Assembly: GCA_003725585.1 (NCBI GenBank)
Contig: RJMB01000003.1
Span: 248,001 to 312,000, forward strand
Length of the DNA stretch: 64,000 nucleotides
Direction: 5' to 3'
DNA from: Halostreptopolyspora alba
GTDB lineage: Bacteria; Actinomycetota; Actinomycetes; Streptosporangiales; Streptosporangiaceae
The translations under genes and the position numbers were made by a program. The notes below the pieces were generated by a model. The model worked only from the letters and a program-made list of their open reading frames with translations. It was not told the DNA's origin and ran no database searches. Of this stretch, positions 1-64,000 are shown one piece after another; the stretch's first letter is position 1; each line of letters starts with the position of its first letter.

Positions 1-1787
<1,787 letters not shown>

Positions 1788-2060
1788 TCACTCGGTGGAC
1801 TCGAACTCTTCGGGCACCCGGACGGGGCGCAGGAAAGCCCAGGTGGCGAGTAGTGCCGAGAAGACGAGCATGCCGATGCCCGACCACAGGTTGATGTTGA
1901 ATCCGGCCGCCTGCTCGATGTCCTCCGGTGACGGGTTCAGGCCCATGAGGCTCAGGACCACGCCGTAGATGACGAACAGCAGGGCGATGACCAGCCTGAT
2001 GTCGAACGGGCTGGCGGTGCGGCGGTTGTGCTGGGACTCGCCGGGGGTCGAGGTGCTCAT
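1788..2060 (-). CDS. small two-TM membrane protein, symporter-associated
   Basis: This 90-residue protein has a short polar N-terminus, two hydrophobic segments (about residues 22-44 and 58-80) and an acidic tail. It has no enzymatic motif. It lies 16 nt downstream of the sodium:solute symporter and upstream of lacZ in the same direction, and small hydrophobic proteins of this kind often accompany SSS-family symporter genes in actinomycetes. An accessory role in the sugar transporter is inferred from position only. Confidence 0.75.
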   Translation of the reverse strand: MSTSTPGESQHNRRTASPFDIRLVIALLFVIYGVVLSLMGLNPSPEDIEQAAGFNINLWSGIGMLVFSALLATWAFLRPVRVPEEFESTE

Positions 2061-2076
2061 CCGGTTTGCCTCCTCG

Positions 2077-3759
2077 TCAGCCGAAGATGAGGTTGAGTGC
2101 GATGGTGAGCGCGAGGACTAGGCCGGCCATCAGGCCCGGCTTGCGGTACCATCCCGCGTCCTCGCCGGTCGTGGAGGCCGTCCGGGATTCCTTGGGGGTC
2201 AGCGAGTAGACCAGGCCGACCAGCTCGGACTCGGGCTTGGGCCGGGTGCGCAGGCTGACCACGACGCTGACCGCGATGTCGACGACGAACGCGGCTCCCG
2301 CGCCGACGAAGCTCGCCCCCTGACCGGGAAGGTCGAGCACGCCGGTCTCGGCGAGCCCGAACACCGTCACGGCCGAGACGGTGCCCATCACCAGCCCGCT
2401 CCAGCCGGCGGCCGGGGTCATCCGCTTCCAGAACATGCCGAGGATGAACGTGGCGAACAGTGGCGCGTTGAAGAACGAGAACAGTTGCTGGAGGTAGTCC
2501 ATCAGGTTCTCGTAGCTGGAGGCGATGAACGCCGTGCCGATGGCCCCCACGGTGGCGCCGACCGTCACCCACGGCCCCATGTTCAGGTAGTAGCTGTCCG
2601 GCCTGTCGCGGACGATGTAGGCCTGCCAGATGTCGTAGGTGAACACCGTGTTGAACGAGCTGAGGTTGGCCGCCATCCCGGCCATGAAGGAGGCGAGCAG
2701 CCCCGCCAGGGCGACGCCGAGTATGCCGTTGGGCAGCAGGTCGCGCATCAGTAGCAGGATCGCGTCGTTGTAGTCGACGTTGGTGGCCTCGCCCGCCTTG
2801 TGGGCGACCATCTCCGAGACCGAGACGCCGGCGATCATGCCCGGGATGACGACGATGAACGGGATGAGCAGCTTGGGGACGGCGCCGATGATCGGGGTTC
2901 GCTGGGCCGCCGACATGCTCTTGGAGGCCATGGCGCGCTGCACCTCGACGAAGTTCGTGGTCCAGTATCCGAAGGCGAGCACGAACCCGAGTCCGAAGAC
3001 GATGCCGAGGATACTGAGGAAGTTGTTCGCGAACCCGGTGAGCTCGTTGCCGGGCCAGGCGGAGAGCTGCTCGGCACCGCCGGGGCTGTCGCTGACGCGC
3101 TCCACCAGTCCGGACCAGCCGCCCACGTTGTACAACCCCACGAGGGTCAGCGGCAGAAGCGCCGCGACGATGACGAAGAACTGCAGAACCTCGTTGTAGA
3201 TCGCCGCGGACAGCCCGCCGAGCGCGGTGTAGGTGAGCACGACGACCGAGGCGGCGACCAGCGAGACCCACAGTGGCCAGCCCAGGAGCAGGTTGACGAT
3301 GCTGGCCAGCAGGAACAGGTTGATGCCCGCGATGAGAATCTGGGCGGTCGCGAAGCTGATGCCGTTGACCAGGTGCGCGGCCCTGCCGAAGCGGAACAGC
3401 ATGAACTCCGGGACGCTGCGCACCCTGGAGCCGTAGTAGAACGGCATCATCACGATGCCCAGGAAGAGCATGGCCGGTACGGCGCCCACCCAGAAGTAGT
3501 GCATCGTTGGCATGCCGTACTGGGCGCCGTTGGCCGACATGCCGATGATCTCGATGGCGCCGAGGTTCGCCGCGATGAAGGCGATCCCGGTCACCCACGC
3601 CGGCAGTGACCGTCCGGAGAGGAAGAAGTCCAGACTGGTGGAGACCGAGCGTCGTGCCAGGAGTCCAACCCCCAGGACGAACACGAAGTACAACGCCAGC
3701 AGCGCGTAGTCGATCGCGCTGGCGTCCAGCCGTAGCTGCTCTTGGGCTAGCGCATGCAC
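2077..3759 (-). CDS. sodium:solute symporter (SSS family), probable galactoside/galactose uptake
   Basis: This 560-residue integral membrane protein has about 13-14 hydrophobic helices and the general sequence style of SGLT-like Na+/sugar symporters (LeuT fold). Early features include the SLDFFLSGR segment, typical of the loop before TM2 in this family, and the AANLGAIEIIG segment that follows. The start is a GTG at 3757-3759 with a GAGGA-like ribosome site. It heads a minus-strand operon with the small membrane protein and lacZ, and faces a DeoR-galTEK operon across a 378-bp promoter region. This context points to a galactose or beta-galactoside substrate; the substrate itself cannot be read from sequence. 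Confidence 0.9.
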   Translation of the reverse strand: MHALAQEQLRLDASAIDYALLALYFVFVLGVGLLARRSVSTSLDFFLSGRSLPAWVTGIAFIAANLGAIEIIGMSANGAQYGMPTMHYFWVGAVPAMLFLGIVMMPFYYGSRVRSVPEFMLFRFGRAAHLVNGISFATAQILIAGINLFLLASIVNLLLGWPLWVSLVAASVVVLTYTALGGLSAAIYNEVLQFFVIVAALLPLTLVGLYNVGGWSGLVERVSDSPGGAEQLSAWPGNELTGFANNFLSILGIVFGLGFVLAFGYWTTNFVEVQRAMASKSMSAAQRTPIIGAVPKLLIPFIVVIPGMIAGVSVSEMVAHKAGEATNVDYNDAILLLMRDLLPNGILGVALAGLLASFMAGMAANLSSFNTVFTYDIWQAYIVRDRPDSYYLNMGPWVTVGATVGAIGTAFIASSYENLMDYLQQLFSFFNAPLFATFILGMFWKRMTPAAGWSGLVMGTVSAVTVFGLAETGVLDLPGQGASFVGAGAAFVVDIAVSVVVSLRTRPKPESELVGLVYSLTPKESRTASTTGEDAGWYRKPGLMAGLVLALTIALNLIFG

Positions 3760-4137
3760 GCCGGCAGTCCTCTCTGCGAACGTGGTTGGTGGAACGGCAC
3801 GGTCATCCCGCGCCGGTGATACGCATCACGTGCACCACCAGTGCCCATGTCGGGCGGTAGGTCAAACACGATCAAACCAGATCCCTCAGAAAGACGCATC
3901 ACCAGCGGTGGCCTGCGGCTCGATGGTAGTGCGCCGCGGAGGAACGCATCCCTTCAACACTGCCACCAGGCGCGCTGGGGACAGGAGATCAAACGACCCG
4001 GAGCTGTTGACACCTGCCGCACACATGAAAAACTTAATCCAACACATTTCAACAGCAACAACCAGGGGCGTGGTGTTCACCGGGGCGCGCACCCACGTGC
4101 CCGGTCGGGTGCCGCCGGGAGCAGGGAAGGGGCGCGG
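3760..4137. promoter_or_regulatory. divergent promoter region of gal locus with TCAAAC repeats
   Basis: This 378-bp region separates the symporter-lacZ operon from the DeoR-galTEK operon. It is less GC-rich than the genes. The heptamers GTCAAAC (3861-3867) and ATCAAAC (3871-3877) are spaced 10 bp apart, and a third ATCAAAC lies at 3988-3994. A TTGACA hexamer at 4007-4012 is a plausible -35 for the rightward operon; the matching -10 (around CTTAAT, 4033-4038) is weakly spaced. The repeats are candidate DeoR operators. No ORF here looks real. Confidence 0.55.
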
Positions 4138-4944
4138 ATGCTGGCCGCCCAGCGGCAGGAGCTGATACTCGAACGGGTGCAACGCTCCGGCGCGGTGCGG
4201 GTCACCGATCTCGTGGCGAGCTTCGCGGTGTCGGACATGACCATCCGGCGCGACCTGGACGCGCTGGAGAGCCGGGGCGCGATCCGCAAGGTGCACGGCG
4301 GTGCCGTGGCATCCTCCGGCACCAGCACCGAAGAGCCCGGGTTCGAGGCCAAGTCCCTACGCCAGGAACGCGAGAAGCACGCCATCGCCCGCGAGGCGGC
4401 CCGCCTCGTCGAACCCAACACGGCGGTCGGGCTGTCCGCGGGAACCACGACACGCACCGTCGCCGAGTACCTGCGCGACGTTCCCGGACTGACCGTGGTG
4501 ACGAACAGCCCGCGCGTGGCTGACGTGTTCTACCGGACCGCGCGCTCGGACCAGACCGTCGCGCTCACCGGCGGGTTCCGCACCCCCTCGGACGCTCTCG
4601 TGGGCCCCCTCGCCGTGAGCGCCGTACGCAGCCTGCACCTGGACACCCTCTTCCTCGGGGTGCACGGCATGCAGGAACAGGCCGGGTTCACCACCCCCAA
4701 CATCATGGAGGCCGAGACCAACAGGGCCCTCGTGGAGGCGACCCGCACACTCGTGGTCGTCGCCGACCACACCAAATGGGGCACGGTGGGCCTGAGCACC
4801 ATCGCACCGCTGACCCGGTGCGACGTCCTGGTCACCGACGCCGCGCTCAATCCCCGGGCACGCGAGACCCTCGCCGAACACGTGGACAGCGTGCGCACGG
4901 CCGAAACCGAGGGGACAGTGGGAACAGCGGAGCAGGCAGGCTGA
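4138..4944 (+). CDS. DeoR/GlpR-family transcriptional regulator of the gal operon
   Basis: This 268-residue protein has an N-terminal DeoR helix-turn-helix (residues about 6-60; VTDLVASFAVSDMTIRRDLD) and a C-terminal DeoRC sugar-phosphate-sensing domain with the AGTTTRTVAEYL motif. A longer frame extends upstream, but the ATG at 4138 is preceded by GGGAAGGGG and matches the usual family N-terminus (MLAAQRQELILERV). It overlaps galT by one base (TGATG). Regulators of this family normally repress and are released by a phosphorylated sugar. Its position as first gene of the galTEK operon, divergent from the symporter, suggests that it controls both. Confidence 0.92.
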   Translation: MLAAQRQELILERVQRSGAVRVTDLVASFAVSDMTIRRDLDALESRGAIRKVHGGAVASSGTSTEEPGFEAKSLRQEREKHAIAREAARLVEPNTAVGLSAGTTTRTVAEYLRDVPGLTVVTNSPRVADVFYRTARSDQTVALTGGFRTPSDALVGPLAVSAVRSLHLDTLFLGVHGMQEQAGFTTPNIMEAETNRALVEATRTLVVVADHTKWGTVGLSTIAPLTRCDVLVTDAALNPRARETLAEHVDSVRTAETEGTVGTAEQAG

Positions 4945-6023
4945 TGAGGAAGACATCCGCGCGGCTCGCCGACGGACGCGAGATCATCTACTTCGACGAG
5001 TCCGACGACGCGCGACACGAGACGCGGGATCCCCGCGCCCCCGCACCGCCACCGGCGGCCTCGGAACTACGGTTCGACCCGCTGCTGGAGGAATGGGTGA
5101 TCATGGCCGCCCACCGGCAGGGGCGCACCCACCTGCCCGCCAGTGACGAGTGCCCGCTGTGCCCCTCCAGCGAGGGGCGCCACACCGAGATCCCCGCGTC
5201 CTCCTACGACGTGGTGGCCTTCGAGAACCGATTTCCGGCGCTGGCGTTCGGCGAGCCGCCCCACGACACCACCGAGGAGCTGCCGGTGCCCCGGAGCGTG
5301 GGGGAGGGGCGCTGCGAGGTGCTGTGCTTCGCCGCGGACCACGACGCCTCGTTCGTCGACCTCAGCCCCCGGCGCGTGCGCACCATCGTCGACGTGTGGG
5401 CCGACCGCACCGGCGCGCTGTCCGAAACACCCGGTGTGGCGGAGGTGTTCTGCTTCGAGAACCGCGGACGCGAGATCGGGGTAACGCTGCACCACCCGCA
5501 CGGCCAGATCTACGGCTACCCGTTCCTCACCCCCCGCACCCGCCGGACACTCGACTCCGCCCGCCGCTACCGCGAACGCACCGGGGGCGACCTCTTCGCC
5601 GACGACCTGCGGGCCGAGCGGGACGCGGGAACGCGTGTGGTACGCCGGACCGAGCACTGGACAGCGTTCGTGCCGGCCGCCGCACGGTGGCCCGTCGAGC
5701 TGCGGGTCTACCCCAACCGGCGGGTCGCGGACCTGCCCGCGTTGACCGACGCGGAACGCGACGACTTCAGCCTGCTCTACCTCGACCTCCTCGGACGCCT
5801 GGACCGGATGTTCGACACCCCCCTGCCCTACGTCGCCGCCTGGCACCAGGCCCCCACCCGCACCCAGCGCGACCTGGCCTACCTGCACCTGGAGCTCTTC
5901 TCCGTACGTCGCGCACCGGGCAAGCTCAAGTACCTCGCCGGGTCCGAGGCCGCCATGGGCGTCTTCGTCAACGACGTCCTGCCCGAGACCACCGCCCAGC
6001 GACTCCGGGAGCTCGCACCGTGA
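4944..6023 (+). CDS. galT: galactose-1-phosphate uridylyltransferase
   Basis: GalT transfers UMP from UDP-glucose to galactose-1-phosphate (Leloir pathway, cytoplasm). The 359-residue protein shows the covalent-catalysis HPH motif in HHPHGQIYGYPF (about residue 180) and the N-terminal zinc-region cysteines (DECPLCPS). The ATG at 4944 overlaps the regulator stop, and the galE GTG overlaps the galT stop, so translation is likely coupled. Length and motif order are normal for an actinobacterial GalT. Confidence 0.95.
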   Translation: MRKTSARLADGREIIYFDESDDARHETRDPRAPAPPPAASELRFDPLLEEWVIMAAHRQGRTHLPASDECPLCPSSEGRHTEIPASSYDVVAFENRFPALAFGEPPHDTTEELPVPRSVGEGRCEVLCFAADHDASFVDLSPRRVRTIVDVWADRTGALSETPGVAEVFCFENRGREIGVTLHHPHGQIYGYPFLTPRTRRTLDSARRYRERTGGDLFADDLRAERDAGTRVVRRTEHWTAFVPAAARWPVELRVYPNRRVADLPALTDAERDDFSLLYLDLLGRLDRMFDTPLPYVAAWHQAPTRTQRDLAYLHLELFSVRRAPGKLKYLAGSEAAMGVFVNDVLPETTAQRLRELAP

Positions 6024-6975
6024 AACTACTGGTCACCGGAGGTGCCGGCTACATCGGCAGCGTCGTCACCGCACTGCTGCTGCGAGCCGGCCACACCGTC
6101 ACCGTGCTCGACGACCTCTCCACCGGCCACCGCGACGCGGTACCGCCGGCCGCGTCGTTCGTCGAGACCGACGTGACCAACGCGGCCGACATCCTCGATC
6201 CCTCCTACCACGCAGTACTGCACTTCGCCGCGAAATCCCTGGTCAGCGAGTCCACCCGGGATCCGGGGGGCTACTGGCGCACCAACGTCGCCGGAACCCT
6301 GGCCCTGCTGGAGGCCACGCGTCACCACGGCACCGAACGCGTCGTGTTCTCCTCCACCGCGGCCGTCTACGGCGACCCCACCTCGACCCCGATCGTCGAG
6401 ACCGACCCGCCACTGCCCACCAACCCGTACGGGGCCAGCAAACTGTCCGTCGACCGGATGCTGGAATCCTGGGCCGACGCCTACGGGATCGGGGCGGTGA
6501 GCCTGCGCTACTTCAACGTCGCCGGAGCCCACGGCCACCTCGGGGAGCGGCACGACCCCGAAACCCACCTCGTCCCCAACCTGCTGCGGGTGGCCGCCGG
6601 CACCGTCGCGCACGCCCGGATCCACGGCACCGACTATCCGACACGCGACGGTTCGGCCGTGCGCGACTACCTCCACGTCGTCGACCTCGCCGACGCCCAC
6701 CTGCGCGCCCTCGAAAGGGTCACACCGGGGGAGTTCCGGGTCTACAACCTCGGGACCGGCAGCGGCTACACCGTGCGCGAGATGCTCGACGCCGCCCGGC
6801 GGGTCACGGGCCACCCCGTACCCGCGGTGGAGGGGCCGCGCCGTCCGGGCGACCCCGCGGTGCTGGTCGCCGGTAACGAGCGCGCCCAGCGGGAGCTGGG
6901 ATGGCGGGTGCACCGGACGATCGACGAGATCGTCGCCGACGCCTGGTCGTTCGTCCAGCGACAGGGAGCACGAAC

Positions 6976-6979
<4 letters not shown>
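6020..6979 (+). CDS. galE: UDP-glucose 4-epimerase
   Basis: GalE interconverts UDP-galactose and UDP-glucose. The 319-residue extended short-chain dehydrogenase has the N-terminal NAD motif GGAGYIGS, the catalytic Ser in VVFSSTAAVYG and the YxxxK pair in NPYGASKLSVD. The start is GTG at 6020-6022, sharing bases with the galT stop. It lies in the deoR-galT-galE-galK operon, and galK overlaps its stop codon. Confidence 0.95.
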
Positions 6980-8131
<1,152 letters not shown>

Positions 8132-8136
<5 letters not shown>

Positions 8137-8193
8137 TCTTGTCGCTGTCGTGAGTGTCGCCGAGTGACCGTGTCGACAGCGACAAGATCAACG
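8132..8193. repeat. 62-bp palindromic repeat, copy 1 (possible bidirectional terminator)
   Basis: The arms at 8131-8150 and 8174-8193 are perfect 20-bp inverted repeats around a 23-nt loop. The left arm holds the galK stop and the right arm holds the stop of the convergent DUF559 gene. A second copy, inverted, lies at 9238-9299 and matches this one at 59 of 62 positions. It could act as a terminator and may be part of a mobile unit. Confidence 0.85.
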
Positions 8194-9168
8194 TCGTTTC
8201 GGGCGGTAGGTGCCGGCCACCGTGGCGAGGACGTAGGCGGGACGGTAAATGTCCTCCCAGGTGAAGCGGACGATCCGCGAGTCGGGGTAGTAGGTCTGTA
8301 GGGCGTTCTGCCGCTGACGGTCGTGGGCCAGTGTCTTGGGCTGACCATGGGGAGCGAGGCCGTCACACTCACCGATCACCCGAAGGTCCTCCCACCACAG
8401 GTCCGCGACGGCGATGATCCGGCCGCGCGCGTCCGTGAAGACGCGTTGGAGGTCGCTGGGCGGCAGCCCGCCATCGACACAGACGAGACGGATGCGGGTC
8501 TCCAACGGGCTCTGCGCGCGACCGTCGGACAGCGGCCACCATCCGCGCACCCGACGGGAGCCCCTGCGGCGACGGTTGGCGGCGTCGAGCGTCGGGATGT
8601 CGGCGGGGTGGACCAACCCGTGGTTGAGCGCGGAGTCGATCAGGCACACACCGGTCTCACGGTCGACATGGAGCAGGGTGTCACGGAGGGTACGGCCCGG
8701 GGTGCTCAGGCGGATACCGGTTTCGGTTGCCGTGATCTCGTCATCGGCGGTGTCCCAGGTATGTAGGTGGATGCCACGCACGTGCCGCTGGGCACCCAGT
8801 GCGGGGATGACCATGTGTACGTCGCGGCCGTTCCACGGCGGCAGGCCCTGCATGCCCCACAGACGGGCGGCGGTGTCGCCGCCGGCGAACGCCGCGCGGC
8901 CGAGCGCGAGCTGGGCGGCCATGACTCGCTGGTGCAGCCGCTGGTCCTCGTCGGCGGGTTCGCACAGGCCCCGGACGGCGTACACGCGCGGATACACCCT
9001 GGCCCAGTGCCGGCCGCGGAGCAGCCGACGGACGATCCCGTCGTCGGCGCCGCAGGCCAACGCCTGGTCCCGAGTGACGAATCCGTACTGTTGCGCGGCC
9101 AGCGCCGCGGCATGGTGGGCAGGGGCGGAAAAGGCGGCGCCCGGACCAGGCGAGGAAGGAGTGCGCAT
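8188..9168 (-). CDS. AbiEi-like N-terminal domain / DUF559 (Vsr-like endonuclease fold) protein
   Basis: This 326-residue protein resembles the many actinobacterial AbiEi-like/DUF559 proteins. The N-terminus (about 10-60) is a winged-helix AbiEi_4-like segment (GFVTRDQALACGADD), and the C-terminus (about 220-320) is a DUF559/Vsr-like nuclease fold with WWEDLRVIGECDG and IVRFTWEDIYRP. The start at 9168 (MRTPSSPG) is preferred over an upstream in-frame GTG lying inside the repeat. It is a lone gene, convergent to galK, with no AbiEii toxin next to it. Matching 62-bp repeats flank it on both sides, which suggests it moved as a unit. The function is unproven. Confidence 0.8.
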   Translation of the reverse strand: MRTPSSPGPGAAFSAPAHHAAALAAQQYGFVTRDQALACGADDGIVRRLLRGRHWARVYPRVYAVRGLCEPADEDQRLHQRVMAAQLALGRAAFAGGDTAARLWGMQGLPPWNGRDVHMVIPALGAQRHVRGIHLHTWDTADDEITATETGIRLSTPGRTLRDTLLHVDRETGVCLIDSALNHGLVHPADIPTLDAANRRRRGSRRVRGWWPLSDGRAQSPLETRIRLVCVDGGLPPSDLQRVFTDARGRIIAVADLWWEDLRVIGECDGLAPHGQPKTLAHDRQRQNALQTYYPDSRIVRFTWEDIYRPAYVLATVAGTYRPKRR

Positions 9169-9237
9169 ACCGCCGATGCTGTCGTCCGCCGCAGCCGGAA
9201 TCCACCCCGAGATCCCCCTTGTGGATCCCCAAACTCC

Positions 9238-9299
9238 CGTCGATCTTGTAGCTATCGACACGGTCACTCGGCGACACTCACGACAGCGACAAGATCAAC
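9238..9299. repeat. 62-bp palindromic repeat, copy 2 (inverted relative to copy 1)
   Basis: The reverse complement of this segment matches 8132-8193 with three differences, all in the arm nearer the DUF559 gene start. The arm nearer the amidase is intact. It lies between the divergent DUF559 and amidase genes, 16 bp before the amidase ATG, so it could also affect their promoters. Confidence 0.85.
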
Positions 9300-9315
9300 A
9301 CGTGAGAGGGAACCA

Positions 9316-10701
9316 ATGTCTGAACCCTCAGCCGGCAGCGCCGCGGAGCACCGAGCCGGCGGTGCCACCGACGCCCTCGGCCTGGGCCGCGACATAGCCG
9401 CCGGAGGGGTGGATCCGGTCGAGCACTGCGCGGACTCGCTGGAACGGGCCGACGCCCCCGAGGCGCGGCACGCCTTCATCACCCGCACGCCGCGGCGCGC
9501 CCGCGACGAGGCCGCTGCCAGCCGGCGGCGCCACCGCGACGGCGCCGCCCACGGCCCACTCGACGGGGTCCCCATCGCCGTCAAGGACCTGTTCGACGTC
9601 GCGGGCACCCCCACCACCGCCGGCTCGGCGACACTCCGCGACGCCGCACCCGCGACCACCGACGCCACCATCGTGGCCAACGCGGCCGCCGCCGGCATGG
9701 TGTGTGTGGGCAAGACCAACCTCAGCGAGTTCGCCTACTCCGGACTCGGTCTGAACGCGACGTTCGGCACCCCACCCAACCCCCACACCCCCGGCGGGAT
9801 CCCCGGCGGGTCGTCGTCGGGGTCGGCCGTGGCCGTCGCCACCGGTGTGGCGCCCTGCGCCCTCGGCACCGATACGTCGGGCTCGGTCCGGGTGCCCGCC
9901 ACGTTCTGCGGGCTCGTCGGGTTCCGGCCCAGCACGAGCCGGCTCGACCAGACCGGGGTGTACCCGCTCGCGCCCACTCTCGACAGTGTCGGTCCTCTCA
10001 CCCGGACCGTCCCCGACGCGGCCGCGCTCGATGCCGTGCTGCGTGGCCGCGTCCCGACCCCGGTGCGTCCACCGGAGCCCGCCGAGCTCGACGTGCTCGT
10101 ACCCGAGGGGGTGCTCACCGAGGATTTGGACGACGAGGTGCGGCGGCGGTTCGAGGCGGCTCTCGAACGGCTGGAACGCGGCGGGGCGCGCATCCGGTAC
10201 GGGCGGGTACCGGCTGTCGAGGCGGTCCCGCCGCTGTTCCGCGACCACGGCACCCTCGTGGCCGCCGAGGCCCACCGCACCCACGCCGCCACCGTGCGCG
10301 GCGCCGACGCCGACCGGATAGACCCGCGGATCCTGCACCGGCTGCGCCAGGGTGAGGCGGTGCTGCGGGACAGCTACGACCTGCTGCTGCGGCGGCGCGC
10401 GGAGCTGCGCCGGGAGGCCAACGCCCTCCTGGGGACCACGGTCCTGGTGTACCCCACGGTTCCGGCAACCGCTCCCGAGCGGGCGCTCGTGGAGGCCGAC
10501 CCGGTCAGCTACGCTCGGGTGAACGCGCGGGTGCTGCGCAACACCATGGTGGGGAGCTTCCTCGACCTGCCCAGCCTCACCCTGCCCGCCGGCGGCTCCG
10601 GGGCCGGCCGCACCGTCGGTGTTTCGGTGTCGGGTCCCACCGGTGCCGACGACCGGGTGCTCGCCGCGGCGGCCGCGGTCGAGTCCGTCCTCGCGCGGTA
10701 G
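9316..10701 (+). CDS. amidase (amidase signature family)
   Basis: This 461-residue serine amidase hydrolyses a carboxamide to acid and ammonia; the substrate is unknown. The Ser-cisSer-Lys triad is visible: Lys in PIAVKDLFD (about residue 95), cis-Ser in the Gly/Ser-rich GGSSSGSAVAVATG, and the nucleophile in GTDTSGSVRVPA. The ATG at 9316 follows GAGAGGGAACC. The next gene downstream on the same strand encodes a D-amino-acid deaminase-like enzyme, and a TRAP uptake system lies beyond it. A route for an imported amide of an amino acid is therefore possible, but this is inference. Confidence 0.9.
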   Translation: MSEPSAGSAAEHRAGGATDALGLGRDIAAGGVDPVEHCADSLERADAPEARHAFITRTPRRARDEAAASRRRHRDGAAHGPLDGVPIAVKDLFDVAGTPTTAGSATLRDAAPATTDATIVANAAAAGMVCVGKTNLSEFAYSGLGLNATFGTPPNPHTPGGIPGGSSSGSAVAVATGVAPCALGTDTSGSVRVPATFCGLVGFRPSTSRLDQTGVYPLAPTLDSVGPLTRTVPDAAALDAVLRGRVPTPVRPPEPAELDVLVPEGVLTEDLDDEVRRRFEAALERLERGGARIRYGRVPAVEAVPPLFRDHGTLVAAEAHRTHAATVRGADADRIDPRILHRLRQGEAVLRDSYDLLLRRRAELRREANALLGTTVLVYPTVPATAPERALVEADPVSYARVNARVLRNTMVGSFLDLPSLTLPAGGSGAGRTVGVSVSGPTGADDRVLAAAAAVESVLAR

Positions 10702-10768
10702 CCGCGCGGCGGCACTTCTCAGCCGGTCGGAGAACTCCGACGAACCGTTTCGCCATCCCGGAGATCCC

Positions 10769-12082
10769 ATGACCCGAACCGAGCCCACCAGCGGCTCACC
10801 GATCGCCGGAACGAACGGCCTGCCCACGGCCGCACTCGCCGGTCTGGACGCCGCGCCCGTCGAGGCGCGTTCCCTGCCACGAAGCCCCACGAGCCCGGCC
10901 GAGGTCCGCTCCGCCGGGCTGCGGCTGCGGGACCTGTGGCTGCCGGCGGTCACGCTGCACCGCGAGGCGCTGGAGCACAACCTGGACCGGTTCGCCCGCT
11001 GGTGCGCCGAGCGCGGCGTCGACCTGGCACCGCACGGCAAGACGACCATGTCGCCCCACCTGTGGTCGGCCCAGCTGGGCCGGGGAGCCTGGGGGCTCAC
11101 CGCCGCCACCGTGGCCCAGGCCCGGGTGATGCGGCGGTTCGGTGCCCAGCGGGTCATCATCGCCAACGAGGTCGTGGAGCCCGGGCCGCTGGCCTGGCTC
11201 TCCGACGCCCTGGCCGAGCCCGACTTCGCGCCGATGTGCCTGGTCGACTCACTGGCCGGGCTCGAACTGATGGAACGCGAGCTGGAGGCCGCTCCCCGCC
11301 CGATGCCGGTACTCGTGGAGCTGGGGGTGCCGGGCCGGCGCACCGGGGTGCGTGAACTCGACGACGCCCTGGCCCTCGCCGGGCGGATCTCGCGCAGCAC
11401 CCAGCTGGAACTCGTGGGGGTGGAGGGCTACGAAGGGGTGCTCCCGCAGCGGCGGGACGGCGACGCCCCCGAGCGGGTCCGTGACTGGCTGGGGCGGCTG
11501 ACCGAGTTCATTCGGCGCGCCGCCGCCCACGGGCTGTTCGCCACCACCAGCGAGGTGGTCGTGACCGCCGGCGGCAGCGGCTACCCCGACCTCGTGGCCG
11601 ACGCCTTCGCCGAGCTGGTTGGGCTGTCCCCACCGGTGAGGCCGATCGTGCGCTCCGGGTGCTACCTCACCCACGACGACCTCCTCATGGAACGCGCCTC
11701 GCCGCTGCGCTCCGAAGCCGGGCCCGAGCCGCTGCGGCCCGCGCTCTCGTGCTTCGCCCGGGTGCTGTCCCGCCCCGAACCCCGCCGGGCCCTGCTCGGT
11801 GCCGGAAAGCGGGACGTCTCCTTCGACATCGACCTGCCTGTTGTCCGTGCCGTCCTGCGCGAGGGGGACCGCATCCCCATCGAGGGCAGGGCGCGGGTCA
11901 CCGAGCTCAACGACCACCACGGGTTCCTCGACCTGGCCGAGGGCGAGTCCGGGCTCGTGGAGGTCGGCGACGTGGTCGAGCTCGGGCTGTCCCACCCCTG
12001 CACCGTGTTCGACAAGTGGCCGCTGATCCCGGTCCTCGACACCGGCGACCGTGTCGTCGACGCCGTGCGCACCCTGTTCTAG
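10769..12082 (+). CDS. PLP-dependent D-amino-acid deaminase/D-threonine aldolase-like enzyme
   Basis: This 437-residue fold-type III PLP enzyme has an alanine-racemase-like N-terminal barrel followed by a D-serine dehydratase-like C-terminal domain. The Schiff-base Lys is expected in LAPHGKTTMSP (about residue 92). The metal-site residues of the family are visible near the end, a His in LNDHHGFLDL and the His-x-Cys in LSHPCTVFDKW. Related proteins deaminate D-serine/D-threonine or cleave D-threonine; sequence alone does not decide which. It lies 67 bp after the amidase on the same strand. Confidence 0.85.
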   Translation: MTRTEPTSGSPIAGTNGLPTAALAGLDAAPVEARSLPRSPTSPAEVRSAGLRLRDLWLPAVTLHREALEHNLDRFARWCAERGVDLAPHGKTTMSPHLWSAQLGRGAWGLTAATVAQARVMRRFGAQRVIIANEVVEPGPLAWLSDALAEPDFAPMCLVDSLAGLELMERELEAAPRPMPVLVELGVPGRRTGVRELDDALALAGRISRSTQLELVGVEGYEGVLPQRRDGDAPERVRDWLGRLTEFIRRAAAHGLFATTSEVVVTAGGSGYPDLVADAFAELVGLSPPVRPIVRSGCYLTHDDLLMERASPLRSEAGPEPLRPALSCFARVLSRPEPRRALLGAGKRDVSFDIDLPVVRAVLREGDRIPIEGRARVTELNDHHGFLDLAEGESGLVEVGDVVELGLSHPCTVFDKWPLIPVLDTGDRVVDAVRTLF

Positions 12083-12124
12083 GGGCGGTGTGGTGTCACA
12101 GCGGCCCTTCGGGGGCGGGGGTCC

Positions 12125-12169
12125 CGAGCGTGGCGGGGTTCCGGTGACGCGCCGGGCCCGCCACGCTCG
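12125..12169. terminator. hairpin between convergent deaminase and TRAP genes
   Basis: Perfect 13-bp arms (12125-12137 and 12157-12169) surround a 19-nt loop, located 43 bp after the deaminase stop and 12 bp before the dctM stop. Symmetry and position suit a bidirectional terminator. Confidence 0.75.
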
Positions 12170-12180
12170 TCGGGTCGGGC

Positions 12181-13575
12181 CTAGCCACCGCCTAACATCT
12201 GGCTCGGCAACCAGGTCACGAGACCGGGGAAGAGACACAGGATCACGATGGCCAGCGCGAGCACCCCGACGTAGGGCAACGCGCCCGTGAGGATGTGCTG
12301 CAGCGGGATCCTCGGCGCGATCCCCTGGACCACGTACAGGTTCAACCCCACGGGGGGCGTGATCAGGCCCATCTCCATGTTGAGGGTCATCACCACGCCG
12401 AACCAGACCGGGTCGAAACCGAGTTCGGTGACGATGGGGAAAAGCACCGGCATGGTGATCAGGATGATCGCCACGGGTGGGATGAAGAACCCGAGGACCA
12501 GGAAGATCGCGTTCATCGCCAGGAAGATGACCCACCGGTTGACGTCGAGCCCGGCGACGACCTCGGCGAGCTCCTGGGGCACCCCCAGGAAACTGAGCAC
12601 CTGGCCGAGCACCGCGGAGAACGCCACGATCATCAGGATCATGGTGCCGGTGCGGGTCGCCTCCAACCCGACGTCGCGGATCCGTCGCCAGCCCAGCGAC
12701 CGGTAGACGACGGCGACGAGCACGAACGCCGCCAGGGCTCCCACGGCCGCCGCCTCGCTGGGGGTGGCGATGCCCAGGTACATGGCGGCGAGCACGCACA
12801 CGATGAGCGCCAGGAACGGCAGCACCTTGCCGAGTTTGCGCACCCGGTCGCCCCACGAGTACCGCTCGGCCTCGGCGATCGGGCGGGGAGCCTCCTCGAC
12901 GCCCGAGGCGTCGTCGCCCCCGTTGCCCGCGCCGGCGGTGACCGGAACCACCGGGGCACCGGTGCGGGCGCGCTTCAGGGTCAGCGCGACGAAGATCCAC
13001 ACACAGAACAGCAGGGTGATCAGAACGCCGGGGCCGACGCCGCCGAGGAACAGCTGCCCGATCGACTGCTCGGTGGAGATGCCGTACAGGATCAGGGTGA
13101 CGCTGGGCGGGATGAGAATCCCGAGCGTGCCACCCGCCACGATCGCGCCCGTGGCGACGTCATTGGGGTAGCCGCGGCGCACCATCTCCGGGATCGCGAT
13201 CTTGCCGATCGCTGCGGAGGTGGCCGGGCTCGACCCGGTCAGCGCGGCGAACATGGCACAGGCCACCACGGCGCTCATCGCCAACCCGCCGCGTATCCGG
13301 CCGAGCCACATGTGCGCGGCTTCCAGCAGGTCCTCGCTGGCCTTCGAGCGGCCGAACACCGCTCCCATCAGGATGAACAGCGGGATGGCCAGCAACGCGA
13401 AGCTGTTGAGCGAGTCGAAGACGAAGTTGCCGAAGAAACCGAACTGTGCCGGTGTCAGGAACAGGACGACCGCCAGCAGGGCGGTGAGCCCGAGCGCGAA
13501 CGCCACCGGAACGCCCAGGGCCAGCAGCACCAGCAGGATGATGCCGACGATGGCCCCAACAGCCAGGCCGCTCAA
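12181..13575 (-). CDS. dctM: TRAP transporter large permease (DctM)
   Basis: This 464-residue inner-membrane protein has about 12 hydrophobic helices and the DctM family features (IPLFILMGAVFGRS, GGTLGILIPPSVTLI, LNMEMGLITPPVGLNLYV). It drives sodium-coupled uptake of an organic acid delivered by DctP. The start is a TTG at 13573-13575 that overlaps the dctQ TGA, with a GGAGGGAGGG ribosome site about 9 nt upstream; an upstream extension of the frame is low-complexity and non-membrane. A 40-residue hydrophilic loop near the middle is unusually acidic and proline/alanine-rich. Confidence 0.93.
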   Translation of the reverse strand: MSGLAVGAIVGIILLVLLALGVPVAFALGLTALLAVVLFLTPAQFGFFGNFVFDSLNSFALLAIPLFILMGAVFGRSKASEDLLEAAHMWLGRIRGGLAMSAVVACAMFAALTGSSPATSAAIGKIAIPEMVRRGYPNDVATGAIVAGGTLGILIPPSVTLILYGISTEQSIGQLFLGGVGPGVLITLLFCVWIFVALTLKRARTGAPVVPVTAGAGNGGDDASGVEEAPRPIAEAERYSWGDRVRKLGKVLPFLALIVCVLAAMYLGIATPSEAAAVGALAAFVLVAVVYRSLGWRRIRDVGLEATRTGTMILMIVAFSAVLGQVLSFLGVPQELAEVVAGLDVNRWVIFLAMNAIFLVLGFFIPPVAIILITMPVLFPIVTELGFDPVWFGVVMTLNMEMGLITPPVGLNLYVVQGIAPRIPLQHILTGALPYVGVLALAIVILCLFPGLVTWLPSQMLGGG

Positions 13576-14129
13576 TGCCCGGGCCCTCCCTCCACTGGTT
13601 CGTCGGGCTGGTCGGGCGCGGTGTCGCCCAGTTCGCCCTCGCGTAGCGCGCGGAACAGGCCGGCGACGACGCTCAGGTACTGCAGCCCGATCAGTGCCAT
13701 GCCCACCGGAAGAATCGCGTAGGGGTAGGCCAGTGGCGGGTTCCACGCCGTGCCCGACCGCGCGCCGGTCTCCACGGCCTCCCACCACATGAAGCCGCTG
13801 ATCCCGGCGATCGTGAGCACCAGGACGAGCCCCAGCGCAGCGGCGAGCAGCCGCGCCCCGATCTGGAGCCGCCCCGGCAGGTTCTTCACGACGAGGGTGA
13901 TGCGGACGTGGTCGCCGTGCCGTAGGCCGTATGCTCCACCGACGAAGGCGGCGAACATCAGTAGATAGATCGACAGCTCGGTCTGCCAGATCGTCGACGC
14001 GCCGAGCAGGTAGCGCAGCGCGACGCCGTAGCAGATCACCAGCATCGAGGTGATGATCAGAATGCCGCTGACGTACCCGGCCAACCCGGACAGCCAGTCG
14101 ACACCACGTAGGAAGCGGGATCTAGGCAC
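13572..14129 (-). CDS. dctQ: TRAP transporter small permease (DctQ)
   Basis: This 185-residue protein has four predicted membrane helices and the usual DctQ pattern (WQTELSIYLLMFAAFVGGAYGLRHGDHV). A GTG start at 14127-14129 follows AGAAGGAGAG; upstream in-frame sequence is antisense-like and rejected. It lies between dctP and dctM and completes a three-part TRAP system. The stop overlaps the dctM start. Confidence 0.92.
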   Translation of the reverse strand: MPRSRFLRGVDWLSGLAGYVSGILIITSMLVICYGVALRYLLGASTIWQTELSIYLLMFAAFVGGAYGLRHGDHVRITLVVKNLPGRLQIGARLLAAALGLVLVLTIAGISGFMWWEAVETGARSGTAWNPPLAYPYAILPVGMALIGLQYLSVVAGLFRALREGELGDTAPDQPDEPVEGGPGH

Positions 14130-14202
14130 TACTCTCCTTCTGACGCGCCGGGGCCACCGGGCCCCGGCGCAACGGCTCGCGTGAGGGAAGGGGAGAGAGG
14201 CC

Positions 14203-15267
14203 CTACTCGGCGGGGACGCTCTCGCCGAGTTCGAGGAGCTCCTCGCCGCCCTCGACCTCCTCACCGAAGCTCTCCCAGGCGGGCTGGGACGCTTCGCGCC
14301 ACTCGTCGAAGTCGGAGTCCGACATCTCGACGACCTCGACGCCGTTCTCCTCGAACTCCTCGTGCACCCGCTGGTCGTCCTCCTCCGAGGCGGTGTAGGC
14401 GAACTCCTGGAGGTCGGCCCCGACCTCGTCGACGGTCTCCTGCTGTTCCTCGGTGAGCTGGTCGTAGGACTCGGTGCCGATGATGAGCGGCTCGAACATG
14501 AACCAGAAGGTGTTGCCGCCCGCCGGCGAGGTGAAGGTCTCGACCTGCTCGTACAGCCGGTAGGAGCTGAACGAGGAGGTGGAGGTGATGGCGCTGTCGA
14601 GCGTCCCGGTCTGCAGCGCGTTGTAGATGTCCGAGGACGGCATGCTGGACAGGCCGAAGCCGACATCCTCCAGCATCTCCTCGACCTTGGGTCCGGCGGC
14701 CCGTGTCACGCTGCCGGAGGGCACGTCATCGGGAGTGCGGATGGGCTCATCGCCGGCGGTGCCGAGGGCCCCGGCGTTCCACACCCAGGTCAGGATGCGC
14801 ACACCGTTCTCCTCGGAGATCTCGGCGATGCGGTCACCGATCTCGCTGTCCTTCCAGTTCTGCGCCTGGGCGTGGTTGCGCACCATCGCCGGCATCAGGG
14901 TCATGCTGAACTCGGGGACGTCACCGGCGGCGTAGTCCAGGGGGTACACCGACATGTCGAGTGTCTGCTCGCGGATGGCGCTGTACTGCTCGGTCGGGTC
15001 CTCGATCAGGGAGTTGTTCGGGTGGAGCTCGACGGTGACGCTTCCGTCGGTGCGCTCCTCGACCTGCTCGGCGAAGCGTTCCGCGAGCACGGCTCGGAAG
15101 TCGCCCTCGCCGTCCTCGGCCGCGGGCCACTGGTGGGAGAGCCGCAGCGTCACCTCACCGTCGTCCGTGGGGCCGGACGCGAGCCCGCATCCGCTGAGCA
15201 GCGCGCCGCTCGCGAGTAGCGCGCCCGTACCCGTCAGGTAGCGCGAAAAGCGTTGTTGTCGCGTCAT
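14203..15267 (-). CDS. dctP: TRAP transporter substrate-binding lipoprotein (DctP)
   Basis: This 354-residue extracytoplasmic binding protein carries a signal peptide with lipobox LLSGC, so it is probably lipid-anchored. The mature part has the DctP pattern (VTLRLSHQWPA, then a GDEPIRTPDDVP region). ATG at 15265-15267 is preceded by GGAGAGGAG; a GTG ten codons earlier is less likely. The protein is highly acidic (many Glu/Asp), a trend seen in extracellular proteins of halotolerant bacteria. The ligand is unknown; carboxylates are usual for the family. Confidence 0.93.
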   Translation of the reverse strand: MTRQQRFSRYLTGTGALLASGALLSGCGLASGPTDDGEVTLRLSHQWPAAEDGEGDFRAVLAERFAEQVEERTDGSVTVELHPNNSLIEDPTEQYSAIREQTLDMSVYPLDYAAGDVPEFSMTLMPAMVRNHAQAQNWKDSEIGDRIAEISEENGVRILTWVWNAGALGTAGDEPIRTPDDVPSGSVTRAAGPKVEEMLEDVGFGLSSMPSSDIYNALQTGTLDSAITSTSSFSSYRLYEQVETFTSPAGGNTFWFMFEPLIIGTESYDQLTEEQQETVDEVGADLQEFAYTASEEDDQRVHEEFEENGVEVVEMSDSDFDEWREASQPAWESFGEEVEGGEELLELGESVPAE

Positions 15268-15694
15268 GCCGCGACTCCTCTCCGGGGGATTCCTCATTGG
15301 CTGTTGGGGGGTATTGAGCTGTCTGTGACGCGGCTCACCGCACCGTCCACGAGCGTTGATACAAGTACGTCACACCTGCACAGGTCAATATCAATCCGGG
15401 ACATACGGGGACACAGTGGAACGAGGAGCGGAAAATTTAACAATTCGTTACTTTACTGGTGCGTATCGTGTTCCCGGTGCGGGGTGTCCTGCGAGCCCCC
15501 GTGCGGGGTGGCCGCCGCCGTGGGGCGCCGCTTGTTCACTACTTGAAACCGGTGTTACTCGAAAGGTAAATAGAGAAAACAACTGGCACGACAGAACGGC
15601 GTGGACGGGTGGGCGGCATCGCGCTCGTCCCGCGGCGTTCCGTGGTCGCCAGCCCCGCCCGACCCCGACCCCCCAGCGGGCAGGAGCGAGAACC
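15268..15694. promoter_or_regulatory. divergent promoter region dctP / acyl-CoA synthetase
   Basis: No gene is seen in these 427 bp. The part at 15360-15460 is AT-rich and includes the palindrome TAAC-N5-GTTA at 15438-15450, a possible operator for the downstream synthetase. A longer frame running into the synthetase has no good ribosome site. Confidence 0.4.
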
Positions 15695-17611
15695 ATGGGA
15701 GCCCTGAAAGATCTCCGTAAAGCCAGGAAACGTGGCGACCTCGCCCAACGCGTTACCGTGGAGGTGGTCCGCGAAGGGGACACCGTGCGTGAGGCCCGGT
15801 TGTCCGCCCTCGCCCCGACATTGGAGTCCGGTACCCTCGCCGACATTCCCTTCGCCAACGCCCACGAGGCCCCTGACGACGTCGTGCTGCGCCGTAAGGT
15901 CGGCCGCGACTGGCACCCCGTCACCGCGGCGGACTTCGCCGGTGAGGTCGACGCCGTCGCCCGGGGACTCATCGCCGCCGGCGTGTCTCCCGGCGGCAGG
16001 GTCGCCCTGATGTCCCGCACCCGCTACGAGTGGACCCTGCTCGACTTCGCGATCTGGGCCGCTGGGGGACAGACCGTCCCCATCTATCCCACCTCCTCGG
16101 ATGACCAGGTCTCCTGGATCCTGCGCGACTCCGGCGCCGAGCTGCTCGTGGTGGAGACCGCGGACAACGCGCGTGTCGCCGCCGACGCCGTCGCCTCCCT
16201 GGACGAGCCGGTGCCGACCTGGCAGCTCGACGACGGAGCCATCGAGGACCTCCGCCAACGCGGCGGCGAGATCAGCGAGTCGGAGGTGACCGACCGGCGA
16301 AAGGCGGCCACGCCCGCCGACATCGCCACCATCGTCTACACCTCGGGCACCACCGGCCGCCCCAAGGGCTGCGTGATCACGCACGGCAACCTGCACGCGC
16401 AGGCGGCCAACACGGTCGAGCTGCTGCATCCCGTCTTCGTCGAGGTCACCCGGCAGACAGCGGCCACGCTGCTCTTCCTGCCGTTGGCCCACATCCTCGG
16501 CCGGTCCATCCAGATCGCCTGCCTGCAGGCGCGTATCGTGCTCGGCCACTGCCCGAGTATCCAACCCGACGAGCTGCGTCCGGAGCTGGCCACGTTCAAA
16601 CCGACGTTCGTCGTCGGGGTGCCCTACCTGTTCGAACGCATCCACGACACGGCCCGCGCCACTGCCGAGCGGATGGGACGCGGCGCCTCCTTCGAGCGTG
16701 CCGACCGCGTCGCGGTGAGGGCCGGCGAAGCCAGGCTGGCGTGGTTCAACGGCGAGGGCCCACCGGGAGTGGGGCTGACCCTGGCCCGCGCGCTGTACGA
16801 CCTGCTCGTCTACCGCCGGGTCCGCCAGGCGCTCGGTGGCCGACTCCGTTACGCGATCAGCGGCGGCGCGCCGCTGACCAGGCATCTCAACCTGTTCTTT
16901 TTCGGTACCGGGATCGTGATCTACGAGGGGTACGGGCTCACCGAGACCACCTCCGCGGCAACCGTGGTCCCTCCGCTGGGGCCACGGCCAGGAACCGTTG
17001 GCCTGCCCGTCCCCGGAACGGCGGTGCGTATCGCCGACGACGGGGAGGTGCTCATCCGCGGCAACATCGTGTTCGACTCCTACTGGAACAACCCCGCCGC
17101 CACCACGGAGGTGCTGGACGACGGGTGGTTCGCCACCGGCGACCTGGGCCACCTCGACACCGACGGCTACCTCACCATCACCGGACGCAAGAAGGACGTC
17201 CTTGTGACCAGTGGCGGCAAGAACGTCTTGCCGAGCGTGCTGGAGGACCGACTGCGCAGCCGCCCTCCGATCGGCCAGTGCCTGGTGGTGGGAGACAATC
17301 GCCCCTACGTGGCGGCGCTGGTCACCCTGGAGCGCGACGCGGTCGAACACTGGCTGAGGGTACGCGACCGCCCCACCGACACCCCGATCTCACAGCTGGT
17401 GGAGGACCCCGACCTGCGGGCCGACATCCAGGAGTCGGTGGACTACGCCAACGAGGCGGTGTCACGGGCGGAGGCCATTCGGGAGTTCCGCGTTATCGAC
17501 GGTGAGTTCACCGAGGAGAACGGGCTGCTGACTCCCTCGATGAAAGTCAGACGCGCCGCGGTGGCCCGCTCCTACGCCGAGGAGATCGAGCGGCTGTACC
17601 AGGGAACCTAG
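15695..17611 (+). CDS. long-chain acyl-CoA synthetase, FadD15-like
   Basis: This 638-residue ANL-superfamily enzyme activates a fatty acid to acyl-CoA through an acyl-AMP. Motifs in order are the P-loop YTSGTTGRPKGC, GYGLTETTS (A5), GWFATGDLG (A7) and the hinge TGRKKDVLVTSGGKNV (A8/A10 region). The ATG at 15695 follows CAGGAGCGAGAACC. Length and the N-terminal LRKARKRGDLA segment match the FadD15-type long-chain subgroup. It stands alone, convergent to the xylanase across a perfect palindrome. Confidence 0.92.
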   Translation: MGALKDLRKARKRGDLAQRVTVEVVREGDTVREARLSALAPTLESGTLADIPFANAHEAPDDVVLRRKVGRDWHPVTAADFAGEVDAVARGLIAAGVSPGGRVALMSRTRYEWTLLDFAIWAAGGQTVPIYPTSSDDQVSWILRDSGAELLVVETADNARVAADAVASLDEPVPTWQLDDGAIEDLRQRGGEISESEVTDRRKAATPADIATIVYTSGTTGRPKGCVITHGNLHAQAANTVELLHPVFVEVTRQTAATLLFLPLAHILGRSIQIACLQARIVLGHCPSIQPDELRPELATFKPTFVVGVPYLFERIHDTARATAERMGRGASFERADRVAVRAGEARLAWFNGEGPPGVGLTLARALYDLLVYRRVRQALGGRLRYAISGGAPLTRHLNLFFFGTGIVIYEGYGLTETTSAATVVPPLGPRPGTVGLPVPGTAVRIADDGEVLIRGNIVFDSYWNNPAATTEVLDDGWFATGDLGHLDTDGYLTITGRKKDVLVTSGGKNVLPSVLEDRLRSRPPIGQCLVVGDNRPYVAALVTLERDAVEHWLRVRDRPTDTPISQLVEDPDLRADIQESVDYANEAVSRAEAIREFRVIDGEFTEENGLLTPSMKVRRAAVARSYAEEIERLYQGT

Positions 17612-17746
17612 GAGAGGTGGGAAACCAGCGTCACCCCGGTCGAGGCGCCGCGTTCCCGGAATTCCGGCGGGGTGCGAGGTCCCGAAGCCATGACCGCTCC
17701 GGTGGGGGCGCTGGCCCGAGTGCCGGCGAGCTCGGAGCAGGGTGTG

Positions 17747-17786
17747 CCCCTGTGGTGCGGCGGCGATCGCCGCCGCACCACAGGGG
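17747..17786. terminator. 40-bp perfect palindrome between convergent genes
   Basis: Two 20-bp arms meet without a loop (CCCCTGTGGTGCGGCGGCGA and its complement). It lies between the synthetase stop (17611) and the xylanase stop (17807). It probably acts as a strong bidirectional terminator or cruciform-forming site. Confidence 0.8.
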
Positions 17787-17806
17787 CGGTGTTTCGGTTC
17801 GGCGGG

Positions 17807-18814
17807 TCAGTTCGCGCTACAGGAGACGGTGGGCCAGGTCCAGTTGTCGTTGTGCTGGATGGTGACGCCCCAGTTGTTGCCGTTGCCGTTGGGTGTGGCG
17901 GTCAGCACCTGGGAGCTGGGCCAGTTGGCGTTGATGTTCCAGGTGGCGATGATCTCGGCGGGCTCCGGGACCTCCATCGTCACGGTCCAGTCGTCGGATC
18001 CGGACACCGAGACGTTGAGGTTGTACCGGTCGTCCCACTGCTCTCCCCCGGACAGGGTCGCGGTGCAACCGTCGTTACCTCCGCCGGGGTCACCGCCGGG
18101 GTCACCGCCGGAGGAGGAACCCACCGTTATGTTGGAGCTCCCGCTGCTTTCGTAACCCTCTGTCGCCATGATCATGTAATCATGGTTTCCCATGTTCATT
18201 CCGTTACTGGCCCATGCGTCGAAATGGTTGCCAGTGGTAATGGTTCCGCCTGTTCTTCTCGACTGCCGGACGCTCCAGTACTGGTCGAAGGTCGCGGTTC
18301 CCTCGATGGAGGGGGCGTCGACCCGCGTCGTACGGTAGATGTCGTAGGTGCCGCCATCGCTGGTGACCGTGCCCATGTAGTCACCCTCGGGCCGGTAGCT
18401 GCCCCAGTTGTCGACGATGTAGTACTCCACGAGCGGGTCTGTGGTCCACCCGTAGAGCGCCAGGTACGAGTTCCCGGAGGGGTTGAAGCTGCCCGAGTAG
18501 TCCACGGTCCTGCGCCCGCCGGTACTCCACCCCTTACCGACGACGAAGTTCCCGGTGTCGCTCCATGAGGTGCTGTAGTTGCCGCCGGGGCCCATTTCCA
18601 TGGCGACCGAGCCCCCGCCATCGGTCCAGAACGAGTAGAAGTACCCGTCATGGGTGCCGGTCTCGTTCTCGGTGATGGTCTGCTGGGCACTGGCCGTTCC
18701 GGGCTGTAACGCCGCGACCGTGACCAGGGCTACCGCGACGGTGCAGACACGGCCGACGAAACGTCTGGTGCGGCCGCTTTCGCGGCTCCTCGGGCGTGTG
18801 GGGGAGTCGTTCAT
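17807..18814 (-). CDS. secreted endo-1,4-beta-xylanase, GH11 with C-terminal CBM2
   Basis: This 335-residue secreted enzyme cleaves xylan. A twin-Arg-containing, Ala-rich signal peptide ends near AQPGTASA (about residue 43). The GH11 beta-jelly-roll spans about 45-230; the nucleophile Glu is in [11 protein letters not shown] and the acid/base Glu in [11 protein letters not shown] Gly/Pro/Asp linker leads to a CBM2 (about 245-335) with a Cys near each end and several Trp for cellulose/xylan binding. The start is at 18814 (MNDSPTRP). It is a single gene with a long AT-richer upstream region. Confidence 0.95.
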
Positions 18815-19589
18815 GTGCGTACTACCTCCTCGTGAGGGCTGGGTCAGGCAGCGCTGTACGAGTCGGCGGGGCTTTCGGCGGCCACGGGGACGGTCGCCGA
18901 GCCTGGGCGTCGTACAGCGCGGCGGGGTCGGATCGGGGGCTGTCGTGGGTCGATGGTCGAAACACCAGGTCGCGGTGTGTGACCTGATCTGACAGTGGGT
19001 GACCTCTGTCGATAACAGTGTTGGCTCGGTTTCGTTGGGATGTCAATAGTTTCACCAAAGATTGCGAAACCCATGTCTCGACCGGCACCCTTGAGGGGCC
19101 GTGTTTTCCCTGGCAATCGAGCTTTTCGGATGATCTGGTCGAGAGTGGCCATCGGATCTCGTGGAACAAAGATCAATATTGAGGGTTAGCAAGTCGAAAC
19201 TTTTCGATATGTTTTCGGGGTTGTTCGGTTCATCCCCCGATCCTCGACGGCCACACGGGAGCGCGAGACGCGGGATCTTCCCCGCGGGAACGCGCCGCCG
19301 GTGTCCTCGTCGGGAAAGGCCGAGGGCAGGCGCGACGTTTCGGGGAGTTCGGGAGCGCTCGGGACTGTCTCGCGTAACGCCCCCTCGGCCGGTGTCGTCA
19401 CACGTACCCCACCAGGAAGGGGTGAGGTGTCGGCGAACACGCTGGCCGGGCGCGCGGTGGTCACAGCCTCGCCGGACGGGCGAACGGAGGCGGTGGGCGC
19501 CTTCGGTCCCTGGTTCCACGTGCCCGAACCGCTAGGTTGGTGGGTCGCGGTCGTTACGCGATCGCGGGCGCAGAGAAAGGAGTGGTGAC
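18815..19589. promoter_or_regulatory. long upstream region of xylanase with TCGAAA-CT-TTTCGA palindrome
   Basis: No convincing gene lies in these 775 bp. The central part (19000-19230) is AT-richer. A 14-bp palindrome, TCGAAA-CT-TTTCGA, sits at 19194-19207, about 380 bp from the xylanase start. GAAA/TTTC dyads are known as regulator sites near xylanase genes in streptomycetes, but the distance makes the link uncertain. The right part leads to the VOC gene with an AGAAAGGAG ribosome site. Confidence 0.4.
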
Positions 19590-19970
19590 GTGTCCACCGT
19601 GAGTGTGCGCTACATCGTTGACGACATCGACGCGGCGATCGCGTTCTACACCCGCCGTTTCGGTTTTGAGGTGGAATTCCATCCCGGTCCCGGTTTCGCC
19701 GCGTTGTCTCGCGGGCCGCTTCGACTGCTGCTCAACACGCCGGGCGGTGGTGGCGGCGCCGGGCAGACGGACCCCGACGGCCGTGTACCGCATCCGGGCG
19801 GCTGGAACCGTGTGCAGTTCCAGGTGGACGATCTCGACGCGGAGGTGGCACGCCTGCGCGAGGCGGGGGCTCGGTTTCGCAACGAGGTCGTGGAGGGCCG
19901 CGGCGGCGCGCAGATCCTCGTTGAGGACCCCGCGGGCAACCCGGTCGAGCTGTTCGAGCCCAGGCGTTGA
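19590..19970 (+). CDS. VOC-family protein (glyoxalase/bleomycin-resistance fold)
   Basis: This 126-residue single-domain protein has the paired beta-alpha-beta-beta-beta modules of the VOC superfamily: YIVDDIDAAIAFYTRRFGF near the N-terminus and VQFQVDDLDAEVARLREAG plus VEDPAGNPVELFEP in the second half. The start is GTG at 19590 with AAAGGAG nearby. The substrate is not recognisable. It is convergent to the EEP-family gene. Confidence 0.88.
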   Translation: MSTVSVRYIVDDIDAAIAFYTRRFGFEVEFHPGPGFAALSRGPLRLLLNTPGGGGGAGQTDPDGRVPHPGGWNRVQFQVDDLDAEVARLREAGARFRNEVVEGRGGAQILVEDPAGNPVELFEPRR

Positions 19971-19979
19971 GGGGCGCGG

Positions 19980-19998
19980 ACCCCGGGCTCTCCGGGGT
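19980..19998. terminator. short hairpin between convergent VOC and EEP genes
   Basis: Seven-bp G/C-rich arms (ACCCCGG/CCGGGGT) surround a 5-nt loop in the 33-bp gap between two convergent stop codons. Confidence 0.5.
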
Positions 19999-20003
19999 GG
20001 GGA

Positions 20004-20927
20004 TCACATCCGCACGGTGGCGGTGATGAGGCGGTGGTCGGTGTGCTGGCGGCCCGGGGCCGGGATGTGCACCCGGTAGGTGTCGGGCACCAGCTCCACG
20101 AGCTCGTTACGCAGAATCCAGTCGATCACGAGTCCGCCCCCACGCTCGGCCCTGGTGTTGGTGGTGGGCACCAGCGTGTCGTGGGGGTCGGCACCGCGCT
20201 GGCGCCAGTCGTCCTCGGCCAGGGCGTACAGCCCGGGGCTGTTCTCCCGCGTACCGGTCGTCGGGTCCCAGGCGCCGATGAGGGTGTCCAGGGCGCGGGT
20301 GTCGGCGACCCAGGGGGCCCCCACACCACCGGGCTGGTGGGCCTTGCGGCGTAGCCTTTGGGGTGCCCTTTCCCCCACCCGCTGCCAGTCCTTGTCGGGC
20401 AGGTGGGGGCCGCTCGCGGTGGCGTTGAGATCACCGGCCACGATCGTGGGCACGTCCTGTCCCGTCTGGGCGGCGAGGACCTCGGCCTCGGCGAGGCGGC
20501 GCGTGCCCGAGGAGAAGTGGAAATGGTGCAGCCGCACCCGCAGGTCGGGTGGGTCACCGGGTCCTTTGTCGCCGCCCGCGAGAACGAGCTCGGCGGTGTT
20601 GCGGAGCGCGGTGTTGGAGCAGGAGTGCTCGTCGGCCCAGGCGAGCAGGCGCAGCCGGGCGGTGTCGTAGAGGAGGGCGGGCGGGTGGTCGCTGCGGTCG
20701 CACCAGCCGATCTCGATCCCGTAGTGCGTCCCGAACACGCGGGACAGGGTGAGCGCGGCGGCGTATTTGCCACGGCCCCAGTTGGCCCACCACCGCACCG
20801 CCTCGTTGACCATGATCAGGGCGGGAGGTTCGGATACGTCGGCGAGGACGTCGTCGAAACGGGTGAAGTCGAAGTCGCGCGACCATCCCTGCTGGATGTT
20901 CAGTAACGCTAGGGGGAGGGTCGTCAT
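20004..20927 (-). CDS. endonuclease/exonuclease/phosphatase (EEP) family protein
   Basis: This 307-residue protein has the EEP metal-dependent phosphoesterase pattern: LNIQQG near the N-terminus, the catalytic Glu in MVNEAVRWW, the Asp/Asn pair in VAGDLNATA (about residue 165), DWIL and the terminal TDHRLITATV with the catalytic His. It lacks a signal peptide. The substrate (DNA, sugar phosphate or lipid) cannot be deduced. The start at 20927 follows AGGAGAGGTGG. Confidence 0.85.
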   Translation of the reverse strand: MTTLPLALLNIQQGWSRDFDFTRFDDVLADVSEPPALIMVNEAVRWWANWGRGKYAAALTLSRVFGTHYGIEIGWCDRSDHPPALLYDTARLRLLAWADEHSCSNTALRNTAELVLAGGDKGPGDPPDLRVRLHHFHFSSGTRRLAEAEVLAAQTGQDVPTIVAGDLNATASGPHLPDKDWQRVGERAPQRLRRKAHQPGGVGAPWVADTRALDTLIGAWDPTTGTRENSPGLYALAEDDWRQRGADPHDTLVPTTNTRAERGGGLVIDWILRNELVELVPDTYRVHIPAPGRQHTDHRLITATVRM

Positions 20928-21505
20928 GGGCCACCTCTCCTGACTGGCTGGCCGGAGTCGTCACAGGGCGTCCGGGACTCCCGGCGCGGGCCGAACCCCC
21001 CGGAGCGGGGACGCCCTTGGGCGTTACCGTCCTCCTGGAAGTGTCGATGCGACCGGGTCTCCACGTCCATGGTCGGGGAGGCGCGCTCGGCGCGGCCACC
21101 TCCGGGGCGCGGGTGTCGACCATGCCCTGGTCCCGGACAGAGCAGTCGGGCTAGTCGCCGGGTTCGTCGAGCCGTAGCGTGGTCGCGCCATGCCCGGTCC
21201 CGCCCTCTCACCATCACCGTCGACGATCTCCTCAGTGAGGTCGAACCGCTGCCGTACCCGCGACGGTGGACGCCGTGCTGCTGGCCTACGGGGTGAGTTG
21301 GGACGATCCCATGGGTTGCCTGGCTCCCCTCCTTGGGCGCCTCCACGGAGTGTTGGCCAGCCGGGGCACCCGCCTGCTGACCTCCTCCAACGAGCGGAGT
21401 GCCCCGTTGTCCCCCAGGCAGTCGTAGCGAGTCCGAACCTGTCCGATACCTTGCCCGAAGGTCTATCCGGGGGGAATTTACGGAAACTTCATCCGGGAGT
21501 GATAT
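20928..21505. other. intergenic region with possible gene remnant
   Basis: These 578 bp lie between two divergent genes. One short stretch (about 21200-21265, plus strand) reads as a plausible protein N-terminus (LTITVDDLLSEVEPLPYPRR) and then goes out of frame; another frame continues with protein-like sequence to about 21425. This could be a decayed gene, but no homologue can be named. The last 80 bp hold the formyltransferase promoter and a CGGGAG ribosome site. Confidence 0.3.
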
Positions 21506-22423
21506 ATGCGTGTTGCCATTATCGGGCAGGCGGAATTCGGAGAGGCGGTGCTCCGGCGACTGCTGGACGATGGTGTGACCGTTGCCGGTGTCGCGGCACC
21601 CGAGCCCACCGGTAACGGCCGGCGTGACCCGCTGTGGTCCGCGAGTGAGGCGAACGACATCCCTCGGGTATCGACCACGGCCCTGAAAGAGCCCAACGGC
21701 CTCGTGAAGTGGAAGGAACTCGAGGCCGACTTCTGCCTCATGGCGTTCGTCACCGAGTTCCTGCCGGACGAGGTGTTCACGCTTCCCAAGTACGGAACGG
21801 CGCAGTACCACCCCAGCCTGCTGCCGTCGTACCGCGGCAAGTCGGCGATCAACTGGGCCATCATCAACGGGGAGAAGGAGACCGGCCTGAGCGTCTTCTG
21901 GCCGGACGAGGGGATCGACACCGGACCGATCCTGTTGCAGAAGCGGTGCGAGATCGGTCCCGACGACACCGTGGGCAGCCTCTACTTCGACCGCCTGTTC
22001 CCCATGGGGGTGGACGCCATGTCCGAGGCGGTGTCACTGGTGGCGGCGGGAGAGGCGCCGCGCGTCGAGCAGGACCACGCCGCCGCGACGTTCGAGCCCG
22101 GATGCCGTGACCAGCACGCCGAGATCCACTGGCACCGTCCGGCACGGGTGGTATACGACCTGATCCGGGGCTGTGACCCCCGGCCGGGCGCGTGGACCCT
22201 CTTCAACGAGGAGAGGCTGCGGTTCTTCGACTGCCGTCTCACCGGGGAGCGGCGTCCCGGGATGCCCGGGCAGGTTCTCGACATCGACGACGAGGGCTTC
22301 TCGATCCGGCTCAACGGCGGTGTGCTCCGCGTCGGACGGGTTCGGCACACCGGCAGGAGCAAGGTCCCCGCCGGGGAGTGGGCCTCCCACGTGGGCCTCA
22401 CCACCGGGTTCCGCTTCCGGTGA
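21506..22423 (+). CDS. formyltransferase, like the N-terminal domain of 10-formyl-THF dehydrogenase
   Basis: This 305-residue protein has a formyl_trans_N Rossmann domain (1-200) and a C-terminal OB-like FMT_C domain (205-305). The conserved block from YHPSLLPSYRGKSAIN to WPDEGIDTGP closely resembles the hydrolase domain of ALDH1L1-type 10-formyltetrahydrofolate dehydrogenase and is less like Met-tRNA formyltransferase; His in YHPS and Asp in GIDTG match its catalytic pair. No aldehyde dehydrogenase or acyl-carrier segment follows, so it is a stand-alone domain. It may use or hydrolyse 10-formyl-THF, or formylate an amine. A GC hairpin follows. Confidence 0.82.
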   Translation: MRVAIIGQAEFGEAVLRRLLDDGVTVAGVAAPEPTGNGRRDPLWSASEANDIPRVSTTALKEPNGLVKWKELEADFCLMAFVTEFLPDEVFTLPKYGTAQYHPSLLPSYRGKSAINWAIINGEKETGLSVFWPDEGIDTGPILLQKRCEIGPDDTVGSLYFDRLFPMGVDAMSEAVSLVAAGEAPRVEQDHAAATFEPGCRDQHAEIHWHRPARVVYDLIRGCDPRPGAWTLFNEERLRFFDCRLTGERRPGMPGQVLDIDDEGFSIRLNGGVLRVGRVRHTGRSKVPAGEWASHVGLTTGFRFR

Positions 22424-22438
22424 CCCCGCCGGGTGCCG

Positions 22439-22474
22439 CCCCGCGCTCTCCACGGTCACAGGGGGAGCGCGGGG
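22439..22474 (+). terminator. GC hairpin after formyltransferase
   Basis: Perfect 10-bp arms at 22439-22448 and 22465-22474 surround a 16-nt loop, starting 16 bp after the stop. No T-run follows, which is common in high-GC actinomycetes. Confidence 0.55.
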
Positions 22475-22585
22475 GCCACTTCCGGCGGAGCCTTCGCGGG
22501 AATCCCGGAACCGGGCCCGCGTTGGGTGTCACACCACGGCCTCGCGCGGCGTCTCCATGTCGAAACCGTCGACGGAGGAGGAGAC

Positions 22586-23164
22586 ATGGCCAGCGACACC
22601 CGGGTGCCCAAAGCTGAGGTCACCGGCGTCTACGGCGCCGTGGCGAAGTGGTTCTGCAGGCGGATGTTCGGGACGGTGCCCGAACCCCTCGAAGTGATGT
22701 GGCACAACCGGCCGGTACTCAGGGTCAGCCTCGGCGTCGGCCGGAAGACCGCCAAGTGGAACGAGTGCGACGAGAGCCTGAAGTCCTACGCCCACATGGC
22801 GGTGGCCTCCCTTGTCGGCTGCGCGTTCTGCCTCGACCTGGGGTACTTCCGGGCGTACGACGAGGGGCTCGACGAGACCAAGGCGCGGGAGGTGCCGCGC
22901 TGGCGTGAGTCGGAGCTGTTCACTGCGTTGGAGCGCGACGTGTTGGAGTACGCCGAGGCGATGGCGCGGACCCCGCCGACCGTCACCGACGATCTCTCCG
23001 CGCGGCTGCTGGAGCAGCTCGGGGCGCCGGCGCTGGTCGAGCTCACGTCCTGGATCGCGTTCGCGGACATGGCCGCCCGCACCAACACCGCCCTCGGGAT
23101 CGAGGCGCAGGGCTTGGCCGCCTCCTGCGAGCTGCGCCCCCTCGCGCAGCCGGCGGGAAAGTAG
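22586..23164 (+). CDS. carboxymuconolactone decarboxylase/AhpD-like protein, ECF41 partner
   Basis: This 192-residue protein of the AhpD-like superfamily has the CxxC pair in VGCAFCLDLG (about residue 78); the His that follows the pair in classical AhpD is not present. The ATG at 22586 follows GGAGGAGGAG. It lies 10 bp upstream of an ECF41 sigma factor gene. ECF41 sigma factors are typically encoded beside a carboxymuconolactone decarboxylase, oxidoreductase or epimerase that belongs to their regulon, so the pair is a standard module. Confidence 0.88.
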   Translation: MASDTRVPKAEVTGVYGAVAKWFCRRMFGTVPEPLEVMWHNRPVLRVSLGVGRKTAKWNECDESLKSYAHMAVASLVGCAFCLDLGYFRAYDEGLDETKAREVPRWRESELFTALERDVLEYAEAMARTPPTVTDDLSARLLEQLGAPALVELTSWIAFADMAARTNTALGIEAQGLAASCELRPLAQPAGK

Positions 23165-23174
23165 CGTCCCCGGT

Positions 23175-24050
23175 ATGAGCGACGATCCTTTCGTCACCCA
23201 CCGCAGCCTGCTGTTCACGGTCGCCTACGAAATGCTCGGGTCGGCGGCCGACGCCGAGGACGTCGTGCAGGAGACCTGGCTGCGCTGGGCGGACATCGAC
23301 CAGGCCGGGGTGCGCGATCCGCGGGCCTATCTGGTGCGGATCGTGACCCGGCAGGCGCTCGACCGCCTTCGGACCGTGACACGACGGCGGGAGGAGTACG
23401 TGGGGGAGTGGTTGCCCGAACCGCTGCTGACCAGTCCCGACGTGGTCGAGGACATCGAGCTCGCGGAGAGCGTGTCGATGGCGATGCTCACGGTGTTGGA
23501 GACGCTCGGCCCGGTGGAGCGCGCGGTGTTCGTGCTGCGGGAGGTTTTCGAGGCGCCGTACGAGGAGATCGCCGGGGCGCTTGGGAGGTCCCCGGCGGCG
23601 GTTCGCCAGATCGCCCACCGGGCGCGGGAACACGTGGCGGCCCGCCGGCCCCGGATGGAGGTGGGCCGGGCCGAGCAGCAGGCCGTCGTGGACCGGTTCC
23701 GCTCGGCGGTCCGGACCGGGGACCTGCGGGGGCTCCTGGACGTCCTCGCGCCCGATGTGGTGCTGGTCGCTGACGGCGGCGGGCTGGTGCGCGCGTTCCG
23801 ACACCCGCTCGATGGCGCGGAGCGCGTGGCTCGGGTCCTCTCCGGTTTCCCCGGGGCCGCGGGCGACTTCCACATCGAGGCCGTGTGGCTCAACGGCGCC
23901 CCGGCGCTGCGGATCGAGTCCGAGGGCGCGCTCGACACCGCGGTCAGCCTGGCCGTCGAGGCGGGACGGATCACCCGTATCTACGTGGTCCGCAACCCGA
24001 ACAAGCTCACCCGAATCGAGGAGGCGACACGGCTCAGCCGGACCCGGTGA
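23175..24050 (+). CDS. ECF41-family RNA polymerase sigma factor (SigJ-like)
   Basis: This 291-residue sigma factor has sigma2 (about 5-75), sigma4 (about 105-160, with the HTH YEEIAGALGRSPAAVRQIAHRA split across the recognition helix) and a fused C-terminal SnoaL-like domain (about 170-285). The linker WLPEPL motif, the VLVADGGG motif and the terminal NPNKL motif (NPDKL in most members) are hallmarks of ECF41, where the C-terminal domain replaces an anti-sigma factor. The start is ATG at 23175; a much longer upstream frame is antisense-like sequence over the preceding gene. Confidence 0.93.
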   Translation: MSDDPFVTHRSLLFTVAYEMLGSAADAEDVVQETWLRWADIDQAGVRDPRAYLVRIVTRQALDRLRTVTRRREEYVGEWLPEPLLTSPDVVEDIELAESVSMAMLTVLETLGPVERAVFVLREVFEAPYEEIAGALGRSPAAVRQIAHRAREHVAARRPRMEVGRAEQQAVVDRFRSAVRTGDLRGLLDVLAPDVVLVADGGGLVRAFRHPLDGAERVARVLSGFPGAAGDFHIEAVWLNGAPALRIESEGALDTAVSLAVEAGRITRIYVVRNPNKLTRIEEATRLSRTR

Positions 24051-24117
24051 AACACGACCGGGGGACTCGGCGGAGCGGGCATCCCGACCACCGCACAAGG
24101 GCACATACCCTGGGGCC

Positions 24118-24744
24118 GTGATCGCGTCCGAACCGGAGGGCAACGGCGCGACCTCCGCCGTGCCGCGCGGCAGTGGCGGCGTCGCGCTCACCGACGCAGC
24201 GCGGGAGATCTTCGCCGAGCGCGGCTACCACGGCGCCTCCATCCGGGATGTGGCCAAACGCGCCGGGCTGAGCCTGTCCGCGCTGTACTACTGGCACTCC
24301 AGCAAGCAGGAGTTGCTGGCGGTGGTGTTGGAGGACAGCATCAACGACTACTTTCGCACGTGCGACTCCGCGCTGCACGCGGCCGAGGACGACCCCACGT
24401 CGCGGTTGTGCGCGCTGGTCCGGGCCACCGTTGACTACCGGGTCCGCAGGCGGGTGGAGAGCACGCTCGCCGCGCAGGAGTTCCGCAACCTCGAGGAACC
24501 GTACGCGCGGCGGTTGGTGAAGTTACGCGAGCCGGCCACCCGGATGTGGCAGGGCATCATCGACGAGGGGGTGCGGGAGGGGGTGTTCCGCTGCCCGCAC
24601 CCGCGCGACGCCCGGCGCGCGATCCAGGCCGCCTGCAACGCGATCGCGCAGTGGTACGACCCGAACGGCGATGTCGACCCCGGGGAGCTGGCCGAGCGGT
24701 ACGTGGCGATCGCGCTGCGGATCGTGGACCACCCACGTGCCTAG
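24118..24744 (+). CDS. TetR-family transcriptional regulator
   Basis: This 208-residue regulator has an N-terminal TetR HTH (about 22-70: AREIFAERGYHGASIRDVAK, then AGLSLSALYYWHSSKQELL) and a helical ligand domain with QEFRNLEEPYARRL. A GTG at 24118 is taken as the start since the frame upstream overlaps the sigma factor gene. The arrangement resembles regulators of lipid or steroid degradation operons (KstR2-like in layout), and a large acyl-CoA catabolic cluster lies next to it. It is convergent to the SMP-30 gene with a 4-bp overlap. Confidence 0.88.
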   Translation: MIASEPEGNGATSAVPRGSGGVALTDAAREIFAERGYHGASIRDVAKRAGLSLSALYYWHSSKQELLAVVLEDSINDYFRTCDSALHAAEDDPTSRLCALVRATVDYRVRRRVESTLAAQEFRNLEEPYARRLVKLREPATRMWQGIIDEGVREGVFRCPHPRDARRAIQAACNAIAQWYDPNGDVDPGELAERYVAIALRIVDHPRA

Positions 24745-25679
24745 GTGTTGAAGTTCAGCCGCAGACCGGGGCGGGGCCACTCCACCGCGTACAGTCTGCC
24801 CAGGCCGGAGGACGTGATGTAGGCGGTGCGCAGGTCGGGCCCGCCGAAGCAGATGTTGGTCACGAAGACGTCGTACTCCGGCATGGTGACCACGTCCTTG
24901 AGTTCACCGTCGGGGTCCAGCACACTGATCGCGCCGGCGACCAGGGTGGCCACGCACACGTTGCCCTCGGAGTCCACCGCGAGCGAGTCGAGTGGCTGGT
25001 AGCCGGAGAAGCCGTGCAGCAGTCGGGCGCCGCCCGGCCCGACCGCTCCGGGCTCCCGCCGTAGCCGCCCCGGGCTGTCGATGTCCCAGTACCAGACCCG
25101 GCCGGTCACGGTCTCCGAGACATAGACGCGGGACCCGTCCGGGGACAACCCCACCCCGTTCGGCTCGGTCAGTGGGTAGGCGATCTCCTCGACGCGCGAA
25201 CCGTCCACGGTGCCGTAGTACAGCCCGCCGCGGTCGCGGTCCCGGTCCCGGGTCTTGCCCAGGTCGGTGAAGTAGAACCCGCCGTGCTCGTCGAACACGA
25301 TGTCGTTCGGACCGCGCAGCGGGTGCCCGGCCACTTCGGTGTACAGCTCGGTCACCGCGCCTTCCATGGTGACGCGCTGGACGCGACCGCCGGTGTAGCC
25401 GGCCGGCTGGTGTCCGGGCGCGGTGAGGCCGTGCAGGTCGTGCCATTCGAAGCCGCCGTTGTTGCACACGTAGACCGCCCCGTCCGGGCCGATCGCCGCG
25501 CCATTGGGGCCGCCGCCACAGTCGCCGACGACTGTGGTGGTGCCGTCCGGCGCGACCCGGGTCAGTGTGCCGCGCTGGATCTCGACCAGCAGCACGGACC
25601 CGTCCGACAGCGCGATCGGGCCTTCCGGGAACCGCAAGCCGTCCGTGATCTGGCGTATCTCGGTCATGGGGGGTGCCAC
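24741..25679 (-). CDS. SMP-30/gluconolactonase-family hydrolase
   Basis: This 312-residue six-bladed beta-propeller of the SMP-30/gluconolactonase/LRE family has metal-site residues in GLRFPEGPIAL (Glu), GPNDIVFDEHGGFYFTD (Asn, Asp) and LDSLAVDSEGNVCVA (Asp). Members open lactones or hydrolyse esters. It lies at the downstream end of the minus-strand acyl-CoA catabolic gene group, after a decayed region. The substrate is unknown. Confidence 0.87.
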   Translation of the reverse strand: MAPPMTEIRQITDGLRFPEGPIALSDGSVLLVEIQRGTLTRVAPDGTTTVVGDCGGGPNGAAIGPDGAVYVCNNGGFEWHDLHGLTAPGHQPAGYTGGRVQRVTMEGAVTELYTEVAGHPLRGPNDIVFDEHGGFYFTDLGKTRDRDRDRGGLYYGTVDGSRVEEIAYPLTEPNGVGLSPDGSRVYVSETVTGRVWYWDIDSPGRLRREPGAVGPGGARLLHGFSGYQPLDSLAVDSEGNVCVATLVAGAISVLDPDGELKDVVTMPEYDVFVTNICFGGPDLRTAYITSSGLGRLYAVEWPRPGLRLNFNT

Positions 25680-25778
25680 CTTCCTGCGGAACGTGTCCGC
25701 GGATCGCGTGCGGGCCTCGCGGCGACGGTGCCACGAGGCGGCTCGGGTTCTCCGCCACGGGCGCCTGGTTGGTCGGCG

Positions 25779-26135
25779 TCAGCTCGGATGCTCGAGGTGG
25801 CGCGGGTTGGCCACCAGTAGCCGGTCGGTGACCGTCGCGCGCACCGCTGCGAGTACGGTCGGGTCGTCGGGGGCGAGTGTGCCCTCGCGTAGCGCCCCGG
25901 CGAGCCCGGCGTGTGTGCGTGCCATGGCCGAGCGTGACGAGCCGCTCGCCGTGTGCGTGTTGCTGTGCCGGGCCGGGTTCGATCTCCCGTTCCACGGTGC
26001 GCGCAACGTTCGCGGTGACCCTGGAGTGGAAACCCAGCCACCCCTCGGTCGCCGGTCGCACCCGCTCGTTGAGGAACTCGCGTACCGCGGCCAGCGGCTC
26101 CGTGGCCTCCGGCCCGCCGTGCGGGTCCGATGTGG
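25779..26135 (-). pseudogene. frameshifted DUF6285-like gene
   Basis: The family-like sequence is split over two frames. One frame carries AAVREFLNERVRPATEGW followed by FHSRVTANVARTVEREIEPG (to about 25925). The next carries HAGLAGALREGTLAPDD and ends with TDRLLVANPRHLEHPS and a stop at 25779. No start codon exists in the first frame above the conserved block. DUF6285 genes commonly travel with acyl-CoA dehydrogenase and phosphotransferase genes. Either the gene is decayed or the assembly has a one-base error near 25925. Confidence 0.6.
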
Positions 26136-26170
26136 GGACCGGGGGCGGTGTGGGGCGTTTCCGGTTCTGC

Positions 26171-26266
26171 CGCGTGGTCGGTGGGCATGTTGAACCTCCA
26201 CCAGTGGAAGCCCTCCGAGAACCTCGTCGTGTCGCTCGGGACGATGAAGGCGGTGATGCCGTGCGC
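26171..26266 (-). pseudogene. internal fragment of an acyl-CoA dehydrogenase gene
   Basis: One minus-strand frame reads HGITAFIVPSDTTRFSEGF and then HWWRFNMPTDHA, which matches the middle beta-domain of acyl-CoA dehydrogenases (pattern G-I-S/T-A-F-x-V-x-x-D-T-x-G-F ending in FNMPTDHAEV). Both ends are missing and the frame runs directly into the DUF6285 remnant. A deletion between a former dehydrogenase gene and a DUF6285 gene explains this. Confidence 0.6.
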
Positions 26267-26307
26267 GTCGCCCCTGAGGGGCGACGCTCGAGGCACGCCC
26301 GGCGCCG

Positions 26308-26366
26308 CCGGTGTACTCGCCCACGGTTACCGCACCGACCAGCGCCCGGTGTACTCGCCCACGGTT
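26308..26366. repeat. 21-bp direct repeat at the crotonase 3' end
   Basis: Identical 21-bp copies lie at 26308-26328 and 26346-26366. The second encodes TVGEYTG near the end of the crotonase; the first lies just after its stop codon. The duplication abuts the decayed acyl-CoA dehydrogenase/DUF6285 segment and probably marks a rearrangement end. Confidence 0.8.
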
Positions 26367-27115
26367 TTGTCCCGGAAGGCCCGCAGCGCCACCGCGACGT
26401 CCGTGGTGGCGAAGTTGATGGACTGCGCCCTCGCCTCGTTCTCCAGCGCCTCCCGCAGCGTCGCGTTCGTGCCCTCCTCGAGTAGCCTCTTGGTCTGCGC
26501 CAACGCCATCGGCGGGCTGGCGGCGAGCCGTGCCGCCGTGTCGGCGACGAACCCGTGCAGCTCGTCGCCCGGCTTCACCCAGGTGACCAGGCCGAGCTGG
26601 TACGCCTCGTCGGCGTCGACGAAGTCCGCGAGCAGCGCCAACCGTTTCGCCTGTTGTAACCCGACGAGCCTGGGTAGCAACCAGGAGCCCCCGAAGTCCA
26701 CGGACAGCGCGCGATGGGTGAAGATCTGGCTGAACCGCGCGTCGCTGGAGGCGGCGACCAGGTCACACCCGAGCGCGATGTTCCATCCCGCACCGACCGC
26801 CACGCCGTCGACCTTCGCGATCGTCGGCTTCTCCAACTCGTGCAACGTCAACGCGATCTCGTTGATCCGGCGCATCCGCGGCAGCGGGTGGGAGGTCTCC
26901 CCGCCGTCCGACCCGATATCCGCGCCCGCGCAGAACGCGCCGCCGGCACCGGTGACCACGACCGCTCGGGTCCGCTGGTCCCGCCCGACCTCGCGCAGCG
27001 CGGCCCCCAGGGATTCCCAGGTGTTGTCGTCGATCGCGTTCTTGTGGCGTGGACGGTTCAGTGTGATGGTCGAGACCGCCCCGTCCCGGGACAGCAGTAC
27101 CGTGGAGTCCTCCAC
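26327..27115 (-). CDS. enoyl-CoA hydratase/isomerase (crotonase family)
   Basis: This 262-residue crotonase-fold enzyme acts on acyl-CoA thioesters, usually hydrating a trans-2-enoyl-CoA. The first oxyanion-hole segment is GAGGAFCAGADIGSD and the second is KVDGVAVGAGWNIALGCD. The expected first catalytic Glu of hydratases is not obvious in the second region (HRALSVDFGGSWLLPR), where Asp-Phe appears, as in several isomerase-like members. A GTG at 27115 with GGAG upstream is chosen; further upstream the frame overlaps the dehydrogenase gene. The C-terminus carries a short direct duplication. Confidence 0.88.
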   Translation of the reverse strand: MEDSTVLLSRDGAVSTITLNRPRHKNAIDDNTWESLGAALREVGRDQRTRAVVVTGAGGAFCAGADIGSDGGETSHPLPRMRRINEIALTLHELEKPTIAKVDGVAVGAGWNIALGCDLVAASSDARFSQIFTHRALSVDFGGSWLLPRLVGLQQAKRLALLADFVDADEAYQLGLVTWVKPGDELHGFVADTAARLAASPPMALAQTKRLLEEGTNATLREALENEARAQSINFATTDVAVALRAFRDKTVGEYTGRWSVR

Positions 27116-27143
27116 CGCCGGCTCCGTTCCGCTCGGCTCCCCA

Positions 27144-28256
27144 CTACACGCCCAGCCGCTCGGCCAGCCGCTCCCGTTGCTGGTCCGCAGCGCCGAGGAG
27201 CAGCTCACTCGTCTTGGCCCGTTTGTAGTACAGGTGCGCGTCGTGCTCCCACGTGTATCCGACACCGCCGTGCAGCTGCACGGCGTCGGCCGCCACCCGG
27301 AAACTCGCCGGGCCGGTGTGCGCCTGCGCCAGTGCCGCGGCCAACGGAAGCTCAGCCGGGGCGTGGTCGGCGGCCCAGGCCGCGTAGCGCAACACCGACT
27401 CGGCCTGCTGGTAGGCGCAGTACATGTCCGCGCACCCGTGTTTGACCGCCTGGTACGAGCCGACCGGGCGACCGAACTGGACCCGGGACTTCGTGTAGTC
27501 CACGGTCATCTCCAGCACCCTGGACATCATGCCCACCCGCTCCGCGGTAAGCGCCACCGCGGCACGGTCCCGCACCGCCTCCAGCACCGCCGCCGGATCG
27601 GCGCCGTCGGCCCGGTGCGCCGGCGTCGAGGCGAACTCCAGGCGCGCCATCGGGCGTGTCGGATCGAGGGTGCGCAGTCGTGTCCTGCCCAGCCCGGCCG
27701 CGTCGCCGGACACCGCGAACCACGCCGGCCCTTCCGGCGCCGTGGCGTAGGCCAGCACGGTGTCGGCGACATCCCCGGAGACCACGAAGGACACGTGTCC
27801 GTCGAGCACCCAGCCGCCGTCGCGCCACCCGGCGGTGAGGCTGGCCGTCGCGGAGCCCCAGTCCCCGTCGTCACCGGCCGGGGCGACCGCGCCGATTCGC
27901 TCGCCGGAGGCCAGCCCCGCCAACAACCTCTGCTCGAGGGTCGCGTCCTCCAGCGCGAGCACGGTGTCCACCGCGAGCGCGGCCGAGGCGAGGTACGGTA
28001 CCGGGGCCAGCGCGCGCCCCAGCTCTTCGAGTACCACGCAGCGCTCCACGTGTCCGGCACCCGAACCACCCCGTGACTCCGACACCACCAGCCCGGCCAG
28101 CCCGAGCTCCGCGGAGACGCGTCGCCACAGCGCGGGATCGTAGCCGTCGCCGCCGTCCATCACCTCGCGCACCCGGGTCGGTGGCGCGTGATCCGCGAGT
28201 AGCTCGCGCACGGTGGACCGCAGCTGTCGCTGCTCGCTGTCCAACACCAGCCGCAT
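27144..28256 (-). CDS. acyl-CoA dehydrogenase (FadE-type)
   Basis: This 370-residue flavoprotein of the acyl-CoA dehydrogenase family shows the C-terminal FAD-contact pattern SRVQFGRPVGSYQAVKHGCADMY and QLHGGVGYTWEHD. The central beta-domain is shorter and more divergent than in classical enzymes. A start at 28256 (MRLVLDSEQ) is preferred to a GTG seven codons upstream. It is paired with a second dehydrogenase directly upstream; such pairs form heterotetramers in actinobacterial steroid and branched-acid degradation, and this member looks like the smaller-domain partner. Confidence 0.9.
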   Translation of the reverse strand: MRLVLDSEQRQLRSTVRELLADHAPPTRVREVMDGGDGYDPALWRRVSAELGLAGLVVSESRGGSGAGHVERCVVLEELGRALAPVPYLASAALAVDTVLALEDATLEQRLLAGLASGERIGAVAPAGDDGDWGSATASLTAGWRDGGWVLDGHVSFVVSGDVADTVLAYATAPEGPAWFAVSGDAAGLGRTRLRTLDPTRPMARLEFASTPAHRADGADPAAVLEAVRDRAAVALTAERVGMMSRVLEMTVDYTKSRVQFGRPVGSYQAVKHGCADMYCAYQQAESVLRYAAWAADHAPAELPLAAALAQAHTGPASFRVAADAVQLHGGVGYTWEHDAHLYYKRAKTSELLLGAADQQRERLAERLGV

Positions 28257-28273
28257 GATCGACTCCCTGCCCC

Positions 28274-29488
28274 TCACGCCCGAGGCTGCGTGCCCACACG
28301 CAGCTCGCGGAACGGGACATCCCGGTCGACCTGGGGTTCCTTGGGCAGGCCCAGGACACGGTCACCGATGATGCCACGTTGGATCTGGTTGGTACCTCCG
28401 GCGATGCTGGATGCCGGGGTGGCGTTGATCGCCACGGCGAGCTCCTCACCCGCCTCGTCGGCGGGATCCCACGCCGCCGTGCGCGCCCCGGCGATCAGCC
28501 CGGCCACTCGCACCGCGCGCCACAGCAGCTCGGCACCCCCGAGCTTGGCGACCGAGCCGCGCGCGCCGGGTGGGGTACCGGAGTCGGCCTCCTGCCGCAG
28601 CCGGGAGTTGAACAGTGTCAGCGCGCGTTCCGCGGCGTACAGCTCGGCCAGCTCGCCACGCACCACCGGATCGTCGGCCCTGCCGGTACGACGGGCCAGC
28701 TCGGCGAGGTTCGTGTAGGCCAGCGGGTCGTGTCGGCGGCGCACCGAGCCACCGATCGAGACCCGCTCGTGCCCGAGCATGGTCACCGCGGCCGCCCAGC
28801 CCCCGTCGACCTCGCCGAGCACCGCGTCCGCGGGCAGCCGCACATCGTCGAAGTACACCTCGTTGAACGGGGCCCGGCCCGTCATGTCCCGTAGCGGGCG
28901 CACGCTCACGCCCGGGGCGTGCATGTCCACGATGAACATGGTGAGGCCCTGGTGCTTGGGGACGTCCGGGTCGGTCCGCGCCAGCAGGGCGCCGAAGTCG
29001 GCCTGCTGCGCGCCGGAGGTCCACACCTTCTGCCCGTTGACGACCCAGTCCGAGCCGTCGCCCACCGCCCGGGTCTGCAGGCTCGCCACGTCCGAACCGG
29101 CACCCGGCTCGGAGAACAGCTGGCACCAGATCCGCTCGCCGCGCAGCAGCGGACGCAGATAGCGGGTCTTCTGCTCGGTCGTGCCCAGGTCCACCAGGGT
29201 CGGCCCGCACATGCCCATACCGATCATGAAGGGGTCGGTGGGCAGGTCGTAGTCGGCCGCCTCGTCGTTGAACACCTGCTGCTCGGCCGCGGTCAGGCCC
29301 TGGCCGCCGAATTCCACGGGCCAGGTGATGCCGGCGAAACCGGCGTCGTAGAGCGCGGCCTGGAAGCGCTTGGCGGCCGCGAGCTGCTCCTCGGGCGAGC
29401 GGTTCACGGTGGGCTCCGGCGCGTTGTCCGCGAGCCACTGCCGCACCCTGGCCCTGAACGTGTCCACCGGCCCGTCCTCGACGTCCAT
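28274..29488 (-). CDS. acyl-CoA dehydrogenase (FadE-type, partner subunit)
   Basis: This 404-residue acyl-CoA dehydrogenase has the FAD/substrate motif WCQLFSEPGAGSDVASL, the NGQKVWTSGAQ segment and the C-terminal SSIAGGTNQIQRGIIGDRVLG motif. It is first in a minus-strand run with the second dehydrogenase and the crotonase. ATG at 29486-29488 follows GGAGGAACC. Together with ligases and the LLM oxidoreductase it suggests degradation of an unusual carboxylic acid (branched, terpenoid or steroid-like), but the substrate is not identifiable. Confidence 0.92.
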   Translation of the reverse strand: MDVEDGPVDTFRARVRQWLADNAPEPTVNRSPEEQLAAAKRFQAALYDAGFAGITWPVEFGGQGLTAAEQQVFNDEAADYDLPTDPFMIGMGMCGPTLVDLGTTEQKTRYLRPLLRGERIWCQLFSEPGAGSDVASLQTRAVGDGSDWVVNGQKVWTSGAQQADFGALLARTDPDVPKHQGLTMFIVDMHAPGVSVRPLRDMTGRAPFNEVYFDDVRLPADAVLGEVDGGWAAAVTMLGHERVSIGGSVRRRHDPLAYTNLAELARRTGRADDPVVRGELAELYAAERALTLFNSRLRQEADSGTPPGARGSVAKLGGAELLWRAVRVAGLIAGARTAAWDPADEAGEELAVAINATPASSIAGGTNQIQRGIIGDRVLGLPKEPQVDRDVPFRELRVGTQPRA

Positions 29489-29568
29489 GCGGGTTCCTCC
29501 GCCTTCGCTTATCGAACACTCGTTAAGTTAACACCGTGACAAGCTCCCGCCAATGCCCGCGACGAGTC
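29489..29568. promoter_or_regulatory. short AT-rich promoter region upstream of acyl-CoA dehydrogenases
   Basis: This 80-bp gap contains AACACTCGTT (29515-29524; AAC-N4-GTT dyad) and GTTAAC next to it. Its base composition differs from the flanking genes. It probably holds the promoter of the minus-strand dehydrogenase operon and a TetR-type operator. Confidence 0.4.
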
Positions 29569-30594
29569 TCAGCCCGCGGGAGCCATGGCACGCAGGACGC
29601 GCTCCGGATCACCGCCACCCATCGGCGCGAGGACCGGTGTGGTCACCCCGGCCGCCACGTAGCGCCGCACCTGTTCGCGGCAGTACTCCGCGGGACCGTG
29701 TACCACGAGTTCGTCGACCACCGAGTCCGGGATCGCGGCGAGCGCGCCCTTGCGGTCTCCCTCCCGCCACGCCCGCCACATCGGAGCGAGCCGCTCGGCG
29801 CGGCCGAGCCACTCGTGGAACGCCCGGTACACCGGAACGTTGAGGTAGGCCGCGATCGCGCGTCGGGCGATGCCGCGCGCGGTCTCGGCGTCCACATCGG
29901 GTATCACGAAGATCCGGGCGACGATCTCCTTGTTCGCGCCGCCGGCGTGCACGTGCGGAACCACCGTGCGCACGTCCTCCGCGGACAGCCAGTTGATCAC
30001 CGCGCCGTCACCCTCTCGACCGGCCAGGCGTAGCATCCCGGGGCGCAGCGCGGCGACCAGTACCGGTGGTGGCTGATCGGGCACCACCCCGGGGGTGAAC
30101 CCGGCGACCTCGAAGGTCTCGTAGCTCTCGGTGACCTTTTGGCCCTCCAACGCGGCGCGCAGAAACCGCACCACGTCGCGCACCCGCTGGTACGGCCGGT
30201 CGAAGGGGATCCCGTTCCAGCGCTGCACGACCACGTCCGAGGAGGTCCCGATGCCCAGTGCGAACCGGCCCGGCGCGGCCGTGGCCATGCTGGCCGCGGA
30301 CATCGCCAGCGTTGCCGGACCCCGGGTGTAGGCCGGAACGATCGCGGTCCCCAACCTCAGCCGCGGTGCCCAGGCGCTGGCCAGCGCGAGCGGGGTGAAC
30401 GCGTCCGCGCCGTTGGCCTCCGCGGACCACACATCGGTGTAGCCCAGGTCCGGCAACCGCTCGATGAGCGAGCGCTGCTCGGCCAGGGCCAGACCGTCCA
30501 GTGGGACGGTGACTCCCCACCGGTCCGTCACGTCGGCTCCGGGATGGTGGTGTTGGCCCGCCCGCCCCTCTCGCGCATGGTCCGCGTCCGGCAC
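29569..30594 (-). CDS. LLM-class (F420/FMN-dependent) oxidoreductase
   Basis: This 341-residue luciferase-like TIM-barrel oxidoreductase has a WGVTVPL start of barrel, LGTAIVPAYTRGPATLA and GRFALGIGTSS, typical of F420-dependent LLM enzymes of actinomycetes. The start is a GTG at 30592-30594 with GAGGAG five bases upstream; an internal GTG at 30531 also has GGAG. It lies between the acyl-CoA dehydrogenases and an acyl-CoA ligase on the same strand, so it likely belongs to the same catabolic pathway. Confidence 0.88.
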   Translation of the reverse strand: MPDADHAREGRAGQHHHPGADVTDRWGVTVPLDGLALAEQRSLIERLPDLGYTDVWSAEANGADAFTPLALASAWAPRLRLGTAIVPAYTRGPATLAMSAASMATAAPGRFALGIGTSSDVVVQRWNGIPFDRPYQRVRDVVRFLRAALEGQKVTESYETFEVAGFTPGVVPDQPPPVLVAALRPGMLRLAGREGDGAVINWLSAEDVRTVVPHVHAGGANKEIVARIFVIPDVDAETARGIARRAIAAYLNVPVYRAFHEWLGRAERLAPMWRAWREGDRKGALAAIPDSVVDELVVHGPAEYCREQVRRYVAAGVTTPVLAPMGGGDPERVLRAMAPAG

Positions 30595-30686
30595 GTCGTC
30601 TCCTCAACCCCGAGAACAAACCAGTCAACAATGACCGTAGGGTACGCGCGGATGCGACCGCGAGCACGGATCTCGGCCCTCGGGGC

Positions 30687-32225
30687 TCAGCCGGCGGCCG
30701 CGTAGCGCTCCTTGAGGCGGCCCTTCACCAGCTTGCCGGTCGGGGTGCGCGGCAGCTCGTCCACGAAGTCCACGCTGCGTGGCGTCTTGTAGCGCGCCAG
30801 CCGCTCGCGCGTGTAACCGAGCAGTTCGGCCTCCAGCCGGGGACCCGGTACGGCGTCCGGCGCGGGCTGTACGACGGCCTTCACAGCCTCACCCATCTCC
30901 GCGTCGGGTACGCCGATCACCGCGACGTCCAGCACCGCGGGATGCACGGTGAGCACGTTCTCGATCTCCTGCGGGTAGACGTTCACCCCACCAGAGATGA
31001 TCATGAACGCGGCGCGGTCGGTGAGGTACAGGTAGCCGTCGGAGTCCAGATAGCCGATGTCGCCGGTGGTGTACCAGGTGGTGTGCCGGTCGTGCCGGGC
31101 CCGACGTGTCTTGTCCGGATCGCCGAGGTAGGAGAAGGGCACCTCCTCGCGTTCGAAGTAGACGGTGCCGATCTCGCCGGCGGGCAGCTCGGTACCGTCC
31201 TCGGCGCAGATGCGTGGTGTCCCGATCACCGGCTTGCCGACCGATCCGGGCTTGGCCAGCCACTCCTCGGGGCCGATGATCGTCATCCCGATACCTTCCG
31301 TGGAGCTGTAGTACTCGTAGAGCACCGCTCCCCACCAGTCCAGCATCGCGCGCTTGACATCCACGGGGCAGGGCGCGGCGGCGTGGATCGCGACCCGGTG
31401 ACTGGACAGGTCGTAGCGTGCGCGTACCCGCTCCGGAAGCTTGAGCATGCGCACGAACATGGTCGGGACCCACTGGCTGTGGGTCACCCGGTATCGCTCG
31501 ATCGCGCGCAACGCCGCCTCGGCCTCGAAGTGCTCCATCAGCACCACGGTGCCGCCGATCGCGTGCACCGACGCGGAGAACCGCAGCGGTGCCGCGTGGT
31601 ACAGCGGGGCCGGTGAGAGGTACACGCTCTCGGTGTCGAATCCGTACATTCCCCGCAGCACCGGCACGAGCGTGTCACCGGCCTCGTCGACCTGGCGCTC
31701 CGGGAGTTCCGCCCGGATACCTTTCGGGCGTCCCGTGGTTCCGGAGGAGTACAGCAGGTCCGCGCCCCGCGGCTGGTCCGCGGGCGCGACGGGCGAGGAG
31801 CTGGCGAGCAGCGCGTCGTAGTCCCGGTAACCGGGCACCTCGCCGTCGTAGGCCAGCCGGATCCGCACTCCCGGCGCGTGCTCGGCGACCTCCATCGCTA
31901 ACTCGCGCAGTGCGCCGGAGACCACGAGCACCCGCGCGCCCGAGTCGGAGACGATGTAGCCGACCTCGGCGGCGGTCAGGTGCCGGTTCACCGCGGTGAG
32001 GTACCAGCCGGACCTCGCCGCGGCCCAGTACACCTCGAAGGCTCGCGCCGAGTTGTCGCTGAGTAGGGCGACGGTGTCGCCCCTGCCCAGCCCGGCCTCC
32101 CGTAGCGCGTTCGCCAACCGGACGGATCGCTCCTCGAGTTCACCGTAGGTCAGGAGGTCCTCGGAACCACTCATGATTACCGCTGGTTTGTCGGGGTTGG
32201 TGACGGAGTGCGCACCCGGGTACAT
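30687..32225 (-). CDS. acyl-CoA synthetase (AMP-forming, ANL superfamily)
   Basis: This 512-residue AMP-forming ligase has P-loop YSSGTTGRPKGI, the A5 motif YEYYSSTEGIG, the A7-A8 region WYTTGDIGYLDSDGY and the terminal catalytic Lys in PRTPTGKLVKGRL. The ATG at 32223-32225 follows GAGGAGGAGAG. It probably loads the acid that the downstream dehydrogenases oxidise. The divergent TetR gene 119 bp away is a likely regulator. Confidence 0.92.
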   Translation of the reverse strand: MYPGAHSVTNPDKPAVIMSGSEDLLTYGELEERSVRLANALREAGLGRGDTVALLSDNSARAFEVYWAAARSGWYLTAVNRHLTAAEVGYIVSDSGARVLVVSGALRELAMEVAEHAPGVRIRLAYDGEVPGYRDYDALLASSSPVAPADQPRGADLLYSSGTTGRPKGIRAELPERQVDEAGDTLVPVLRGMYGFDTESVYLSPAPLYHAAPLRFSASVHAIGGTVVLMEHFEAEAALRAIERYRVTHSQWVPTMFVRMLKLPERVRARYDLSSHRVAIHAAAPCPVDVKRAMLDWWGAVLYEYYSSTEGIGMTIIGPEEWLAKPGSVGKPVIGTPRICAEDGTELPAGEIGTVYFEREEVPFSYLGDPDKTRRARHDRHTTWYTTGDIGYLDSDGYLYLTDRAAFMIISGGVNVYPQEIENVLTVHPAVLDVAVIGVPDAEMGEAVKAVVQPAPDAVPGPRLEAELLGYTRERLARYKTPRSVDFVDELPRTPTGKLVKGRLKERYAAAG

Positions 32226-32313
32226 ACGGCTCTCCTCCTCGAATCGATGAGACCTTAAGGCTGCGGGGGCGAAACTGGGGCGGGTGATCTCGTTGCCCGG
32301 GAGGTTCCCGGTT

Positions 32314-32329
32314 CCCACACGAATGTGGG
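32314..32329. promoter_or_regulatory. palindrome CCCACA-CGAA-TGTGGG, candidate TetR operator
   Basis: This perfect 6-bp dyad with a 4-nt centre lies 15 bp before the TetR GTG, in the divergent gap to the acyl-CoA synthetase. A second perfect 8-bp palindrome (CCTTAAGG) is at 32253-32260. Position suggests autoregulation and control of both directions. Confidence 0.45.
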
Positions 32330-32344
32330 GAGTAGGCTGATCCC

Positions 32345-32974
32345 GTGGTTCGAACCGGAACGAGCCCCGCCCGGAGCAGGCGGGAGCGCACCGCTGACAG
32401 CCGCGCGCTGATTCTCGACGCGGCCGTCGCCTGCCTCGTCGAGCACGGCTACTCCGGCGCGTCCACCCTCGTCATCCAGGCGAGAGCCGGGGTTTCCCGC
32501 GGCCGGTTGTTGCATCACTTCCCGTCTCGGGACGAACTGCTGGTGGCGGCCGCCCAGTACCTGGCCAACCACCGGATCAAACAGACCGAGGAACGTGTCG
32601 CCACGTTGCTCGCCGGTGAGCCCGAGGGTCCGCAGCGGGTGGACCGGTGCGTCGAGCTGCTCTGGGCGACGTTCCAGGAGCCGCATTTCTGGGCGGCGAT
32701 GGAGCTGTGGACCGCGGCACGCACCAACCCGGCGCTCGCGGCGGCGCTGCGGCCGGAGGAACGCCGGCTGCGAGAGTCGATCCGCGCGGTCAGCGACCGG
32801 ATCTGGGGGCCCGCGGTGTGCGCGCATCCGCGTTACCACGAGTTGCGCGAGTTGCTTTTCACCAGCATGCGGGGGGCCGCGATGCCGTACGCGTTCGAGG
32901 ACCGCCCGGCAGCCACCGACCCCCACGTGGCGGTTTGGCAGGCGATCGCCCGACGGCTGCTGTTCGACGAGTGA
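32345..32974 (+). CDS. TetR-family transcriptional regulator
   Basis: This 209-residue protein has a TetR HTH at about residues 20-66 (ALILDAAVACLVEHGYSGAS, then AGVSRGRLLHHFPSRDELL) and a helical C-terminal ligand domain with a long ELWTAARTNPALAAAL segment. The start is GTG at 32345. It is divergent from an acyl-CoA synthetase and 293 bp upstream of another, so an acyl-CoA ligand is likely but not shown. Confidence 0.88.
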   Translation: MVRTGTSPARSRRERTADSRALILDAAVACLVEHGYSGASTLVIQARAGVSRGRLLHHFPSRDELLVAAAQYLANHRIKQTEERVATLLAGEPEGPQRVDRCVELLWATFQEPHFWAAMELWTAARTNPALAAALRPEERRLRESIRAVSDRIWGPAVCAHPRYHELRELLFTSMRGAAMPYAFEDRPAATDPHVAVWQAIARRLLFDE

Positions 32975-33267
32975 CCGCATGCGCCACGCTCACCGTGGTG
33001 CCGTGGGAACCGCGCCCGTCGACCGGCGCACCTCGTCGTTGAGCCTCGGGTCGGCCGCGTGACGCGTGCGAGGCCACCCCGGGACATCCATGCGGGCCTC
33101 CTCGTTCCCGAGCCGGCGCAATCACGGTCAACCATGACTCTTTCTTGTCACGTTCATATCACGACCCCTCCTCGTGCTGCCACGAGTAACAGTCAGTATT
33201 GACCGGAACGGCCGTGCGCGCGCATGATGTGGGTCACACTCCGCCTCCACGTACGCCGAGGTTGCCG

Positions 33268-34863
33268 ATGTCCACGAACCCAGAGCCCCTGACCGGCCGC
33301 GGCATGACGATGAGCGACCAACTGGCGCGGCACGCCCGCACGATCCCGGACGAGCCCGCTTTCTGCTTCGAGGACACCCGCCGCACGTACCGCGAGATTG
33401 ACGAGCGGGTCAGCAGGTTGGCGAACGCTCTGGAGGAGCGCGGAATCCGGCCAGGGGACCGCGTCGCCGTGCTCGGCCTGAACACCCTCGAGGTGATCGA
33501 GTCGTTCTTCGCCACGGTACGGCTCGGCGCGATCTGTGTTCCGGTGAACTTCCGGCTGGTCCCCGACGAGATCGCCTACGCGCTCTCCGACAGCGGCGCT
33601 ACCGCGGTCGTGGCGCACGCCCCGCTGGCCGATGCCATGGCCAAGGCACGCGATCGGGTACAGCCCACCAGCTGCCTGGTGTTCGGGGGCGAGCCGGCGG
33701 CGGCCGGTCCGGACGCGGAGCCCTACGAGCGAGCGCTGACCGAGGCCGCTCCCGACTTCGGCGAGCGCGACGTGAGCCACGACGACCCGGCCTTCATCAT
33801 GTACACCTCGGGTACCACGGGACGCCCGAAGGGTGCCGTGCTCACGCACTACAACCTGCTGATGCACGCGTTCAGCAACATGGCCCACCTGGGCGCGCCG
33901 GCCGATGACCGGGTGTGGCTGGCCGCCGCACCCCTGTTCCACATCGCCGGGCTGTCCGGGATGCTGCCGAACCTGCTGGTCGGTGGCCGCACCGTGCTGC
34001 TGCCCTCCGGCCAGTTCGACCCGGAGGCGACCGTGCGACTGATGGAACGCGAGCGGGTGTCCTCGTGCTTCCTGGTTCCCGCCCAGTGGCAGGCGATCTG
34101 CGCGCTGGAGGACATCGCCGAGCGCGACCTCGGCGCGCTGCGCCGTATCAGCTGGGGCGCCGCCCCCGCCCCCACCACGCTGCTGCGCACCATGATCGAC
34201 ACGTTCCCGCGGGCCGAGGTGACAACCGCGTTCGGACAGACCGAGTGCAGCCCGGTGACCACCGTGTTGCGCGGGGAGGACGCGATCCGCAAGATCGGCT
34301 CGGTGGGTACCCCCATGCTCAACGTCGAGGTACGCGTGGTGGACGACGAGATGAACGACGTGGCGCGCGGTGAGGTCGGCGAGATCGTCTACCGGGGGCC
34401 GACGGTGATGAGGGAGTACTGGAACAAGCCGGCCGAGACCGCCGAGGTGTTCCGTGGTGGCTGGTTCCACTCCGGCGACCTTGTGCGCGAGGACCCGGAC
34501 GGCTACCTCTACGTGGTGGACCGGAAGAAGGACATGATCATTTCCGGTGGGGAGAACATCTACTGCGCGGAGGTGGAGGACGTACTCGCCGCGCATCCGC
34601 GGGTCGGCGAGGTGGCACTGATCGGGGTTCCGGACGAGAAGTGGGGCGAGACCCCGCTCGCGGTACTCGCGCCCAGCGCGGACGGCGAGGCACCGAGCGC
34701 CACCGAGCTCGACGCCTGGAGTACCGACCGGCTGGCCCGCTACAAGCGTCCGCGCGGTATCGCGGTCCTTCCGGCACTGCCGCGCAACCCGAGCGGCAAG
34801 GTTCTCAAGACGCGGCTGCGGGACGACTACGCGGCGGGCAGGCTGGAGGTCGAGTCCTCCTAG
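33268..34863 (+). CDS. long-chain fatty-acid-CoA ligase (FadD-type)
   Basis: This 531-residue ANL ligase has P-loop YTSGTTGRPKGAV, AFGQTECSP (A5), GWFHSGDLVRED (A7), DRKKDMIISGGENIY (A8) and the C-terminal Lys in NPSGKVLKTRL. The start at 33268 (MSTNPEPLTG) has GAGG eight bases upstream; a second Met 12 codons later is possible. It is the last gene of the acyl-CoA island and overlaps the end of the convergent BCCT gene by 4 bp. Confidence 0.92.
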   Translation: MSTNPEPLTGRGMTMSDQLARHARTIPDEPAFCFEDTRRTYREIDERVSRLANALEERGIRPGDRVAVLGLNTLEVIESFFATVRLGAICVPVNFRLVPDEIAYALSDSGATAVVAHAPLADAMAKARDRVQPTSCLVFGGEPAAAGPDAEPYERALTEAAPDFGERDVSHDDPAFIMYTSGTTGRPKGAVLTHYNLLMHAFSNMAHLGAPADDRVWLAAAPLFHIAGLSGMLPNLLVGGRTVLLPSGQFDPEATVRLMERERVSSCFLVPAQWQAICALEDIAERDLGALRRISWGAAPAPTTLLRTMIDTFPRAEVTTAFGQTECSPVTTVLRGEDAIRKIGSVGTPMLNVEVRVVDDEMNDVARGEVGEIVYRGPTVMREYWNKPAETAEVFRGGWFHSGDLVREDPDGYLYVVDRKKDMIISGGENIYCAEVEDVLAAHPRVGEVALIGVPDEKWGETPLAVLAPSADGEAPSATELDAWSTDRLARYKRPRGIAVLPALPRNPSGKVLKTRLRDDYAAGRLEVESS

Positions 34864-36572
34864 GACCCGGGGGAGTGGCGGCCGGAACCGTCGCCTGGGG
34901 CGTCCTCGGGGCCGGTGTCGGGGTCGACCACCCCCTCCTCGGCGAGGTTCTGCCACACCCGCGCTGCCAGCTCCTCGCGTTGCAGCCCCCGCTGGATGCG
35001 CAGCTGCAGGCGTCGCTCGGCGCGCAGCGAGCGCACCATCGCCACGCACATCGCGATCATCACCACACTGAACGGCAACGCGATGATGACCGTGGCGTAG
35101 CGCAGCGCCGTCAGACCAGTCTCGCCGCCCACAGTCAGCAGCGCCACCGCCACGGCCCCCTCCAGCAGTGACCAGAACACCCGGCTCCACATCGGCGGGT
35201 CGGCCCGCCCTCCGGAGGCCAGCATGTCGGCGACCAGCGAGCCGGAATCCGAGGAGGTGACGAAGAACAGCACCACCAGCACCACAGCGGCCCCCACCGC
35301 CACCGTCCCCCACGGCAGGCCCTCCAGAAGCTCATACAGCGACCCGGCCTGGGAGACCGACCCGTCGGCACCGATCAGCCCACCGCGGAACTCCGCGCCC
35401 TCGCGCCGCAACTGGTGCCACAGGGCGCTCCCCCCGAATACTGTGAACCACAGCAGCGTCACCGCGCTGGGTACGAGCAACACACCGGCGACGAACTCCC
35501 GCACGGTGCGTCCCCGGGAGATACGGGCGATGAACACCCCCACGAACGGCGCCCAGGAGATCCACCAGCCCCAGTAGAACACCGTCCACCAGCTCTGCCA
35601 CTCCACCCCCTGTTCTCCGGACAGGGCGGTGGTGTTCAGGCTGAGCTGGATGAGGTTCTGGGCGTAGATCCCCACGAGCTGCACGCCTTCACGCAGCAGG
35701 AACAGGCTCGGGCCGGTCACCGCGGCGAACGCCAGCAGCACTCCCGCCAGCCCCAGGTTCAGCCTCGACAACCAGCGGATACCGCGACGCAGTCCCGTGA
35801 CCACCGAGACCATGGCCATTAGGGTTATCACCCCGATGAGCAGCACCTGCGCGGCCAGCCCGGGATCGCCCACCAGGTCCAGGGCCTGCACCCCGGCCGC
35901 GATCTGTGACACCCCCAGCCCCAGCGAGGTGGCCACCCCGAACACCGTACCGATGACCGCGGTGACGTCGATGACGTCGCCCAGCGCACCGCGTACCCAC
36001 CGTTCGCCCAGCAGCGGTTCCAGCACCCAGCGCAACGACACCGGACGCCCCCGGCGGTGCACCGTGTAGGCCACGGCCAGGCCCACCACCGCGTAGATGG
36101 CCCAGGGGTGCAGCCCCCAGTGCACCAGCGTCTGCACCAGCGCTCCCTCGGCGGTCGCGGCCGCGTCACCGCCCTGGGCCACCTCCGAGGACCGGTTGGG
36201 GATACCCGCGAAGTGGTGCAGCGGTTCGGCCACCCCCCAGAACACCAGCCCGATGCCCATTCCGGCCGCGAACAGCATCGCGAACCACGACCCCAGGCCG
36301 AACTCGGGCTCCGCGTCGTCGGGACCCAGCTTCACCTCGCCGCTGCGGCCAACCACCACCCACAGCGCGAACACCACGAACCCCGCCACCACGGCCACGT
36401 AGTACCAGCTCAACGAGCCAACGATGAGGTTCTGGGCCGCGGTCATCCACGCGAAGGCCGCCTCGGGCAGCGCCATGGCCAGCACCACGAACCCCACGAT
36501 GAAGCTCGCCGCGGGATAGAACACCCCCGGCCGTACCACGCGGCCGCCCCGCTGCTGCCCGGGCTGAGCCAT
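34860..36572 (-). CDS. BCCT-family osmolyte transporter (betaine/carnitine/choline type)
   Basis: This 570-residue membrane protein has twelve helices and the BCCT signature (GWWISWAPFVGVFIARISRG; also GMGIGLVFWGVAEPLHHF). It imports glycine betaine or a related solute with Na+ or H+. The hydrophilic C-terminus (about 520-570; RSLRAERRLQLRIQRGLQRE) is the part that senses osmolarity in related transporters. The start is set at 36572 (MAQPGQQ) as upstream residues are antisense-like. It is divergent from the RCK-domain gene, with which it may share a salt-stress role. Confidence 0.92.
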   Translation of the reverse strand: MAQPGQQRGGRVVRPGVFYPAASFIVGFVVLAMALPEAAFAWMTAAQNLIVGSLSWYYVAVVAGFVVFALWVVVGRSGEVKLGPDDAEPEFGLGSWFAMLFAAGMGIGLVFWGVAEPLHHFAGIPNRSSEVAQGGDAAATAEGALVQTLVHWGLHPWAIYAVVGLAVAYTVHRRGRPVSLRWVLEPLLGERWVRGALGDVIDVTAVIGTVFGVATSLGLGVSQIAAGVQALDLVGDPGLAAQVLLIGVITLMAMVSVVTGLRRGIRWLSRLNLGLAGVLLAFAAVTGPSLFLLREGVQLVGIYAQNLIQLSLNTTALSGEQGVEWQSWWTVFYWGWWISWAPFVGVFIARISRGRTVREFVAGVLLVPSAVTLLWFTVFGGSALWHQLRREGAEFRGGLIGADGSVSQAGSLYELLEGLPWGTVAVGAAVVLVVLFFVTSSDSGSLVADMLASGGRADPPMWSRVFWSLLEGAVAVALLTVGGETGLTALRYATVIIALPFSVVMIAMCVAMVRSLRAERRLQLRIQRGLQREELAARVWQNLAEEGVVDPDTGPEDAPGDGSGRHSPGS

Positions 36573-36711
36573 GACCCACCACGCTCCCGCATGCCGGTCC
36601 CGACCGGCGCCGTGTCCTGGACCCGCATCCAAACACCCGCCGCAGGCCGGTGTCGAGCGACCCGGGCCGGCGCGCTGTACCCGCCCCACCCAGCTCGGAT
36701 ACCCTCACCCC

Positions 36712-37809
36712 GTGCGGCTGTGGCTGGCCCGTGCCCTGACCCGGATACGGCAGCGCGTCACCTGGGCGCTGCCCCTGGAGCTGCTGCTGTTCGTGTTCGT
36801 CAGCAGCTGGCTGCTGATGGCCTGGGCCGAGCCACCGGGCGCGGCCGTGGCGCGCGCCGACGCCTACTGGTGGTGGTTCGCCGGCACCATAACCCCGGCC
36901 GCGGCCGGGCCGGGTGACCACTACCCGACCACCACCGCCGGACAGCTCATCGGCCTCTACGTCATCGTCGGCGGCATCGTCACCATCACCATGCTCTTCA
37001 CGCGTCTGGCGCGCGCCATCGACAAGGCCAAGGGACTGCGCATGCACGGTCGTGCCGAACTGCACATCAGCGGACACACCGCGATCCTCGGCTACACCCC
37101 CGGTCGCACCGAGCGCATCATCGCTGAGCTGACCGCCGAGGGGCCCCACCGGATCGCGCTGTGCGCCTGGGAGGAGCAGGCCGAGCAACACCCGCTGGGC
37201 CACCGCGACGACACCCAGTTCGTGCGCGGCAACCTCACCGACGAGGAGGTGCTGGGGCGTGCCGCGTTGGCCCGCGCCGCCGCGGTGGTGGTCGACCCCC
37301 GCGACGACGACGAGGCGCTCAAGGTCACCGTCGCCGCCGCCTACCTCGCCCCCGAGACCCACACCGTGGTCGCCCTGCACGACATGGCCCACGCGCGTAC
37401 GGTGGCGCGCGTGGCCCCCGGCGCGCGCTGCGTGGAGTGGCACTCCTGGCGGCTCCTCGCAGCCGAGGCCCGCGATCCCGGCATGTCGGACGTCCTGTCC
37501 GAGTTGCTGGGTCCCGGGCGGCGCGGCACCTACTCCATCCGCGTGCCCGCCTCCCTGGCCGGCCGCAGCTACGGCCACTTCCAGATGGCGCTGGGCCGCT
37601 GGAACGCCGCCACCGTGCTGGGTCTGGACACCGGGACGGGGCTGGACCTCAGCCCCTCGTGGACCACCGAGGTCTGTCAGGGCGCCACCCTGTACTACGT
37701 GGCGCGGCGGCGGCTGAGCATCGCCGACCTGGAGCGCCACGTCGAGCGCGCCGACCGCGCCCTGGCCTTCGACGACCGCGAACTGCTGCGCACCCGGTGG
37801 CGCGAGTAG
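36712..37809 (+). CDS. two-TM channel-like protein with TrkA-N/RCK domain and altered pore loop
   Basis: This 365-residue protein has two hydrophobic helices (about 20-45 and 80-105) separated by a pore-like loop, then a TrkA-N NAD-binding domain (about 130-250; ISGHTAILGYTPGRTERII) and a C-terminal domain. In 2TM potassium channels the loop carries T-V-G-Y-G-D; here it reads TITPAAAGPGDHYPTT, keeping the flanks but not the filter. This resembles CASTOR/POLLUX-type ion channels more than K+-selective ones. GTG at 36712 is chosen because the upstream frame is antisense to the transporter gene. Confidence 0.8.
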   Translation: MRLWLARALTRIRQRVTWALPLELLLFVFVSSWLLMAWAEPPGAAVARADAYWWWFAGTITPAAAGPGDHYPTTTAGQLIGLYVIVGGIVTITMLFTRLARAIDKAKGLRMHGRAELHISGHTAILGYTPGRTERIIAELTAEGPHRIALCAWEEQAEQHPLGHRDDTQFVRGNLTDEEVLGRAALARAAAVVVDPRDDDEALKVTVAAAYLAPETHTVVALHDMAHARTVARVAPGARCVEWHSWRLLAAEARDPGMSDVLSELLGPGRRGTYSIRVPASLAGRSYGHFQMALGRWNAATVLGLDTGTGLDLSPSWTTEVCQGATLYYVARRRLSIADLERHVERADRALAFDDRELLRTRWRE

Positions 37810-38411
37810 GCAAAGACGGCAGGGTGAGGGCACCGAAGTTTTGGGGCTGAGGCGCTGACCCAAGCCTCGCGCCTCCCGTCGCGCGGCCGTTGTCGCCCGG
37901 TTGCCGACTCTCACGAAAGCCCCACGTGGGCTCGGGGATCCGCTGACCAGCCAGGGTTCACCCGGTCAACGGATTCGAATTGGTAGTGGCGAATGAGGAA
38001 GAACTTCTTGTGGCCGATCTGGAAATTAATTTGGTATTAGTCGGCCGAGCCGGCGCCCTGTGTTCGGGAATCCGGTGTGCTTTATTATTATATATGGTCC
38101 AGCTGTTGTTGGGGGTCCGGGCCTCCCGTTTCGTCGCAGCGCACCCCACGAATTTAGAAATTCTTGGGTGTGTCAGTTTTTGGCCAGATCTGGCCATTGC
38201 TGGGTTTGACAGTATTGGCGGGAACGAAAGTAGGATCTTGGTGGCATATCCCCCATGTGTCGAATGTCGTATCTTTGCGGCTCAGGGAAGTGGGGCGCCT
38301 GTCGGGGGCCTGGGCGTCGGGATTGAGATGGGTGTTTCAGCGTTGACCTGATCCGTTTCCGGGAATCGGGCGTGACCGGAACTGTGCTCCCCTTATGGAG
38401 AGGAGACCGAT
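37810..38411. other. AT-richer intergenic region at the left border of the biosynthetic island
   Basis: These 602 bp hold no convincing gene. Base composition drops sharply (for example TTTATTATTATATATGG near 38080) compared with flanking genes. A 123-codon frame at 37980 has no ribosome site or recognisable domain. TTGACC (38345-38350) could be the -35 of the following transposase-like gene, whose ribosome site is GGAGAGGAG. Confidence 0.5.
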
Positions 38412-39527
38412 ATGTATGTACCGAGTACGTCATCCTCCACCGGTGAACGAAGAAGTAGCTCTTCCCACATCGATATAGCAGCCCAGAGGGCCGGGATGGT
38501 CCGGCTGGGCACTACCTCGGAGACAACTTCCGGATCCTTGTCGCGTTCCTCCTCTGATGAGGGGGATCCCGTGTTGCGCCGCCTCTTCCGGAGACTGGAG
38601 GGCGAGTTCAGCCGGGCCGAGCCACGGCGGCACGCCTACGCCTATGTCTGCTCCCTACTGTCCGAGCCCATGCGGGGGACCAGTGGTGGGGAGGACGGAC
38701 GTAACCGAATGCTCACCACGGCACGGTGGGACGAGAATCGTGTACGGGACCGTGTGCGGGACCTCGTGGTCGAGTACATGGGTGGACCCGAGGCCGTCCT
38801 GGTCATCACGGAGGAAGGGTTTCAAAAGAAGGGTGACCAGTCGGCGGGTGTGGCCTGGCAGCACTGTTTCTCCACCGGACGAGTCGACAATTGTCAGATT
38901 GGTCTGTTTCTGCTGCATGTGGATTCGATGGGCACCGTTTCCGCGATCGACCGGGAACTCCTAATACCGCCTTCCTGGTCCGAGGACTCCGTACGCAGCG
39001 CGCGTGCCGGGGTCCCGTGGGAAGCGCAACTTCGTACCCGTGACGAACTCGCGCTGGCCATGGTGGAACGCGCGCTCGATGTTCGGGTTCAGACCAAATG
39101 GGTGGTGGCTGACTCCTTCTATTGCGGTGACAGCGCCCTGCTTCGGGAAGCACTGGAGAGACGCAGGATTCCGTACGTCCTCGCGAGCTCCGAGAGAGGA
39201 GAGGCCGCAACGCAGACGTCCGAACAGGAAGGGTTCGCCTGGTGGCGGTTCGGTCGATGGGGTGGCGGTTCCTACCGGTGTTTCGCTCCGGTGCACACCA
39301 ACCCCGAAGAACTTGCCTCGGCGGCGGAGAAGGGGGCGGTGTCGGCTCGCTACTTCGCCTCCGCGCGTAACGACGCGGGGATGGACCGTTACTCGGTGCG
39401 GCGATGGCGGGGGTGGTACCGCCACATGACGCTGTCCATGTTCGCTCACGCGTGCCTCCTCGTGTCCCGGCCTCCTGGTTCCTTCAACTCCCTCTGGCCC
39501 AACGTCGGCCCAGGACCCACGGTGTGA
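38412..39527 (+). CDS. IS701-like transposase homologue, probably catalytically inactive
   Basis: This 371-residue protein aligns along its length with the DDE superfamily transposases of IS701 (SRAEPRRHAYAYVCSLL; YMGGPEAVLVITEEGFQKKG; WVVADSFYCGD; VRRWRGWYRHMTLSMFAHA). The first catalytic Asp, in the family motif V-D-E-T-G, is Thr here (ITEEG). The final Glu region (E-E-S-F-Q) reads SARYF. Only the middle Asp (ADSFYCGD) remains. It has a Ser/Thr-rich N-terminal tail of about 55 residues and a good ribosome site, and no terminal inverted repeats are evident. It looks like a domesticated, not a mobile, protein next to the biosynthetic cluster. Confidence 0.78.
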   Translation: MYVPSTSSSTGERRSSSSHIDIAAQRAGMVRLGTTSETTSGSLSRSSSDEGDPVLRRLFRRLEGEFSRAEPRRHAYAYVCSLLSEPMRGTSGGEDGRNRMLTTARWDENRVRDRVRDLVVEYMGGPEAVLVITEEGFQKKGDQSAGVAWQHCFSTGRVDNCQIGLFLLHVDSMGTVSAIDRELLIPPSWSEDSVRSARAGVPWEAQLRTRDELALAMVERALDVRVQTKWVVADSFYCGDSALLREALERRRIPYVLASSERGEAATQTSEQEGFAWWRFGRWGGGSYRCFAPVHTNPEELASAAEKGAVSARYFASARNDAGMDRYSVRRWRGWYRHMTLSMFAHACLLVSRPPGSFNSLWPNVGPGPTV

Positions 39528-39606
39528 GCCGAGCCTGTTCCGCTCTCCCGTCGGGAGCTCCCCTCTCTCCCGATGTCTCGTCGTGCCGGACGTCGAGTTT
39601 GTGTCG

Positions 39607-39637
39607 GCGCGGCCTGGTGCCGGAGCCCAGGCCGCGC
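39607..39637. terminator. hairpin between convergent transposase-like and MFS genes
   Basis: Perfect 11-bp arms (GCGCGGCCTGG and its complement, 39607-39617 and 39627-39637) with a 9-nt loop lie 80 bp past the transposase-like stop and 19 bp before the MFS stop. Confidence 0.75.
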
Positions 39638-39655
39638 CCCTGGGAGTTCACCGGG

Positions 39656-41251
39656 TTAGCGCTCTACCGTGTCAGCGGCGGATGTCGGGCCCGTGGACTC
39701 GCTCTCCTGGGAGGGGGCCTCATCCTCACCCTCGCGGTTGGGAGGCACTCCCCGTAGCAGCACGGCCGACACCACGGCCGCCCCCACCACCACGACCGCG
39801 CTGAGGACCGCGGCCACCTGGAGTCCCTCCGCGAAGGCCAGGCGAGCCGCCTCGAGGAGTGCCGTTCCCGTCTCGCCGCCCATCCGCTCGGCCTCGGAGA
39901 CGGCTCCGCCGATCGTGTGCTGGGCGTCCCGTAGCGCCTCCGAAGAAAGCTCCGCGGGAGCGTTGTCGAACAGTCGCGTCTGGTACACCGCCAGCGACAC
40001 ACTGCCCAGGAACGCCATACCACCGGCCAGGCCCAGCTCGGCTCCGCTCTCCGAGATCGCCGACGCCAGGCCGGCGCGTTCGGAGGGCGCCGCGCCCACG
40101 ATGATGTCCGTGGTCAACGCCAACGTCGGGGTCACTCCGGTGTAGAGGAAGGTGAACCCGACGATGGACCAGACCAGGCTGTCCTGCCCGACGGCCAGGG
40201 CGACCAGGCTCGCCCCCGCTCCCGCCAGGAGCAGGCTGGCCGTGATCACGACACCCGGACGGACCCGAAGCACAATCTTGGGGGCCAACATCGTCCCGAG
40301 GATTCCGCCGAGTATGGAGGGCAGCAGCCACAGCCCCGCCTCCAGTGGCGACAACCCGAGCACGGACTGGAGATACTGCATCAGCAGCAGCTGCGTGCCC
40401 GCCATGGCGCACACCGAGAGAGTCTGGGTACCCAGCGCGGCGCTGAAGGCGGGGATCCGGAACAGCCCCAGGTCCACGAGCGGCTCAGTAAGCCGGCGCT
40501 GGCGACGCAGGAACACCACGCCGACCAGAAGGCCACCCAGCACCCATACCAGTGCGGTGGTGCTCGGCCCCGCTTCGGCGAGCTGCTTGACGCCGTAGAC
40601 GATGGCGAGCATCGCCACCATCGACAACCCCGCGCTGAGTAGGTCGAACCTTCCCGAGAGCCGATCGCGGTGCTCGGGAAGCACCAATGGTCCCGTCACC
40701 AGCAGGAGCGCCATCACTGGCACGCCGATCAGGAACACCGATCCCCACCAGAAGAACTGGAGAAGAAGTCCGCCCAGCAAGGGGCCCAGTGCCTCACCGA
40801 CCACGAAACACGTCATCCAGACCGAAATCGCGAACGTGCGCTGCGCGGTGTCGGTGAACATGGTGCTCAGCAGCGCCAGCGTCGACGGCATCAGCGTCGC
40901 CCCCGCGACACCCAGGAGCGCACGAGCGGCGATCAGCAGCTCGGCGTTGGGAGCGTAGGCGGCACATATGGAGGCCAGGGCGAAGGACGCCGCTCCCACC
41001 AACAGCAGTCGACGTCGGCCGACCCGGTCGCCCAACGTGCCCATTGTCATCAGGAACCCGGCGATCAGGAATCCGTATATGTCCAGGATCCACAACAGCT
41101 GAGTTCCGCTGGGCGACAGATCGGCGCTCAGCGTCGGAGCAGCCAGATGTAGCACTGTCAGGTCCATGGCCAGCACCATGGTGGGCAATGCCAGAACGGC
41201 GAGCCCGATCCACTCACGTCGTCCAGCACGAGTGGGCGCGACCTCCGTCAC
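39656..41251 (-). CDS. MFS multidrug exporter, DHA2 (14-TM, QacA/SmvA-like)
   Basis: This 531-residue drug:H+ antiporter has 14 predicted helices, motif A in GTLGDRVGRRRLLLVG, motif D1-like MVLAMDLTVLHLAAPTLS and motif C-like GEALGPLLGG. The start is GTG at 41251 with AAGGAG seven bases upstream. It is divergent from a MerR regulator with a shared dyad between them. Its place beside the biosynthetic genes suggests export of, or resistance to, the cluster product. A general biocide exporter is the alternative. Confidence 0.9.
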   Translation of the reverse strand: MTEVAPTRAGRREWIGLAVLALPTMVLAMDLTVLHLAAPTLSADLSPSGTQLLWILDIYGFLIAGFLMTMGTLGDRVGRRRLLLVGAASFALASICAAYAPNAELLIAARALLGVAGATLMPSTLALLSTMFTDTAQRTFAISVWMTCFVVGEALGPLLGGLLLQFFWWGSVFLIGVPVMALLLVTGPLVLPEHRDRLSGRFDLLSAGLSMVAMLAIVYGVKQLAEAGPSTTALVWVLGGLLVGVVFLRRQRRLTEPLVDLGLFRIPAFSAALGTQTLSVCAMAGTQLLLMQYLQSVLGLSPLEAGLWLLPSILGGILGTMLAPKIVLRVRPGVVITASLLLAGAGASLVALAVGQDSLVWSIVGFTFLYTGVTPTLALTTDIIVGAAPSERAGLASAISESGAELGLAGGMAFLGSVSLAVYQTRLFDNAPAELSSEALRDAQHTIGGAVSEAERMGGETGTALLEAARLAFAEGLQVAAVLSAVVVVGAAVVSAVLLRGVPPNREGEDEAPSQESESTGPTSAADTVER

Positions 41252-41300
41252 AACTCACTCCTTAATTGAATAAGATGGTTTGTTCGAACGCTTGGTGAAC

Positions 41301-41317
41301 TTGATTTTTAAAGTCAA
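41301..41317. promoter_or_regulatory. MerR-type dyad between MFS and merR genes
   Basis: The segment TTGATTTTTAAAGTCAA is a near-perfect palindrome (one mismatched arm position) within an AT-rich, 155-bp divergent promoter. MerR regulators bind such dyads inside a long-spaced promoter, so this probably controls the exporter gene. Confidence 0.6.
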
Positions 41318-41406
41318 TGGTCAAGCGTTTAATTCTGAGAAGTTGGCGTTATTCATGCTAAACTTTCACATCGGTGAGAGGGTCAAGCGAACGTGAGGTA
41401 CATCAC

Positions 41407-41805
41407 ATGAGGATCGGTGAGCTGGCCAGACGGACAGGGGTCAGCGAACGGCTGCTGCGCTATTACGAGGAGCAGGGGCTGCTCCAGCCGCGACGGCGTC
41501 CGAGCGGGTACCGGGAGTACGAGGACGCCGATGTCGAGACGGTGATCCGGATCCGGACATTGCTGGCCGCCGGGCTCAACACGGCTCTGATCGCCCAGAT
41601 ATTGCCCTGTTTTCTGGATAACGGCGAGTATCTCGTTCCCACCTGCGCGGAAATGGTGAACGACCTCCACAGGGCCCGCGAACAGATCACGGTTACGATT
41701 GATGAACTCCTACGCTCGCGAACCGCGTTGGACGAGGTGATCGCGGCCGCCCCTCCCCAGGACGCCGAACCCGCCGTGTCGTCCACCCCACCGAGAGACG
41801 AGTGA
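41407..41805 (+). CDS. MerR-family transcriptional regulator
   Basis: This 132-residue protein has the MerR winged HTH at the N-terminus (MRIGELARRTGVSERLLRYY, then EEQGLLQPRRRPSGYREY), a coiled-coil helix (about 80-115) and a short Pro/Ala-rich tail without the metal-binding Cys cluster, so an organic ligand is likely. ATG at 41407 fits the family N-terminus. It is divergent from the DHA2 exporter. Confidence 0.92.
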   Translation: MRIGELARRTGVSERLLRYYEEQGLLQPRRRPSGYREYEDADVETVIRIRTLLAAGLNTALIAQILPCFLDNGEYLVPTCAEMVNDLHRAREQITVTIDELLRSRTALDEVIAAAPPQDAEPAVSSTPPRDE

Positions 41806-42696
41806 CGCGAAGTGGCCCGTGGCTCTGGGGCGGTCGAGCCGCAGTAGTCAGTGTTGTACCGGCCGCCCGGGTGGGACCGGGGTCGGGTTCGTGGGGCATC
41901 GACCGTGAGCACGACACCGACGGTGTCCGGTGAGCCGAGAGGCTCTCGACCGCGACACCCCCGCTACCCCGTTGGTGGCGCCCACCCGCCGTTGCGCGGC
42001 GGCGTGATCGTCCGGGGTGGTGGCCACATCGGTGCGCGGTCGCCCGCTGGACACCGGCCGACGATCCGCGGAGCACCGCGCCGCCCATGACCGGGACGGC
42101 GGTCAGCCGGAGGCGTTCAGGGGCCGGGGTACCGGGTGGCCCGGGGCCGTAGTGCGCCAAGGAACGGTGGTGTAACGGGGGCCGAACCAGCGGAGCGTGG
42201 TCCCCGTTTTCCGTGCACCTCGTTGGTGGCTCGGGGCTCCCCATACTCGTCATGCTGCCGTGACCGGGAACTCTCCGCCGAATCAGTGGTGATCCCAGGT
42301 CAGCCATGACCACCTCGACTCGTCACCGAGAGTGTTTTTCTCGTCGCATGGTGCACCCGAAGTGCCGAACCGCGGTTTCCGTTCGTAAGTGCGGACTCTA
42401 TGGGACGAAGTGCGGACTATTTCATTGGTTCTTGCGGTTCTTTGGAAAATTCGGGGGCTTCGTTGACACCGACTTAGGGGTGTTGCAAGACTCTATTGGT
42501 GGATATGCGAGCCGAGCTGAACTAATTGACTGAACAGGAATTTTGTGAGGCGCGGGCATCGTCGTGCTTCCGTTTTTCTGTGGTTTTTCGTTCGTCCTGA
42601 TTTGGGTTCCCTGTGCCGCGTTCTCGTGTATCGGAGATTCTGTGAGATCTCCTTATCTGTCGTGGTGGACGGGGGTTCCCGGAAGGTGGTACACGG
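41806..42696. promoter_or_regulatory. long intergenic region upstream of the biosynthetic operon, with tandem repeats
   Basis: No gene is supported in these 891 bp. The left half is GC-rich with several short dyads. The right part (42320-42690) is AT-richer and carries AAGTGCGGACT at 42387-42397 and again at 42408-42418 (21-bp period), with a related AAGTGCCGAAC at 42360-42370. Direct repeats about two helical turns apart are the type of site that SARP activators use, and a SARP gene lies downstream of the cluster. Confidence 0.55.
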
Positions 42697-43677
42697 ATGC
42701 GGGTCCTTGTGACCGGTGGCGCGGGATTTATCGGATCGCACTTCGTGCGAGAGCTCTTGCGTGACTCCTATCCCGCGATTGCGGGAGCTGAAGCGGTTGT
42801 CCTGGACAAACTCACCTATGCCGGAAACCGAGCGAACCTGAGCCATGTCGAGGGAAGCCCGCGGTACGAGTTCGTGCACGGCGATATATGCGACTCCGAG
42901 CTGGTCGGAAAGGTAATGGCGGGTGTCGACCTGGTCGTGCACTTCGCCGCCGAGTCTCATGTCGACCGTTCGATCACGGATTCCTCCGAATTCGTGCGTA
43001 CCAACGTTATGGGCACGCACACCCTGCTCAACGCCGCCAGGGACGCCGGTGTGCACCGCTTCGTTCATGTGTCGACGGACGAGGTGTACGGCTCCATCGC
43101 GGAGGGTTCCTGGACGGAGAGCGCCCCCTTGAGGCCGAACTCCCCGTACGCGGCTTCCAAGGCAGCCTCCGACCTGCTGGCCCTGGCCTTTAACCAAACA
43201 CACGGCCTGGATGTCGTTATCACGCGTTGCTCGAACAACTATGGCCCGTACCAAAATCCCGAGAAGGCGATTCCGCTGTTCGTGACGAACCTGCTCGACG
43301 GACTCTCGATCCCACTCTACGGGGACGGGGGCAACGCGCGAGACTGGCTGCACGTCGACGACCATTGCCGCGGCATCTCTTTGGTGGCTGAGAAAGGTCG
43401 CACCGGAGATGTCTACAACATCGGTGGCGGGACCGAGCTCACCAACAACGAGTTGGTTGAACGGCTGCTGAGTCTCTGCGGCGCCGACTGGTCGGCTGTC
43501 CGGAGAGTGCCTGATCGGAAAGGTCACGACCGTCGTTACTCGCTGGATGTGACGAAGGCGCGCACCGAGGTGGGCTACGAGCCCCGAATCCCGATCGAGG
43601 ACGGATTGATGAGCACGGTCCACTGGTACTGCGAGAACCGTGAACGTTGGGCTCCCTCGCGGGTTACCGCGAAATAG
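42697..43677 (+). CDS. rmlB: dTDP-glucose 4,6-dehydratase
   Basis: This 326-residue enzyme converts dTDP-glucose to dTDP-4-keto-6-deoxyglucose, the entry step for deoxysugars. The NAD motif is GGAGFIGSHF, catalytic Thr-Asp-Glu occur in HVSTDEVYGS and the YxxxK pair in SPYAASKAASD; RCSNNYGPYQNPEK is typical of the family. ATG at 42697 follows GGAAGG. It is the first gene of the forward biosynthetic run, immediately downstream of the repeat-bearing region. Confidence 0.95.
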   Translation: MRVLVTGGAGFIGSHFVRELLRDSYPAIAGAEAVVLDKLTYAGNRANLSHVEGSPRYEFVHGDICDSELVGKVMAGVDLVVHFAAESHVDRSITDSSEFVRTNVMGTHTLLNAARDAGVHRFVHVSTDEVYGSIAEGSWTESAPLRPNSPYAASKAASDLLALAFNQTHGLDVVITRCSNNYGPYQNPEKAIPLFVTNLLDGLSIPLYGDGGNARDWLHVDDHCRGISLVAEKGRTGDVYNIGGGTELTNNELVERLLSLCGADWSAVRRVPDRKGHDRRYSLDVTKARTEVGYEPRIPIEDGLMSTVHWYCENRERWAPSRVTAK

Positions 43678-43764
43678 GTCCCTTTTCCGAGGACGTCTCA
43701 TCTCGGAGGAACCAGCTCCCGTTCCGCTGTCGGCCAGGAAATGGCGTACAAGGAGATCCTCAAC

Positions 43765-44742
43765 ATGACCCAACCGAGCAGTTCCCGAGCTCTGGTCGTC
43801 GTGCTCGGCGCGTCCGGATTCGTGGGATCGGCGGTTACCACGGCACTCGCACGTTGCCCGGTCCGCCTGCGGGCCGTGGCTCGTAGGCCAAGCGTGGTCC
43901 CCGCGGGCCAGGCGGAGACCGAGGTGCGTACGGCCGACCTCACTGACCAGAGTCAATTGTCGGACGTGGTGGCGGGCGCTGACGCGGTGATCAACCTGGT
44001 CAAGCACGACGGTGGATGGCGAGCGGCGGAGGAGGAGTCGACCAGCAGGCTGACCAACGTCGACGTCATGACCTCTCTCGTTGAGTCGCTGCGCGGGGGT
44101 GACCGGGACGGACGGCCACCGGTGGTGCTGTTCAGCGGCACGATCTCCCAGATCGGGGTCCCTCCGGACCATCCCATCGACGGCACCGAACCCGATGAGC
44201 CCATCACCGCCTATGACCGGCAGAAGCTGGCCGCTGAGCAGGTGTTGAAGAAGGCCACGGCCGATGGGGTGGTACGCGGCGCCAGCCTCCGACTGCCGAC
44301 CATCTTCGGTCACGGTCGCACACCGGAGTCGGCCGATCACGGGGTGGTGGCGACGATGGTGCGGCGAGCGCTGGCGGGCCAGGAACTCACGATGTGGCAC
44401 GACGGCACGGTGGAACGGGAGTTCATCTACGCGCCCGACGTGGCCGACGCCTTCCTGGCCGCCCTCGACCACGCTGATGACCTCGCGGGAGGACACTGGC
44501 CACTCGGTTCCGACCGTAGTGAGCCGCTGGGAGACGTCTTCCGCGAGATCGCCGAGAGGGTGGCCGCTCACACCGGAGGACCGGCGGTCCCCGTGGTCTC
44601 GATTGACCCGCCGGCCCACGCGCCCGTGACCGACTTCAAGAGCGTGCGCGTCGACTCCTCACGCTTCCGCGCGATCACCGGCTGGAAACCCCGGGTTCCG
44701 TTGGGTGAGGCGGTGCGGAACACCATCGCCGCTCTGGCCTAG
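43765..44742 (+). CDS. NDP-hexose 4-ketoreductase
   Basis: This 325-residue Rossmann-fold enzyme of the NDP-hexose 4-ketoreductase group (as in anthracycline and macrolide sugar pathways) has NAD motif VVVLGASGFVGSAV, TSQIG-like FSGTISQIGVP and the YxxxK pair in AYDRQKLAAE. It would reduce C4 of the 3-amino-2,3,6-trideoxy sugar; stereochemistry (rhodosamine versus megosamine type) cannot be read. The Met at 43765 is chosen because AAGGAG lies 9 bases upstream; a Met eight codons earlier has a poor site. Confidence 0.87.
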   Translation: MTQPSSSRALVVVLGASGFVGSAVTTALARCPVRLRAVARRPSVVPAGQAETEVRTADLTDQSQLSDVVAGADAVINLVKHDGGWRAAEEESTSRLTNVDVMTSLVESLRGGDRDGRPPVVLFSGTISQIGVPPDHPIDGTEPDEPITAYDRQKLAAEQVLKKATADGVVRGASLRLPTIFGHGRTPESADHGVVATMVRRALAGQELTMWHDGTVEREFIYAPDVADAFLAALDHADDLAGGHWPLGSDRSEPLGDVFREIAERVAAHTGGPAVPVVSIDPPAHAPVTDFKSVRVDSSRFRAITGWKPRVPLGEAVRNTIAALA

Positions 44743-44773
44743 ACGAAACGAACACCGCAGCGAAAGGGAGCAC

Positions 44774-45496
44774 ATGTACGGACCCGAACTCGCCGAATTC
44801 TACGACAAGGTATACGAGATGCGCGGAAAGGACTATCGCGGGGAAAGCTCGTACGTGACCGAGATGATCCGCTCCTGCTTTCCTGACGCCCGTTCCCTCC
44901 TCGACGTCGGATGCGGAACAGGAGCCCACCTCGCCTTCTTCCGCGAGATGTTCGACCACACCGAAGGAATCGAACTGTCCGAGGACATGCTGTCCATCGC
45001 TCGGCGGAGGTTGCCGGGGGCACCCCTTCATCAGGGGGATATGCGCGCCTTCGACCTGGAACGACGCTTCGACGCGATTGTCTGCCTGTTCGGGTCGGTT
45101 GGGCATATGGCCACACAGCACGAACTGGAACAGGCGTTGACGTGCTTCGCGCGCCATCTCCCCCCGGGTGGTGTGGTCGCGATCGAACCCTGGTGGTTCC
45201 TGGAGACCTACCTCGACGGCTACGTGTCGGGTGACGTTGTCACCCCTGACCACCGGACAATCGCGCGAGTCTCGCACACGAAACGCGAGGGTGCCGGTTC
45301 GCGTATGCAGGTGCACTACGTGATCGCGGACCGGGACTCCGGAGCCCGGCACTTCACCGAGGAGTACACCCACCGACTCTTCACCCGCGAGGAATACGTG
45401 AAGGCACTGGAAGTCGCGGGTTTCACACCCGACTACATCGACGGGGTCCTCGGCGGACGTGGACTCTTCCTCGGGACCCGGAAGGGAGAGAACTGA
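44774..45496 (+). CDS. dTDP-3-amino-sugar N,N-dimethyltransferase (DesVI/TylM1-like)
   Basis: This 240-residue class I SAM methyltransferase has a [20 protein letters not shown] opening and the SAM loop [12 protein letters not shown], with [18 protein letters not shown] following, closely matching the DesVI/TylM1 group that dimethylates the 3-amino group of dTDP-hexoses. ATG at 44774 follows AAAGGGAG. It lies directly before the aminotransferase gene, which starts 1 bp after its stop, so the two are surely co-translated. Confidence 0.9.
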
Positions 45497-45497
45497 C

Positions 45498-46607
45498 ATG
45501 ACACTGCGCGTGTGGGACTACCTGCCCGAATTCGCCGAGGAACGCGAGGAGATCCTTTCCGCCGTAGAGACGGTCTTCTCCTCCGGCCAGCTGATACTGG
45601 GAAAGAGCGTTCGGGGGTTCGAGGAGGAATTCGCCGCGTACCACGGTCTGGCGCACTGCGTGGGCGTCGACAACGGAACCAACGCGATCAAGTTGGGTCT
45701 GCAGGCGCTGGGAGTGGGCCCGGGAGACGAGGTCATCACGGTGTCCAACACCGCTGCTCCCACCGTGGTGGCCATCGACTCCCTCGGGGCCCGGCCGGTG
45801 TTCGTGGACGTGGGCGAAGACGACTACCTGATGGACACGGCCCAGGTCACGGATGTGATCACGTCTCGGACCAAGGCCCTGCTTCCCGTGCACCTGTACG
45901 GGCAGTGTGTGGACATGGCCCCCCTGCGTGGGCTGGCCGCCGAGCACGGTCTGCGGATCCTCGAGGACTGCGCCCAGGCTCACGGGGCCCGTCACCAGGG
46001 GCAACTCTCCGGGACCATGAGCGACGCGGCGGCCTTCTCGTTCTATCCGACCAAGGTCCTGGGAGCCTACGGCGACGGAGGGGGCGTGGTCACCTCCGAG
46101 GACGAGGTGAGCCGCCGGTTGCGGAGGCTGCGCTTCTACGGGATGGAGGATCACTACTACACCCTGGAGACTCCGGCGCACAACAGCCGGCTCGACGAGG
46201 TCCAGGCCGAGATCCTGCGCCGTAAGCTGACGCGGCTCGACGACTACGTCGCTGGGCGGCGCGCCGTGGCACAGCGGTACGCCGAGGGGCTGGGCGACAC
46301 CGACCTGGTCCTGCCGCGGACCGTCCCCGGAAACGAGCACGTGTACTACGTGTACGTGGTACGGCATCCCGAACGGGACCGCATCATCGAGGAGCTCAAG
46401 AACTATTCCATCTCGCTGAACATCAGCTACCCCTGGCCGGTTCACACCATGACCGGCTTCGCCCACCTGGGATACACGAAGGGCGACCTCCCCATAACGG
46501 AGAAGCTCGCCGGGGAGATCTTCTCGCTCCCGATGTACCCCTCACTTGGCCGGGAGCGCCAGGATCGGGTGATCGACGCCGTGCGCGAGGTGCTCGCACG
46601 AATTTAG
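45498..46607 (+). CDS. NDP-sugar 3-aminotransferase (DegT/DnrJ/EryC1 family)
   Basis: This 369-residue PLP enzyme of the sugar aminotransferase family has [18 protein letters not shown] and [13 protein letters not shown] near the N-terminus, the conserved [11 protein letters not shown] and the PLP Lys in [15 protein letters not shown]. With a 4-ketoreductase and an N,N-dimethyltransferase in the same operon, amination at C3 is the logical reaction. The Met at 45498 is chosen; the frame extends 13 codons into the methyltransferase gene. Confidence 0.92.
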
Positions 46608-46675
46608 CCGGACCGTCGAGACCGCTCGTCCCCCCGGCGGTTCCCGCCGGCCCGACAACGATTCGCGGAGATGTC

Positions 46676-47281
46676 ATGGAATCACGCAAGCTCGCCGTCG
46701 ACGGCGCTCTGGAGTTCACCCCGGAAATATTCCCCGACGATCGGGGGCTGTTCGTCGCTCCCTTCCAGGAGGCCGCGTTTACCGAGGCAGCGGGCCAACC
46801 GTTGTTTCGCGTAGCGCAGTCGAACCACAGCAGATCGAGGCGCGGAGTGGTCCGGGGGGTGCACTACACCGTCACACCGCCGGGAACCGCGAAATACGTC
46901 TACTGCGCGCGCGGTGAGGCGGTCGACATCGTGGTGGATATCAGGGTCGGTTCACCCACGTTCGGGCGATGGGACGTGGTGCGGATGGACCAGCGTGATT
47001 TCCGGGCGATGTACTTTCCGGTGGGCGTCGGCCACGCCTTTGTCGCGCTGAGCGACGACACCGTCATGTCCTACATGCTCTCGTCTGCCTACGTGGCGCG
47101 GAACGAACTAGCGCTACAAGCGCTGGACCCGGAGCTCGGGCTGCCGATCCCGACCGACATCGACCCGATCATGTCCGAGCGGGACCGAGTGGCACCAACG
47201 TTCGCCCAGGCGCAGGCCGAGGGGCTGCTGCCCGACTACGACACCTGCCAACGGATCGAAAGATCCGAAAACACCACATAA
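46676..47281 (+). CDS. dTDP-4-keto-hexose 3,5- or 5-epimerase (RmlC-like)
   Basis: This 201-residue cupin epimerase has the catalytic His in RGVVRGVHYT, Lys in GTAKYVYC, Tyr in SYMLSSAYV and Asp in SERDR, so the RmlC site looks complete. It would convert the D-sugar intermediate to an L-sugar. ATG at 46676 follows GCGGAGATGTC. Whether it acts at C3 and C5 or only C5 is open; for a 3-amino sugar pathway, C5 epimerisation is expected. Confidence 0.9.
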   Translation: MESRKLAVDGALEFTPEIFPDDRGLFVAPFQEAAFTEAAGQPLFRVAQSNHSRSRRGVVRGVHYTVTPPGTAKYVYCARGEAVDIVVDIRVGSPTFGRWDVVRMDQRDFRAMYFPVGVGHAFVALSDDTVMSYMLSSAYVARNELALQALDPELGLPIPTDIDPIMSERDRVAPTFAQAQAEGLLPDYDTCQRIERSENTT

Positions 47282-47361
47282 CCCGGGTACTGCAGTTTCG
47301 AGTTCACGGGGGAGAACCGCGCGTGGTCGTCGACGGGGTTTCGACAGGACAGGAGCGTAAA

Positions 47362-48066
47362 GTGGCCCAGAGGGAAGACCAGTTCCGAGAGCGGTACCAA
47401 AACGGCCTGACACTCGTGGAGAAACTGGGTAACTCGGGGGCGGTGAATGAGGAGTTCGAGCTGTTGGGGATGGAATGGGATCTCGTTCCCGGCGTGTTCG
47501 CGCCCCGCCCGGGAACGGGGACAGAGTGGTATACGACCGCCGTTCCCTATCCAGCTGACGGGCGTTTCCTGGAGATCGGTTCCGGTGCCGGGGTAACAGC
47601 GGTCTGGGCGGCGCTGCACGGGTGCTCCCACGTCACTGCGACCGACATAACCGAGGCCGCGGTCCGTAACACGCTGCGGAACGTACAACGGCACGGGGTC
47701 AGCGATCGGGTCACAGCGTTGCGTAGTGACCTGTTCTCCGGGCTCGATTCCGGGGAACGCTTCGACACTGTGTTCTGGAACTGTAGTGTGATCGAGGCCC
47801 CCGAAGAATTCGAGTACACGCGGGAGGTCGAATGGGCGATATTCGACCGTGGCTACGCCGCGCTCAGTCGATACCTTTCCGAGGTTCACGAGTGGCTTCT
47901 TCCCGGCGGGAGGGCGCTGGTCACGTTCAATAGCCTCGGCGATTTCTCCCGGATGCGGGAGTTGGCGGAGAGGTCCGGGGTCGCCCTCGACCGAATCGAT
48001 AGTTGCCAGCGATGGCTCGCCGAAGATCTCGTGACGTTCAACCTCTTCGAGGTTGTCTTGAAATAG
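47362..48066 (+). CDS. SAM-dependent methyltransferase, function unassigned
   Basis: This 234-residue class I methyltransferase has SAM loop FLEIGSGAGVTAVWAALHG and the acidic loop VTATDITEAAVRNTLRN. At motif IV, where N-glutamine/adenine methyltransferases have NPPY, it reads FWNCSVIEAP. The order of motifs resembles PrmC/L11-type small-molecule methyltransferases. The GTG at 47362 has AGGAG six bases before it; a GTG 13 codons upstream is less supported. Placed between the epimerase and glycosyltransferase genes, it may O- or N-methylate the aglycone. Confidence 0.78.
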   Translation: MAQREDQFRERYQNGLTLVEKLGNSGAVNEEFELLGMEWDLVPGVFAPRPGTGTEWYTTAVPYPADGRFLEIGSGAGVTAVWAALHGCSHVTATDITEAAVRNTLRNVQRHGVSDRVTALRSDLFSGLDSGERFDTVFWNCSVIEAPEEFEYTREVEWAIFDRGYAALSRYLSEVHEWLLPGGRALVTFNSLGDFSRMRELAERSGVALDRIDSCQRWLAEDLVTFNLFEVVLK

Positions 48067-48099
48067 TGTCCGTCCTTCCTGGTTCCAGAAGGAGTAGAG

Positions 48100-49233
48100 G
48101 TGAGAATTCTTTTCGTTACCCGAGGGAGTCCCGCGTCTATTTTCGGGCTTGTTCCCCTCGCGACCTCCGCGCGGAACGCGGGACACGAGGTCCTGGTCTC
48201 CTCGACGGAGTCGATGATGTCGGTCGTCAGTTCCGTGGGCCTGCCGGGGGTGCCTGTCACGGACCGTACGGAGGACTATTTCGGAAGGACGGACCGGAAC
48301 GGGGACCCGCTGTCCTTCCCCGACCACGGTGCTCGGCGGCAACGGTTGTTCGCGGGGGGCTGGTACGGACGGCTCGCCGCCGCCAGCATCGACAGACTGG
48401 TGGAGGTGGTGTCCTTCTGGCGTCCGGACATCGTTGTCGGTGGCCGTCTCGACTACGCGGCTCCCCTGGTCGCGTACTACCTCGGGGTTCCGTTCGTGCG
48501 GCAGGCGGTGGACATGGGGGAGTGGAGCGAGGTCGACGAAGGAGCCACCGAGGAGCTACAACCGGAGCTGAAGAACATCGGTCTCACCGAGCTTCCCACG
48601 CCTGACCTGCCCATCGAGATATACCCGCCGAGTCTGCGGCCGAAGAACGCGCCGCCCGCGGAACTCATGCGGTGGCGACCGGGAAACGTGCAGCGCACGG
48701 TCGAGCGGTGGATGGTGGTCCGTGGGACGCGCCCCCGAGTGTGTGTGACACCGGGCAGCCGGGCCACGCCGGAGGAGCACTTCGACTACGTCCGCTATCT
48801 CGTGGAGACCATCGGCGGGCTCGACGTGGAGCTCATCGTCGCGGTTCCCGACTCCTTGGCCACGGCGTTGAACGCGGTCGCCGAGAACGCCCGTGTGGGA
48901 TGGGCCCCACTCGACGTGATCGCTCCCACGTGCGACCTGTTCGTTCACCACGCGGGAGGAATGACCTCCCTGACCGCGTTGGACTCCGGGGTTCCGCAGC
49001 TGATCATGCCAGAAGAGGACGCCACGTACGAGCTGGGTGAACGCGTGTCCGATCTGGGTGCCGCGATCACCCTGCCGCGTTCCGCCGCGACAGCGGAGAA
49101 GATCCAGGACTCCTGTAGCGACCTCGTTTCGGACACGTCGTACCGGACGAGGGCGGAGGAACTGGCCGTTGAGATCAAGGATCTCACCCCGCCCACGGAG
49201 ATGGTGCCGGTAATGGAGAAACTCGTGGGATGA
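48100..49233 (+). CDS. GT1-family glycosyltransferase (antibiotic type)
   Basis: This 377-residue GT-B glycosyltransferase has N-terminal MRILFVTRGSPASIFGLVPL and the C-terminal nucleotide-sugar motif VHHAGGMTSLTALDSGVPQL, then MPEEDATYELG. This pattern is that of actinomycete deoxysugar transferases (anthracycline, enediyne, macrolide type). The start is GTG at 48100 with GAAGGAGTAGAG. It is the only glycosyltransferase in the cluster and probably attaches the aminosugar. No DesVIII-like P450-derived helper gene is seen. Confidence 0.92.
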   Translation: MRILFVTRGSPASIFGLVPLATSARNAGHEVLVSSTESMMSVVSSVGLPGVPVTDRTEDYFGRTDRNGDPLSFPDHGARRQRLFAGGWYGRLAAASIDRLVEVVSFWRPDIVVGGRLDYAAPLVAYYLGVPFVRQAVDMGEWSEVDEGATEELQPELKNIGLTELPTPDLPIEIYPPSLRPKNAPPAELMRWRPGNVQRTVERWMVVRGTRPRVCVTPGSRATPEEHFDYVRYLVETIGGLDVELIVAVPDSLATALNAVAENARVGWAPLDVIAPTCDLFVHHAGGMTSLTALDSGVPQLIMPEEDATYELGERVSDLGAAITLPRSAATAEKIQDSCSDLVSDTSYRTRAEELAVEIKDLTPPTEMVPVMEKLVG

Positions 49234-49424
49234 GGGTCCTCCCCCATTCTTCGCGCTCGTGCCGAACTCGCGTATTCGTCCGGACGCCCCGCGAGAGCGG
49301 GCCGCGGTGAGTCGGATTCGTCCCGAGGGTGCCGTGTCCGTTCCAAGTTCTGCGGGATCGAATGATCGAAATCCTGCGACCTGACGTCGTACTGCCGTGA
49401 ACCAGCCATTTATGGAGAGAATTA

Positions 49425-50600
49425 GTGGAACTAGTGACAGGGGCCGGAACCACCATGGAGCCCGCCCCACAACAGCCGCAGTGGAGGGACGAGGACGCGG
49501 TCGACTCCGTGAGGGGGGAGCTGGTCGAGCGACCGGCACTGGTCGACCCCCGGGATGTGCGTGCCTTGAAGGCGCAATTGGCCGAGGTCTCCTCGGGAGA
49601 GGCGTATGTCGTCCAGGCCGGGGACTGCGCGGAGGACCCCGAGGAGAACACCCGAGCGCACATTGTACGCAAGACGGCGCTTGTGGATCGGCTCGCCGCC
49701 GAGATGGCCATGGGGATGGGCAAACCGGTGCTCCGGGTCGGCCGTATCGCCGGCCAGTACGGCAAACCGCGTTCCAGTCCCACCGAACGGGTGGGAGGCG
49801 TGGATCTACCGGTCTTTCGCGGCCACATGGTGAACAGCCCGCACCCCGATTCCGACAGCAGGCGTCCCGAACCACGACGGCTCCTGTCGGGTTACGAGGC
49901 GGCCAGCACAGCGATGGAGCATCTCGGCTGGAACGGGGGTCCCCAACGTTTGAGTATCGGGCCGACCGTGTGGACCAGTCACGAGGCCCTCCTGCTGGAC
50001 TACGAGGTTCCGATGCTGCGCGGGGACGGAACGGGGCGGACGCTGCTCTCGTCGACGCACTGGCCGTGGATCGGGACGAGGACCGGCCGGGCGGACGGTG
50101 CCCACGTCGCCCTGCTCACCGAGGTCGAGAACCCGGTGGCCGTCAAGGTCGGCCCCGACAGGGAAATCGAGGAGATGCTCGCCGTGTGCCGGCGACTCGA
50201 TCCGGAGCGCGAGCCGGGGCGGCTGACTCTTGTCGCCCGGATGGGCGCCGACCTGGTGCTCGACCGGCTTCCTCGGCTCGTGGCGGCGGTGCGCGCCCAG
50301 GGACATCCGGTCATCTGGATGTGCGACCCAATGCATGGCAACACCGTTACCGCGTCGAGCGGAATCAAGACCCGTTACGTGCGGACGATCATCAACGAGG
50401 TCACCGGATTCCAACAGGCGGTGCGAGAGTCCGGAGGAGTCGCGGGAGGGCTCCACCTGGAGACCACCCCCGATGACGTCTCCGAATGCGCCCTCGACGC
50501 CTCCTCCGATGACCGTGTCGGAGAGCCCTACACGAGCCTGTGCGATCCCCGACTCAACCCGCGGCAAGCGCTCTCGGTCCTCGACGCCTGGCGCGGATGA
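49425..50600 (+). CDS. phzC: class II DAHP synthase (PhzC-like)
   Basis: This 391-residue enzyme condenses phosphoenolpyruvate and erythrose-4-phosphate, starting the shikimate pathway. Class II motifs are VVQAGDCAE (metal Cys), LRVGRIAGQYGKPRSSPTE, MCDPMHGNT and GLHLETTPDDVSEC. It lacks the N-terminal extension of about 60 residues found in regulated housekeeping enzymes, so it may escape feedback inhibition, as cluster-borne copies do. A GTG at 49425 with GGAGAG upstream is used. phzD and phzE follow on the same strand. Confidence 0.92.
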   Translation: MELVTGAGTTMEPAPQQPQWRDEDAVDSVRGELVERPALVDPRDVRALKAQLAEVSSGEAYVVQAGDCAEDPEENTRAHIVRKTALVDRLAAEMAMGMGKPVLRVGRIAGQYGKPRSSPTERVGGVDLPVFRGHMVNSPHPDSDSRRPEPRRLLSGYEAASTAMEHLGWNGGPQRLSIGPTVWTSHEALLLDYEVPMLRGDGTGRTLLSSTHWPWIGTRTGRADGAHVALLTEVENPVAVKVGPDREIEEMLAVCRRLDPEREPGRLTLVARMGADLVLDRLPRLVAAVRAQGHPVIWMCDPMHGNTVTASSGIKTRYVRTIINEVTGFQQAVRESGGVAGGLHLETTPDDVSECALDASSDDRVGEPYTSLCDPRLNPRQALSVLDAWRG

Positions 50601-50648
50601 GGGCGGCGCTAGGCGCTCCCACACTCTTCGGTAGTACCCAGGAGCATC

Positions 50649-51332
50649 ATGGCTGGCATACCTCACATCGCGCCCTACGCGATGCCGACGGCCGACGAAC
50701 TTCCCCGCAACACAGCGCGTTGGACTCTCGAGCCCGGGCGCGCGGTGGTGCTGTTTCATGACATGCAACGCTACTTCTTGCGTCCCTTCGACCCCGCGGC
50801 GGATCCTGCGCGGTCGCTCCTCGCCAACGCGAGCTCGTTGCGTTCCACCTGCCTCGCGCTGGGGATCCCGATGGCCTTCACGGCCCAACCAGGCGGCATG
50901 ACCAGGAAAGAGCGCGGATTACTGCACGACTTCTGGGGGCCCGGGATGCGGAGCGACGCCGAGGACCGCGAGATCGTGGAATCCCTCGCGCCCCGCCCGC
51001 ACGACTGGCTCCTCACCAAGTGGCGATACAGCGCCTTCTTCGGAACCGGTCTCCTGGACCGGATGCGCGCCCACGGACGCGACCAACTCGTCATCGGCGG
51101 CGTCTACGGGCATGTCGGCGTGCTCATGACGGCGGTCGAAGCGTTCACCAACGATATCGAGCCCTTTCTCGTCGCCGATGCCGTCGCCGACTTCTCGGCG
51201 GACTACCACCGCCTCACGATCGAGTACGCGGCTGGTCGCTGCGCCGTGGTCTCCGAAACCCAAGCGCTTATCGCCCAGCTCGACGACGAGCGAAGAACGG
51301 AACGAACCGGCCCCTCGGAGGTTGGAGCATGA
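50649..51332 (+). CDS. phzD: isochorismatase PhzD (2-amino-2-deoxyisochorismatase)
   Basis: This 227-residue cysteine-hydrolase-fold enzyme resembles PhzD in length and sequence. The catalytic Asp is in [14 protein letters not shown] and the Lys in [13 protein letters not shown]; the position of the Cys in ordinary hydrolases is within [12 protein letters not shown], where Gly occurs, as in PhzD-like enzymes. It should convert 2-amino-2-deoxyisochorismate to trans-2,3-dihydro-3-hydroxyanthranilate (DHHA) and pyruvate. Its stop overlaps the phzE start. Confidence 0.93.
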
Positions 51333-53257
51333 CTGAGGAACCGTCGAGGGGCGAACGCCTGCTGCTCCGGGCCGTGTCCGGACGTTCGCCCGCCTTCGCT
51401 CTGCTGCACCGCCCCGTCACAACCGGCGACACCGTCGATGTCCTGGTGGGAGAGGTGTCGACGCGGGAAACGTTGGGGGAGAACTCCTCGTTTGACGAGC
51501 GCCACGCGGAAACCCTCGTGGTGATCCCCTACCGACAGATCGCCGAGCGCGGGTTCGCGTGTGTCAATGACGAGACGCCGCTACTCACGATGAGGGTAAC
51601 CGAGCGCGCCGAATGTCCGGTCGGACGGGTCGTCTCGATGCTTCCCGAGAACTCCATTCAGCTCTCCGGGGGACACTTCGACGTCGACGACGACACCTAC
51701 GCCGCGATGGTCGAGCGGATCAGAGCGCACGAAATCGGCCAAGGAGAGGGCGCGAACTTCGTCATCAAGCGTTCCTACATCGCGGATATCACCGACTATT
51801 CGCCGAGCGTGGCACTGACACTGTTCCGGAGGCTCCTGAAGCGGGAGACGGGCGCGTACTGGACGTTCGTCGTGCACACCGGGGACCGGACATTCGTCGG
51901 TGCCACCCCCGAGCGCCATGTCAGCCTCCGTGACCAGAAGGCGGTGATGAACCCCATCAGTGGGACCTACCGCTACCCACAGGAGGGGCCATCCCTACAG
52001 GGGATCATGGAATTTCTCGCCGACACAAAAGAGACAGACGAACTCTACATGGTCGTCGACGAGGAACTGAAGATGATGTCCCGGATCTGTCAGTCCGACG
52101 TCAGATTAACGGGCCCCTACCTTAGGGAGATGTCGCGCCTGGCGCACACCGAGTATTTCATCACCGGCCATTGCACGCGTGATCCGCGTGGGATCCTGCG
52201 AGAGACAATGTTCGCCCCGACCGTGACCGGAAGCCCGTTGGCGAACGCCTGTCGGGTGATCAGCCGGTACGAACCCGCCGGGCGTGGCTACTACAGCGGG
52301 GTGATCGCGCTTGTCGGGGAGGACGAGCGCGGTGCCCACACCCTGGACTCGGCCATCCTGATCCGCACAGCCGACATCGACGCCGGCGGGAGGGCGCGAA
52401 TCGGTGTCGGTGCCACACTCGTGCGACACTCCGAGCCCGCATCGGAGGTCACGGAGACGCGGTCGAAGGCCGCGGGGCTGCTTTCCGCGCTGGACGCCAA
52501 CGAGGTCGACCGACTCGCCGACCAACCCGGCGTCAACGAGCTCCTGCGACAGCGCAACGACACCATATCCGGGTTCTGGATAGCGGGTGGGCGACAGCCG
52601 ATGGCGCCACCCCCGGACTTGGCTGGACTCCGTGTTCTGGTGGTCGACGCGGAGGACAGCTTCACCGCCATGCTCGAGCATCAGCTCCGCTCGTTGAACC
52701 TGACGGTGCGCGTATGTGGCGTCCATGAGCGCGTCGATCTCGACCACTACGACTTCGTGGTCATGGGCCCTGGCCCGGGAGATCCGAGGGATACGGACCA
52801 GCCACGGATCGCCCACCTACGGTCGCTGATCCAACGGTTGCTCACGGAACGGCGCCGATTCTTGGCAGTGTGCCTCAGCCACCAGGCGCTCGGCTTGGAG
52901 CTGGGTTTCGACCTGACCCGTCGGACCGTTCCCAACCAGGGGCTACAGCGAGAGATCGACCTGTTCGGCGTCTCGGAGCGTGTGGGCTTCTACAACACTT
53001 TCGCCGTGCGCAGCGCCGACAGCGAGGTCGTGCGCGCGGGCTTGGGAACCGTGGAGGTCAGCAGGGACACGGAAACCGGCGAGGTGCACGCGACACGCGG
53101 TCCGGGGTTCGCCTCTATGCAGTTCCACGCCGAATCGGTCCTCACGCAAAACGGCGTGTCGATCATCAGGCGGTTCGCGGAGGAGATACTGCGTTCCGGG
53201 AGCCGTTACGGGATTCCCGGGAAATCAGCCAACACGCGTTCGGAGGTTATCGGTTGA
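51329..53257 (+). CDS. phzE: 2-amino-2-deoxyisochorismate synthase PhzE
   Basis: This 642-residue fusion has an anthranilate-synthase-I-like chorismate-binding domain (about 1-410; [37 protein letters not shown]) and a class I glutamine amidotransferase domain (about 430-620) with Cys in [15 protein letters not shown] and the His-Glu pair in MQFHAESVL. PhzE makes ADIC from chorismate and glutamine, feeding PhzD. The ATG at 51329 overlaps the phzD stop, and the rmlA TTG overlaps its own stop. Confidence 0.94.
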
Positions 53258-54141
53258 AAGGAATAATTCTCGCCGGTGGAAGTGGGACCCGGTTGCGTCC
53301 GCTCACCGGGACACTGTCCAAACAGATACTACCGGTCTACGACAAACCAATGATCTATTACCCACTCTCGGTTCTCATGCTGGCGGGAATCCGGGATATC
53401 CTCATCATATCGTCCCGCTCGCACACCGCGATGTTCCGTTCTCTGCTGGGTGGCGGGGAAAGGCTCGGTCTGAGTATCGGATACGCCGAGCAGGAGGAGC
53501 CCAACGGCATCGCCGAATCTTTTCTGATCGGTGCCGACCACATTGGTTCTGACCAGGTGGCGCTGATTCTGGGGGACAATGTTTTCCACGGTCCCGGATT
53601 CTCCTCGGTTCTCCAGGAGAACGTCGGACAGCTGGATGGCTGCACGCTGTTCGGCTACCCGGTCACGAGCCCGGAAAGGTACGGAGTGGGAGAGGTCGAC
53701 CAGTCAGGGAGGCTGCTCTCCCTGGAGGAGAAACCCCAGCGGCCACGATCCAACCTCGCTGTCACCGGGCTCTACCTCTACGACAGCGATGTCGTCAATA
53801 TCGCGAAGAACCTCACGCCCTCCGCGCGCGGCGAGCTGGAGATCACCGACGTCAACCGGGCCTACCTCGAACAGGGGCGGGCACGGATGGTGGAGTTGGG
53901 ACGCGGTTTCGCCTGGCTGGACATGGGGACCCACGAGTCGCTGCTCCAAGCCGGACAGTACGTGCAGGTGCTGGAGCAGCGACAGGGCGAGCGGATCGCC
54001 TGCGTCGAGGAGGTCGCGCTGCGCATGGGCTTTATCAGCCCCGAGGAGTGTCGGCGGTTGGGACGCGAGATGGCGGGATCGGGCTACGGCGCCTACCTCA
54101 CGGAGGTCGCGCACCGCCACGAAGCGTCCTCCGCCGCGTGA
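53254..54141 (+). CDS. rmlA: glucose-1-phosphate thymidylyltransferase
   Basis: This 295-residue enzyme makes dTDP-glucose from dTTP and glucose-1-phosphate. It opens with [17 protein letters not shown] and has KQILPVYDKPMIYYPLS and LILGDNVFHG, all signature RmlA segments. The start is TTG (53254-53256), overlapping the phzE stop and preceded by GGAGG eight bases upstream. This links the deoxysugar and shikimate halves in one transcription unit. Confidence 0.94.
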   Translation: MKGIILAGGSGTRLRPLTGTLSKQILPVYDKPMIYYPLSVLMLAGIRDILIISSRSHTAMFRSLLGGGERLGLSIGYAEQEEPNGIAESFLIGADHIGSDQVALILGDNVFHGPGFSSVLQENVGQLDGCTLFGYPVTSPERYGVGEVDQSGRLLSLEEKPQRPRSNLAVTGLYLYDSDVVNIAKNLTPSARGELEITDVNRAYLEQGRARMVELGRGFAWLDMGTHESLLQAGQYVQVLEQRQGERIACVEEVALRMGFISPEECRRLGREMAGSGYGAYLTEVAHRHEASSAA

Positions 54142-54209
54142 CCCTCCGCCCCGGGGGCGACATTGGAGCCCCCCGACCCCACCCAGACACCCTCGAGGTG
54201 AGAGGCCAC

Positions 54210-55661
54210 ATGAGCACTACCCCCGCCCCGCGGACCAGACCGGTAGCCGACCCCGACACGTCACCGGCGCGTCGGATCGTCGCGTCGGCACTGGCTCCCG
54301 CGGGCGTCGTCGGTGACCTGACGGAGTTCCACCAGCGTCTCGTCGACGCCCAGAACCGGATCTACACGATCACCGAACGTGTTTCGCTGGACAGTCTGGA
54401 CCGGTGGAACTACGAACCGAGCCGGGGCGTCCTCGCTCACGAGAGCGGCAAGTTCTTCAGCGTCGAAGGAATTCGCGTTCGGGTTTTTGAGGACTCGGTT
54501 CGACAGTGGGACCAGCCGATCATAAGACAGCCCGAGGTGGGGATCCTCGGGATCCTGGTCAAGGAGTTCCACGGGGTGCTGCATTTCCTGATGCAGCTCA
54601 AGGCGGAGCCGGGAAACCGGAACGGTATACAGATATCCCCGACCGTGCAGGCCACACGGAGCAACTACATGGGAGTGCACGGCGGTGGCCGGGTGCCCTA
54701 TTTGGAGTACTTCCAGGATCGGGATCGGCACCGTGTGCTGGCTGATGTGCGCCAGTCCGAACAGGGCGCCTGGTTCCTGGGAAAGCGGAATCGGAACATG
54801 GTCGTCGAGGTGACGGAGGAGGTCGAACTGCTCGACGGCTTCCACTGGCTGACCCTCAACCAGATCCACCGATTACTCGCGCTGGACGACCTGGTCAACA
54901 TGGACGCCCGGACCGTGCTGTCCTGCCTGCCCTTCACCGGCGGCGGCGTGGCGGATGAGGGGCTTGGCGCTGCGTTGGACCGCTCCAGCGTCACTGAGCG
55001 GGGAGCTCACTCCATGGTGGCGCTTCTGAGCTGGATCACGGACACACGGACGCGACCCGAGGTGGATGTGCGCACCATCGCCCTCGACGAGCTGTCGCAG
55101 TGGCGGCGCACCCCCGAACGCATCGGACACCGGGAGGGTCGGTACTTCGACGTCATCGGGGTTCGCGTCGAGGCGGGCGGCCGCGAGGTCGGTCGGTGGA
55201 GTCAGCCGATGATCGCGGCGCGTGGCCCCGGAGTGCTCGCCCTCCTGGTGACTCGGGTCGAAGGGACCGTACACGTCCTGATGCAGACACGTGTCGAGCC
55301 CGGACTGACCGATGTTGTCGAGCTGGCGCCGACTGTGCAGTGCACCCCGTCCAACTACGCGCACCTGCCCGCCGCGTCCCGTCCCGCTTTCCTCGATGCG
55401 GTGCTACGGGCCGATCCCGGTCAGGTCAAGTTCGACACCATGTTGTCGGACGAGGGCGGACGCTTCTACCACACGAGCAATCGGCACCTCATCGTCGAGA
55501 CGGAGACTGGACCGCACCCAGAGCCCCCGGGATTTCGCTGGTTCACATTAGGCCAGCTGACGGAGCTGTTGCGGCACAGCCACTATCTCAACGTTCAGGC
55601 ACGCAGTCTGGTCGTGTGTCTGCGGAGTCTGGTCAGCGCCCAGAGCGACCGACACCGGTAA
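54210..55661 (+). CDS. NDP-hexose 2,3-dehydratase
   Basis: This 483-residue protein consists of two tandem NDP-hexose 2,3-dehydratase domains (about 35-255 and 265-475), each with the Q-P-x-I/M core (WDQPIIRQPEVGIL; WSQPMIAARGPGVL) and the downstream SPTVQATRSNY / APTVQCTPSNY block. It removes the C2 hydroxyl from dTDP-4-keto-6-deoxyglucose; the 3,4-diketo product is the substrate of the 3-aminotransferase. ATG at 54210 follows GAGAGG. Together with the aminotransferase it defines a 3-amino-2,3,6-trideoxy sugar. Confidence 0.93.
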   Translation: MSTTPAPRTRPVADPDTSPARRIVASALAPAGVVGDLTEFHQRLVDAQNRIYTITERVSLDSLDRWNYEPSRGVLAHESGKFFSVEGIRVRVFEDSVRQWDQPIIRQPEVGILGILVKEFHGVLHFLMQLKAEPGNRNGIQISPTVQATRSNYMGVHGGGRVPYLEYFQDRDRHRVLADVRQSEQGAWFLGKRNRNMVVEVTEEVELLDGFHWLTLNQIHRLLALDDLVNMDARTVLSCLPFTGGGVADEGLGAALDRSSVTERGAHSMVALLSWITDTRTRPEVDVRTIALDELSQWRRTPERIGHREGRYFDVIGVRVEAGGREVGRWSQPMIAARGPGVLALLVTRVEGTVHVLMQTRVEPGLTDVVELAPTVQCTPSNYAHLPAASRPAFLDAVLRADPGQVKFDTMLSDEGGRFYHTSNRHLIVETETGPHPEPPGFRWFTLGQLTELLRHSHYLNVQARSLVVCLRSLVSAQSDRHR

Positions 55662-55886
55662 CGACGCTCCACGGCGCCAGGCCCTCGCGTGGAGGACGAT
55701 GCGCCGCTTGACCAGGGGGCCGTCACTCCCGGCGAGGGCGGTGTCGTGGTGCTCCCCGCCCGGCCGGTGCCGCGGGGGCCGTGGCTGGGCGGGGGCGAGC
55801 CGGGCATCAACCGATCGGTTGGTGCCCGAATCCACCACCCCCGTATCCTCTATTCCTCCTTCTACCGCCGCCCCGTCGACTGGGGG

Positions 55887-56055
55887 CGGGCTGTTGCGCA
55901 CGCTCGGCCTGGTGGACAAGCAGCGCACCCAATACCACCAGCTGTCGGGAGGACAGCGACAGCGGCTGTCCATCGCGCTGGCACTGCTGGGCGGAGCGGA
56001 CGTCGCGGTGCTCGACGAGCTGACACCGCTCTTGTCCGCTCCGGACCTCCGCTGA
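55887..56055 (+). pseudogene. remnant of an ABC transporter ATP-binding protein
   Basis: Only the distal half of a nucleotide-binding domain is readable: LRTLGLVDKQRTQYHQ, then the signature LSGGQRQRLSIALALL and Walker B VAVLDEL, ending at a stop at 56055. Walker A and the membrane partner are missing and the upstream part of the frame is low-complexity. A former exporter gene of the cluster, now lost, is a reasonable reading. Confidence 0.65.
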
Positions 56056-56127
56056 CCGTGGGGAGCGCGGAACACCGGCCACCGGCTCGGGAGGAATAAT
56101 CCCGGTCCGGCGCTGTTGACAAGTCGT

Positions 56128-57147
56128 GTGAAGAAGATCGGATTCCTGTCCTTTGGACACTGGACACCCTCACCGCGTTCCTGGGTGCGGTCGGCCTCCG
56201 ACGCCCTGCGACAGTCGATCGAGCTGGCGGTCGCCGCCGAGGAGGTCGGCGCCGACGGCGCCTATTTCCGGGTGCACCACTTCGCCCGGCAGCTGGCCTC
56301 GCCGTTCCCGCTGCTCGCCGCGATCGGAGCACGAACCGACCGGATCGAGATCGGTACCGGTGTGATCGACATGCGTTACGAGAACCCGCTCTACATGGCG
56401 GAGGACGCCGGATCCGCGGACCTGATCGCCGGCGGACGGCTGCAGCTGGGGATCAGCCGCGGCTCACCGGAGCAGGTCATCAAGGGGTATGAGTACTTCG
56501 GCCACCGGCCCGAGGAGGGCTCCACCGACGCCGACATGGCCCGGCAGCACACGGCGCGGTTCCTCGAGGTCCTCACGGGGGAGGGGTTCGCCGAGCCGAA
56601 CCCGCGGCCGATGTTTCCCAACCCGCCCGGGCTGCTGCGGATCGAGCCGCACTCGCCGGGGCTGCGCGAGCGAATCTGGTGGGGCGCGGGCACCCGGGCG
56701 AGCGCGCGGTGGACCGGCGAACAGGGCATGCACCTGATGAGTTCGACACTGCTCACAGAGGACACCGGGGTGCCCTTCCACCAGCTGCAGGCCGAGCAGA
56801 TCCAGCTCTTCCGCCAGGCGTGGCAGGACGCCGGCCACGGCGGTGAGCCACGGGTGTCGGTCAGCCGCAGCATCTTCCCCATCGTCAGCGAGTTCGACCG
56901 ACGGCTGTTCGGCGGTGAGACCGCCAGCACCGACCAGGTCGGCCACCTGGACAACGGGCTCGCACGGTTCGGCAAAACCTACGCTGGCGAGCCCGACCAG
57001 CTGGTCGAAGAGCTGGCGCGGGACGAGGCCGTGGCCGCGGCCGACACGCTGCTGCTCACCGTGCCCAACCAACTCGGGGTGGACTACAACGCCCACATCC
57101 TCGACAGCCTGTTGCGTTACGTCGCCCCCGAGCTCGGCTGGCGCTGA
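56128..57147 (+). CDS. LLM-class flavin-dependent oxidoreductase
   Basis: This 339-residue luciferase-like monooxygenase/oxidoreductase has IGFLSFGHW at the first strand, FRVHHFARQLASPFPLLAAIG, IEIGTGVIDMRYENPLYMAEDAG split over the third strand, and GRLQLGISRGSPEQ. It starts at GTG 56128 (VKKIGFL) or, less likely, TTG 56116; neither has a close ribosome site. It directly follows the biosynthetic run and could be a tailoring enzyme for DHHA or the aminosugar, or an unrelated neighbour. A hairpin closes the unit. Confidence 0.83.
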   Translation: MKKIGFLSFGHWTPSPRSWVRSASDALRQSIELAVAAEEVGADGAYFRVHHFARQLASPFPLLAAIGARTDRIEIGTGVIDMRYENPLYMAEDAGSADLIAGGRLQLGISRGSPEQVIKGYEYFGHRPEEGSTDADMARQHTARFLEVLTGEGFAEPNPRPMFPNPPGLLRIEPHSPGLRERIWWGAGTRASARWTGEQGMHLMSSTLLTEDTGVPFHQLQAEQIQLFRQAWQDAGHGGEPRVSVSRSIFPIVSEFDRRLFGGETASTDQVGHLDNGLARFGKTYAGEPDQLVEELARDEAVAAADTLLLTVPNQLGVDYNAHILDSLLRYVAPELGWR

Positions 57148-57158
57148 TGACGCTGCCG

Positions 57159-57189
57159 CCCTCCCGGGTGGTGGGGACCTCCGGGAGGG
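57159..57189 (+). terminator. hairpin after the LLM oxidoreductase gene
   Basis: Perfect 9-bp arms (57159-57167 and 57181-57189) surround a 13-nt loop, 12 bp downstream of the stop. It may mark the end of the biosynthetic transcription unit. Confidence 0.6.
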
Positions 57190-57441
57190 GCTCGCCATGG
57201 CCCCGATGTCCGCACGCGTGGCCCCGCACCGATGCCTCGGACCGGCCTTGGCGCCCCAGTCCGCGACATCGGGGCGCCGGTGGAAGTGGCCGTCGGACCA
57301 CGCTGGCGCCCTCAGTGTCGTGGTGACCCGGTATGGTCGCACTGGGGTGTCCCAGAGTTCACGTGCCCGCGTGACACCTCCGTCGGGCGTGCGTGGGCCC
57401 CACCCGCTGTGACCGAGCCGCCCGAGAACGAGAGAGCCGGC

Positions 57442-58155
57442 ATGCCTGACTCGTGGCACCGGGGCCGCTTGGCGGCCTTCGACATCGAGACCACCGGGTT
57501 GGACGTGGATACCGACCGGGTGGTGACCGCCGCCGTGTGGCGCATCGACACGACCACCGGGGCCAAGTCGTGCACCGAGTGGGTGGCCGATCCCGGGATC
57601 GACATTCCCGAGGCCGCGACCTCGGTACACGGCATCACCACCGAGTACGCCAGGACGCACGGCAGGCCCGCCCCGGAGGTGGTCACCGCGGTCGCCGCCG
57701 AGTTGGGTTACCTGGTCGGGCGGGGGGTGCCGGTGGTGGTGTTCAACGCGGCCTACGACCTGACCCTGCTGGACCGCGAGCTGGCCCGGCACCGGCGGAG
57801 CGCGGACCTCAACTCCGGGTTGCGGGTGGTCGACCCGATGGTGCTCGACCGGCGGGTCGACCGGTTCCGCACGGGACCGCGCAAACTCGGTGACGTGTGC
57901 GGCCACTACGGCATCACCCTCGACGGGGAAAGCGCGCACGGGTGCCGCGCGGACGCGTTGGCCGCGGCGCGGTTGGCGTGGTGTTTGGCCGAGGCCCACG
58001 AGGAGCTGGCCGCGATGACCGTGGACGAGCTGCACACCGCCCAGGTGCGGTGGCGCGCCGAGCAGGCGGCCTCGTTGCAGGCGTATCTGCGCCGCACCTC
58101 CGACCCGGAGGCGGTCGTCGACACCCGCTGGCCCATCATCCCCGCCGGGGGATGA
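57442..58155 (+). CDS. DnaQ-like 3'-5' exonuclease (DEDDh)
   Basis: This 237-residue exonuclease has the three DEDDh motifs: ExoI FDIETTGLD (Asp, Glu), ExoII VVFNAAYDLTLLDREL (Asp) and ExoIII HGCRADALAAARL (His, Asp). It is not fused to a polymerase or UvrC domain. ATG at 57442 is chosen since upstream residues are non-conserved. Members act in DNA repair or RNA trimming. It appears to lie outside the biosynthetic pathway. Confidence 0.9.
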   Translation: MPDSWHRGRLAAFDIETTGLDVDTDRVVTAAVWRIDTTTGAKSCTEWVADPGIDIPEAATSVHGITTEYARTHGRPAPEVVTAVAAELGYLVGRGVPVVVFNAAYDLTLLDRELARHRRSADLNSGLRVVDPMVLDRRVDRFRTGPRKLGDVCGHYGITLDGESAHGCRADALAAARLAWCLAEAHEELAAMTVDELHTAQVRWRAEQAASLQAYLRRTSDPEAVVDTRWPIIPAGG

Positions 58156-58855
58156 GAGCGCCGGGGGAGCGGGGCTCAGGTGGGTTCCGTCGCGCTTCTC
58201 GGTGCTACCCGCGTCGCGGCCGCCTCTCTGGGGTTGGGTCTCGGCGTGTCCCCAGCCCTGGCCCACGCCGATGGCGGGGGCCAGGGGCACAGTGGCCTCA
58301 CCCGCGCGGAGGCCGCCGTCGAACGGGATGACGGGCTGATCGTCGTCCCGCTCACCGACCGGCCGCACCCATGGCTGCCCGCGGCGTCGGCGGAACCGAC
58401 CTGGCGCGCGGCGGGGAAAGGGCTCGGGAAAGCGCTGTCGCGGGTCGGATGAAGTGGGCACCGGACTTTCCGGTAACCCGATCCGGCGCGCCCGGGAGTG
58501 AGTCCTCTCCTATCGCGATCGCTGGTTTCGTCTTTCTGTCACCGCGACTTTCCGGTGCCCCCTGAACGGGTACACCACCGAGGACGGGGCGTCTCCAGCC
58601 CTTTTCGCGTCGCATCGTATTCATTTGCATTCGCATGGTTTAATGCATGTGCATTTGCTTAATTCGTGTTTCGGGGTGGATATAAACCCGTTTCCTTGTG
58701 GTGAATGTTCTCTTTCTTGTGGTGGGGGGTTTAAGGGGATCGTTTCTGTTTTTGCTGGCGAGCGCGATGGACGATCTTGGTGAGTTCGAGGTTGTATTCA
58801 GGTTCGTGGGTATCTGTACTCGTTGACGGGATTAATTCGGATGCGAGGTGGTTTG
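58156..58855. promoter_or_regulatory. upstream region of SARP gene with AT-rich repeats
   Basis: The left part may encode a small protein (see 58180). The right part (58560-58855) is AT-rich. Around 58622-58660 the heptamer CATTTGC occurs twice 30 bp apart, with GCATTCGCATG and GCATGTGCATT between them, forming overlapping direct and inverted repeats. This may be an autoregulatory or pathway-specific operator for the SARP gene. Confidence 0.45.
58180..58452 (+). CDS. possible small secreted protein, uncertain
   Basis: A 90-codon frame starts at GTG 58180. Its first 29 residues look like a signal peptide (hydrophobic run ending in SPALAHA), and the rest has no motif. A GGGGCTCAGG stretch is a weak ribosome site. 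It may be chance coding in high-GC DNA. Confidence 0.25.
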   Translation: MGSVALLGATRVAAASLGLGLGVSPALAHADGGGQGHSGLTRAEAAVERDDGLIVVPLTDRPHPWLPAASAEPTWRAAGKGLGKALSRVG

Positions 58856-61800
58856 GTGGAGATCTGCCTCCTTGCTCCAGGCGTGCGGGTACTGGTCGAC
58901 GGCCAGGCGATCGACGCGGGCCCGTTGAAGGAACGCTCGATTCTGGCGGTTCTCGCTCTCGCGGACAACAGGGTGGTACCACGGCACGTGTTGATCGAGC
59001 GCGTGTGGGGGCCCGAGCACCCCGATAAGCTGCGTAGCAGCGTGTATTCCTACATCAACCGGATCCGTACCCGCCTTTCCCGGGCGAACGCCGATGTCCA
59101 CCTGGTGTCGAGACCGCAAGGGTACGCGCTGGAGATCGCCTCGGAGTCCGTGGACTGGCACCGTGTGCGCGCCCTGCGGGCACGCGCGGGAGAGCTTTCC
59201 AAAGCCGGCGAGTATCGGGAAGCCAGCGCGTTGCTGTGGCAGGCGCTTGAGCTGTGGCAGGGCGATCCCCTCGCCGAGGTCCCGGGGACGTGGGCGCAGG
59301 GGATGCGCACGTCGATGGAGTCGATGCGCCTGCTGCTGGTGGCGCAGTGGGCCGAGACAGCCATGGAGCTGGGCGAGTTCGACGATGTGGTTGCCGTCGT
59401 CGCCGACGTGGCCGCTGAGTACCCGACGAACGAACGCCTGGCCCGCATCGTGATCCAATCGCTGGCGGCGAGTGGACGCCAGGCGGAAGCCCTCGAAAGC
59501 TACGAACGACTGCGGGGCCATCTGGCCGAGACACTGGGAAGCGATCCGGGGACACAGACCCAGCGCGTTTATCAGAGGATCCTCAACGGTCACCCGGTCC
59601 AACGCGAGGTTGGTGCAACGGTTGGGCCACGCGTGCACGACAGTCTGCGCCGCGACATCGACGATTTCGTCGCCCGCGGCACCGAGCTGGCCGAGATCGT
59701 GGCACGGGCACGCAATAACCCGGAGGCCACCGTGGTCCAGGTCATCTCCGGAATGGCCGGGGTCGGCAAGACAGCCCTGGCGGTGCGCGCGGCCCATCTT
59801 CTGCGCGAGGACTTCGACGTGCGGCTGCACCTGGACCTGCACGGCCACGCCGATGACCACCCGCCGGATGCGATGCAGGCGCTGTACACCCTGCTACGGA
59901 TGCTCGACGTACCGGCCGAGCGCATCCCCGCCGAGCCACAGGCGCGCGCGGCCCTGTGGCGCAGCCAGTTCACCCGAAGACGCGCGCTCCTCCTCTTCGA
60001 CGACGCCACCCACGCCCAGGTCGCCCCGCTGATCCCGGGAACCCCCGGATGCTTCGTGCTGATCACGAGTCGCAGGTCGCTGGCCGAACTCGACACCACC
60101 GCCCACCTCACGCTCAAGCCACCGAACCAGGCCGACGCCGTGCTGATGTTCGCCACGATCGCCGGGCTGACCCCGCAGCGGGCCTCAGAGGCGGGCATCG
60201 CGCGTGTGGTGCGGGCCTGTGACCGCCTACCGCTGGCCCTGCGGATCGGAGCCGCCCGGCTGAGCCACCATCCGACCTGGACCCCCGAACATCTGGCCGA
60301 GGACCTGTCCCGGGACCGTCTCGGCCAGATGCGCCTGGCCCACCATGATGTCGCCGCCGTGTTCGAGCTGTCGTTCACGGCGCTGAGCCCGCGCGCCCAG
60401 GCGGGATTCCTGCGCCTGGGACTGCTACCGACCACGACGTTCTCCCTGCACACCGCTGCGGCGGGGCTTGGGGAGACCAGCGTGGCCGAATCGGTCGTCG
60501 AGGAACTCTTGGACGCCCACCTGTTGGAGGAGATCGGCCCAGCCCAGTACCGGATGCACGATCTGGTCGGCGACTTCGTCCGCCGCCGTGCGGGAGAGGA
60601 GATCGCGGCGGGGGAGCGCCGCAGCGTGCTGCACCGTGTGCTGGACCACTATCTTCTCGTGGCCGATGCCGCCGACCGCGCTGCCCACCCCGAGCGCAAA
60701 CGTCTGGGGCTCACCGTCACCCACCCGACCCCCCTCCCCGCGTTCGATGGTCCGCGGGCCGCGCGCCAGTGGTTCAGCTCGGAGTACCCGGCGCTCGAAG
60801 CCGTCCTCGCCCATGCGTACGAGCACGACTTCGGCGAGCACGCCGGTCGTATAGCGCTGGCGCTGGGAGGTCTGTTCGACACCGACGGTCCCTGGGAGCG
60901 GGCGGAGCGCCACTTCGCCGCCTGCCTGCGACTGTGGCGCGGCCTCGACCACGGCCCCGGGATCGCGCTGGCGGCCTACGAACTGGGCCGAGCACAGCGG
61001 CGCCAGCGTAACCTGGCGGAAGCGGCCGGCAATGCCCGTATCGCGCTGGGTGAGTGGGAACGACACGGAGACGTGCACGGCCAGGCGTGTGCCCACGACC
61101 TTCTCGGGCTGGTGTGGTTCATGACGAACCGTAACTCCGAGGCCCTGGAGGAGTACCGGACGGCACTGGACCTCCGCCGCTGGGTCAACGACCAAGGGGG
61201 CGCCGCTCACGCGCTCGACCACATCGGTATGTGCCAGCTCCAGCTGGGAGACTACGACGCCGCCGAGTCCGCCTTCACCGACGCGCTGGCGCTTCACCGC
61301 GGCCTGGACAACCGCTATGCCGAGGCCACGACACTGGGAAACTTCGCCGAACTGGTGTTCAACCGCGGTTATCACCGCGACGCCAAGCGGATGTGCGAAC
61401 AGGCTCTGAGCATCTTCGAAGAGCTCGGGGACACCCGGTGTGTCGCGCTGGCGCTCAACAACCTGGGAATCCTGGCCGACTACAAGGAGGACCACCACGA
61501 GGCGTTGGGATACTTCCAGCGCGCGCACCAACTGCTGTGGCGGATCGGTGACGAGAACCAGGCGATCAACGCCCACACGGGAATCGGGACCACCCAGCTC
61601 GCTCTCGGACACCCGGAGCGGGCACGCGACACCCTCCAACGAAGCCTGGAACTGGTGCGCCCGCTGGAGGACCCCGAGTCGGAGTCCCAGATCATGCTGG
61701 CACTGGGCGACACCCGTGTTTCGCTACGGCAGCCACGTGAGGCGATGCGGTGCTACCGCGACGCCCGCGAGCAGGCCCGCCGGGGTGGTGTGTCCAGCAT

Positions 61801-61981
61801 GAACGAGGCACTGGCCCACGAGCGTATCGGTGACCTGTACACCCGCCACGGGCAGCCGAGCGTTGCCCTGGCCCACTGGAACAGGGCTCTTGGGATATTC
61901 GACCGGCTGCGGGTGCAGCGTGCCGAGACCAGCCGCATAAAAATCGAGGTATCCCGACAATCTGGAACAATCGGGGCATAG
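58856..61981 (+). CDS. SARP-family activator with NB-ARC and TPR domains (AfsR-like architecture)
   Basis: This 1041-residue regulator has an OmpR-type winged HTH (about 1-95; SVYSYINRIRTRLSR), a bacterial transcriptional activator domain (100-245), an NB-ARC ATPase (about 265-560) with Walker A GMAGVGKTAL and Walker B-like ALLLFDDATH, and a C-terminal TPR array (about 690-1020; repeated ALNNLGILADYKEDHHEAL-type units). Such proteins switch on antibiotic clusters on sensing a nucleotide or partner. GTG at 58856 has GAGG seven bases upstream; ATG 58841 and TTG 58823 are in-frame alternatives. It is the likely activator of the aminosugar/phz cluster. Confidence 0.92.
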   Translation: MEICLLAPGVRVLVDGQAIDAGPLKERSILAVLALADNRVVPRHVLIERVWGPEHPDKLRSSVYSYINRIRTRLSRANADVHLVSRPQGYALEIASESVDWHRVRALRARAGELSKAGEYREASALLWQALELWQGDPLAEVPGTWAQGMRTSMESMRLLLVAQWAETAMELGEFDDVVAVVADVAAEYPTNERLARIVIQSLAASGRQAEALESYERLRGHLAETLGSDPGTQTQRVYQRILNGHPVQREVGATVGPRVHDSLRRDIDDFVARGTELAEIVARARNNPEATVVQVISGMAGVGKTALAVRAAHLLREDFDVRLHLDLHGHADDHPPDAMQALYTLLRMLDVPAERIPAEPQARAALWRSQFTRRRALLLFDDATHAQVAPLIPGTPGCFVLITSRRSLAELDTTAHLTLKPPNQADAVLMFATIAGLTPQRASEAGIARVVRACDRLPLALRIGAARLSHHPTWTPEHLAEDLSRDRLGQMRLAHHDVAAVFELSFTALSPRAQAGFLRLGLLPTTTFSLHTAAAGLGETSVAESVVEELLDAHLLEEIGPAQYRMHDLVGDFVRRRAGEEIAAGERRSVLHRVLDHYLLVADAADRAAHPERKRLGLTVTHPTPLPAFDGPRAARQWFSSEYPALEAVLAHAYEHDFGEHAGRIALALGGLFDTDGPWERAERHFAACLRLWRGLDHGPGIALAAYELGRAQRRQRNLAEAAGNARIALGEWERHGDVHGQACAHDLLGLVWFMTNRNSEALEEYRTALDLRRWVNDQGGAAHALDHIGMCQLQLGDYDAAESAFTDALALHRGLDNRYAEATTLGNFAELVFNRGYHRDAKRMCEQALSIFEELGDTRCVALALNNLGILADYKEDHHEALGYFQRAHQLLWRIGDENQAINAHTGIGTTQLALGHPERARDTLQRSLELVRPLEDPESESQIMLALGDTRVSLRQPREAMRCYRDAREQARRGGVSSMNEALAHERIGDLYTRHGQPSVALAHWNRALGIFDRLRVQRAETSRIKIEVSRQSGTIGA

Positions 61982-62481
61982 AACGGTGTAGTCGAACTTT
62001 GTCACACCATCCTTAAAGAGGTGCTAGGGTGCCTGCGGCTGAGTGAGTACTCCTGCCCGGAGGTTCGGGCGCGGCCGGCCGCTTTTCCGTTTTCCCATAC
62101 GGCCGGCCGCTGGCACGCCTCCTCTCACGGCCATTTCCTGCACCACCGAGGAGAACAATGTTGTCCTTCACGGTAACTCACTGCGTCCTGTTTTTCATGG
62201 CTTCCACGAAGGTCGCAATGGGGGATTTCTCGCCAGAACAGGCCACCGAGGTCACAAATGTCCTCGGCTGGGCCCGGATATATCTGGCTGAGCCGTTCGG
62301 CTGAAAGGACAGCGCCTCATGTGTGACCGCCCCGGTGGCCCGTCGCGAGCGCCGTCGGGGGACACCGATCAAGGTCCACATCCAGTCTTTTGCGAGCCGG
62401 CTCAAGACGCCCGCAAGCGAGCTCTCCAGTCGCCGGGCCCACCGTTGTCTCGACCGCCCACCACAGCGACGGGAGGAGACG
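61982..62481. other. intergenic region with a possible small ORF
   Basis: These 500 bp separate the SARP gene from the GT-B-like gene. CGGCCGGCCGC occurs twice about 30 bp apart (near 62072 and 62102). A 48-codon frame with a good ribosome site is listed separately. The sequence at 62305-62481 has frames without recognisable features. Confidence 0.4.
62158..62304 (+). CDS. possible 48-residue small protein
   Basis: A short frame starts at ATG 62158, six bases after GAGGAG. It has a hydrophobic start (LSFTVTHCVLFFMAS) and a non-hydrophobic, protein-like end (FSPEQATEVTNVLGWARIYL). It ends 178 bp before the next annotated gene. No family is recognised. The codon use is less GC-biased than that of the neighbours, so it may be a leader peptide or a chance ORF. 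Confidence 0.35.
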   Translation: MLSFTVTHCVLFFMASTKVAMGDFSPEQATEVTNVLGWARIYLAEPFG

Positions 62482-63711
62482 ATGGTGCGGCAGGAAGAAC
62501 GGCCGGAGAGCGGCGACGGGATATCGCTCCCTCCGACGTGGCCGGCCCAGTACACGGTACTCGCGGCCGTGCACCACTGGATGGCCGGGGACCGGATCGC
62601 TGATGTGGTGCCAGCGCTGTTGGAGACCGACCCCCGAATCCAGGTGCGTTACTCGCCCGTGCCGGGCTCCCAGTTCGCCGCGAGCGGGCGGGAGTACGTC
62701 GGGCGACTCCACGCGGCCAGCCTTCCCTGGGAACAGGTCCCCACGTGCGACTTCGCCTTGGGGGTCGCGGCCAACCATGGACAGCTGGAGCGGCTACGCG
62801 CTCCCACCCTGGTGTTGCCCCACGGGGTGGGCTACGCCAAGCGGGTGCCGCGCCGCCCCGGTTACGGCCCGCCCGTGGCCCGCCCGGTTGGGGGCGCGGT
62901 GTATGGCGCCCTGGTCAGGTATGGCCGGGTGGTGCCCGCCGCCATCGGGCTCGCTCACGAGCGTCAGCGTGACCTCATCGCCCAGGTGGTGCCCGAAGCC
63001 GAGGAAGTGTGCCATGTGGTGGGGGACCCCTGCTATGACCGAATGCTCGCCAGTGCCCATATGCGCCGGACCTACCGCCGCGCGGTCGGGGTAGGCGAGC
63101 ACGAGCGCCTGGTGGTTCTCTCCAGTACCTGGGGGCCTTCGGGGCTGCTGGGACGCCGCCCCGAGCTTCCGCTGCGCCTGGCGGCGGAGCTCCCGGACGA
63201 TCATGTGGTCGCCGCGGTGCTGCACCCCGGCGTGTGGTGGGCGCACGGTCCCCGCCAGGTCCGCGCGTGGCTCCAACACCACGGGTTGCGCCTGTTGGCT
63301 CCGCACTCGCCCTGGCCGGGGATGCTCGTCGCCGCCGACGTGGTCATCGGCGACCACGGAAGCCTCTCCTACTACGCGGCCGCGCTGGGAAAGCCGGTGC
63401 TCCTGGCGGCCGGTGACCTCGACGACATCGCCCCCGGTTCCCAGGTGGAGGACCTCCACCGTGGCGGGCGAACCTTCCGCCACGACGAACGGCCGGCCTC
63501 CCAGATCGAGGCGGCACTCACCGGTCACGACGTCGAACACGGCGCTCGGCTGGCCCGGTTGCTGACCTCGGTTCCCGGCCAGTCCGCGCGCCTGCTGCGT
63601 CGCAGGATGTACGCGCTGATGGGGTGTGTCGAGCCGGACACCGAACCGCGGCTGCGGCCGTTGCCACCCCCGAGGTTGGTTCCCGACCGCGAGGAGGCCC
63701 GCCCATGTTGA
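62482..63711 (+). CDS. CDP-glycerol glycerophosphotransferase-like GT-B protein
   Basis: This 409-residue protein lacks a signal peptide and has a GT-B-like fold with YTVLAAVHHWMAGDRI near the start and the C-terminal VVIGDHGSLSYYAAALGKPVLL, which resembles CDP-glycerol:polyglycerophosphate transferases and UDP-GlcNAc 2-epimerase-like proteins. Similar actinomycete proteins are often mis-named translation initiation factors. ATG at 62482 follows GGAGGAG; the frame extends 53 codons upstream. The next gene starts within its stop region, so they form an operon. Confidence 0.72.
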   Translation: MVRQEERPESGDGISLPPTWPAQYTVLAAVHHWMAGDRIADVVPALLETDPRIQVRYSPVPGSQFAASGREYVGRLHAASLPWEQVPTCDFALGVAANHGQLERLRAPTLVLPHGVGYAKRVPRRPGYGPPVARPVGGAVYGALVRYGRVVPAAIGLAHERQRDLIAQVVPEAEEVCHVVGDPCYDRMLASAHMRRTYRRAVGVGEHERLVVLSSTWGPSGLLGRRPELPLRLAAELPDDHVVAAVLHPGVWWAHGPRQVRAWLQHHGLRLLAPHSPWPGMLVAADVVIGDHGSLSYYAAALGKPVLLAAGDLDDIAPGSQVEDLHRGGRTFRHDERPASQIEAALTGHDVEHGARLARLLTSVPGQSARLLRRRMYALMGCVEPDTEPRLRPLPPPRLVPDREEARPC

Positions 63712-64000
63712 CGGGCACGACCGGGGCCTTCGCACGGTGCGCGTTGACGATCACGACCAGTGCCGGGACGCGGCTGCGGCATCTCGTCGACGACCATCTT
63801 CGGGCCGGCGTGAACGCCGCGGAACACTGGTTGCTGGCGGCCGACGTGATCATCGTGCCCGGCGAGGACGAACCACGTGAGGCAGCGGCGGCGGGGTTCC
63901 TGCGCTATCCCGGATGCCGCGTGATCGCGACCCAGAGCGCGCGACCAACGGTGTTCGCCCGTGGTGCGGACACTGCTCTGCCCGCGCGTTCGAACTGGGA
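63705..64000 (+). CDS. unrecognised protein, cut by window edge
   Basis: An open frame of at least 98 codons starts at ATG 63705, overlapping the preceding stop, with GAGGAGG ten bases upstream. The visible part has LRHLVDDHLRAGVNAAEHW and AADVIIVPGEDEPREAAAAG. It has no motif that can be named, and the C-terminus is outside the window. Coupling suggests joint function with the GT-B-like protein. Confidence 0.65.
   Translation, partial: MLTGTTGAFARCALTITTSAGTRLRHLVDDHLRAGVNAAEHWLLAADVIIVPGEDEPREAAAAGFLRYPGCRVIATQSARPTVFARGADTALPARSNW

Follow-up and report, generated by a model that had tools for sequence, protein, structure and literature searches.

The closest known relative of the cluster described here is the paulomycin cluster (pau/plm) of Streptomyces paulus NRRL 8115 and S. 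albus J1074, which joins genes for PhzE, PhzD and a DAHP synthase to a C-glycosyltransferase and deoxysugar genes (PMC4425429, PMC4802897). Ring A of paulomycin is reported to derive from DHHA. The elements shared with our locus are the PhzE-type Pau18, the PhzD-type Pau19, the DAHP synthase Pau21 and homologues of RmlA, RmlB and the 2,3-dehydratase; Pau25 is a C-glycosyltransferase homologue. Paulomycin has the DHHA dehydrogenase Pau20, the monooxygenases Pau17 and Pau27, genes for paulic acid and another glycosyltransferase accompanied by a P450-like protein, and its sugars are neutral; our locus instead has a second methyltransferase (MT2) and a dimethylaminosugar. The likeness to paulomycin thus fails on the DHHA dehydrogenase and the hydroxylases. 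An earlier first-pass annotation of the DNA had stated that no described compound class was known to be built from just these parts. No description of a fitting compound was found in the open-access literature searched, but the statement needs qualifying in view of the paulomycin clusters.

PhzE-, PhzD- and DAHP-synthase-type genes are also shared with the routes from chorismate via DHHA to 3-hydroxyanthranilate (limazepine, tilivalline, diazepinomicin, calcimycin, caboxamycin, A33853); these routes have a DHHA dehydrogenase (lim4 homologues; PMC5958127). None was found in the window, i.e., the whole stretch of 64,000 nucleotides that was analysed. PhzC, PhzD and PhzE are shared with the phenazine pathway, but the contig of the window is without a PhzF-family match. 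With the dTDP-sugar pathways of the epivancosamine and rhodosamine type the locus has in common a 2,3-dehydratase, a 3-aminotransferase, an EvaD-type epimerase, a reductase and DesVI-type N,N-dimethylation. In contrast to those systems, no sugar C-methyltransferase was recognised, and the contig encodes neither a polyketide nor a peptide acceptor. The angolosamine of mayamycin is likewise a dimethylaminosugar made by the same enzyme types and mayamycin has one C-glycosyltransferase, but its acceptor is an angucycline polyketide and the available part of the report lists no epimerase (PMC10817512).

The cluster at 42,697-55,661 comprises twelve genes, all on the + strand and all with open frames: the dimethylaminosugar genes, one glycosyltransferase, DAHP synthase, PhzD, PhzE and MT2. 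Together with two upstream genes they are:

39656..41251, - strand: MFS (DHA2-type) exporter, probably a cluster member; 60% relative within the Nocardiopsis suaedae cluster
41374..41805, + strand: MerR-type regulator by family match; membership uncertain
42697..43677, + strand: RmlB, dTDP-glucose 4,6-dehydratase; TIGR01181 423.6 bits, above cut-off
43741..44742, + strand: extended SDR, presumed sugar 4-ketoreductase; PF01370, without close solved relative
44774..45496, + strand: sugar N,N-dimethyltransferase; top solved relative 3bxo
45498..46607, + strand: sugar 3-aminotransferase (DegT/DnrJ/EryC1/StrS family); 2oga, second after 7b0d
46676..47281, + strand: RmlC-like 5-epimerase, EvaD type; 1ofn 324.8 bits, next different protein 180 bits
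47323..48066, + strand: MT2, second methyltransferase, predicted to methylate the DHHA-derived aglycone
48100..49233, + strand: glycosyltransferase near LanGT2/UrdGT2; solved relatives 4rig/4rie and 2p6p
49425..50600, + strand: class II DAHP synthase, PhzC-like; PF01474 416 bits
50649..51332, + strand: PhzD, ADIC to DHHA; top solved relative 1nf9
51329..53257, + strand: PhzE, ADIC synthase; 3r74, 714.7 bits, sole solved match at the threshold used
53254..54141, + strand: RmlA, glucose-1-phosphate thymidylyltransferase; TIGR01207 414.1 bits, above cut-off
54210..55661, + strand: NDP-hexose 2,3-dehydratase; PF03559 518.5 bits

Among the solved relatives, we take 1nf9 to be PhzD, 3r74 PhzE, 1ofn EvaD, 3bxo DesVI, 2oga DesV, 4rig/4rie LanGT2 and 2p6p UrdGT2. 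Gene starts were corrected to 44,774, 45,498, 51,329, 53,254 and 54,210. PhzD retains Asp38 and the equivalent of Lys122, presumably its key residues. Neither the frame at 41,693-42,313 (- strand) nor the 462-aa protein at 62,323 gave a family match.

All sugar, glycosyltransferase, DAHP synthase, PhzD and PhzE genes named in the first-pass annotation were recovered at the positions above, on the + strand. Its list of parts was incomplete: MT2 at 47,323-48,066 had been missed, and the exporter at 39,656-41,251 probably belongs as well. That the dimethylaminosugar and PhzC-D-E form one pathway is supported by gene content, by 4-base overlaps (PhzD/PhzE via ATGA, PhzE/RmlA via TTGA) and by a sister set in N. 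suaedae. There, nearly the same genes occur in rearranged order at 49-77% identity, which makes the combination more than chance; the reductase of N. suaedae shows 30% to that of the window, and no counterpart of the window's epimerase was found on the N. suaedae contig, so that the sugar of N. suaedae may be D-configured. The proposed lack of a PKS, NRPS or PhzF scaffold holds beyond the window too: ketoacyl-synthase and condensation domains gave 17 and 11 matches genome-wide and none on the cluster's 359-kb contig (C23), and the sole genome match to the PhzF family (PF02567) is a partial one on contig C7, covering positions 9-82 of the 281 in the model. The proteins scanned included no recognisable PhzA/B or PhzG, and those scanned in 38.4-63.7 kb no flavin monooxygenase.

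By homology, the complete set for 3-(dimethylamino)-2,3,6-trideoxy-L-hexose is present, RmlA, RmlB and the 2,3-dehydratase being assigned by family models and the 4-ketoreductase only as an extended SDR; 3-aminotransferase, 5-epimerase and N,N-dimethyltransferase complete it. We consider it somewhat more probable than not that the locus encodes a self-contained pathway, probably acquired by horizontal transfer, in which a DHHA-derived aglycone is turned into a small amino-glycoside. The DAHP synthase would raise the chorismate supply, PhzE would form ADIC and PhzD would convert it to DHHA, while MT2 may add a methyl group to the DHHA-derived aglycone. RmlA, RmlB, 2,3-dehydratase, 3-aminotransferase, EvaD-type epimerase, DesVI-type methyltransferase and SDR reductase are predicted to supply the dTDP-activated sugar, the single glycosyltransferase to couple it to the aglycone and the MFS protein to export the product. 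A non-aromatic acceptor would be unusual for LanGT2/UrdGT2-type glycosyltransferases, which weighs against this reading. The expected product, if an O-glycoside of methyl-DHHA, would be C16H26N2O5 with a calculated [M+H]+ of 327.19; for a methyl-3-hydroxyanthranilate glycoside the value is 325.18, and for the two glycosides lacking the methyl group 313.18 and 311.16. Very small, basic glycosides of this kind would receive low priority in genome mining guided by PKS and NRPS genes.

The assignment of a role to MT2 is based on its phylogeny and its partners. MT2 has its fold in common with PrmC/HemK but falls outside that family by score and motif: its TIGR03534 score is 50.1 bits versus a cut-off of 199.1 and its positions 153-156 are N-C-S-V, not NPPY, which we take to be the motif of the PrmC/HemK glutamine methyltransferases. 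In a tree of 24 sequences chosen out of 59 loci, MT2 belongs to a clade of seven (support 100/99). PhzE is present in all seven genomes (the other six at 51-62% identity), compared with two of five genomes with a more distant MT2 and, at E<=1e-60, 10 of the 99 genomes related to that of the window, N. suaedae among these 10. PhzC-D-E lie at most about 12.5 kb from MT2 in six clade genomes including that of the window; in Streptomyces ruber both are on separate contigs. Within the clade they are joined to sugar genes, to a carboxylic acid reductase or to ATP-grasp ligases, and in none of the seven loci was PhzF or a DHHA-dehydrogenase relative of at least 45% found.

For the joined PhzC-D-E tree, 26 sources with all three genes were used, without G033, G063, G081, G089, G028 and L096. 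With groups named after the trees had been seen, and with Kribbella and G030 as long branches, a single clade of all seven was rejected (p-AU 7e-36), as was a group of window and Nocardiopsis (p-AU 1e-6); for PhzE, grouping of the window with S. ruber was not rejected (p-AU 0.128). MT2 therefore seems to have been paired repeatedly with unrelated DHHA cassettes, which would be expected if it acts on the cassette product. The carboxylic acid reductase and ATP-grasp partners suggest that the carboxylate stays free in MT2 pathways. We infer that MT2 methylates the DHHA-derived aglycone, with the nitrogen or the 3-oxygen as a likelier site than the carboxylate. A PhzE tree, for which 12 of 40 rows were excluded because each duplicated a place represented by another row, was rejected as a guide to the product type, since its branches do not follow the neighbour genes; the window's branch is poorly placed.

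The nature of the aglycone depends on the fate of DHHA. The first-pass annotation had named DHHA or 3-hydroxyanthranilate; a DHHA-derived aglycone is favoured, and 3-hydroxyanthranilate is less likely because a close DHHA dehydrogenase was found neither in the cluster nor, at E<=1e-40, in the genome, where the best of the SDRs reaches 35% (20 matches of 29-37%). From the absence of the known dehydrogenase we lean towards methylated DHHA with one dimethylamino-L-sugar. A C-glycoside resembling paulomycin and built on 3-hydroxyanthranilate or a methylated form of it, for which a dehydrogenase encoded elsewhere or an unrelated SDR would aromatise DHHA and the UrdGT2-like enzyme would link the aminosugar to carbon, appears unlikely, even with the paulomycin precedent (PMC4425429, PMC4802897). 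The glycosyltransferase is about equally close to LanGT2 and UrdGT2, i.e., to an O-type and a C-type enzyme, which would permit such a product, but in the segment for a LanGT2-versus-UrdGT2 swap the C-type version is weakly matched in the window and not kept in Nocardiopsis. The dehydrogenase step has points on both sides. Of the other six genomes in the MT2 clade, four have a relative of 54-58% outside the locus, and in the caboxamycin producer EntA was able to replace CbxG (PMC5481532); against this, an S. paulus pau20 mutant was rescued by 3-hydroxyanthranilate and not by DHHA (PMC8097395). Near the loci of Kribbella and S. ruber there are SDRs of 33-34% to the DHHA dehydrogenase, and a dehydrogenase beside a more distant MT2 was detected in 10 of 16 MT2 loci with PhzD and PhzE.

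It is improbable that the DHHA-sugar unit is a building block of a larger product whose PKS, NRPS or RiPP scaffold is specified by another part of the genome. The ketosynthase and condensation domains found outside C23, the cross-talk between clusters reported for caboxamycin (PMC5481532) and a thiazole/oxazole-forming YcaO locus that adjoins the DHHA cluster in Nocardiopsis and in three genomes of Streptomonospora type would fit such a role; however, C23 carries no scaffold gene, no YcaO relative was found in the window and the 56.5 kb flanking it, and with its own exporter and whole sugar pathway the cluster looks self-sufficient. That the cluster is incomplete or decaying and has no defined product, to which the missing dehydrogenase and hydroxylase and a degenerate-looking IS701-type gene at the border might point, is very improbable in view of twelve open frames, the retained PhzD residues and the conservation of almost the same genes in a second genus.

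Beyond the glycoside proposed for the window, it is conceivable, though less likely than not, that PhzC-D-E with an MT2 of this clade mark a so far undescribed third fate of DHHA, in addition to PhzF-catalysed isomerisation on the way to phenazines and dehydrogenation to 3-hydroxyanthranilate. DHHA would be methylated before any aromatisation; glycosylation would follow in the window and Nocardiopsis, reduction by the carboxylic acid reductase in Actinokineospora, the Streptomonospora-type genome G344 and perhaps S. ruber, and ligation to amino acids in Kribbella. The outcome would be a family of small dihydro-aromatic products. If MT2 acts on DHHA itself, a third branch would arise at the node common to phenazines and 3-hydroxyanthranilate products, and a chiral cyclic beta-amino acid in methylated form would become available as a building block.

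Around the IS701-type gene no convincing inverted repeats were found; IS701-type genes were counted with n=53, L079-L083 and L089 being represented by longer pieces of their genomes instead. In a comparison with three related genomes, only a luciferase-like gene and a 33% match of one far-upstream gene were conserved, so that no empty insertion site was demonstrable. The luciferase-like gene (56,116-57,147) was rejected as a tailoring enzyme: relatives of 85-92% occur in five of six genomes searched, including G001, which is without a PhzE match at E<=1e-60.

The cluster is a run of 12 genes, all on the + strand, on a contig of 359 kb (C23; genome of 5.26 Mb, 68 contigs), of which the window takes up bases 248,001-312,000, with the following features in and around it:

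42,697-55,661, + strand: RmlB, extended SDR, N,N-dimethyltransferase, 3-aminotransferase, EvaD-type epimerase, second methyltransferase (MT2, 47,323-48,066), glycosyltransferase, class II DAHP synthase, PhzD, PhzE, RmlA and NDP-hexose 2,3-dehydratase, in this order
upstream of the run, - strand: MFS exporter
upstream of the run: MerR regulator
from 56,116: luciferase-like gene
58,823-61,981: SARP/AfsR-type regulator of large size, beginning some 3 kb past the downstream end of the cluster

PhzD overlaps with PhzE in ATGA and PhzE with RmlA in TTGA, pointing to co-expression of the scaffold genes with those for the sugar. Since the luciferase-like gene has relatives of 85-92% in five of six related genomes, the 3' border of the cluster was set before 56,116. 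The GC content is 64.8% in 38-56 kb and 70.2% in 1-38 kb of the window, and this low value would be consistent with horizontal acquisition. TTA codons, which are frequent in bldA-controlled clusters, occur within 50,649-55,661 in phzD (one), phzE (one) and the dehydratase gene (two).

The first-pass annotation had described the cluster as devoid of PKS, NRPS or other scaffold enzymes, and a genome-wide search for three families supported this: none of the 17 ketoacyl-synthase and 11 condensation-domain matches is located on this contig, and the single PhzF-family match is partial and lies on another one (C7). Four chorismate-binding enzymes were found, with PhzE as the only one on this contig. 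Two AMP-ligases at 30.7 and 33.2 kb stand beside acyl-CoA dehydrogenases, outside the low-GC stretch.

Among 341 genomes of the family, 57 (counting that of the window) contain a match to MT2 at E ≤ 1e-15, and an identity of at least 60% was reached in two other genomes, Nocardiopsis suaedae (G008, 66%) and a genome of the genus of Streptomonospora mangrovi (G344, 63%). On contig NZ_JAQFWP010000044.1 N. suaedae carries a sister cluster with different gene order and genes on both strands. Its sugar genes share 77% (aminotransferase), 69% (RmlA), 62% (RmlB), 51% (dehydratase), 49% (N-methyltransferase) and 30% (reductase) identity with those of the window, and the glycosyltransferase, PhzD, MFS, PhzE and DAHP synthase share 63, 61, 60, 58 and 55%. 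No epimerase turned up in the 56.6 kb of this contig examined, so the N. suaedae product may possibly carry a D sugar. The window cluster is real and coherent, and a second genus has retained it.

Within 394 genomes of the class, the only glycosyltransferase relative above 60% is that of N. suaedae; five further ones at E ≤ 1e-100 show 46-49% identity. The closest solved structures are LanGT2 variants and UrdGT2. In the segment distinguishing O- from C-types, the window enzyme has T-D and a later F, like the C-type, and the Nocardiopsis enzyme S-E and Y.

In N. suaedae, and likewise in three genomes that belong to a single different genus, the DHHA cluster is adjoined by a YcaO fusion (thiazole/oxazole-forming, 61-67% identical) and a NarL-type regulator; no YcaO relative was detected in the window or in 56.5 kb flanking it. 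The fusion genes are located as follows:

L040, 14,005-16,332
L164, 1,672-4,179
L044, 8,956-11,190
L045, 2,321-4,123

MT2 is associated with DHHA genes: for 16 of the 59 MT2 relatives taken from named genomes, PhzD and PhzE, both above 50%, lie within about 10 kb. A tree built from 24 MT2 sequences places the window in a seven-member clade (support 100/99) with N. suaedae, Kribbella antibiotica, Streptomyces ruber, Actinokineospora terrae, A. diospyrosa and G344. PhzE is present in all six other clade genomes, compared with 10 of 99 relatives of the window's genome (E ≤ 1e-60, N. suaedae among the 10) and two of five genomes with an MT2 of 47-50%. PhzC-D-E is found at most about 12.5 kb from MT2 in six of the seven members; in S. 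ruber they are on separate contigs (PhzC-D-E on L160; MT2 on L081, adjoining a carboxylic acid reductase). The partner is this reductase in A. terrae, A. diospyrosa and G344, ATP-grasp-type ligases in Kribbella and the sugar module in the window and Nocardiopsis. In A. terrae a SAM synthetase gene follows MT2. A single clade for the PhzC-D-E sets of the seven was rejected (p-AU 7e-36), as was a group of window and Nocardiopsis (p-AU 1e-6); the Nocardiopsis set is sister to that of genome G346 (support 100/100). Since the groups were named after the tree had been seen and two rows are long, these values are strong hints rather than proofs.

Further MT2-containing arrangements were recorded:

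L158, 2,146-17,707 (A. terrae); L159, 1,327-16,775 (A. diospyrosa); L043, 6,146-19,656 (G344): second cluster type, devoid of sugar genes, in which MT2 stands with DAHP synthase, PhzD, PhzE and carboxylic acid reductase
L079, 10,004-19,671 (K. antibiotica): MT2 and two genes for ATP-grasp-type ligases together with DAHP synthase, PhzD and PhzE, perhaps for DHHA-type peptides
L045, 7,226-19,500 (G346); L044, 91-6,400 (S. mangrovi): other sugar cluster with 51% MT2, epimerase and 39% glycosyltransferase, in G346 also with PhzC-D-E and DHHA dehydrogenase
L122, 9,923-12,786; L118, 9,815-12,978 (Streptomyces): gene 30-31% like PhzE (anthranilate/aminodeoxychorismate-synthase-like) adjoining distant MT2 relatives, which extends the link to chorismate more widely across this family of methyltransferases

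With the AlphaFold model of MT2 (mean pLDDT 92.4) as query, the top Foldseek hit was the carbamoyl N-methyltransferase Asc-Orf2; next came a gentamicin-pathway methyltransferase, KMT9/N6AMT1 and PrmC structures, and VIA-align gave Z values of 20-22 against N6AMT1, Asc-Orf2 and HemK. MT2 scores below the PrmC family cut-off (50.1 vs 199.1 bits). As many structural relatives act on nitrogen, N-methylation would be slightly favoured, but function cannot be read from a common fold.

Whether the product is a methylated DHHA aglycone carrying one dimethylamino-L-sugar, the reading towards which we lean, or a paulomycin-like glycoside of 3-hydroxyanthranilate depends on the DHHA dehydrogenase. Known DHHA-route clusters employ such an enzyme (PMC5958127), and PMC8097395 describes a Streptomyces paulus pau20 mutant that 3-hydroxyanthranilate could restore whereas DHHA could not. 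A relative of at least 45% occurs at 10 of the 16 MT2 loci having PhzD and PhzE and at none of the seven MT2-clade loci; SDRs of 33-34% were found in the stretches examined of Kribbella and S. ruber. Genome-wide at E ≤ 1e-40, where the controls G346 and G034 were recovered, no relative emerged in Kribbella, in S. ruber or in the genome of the window, and one or two of 54-58% lie at other places in the genomes of N. suaedae, G344, A. terrae and A. diospyrosa. However, an EntA-type enzyme stood in for CbxG in the caboxamycin producer (PMC5481532) and the window's genome holds 20 SDR matches of 29-37%, so no firm conclusion is drawn between DHHA and 3-hydroxyanthranilate.

The proposal that no described compound class is built from these parts held in so far as the open-access literature yielded no glycoside of DHHA or 3-hydroxyanthranilate that bears a dimethylaminosugar, which is weak evidence as subscription literature was mostly outside the search. 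It has to be restricted with regard to paulomycin, which turned up repeatedly and is the clear nearest relative, with clear differences. The cluster is an orphan class with an MT2 lead, wherein its interest lies, and not categorically new.

IS701-like "transposase" genes are present at 40 of 53 MT2 loci vs 1 of 22 comparison loci (L055, L056, L059-L078), and in 33 of the 40 they lie 3.3-4.0 kb upstream of MT2 on the same strand. The genes were located as follows:

L084-L137: mostly 6,000-7,700
L046: 5,007
L047: 3,889
L158: 17,980
L159: 17,950
L041: about 12,077

In the alignment none of 49 such proteins retains the first catalytic Asp of references L174 and L175 (R 24, Q 15, H 8, G 1, S 1), and the protein looks like a domesticated one; an open-access search found no literature on it. 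The sole IS701-type match of the genome adjoins PhzC-D-E in G344, G346, A. terrae and A. diospyrosa; in Kribbella, G030 and G033 this is otherwise. The window holds the sole IS701-type gene of its genome (38,412-39,527), which is distinct from the MT2-locus group, with the first catalytic Asp replaced and the family model partly missing.
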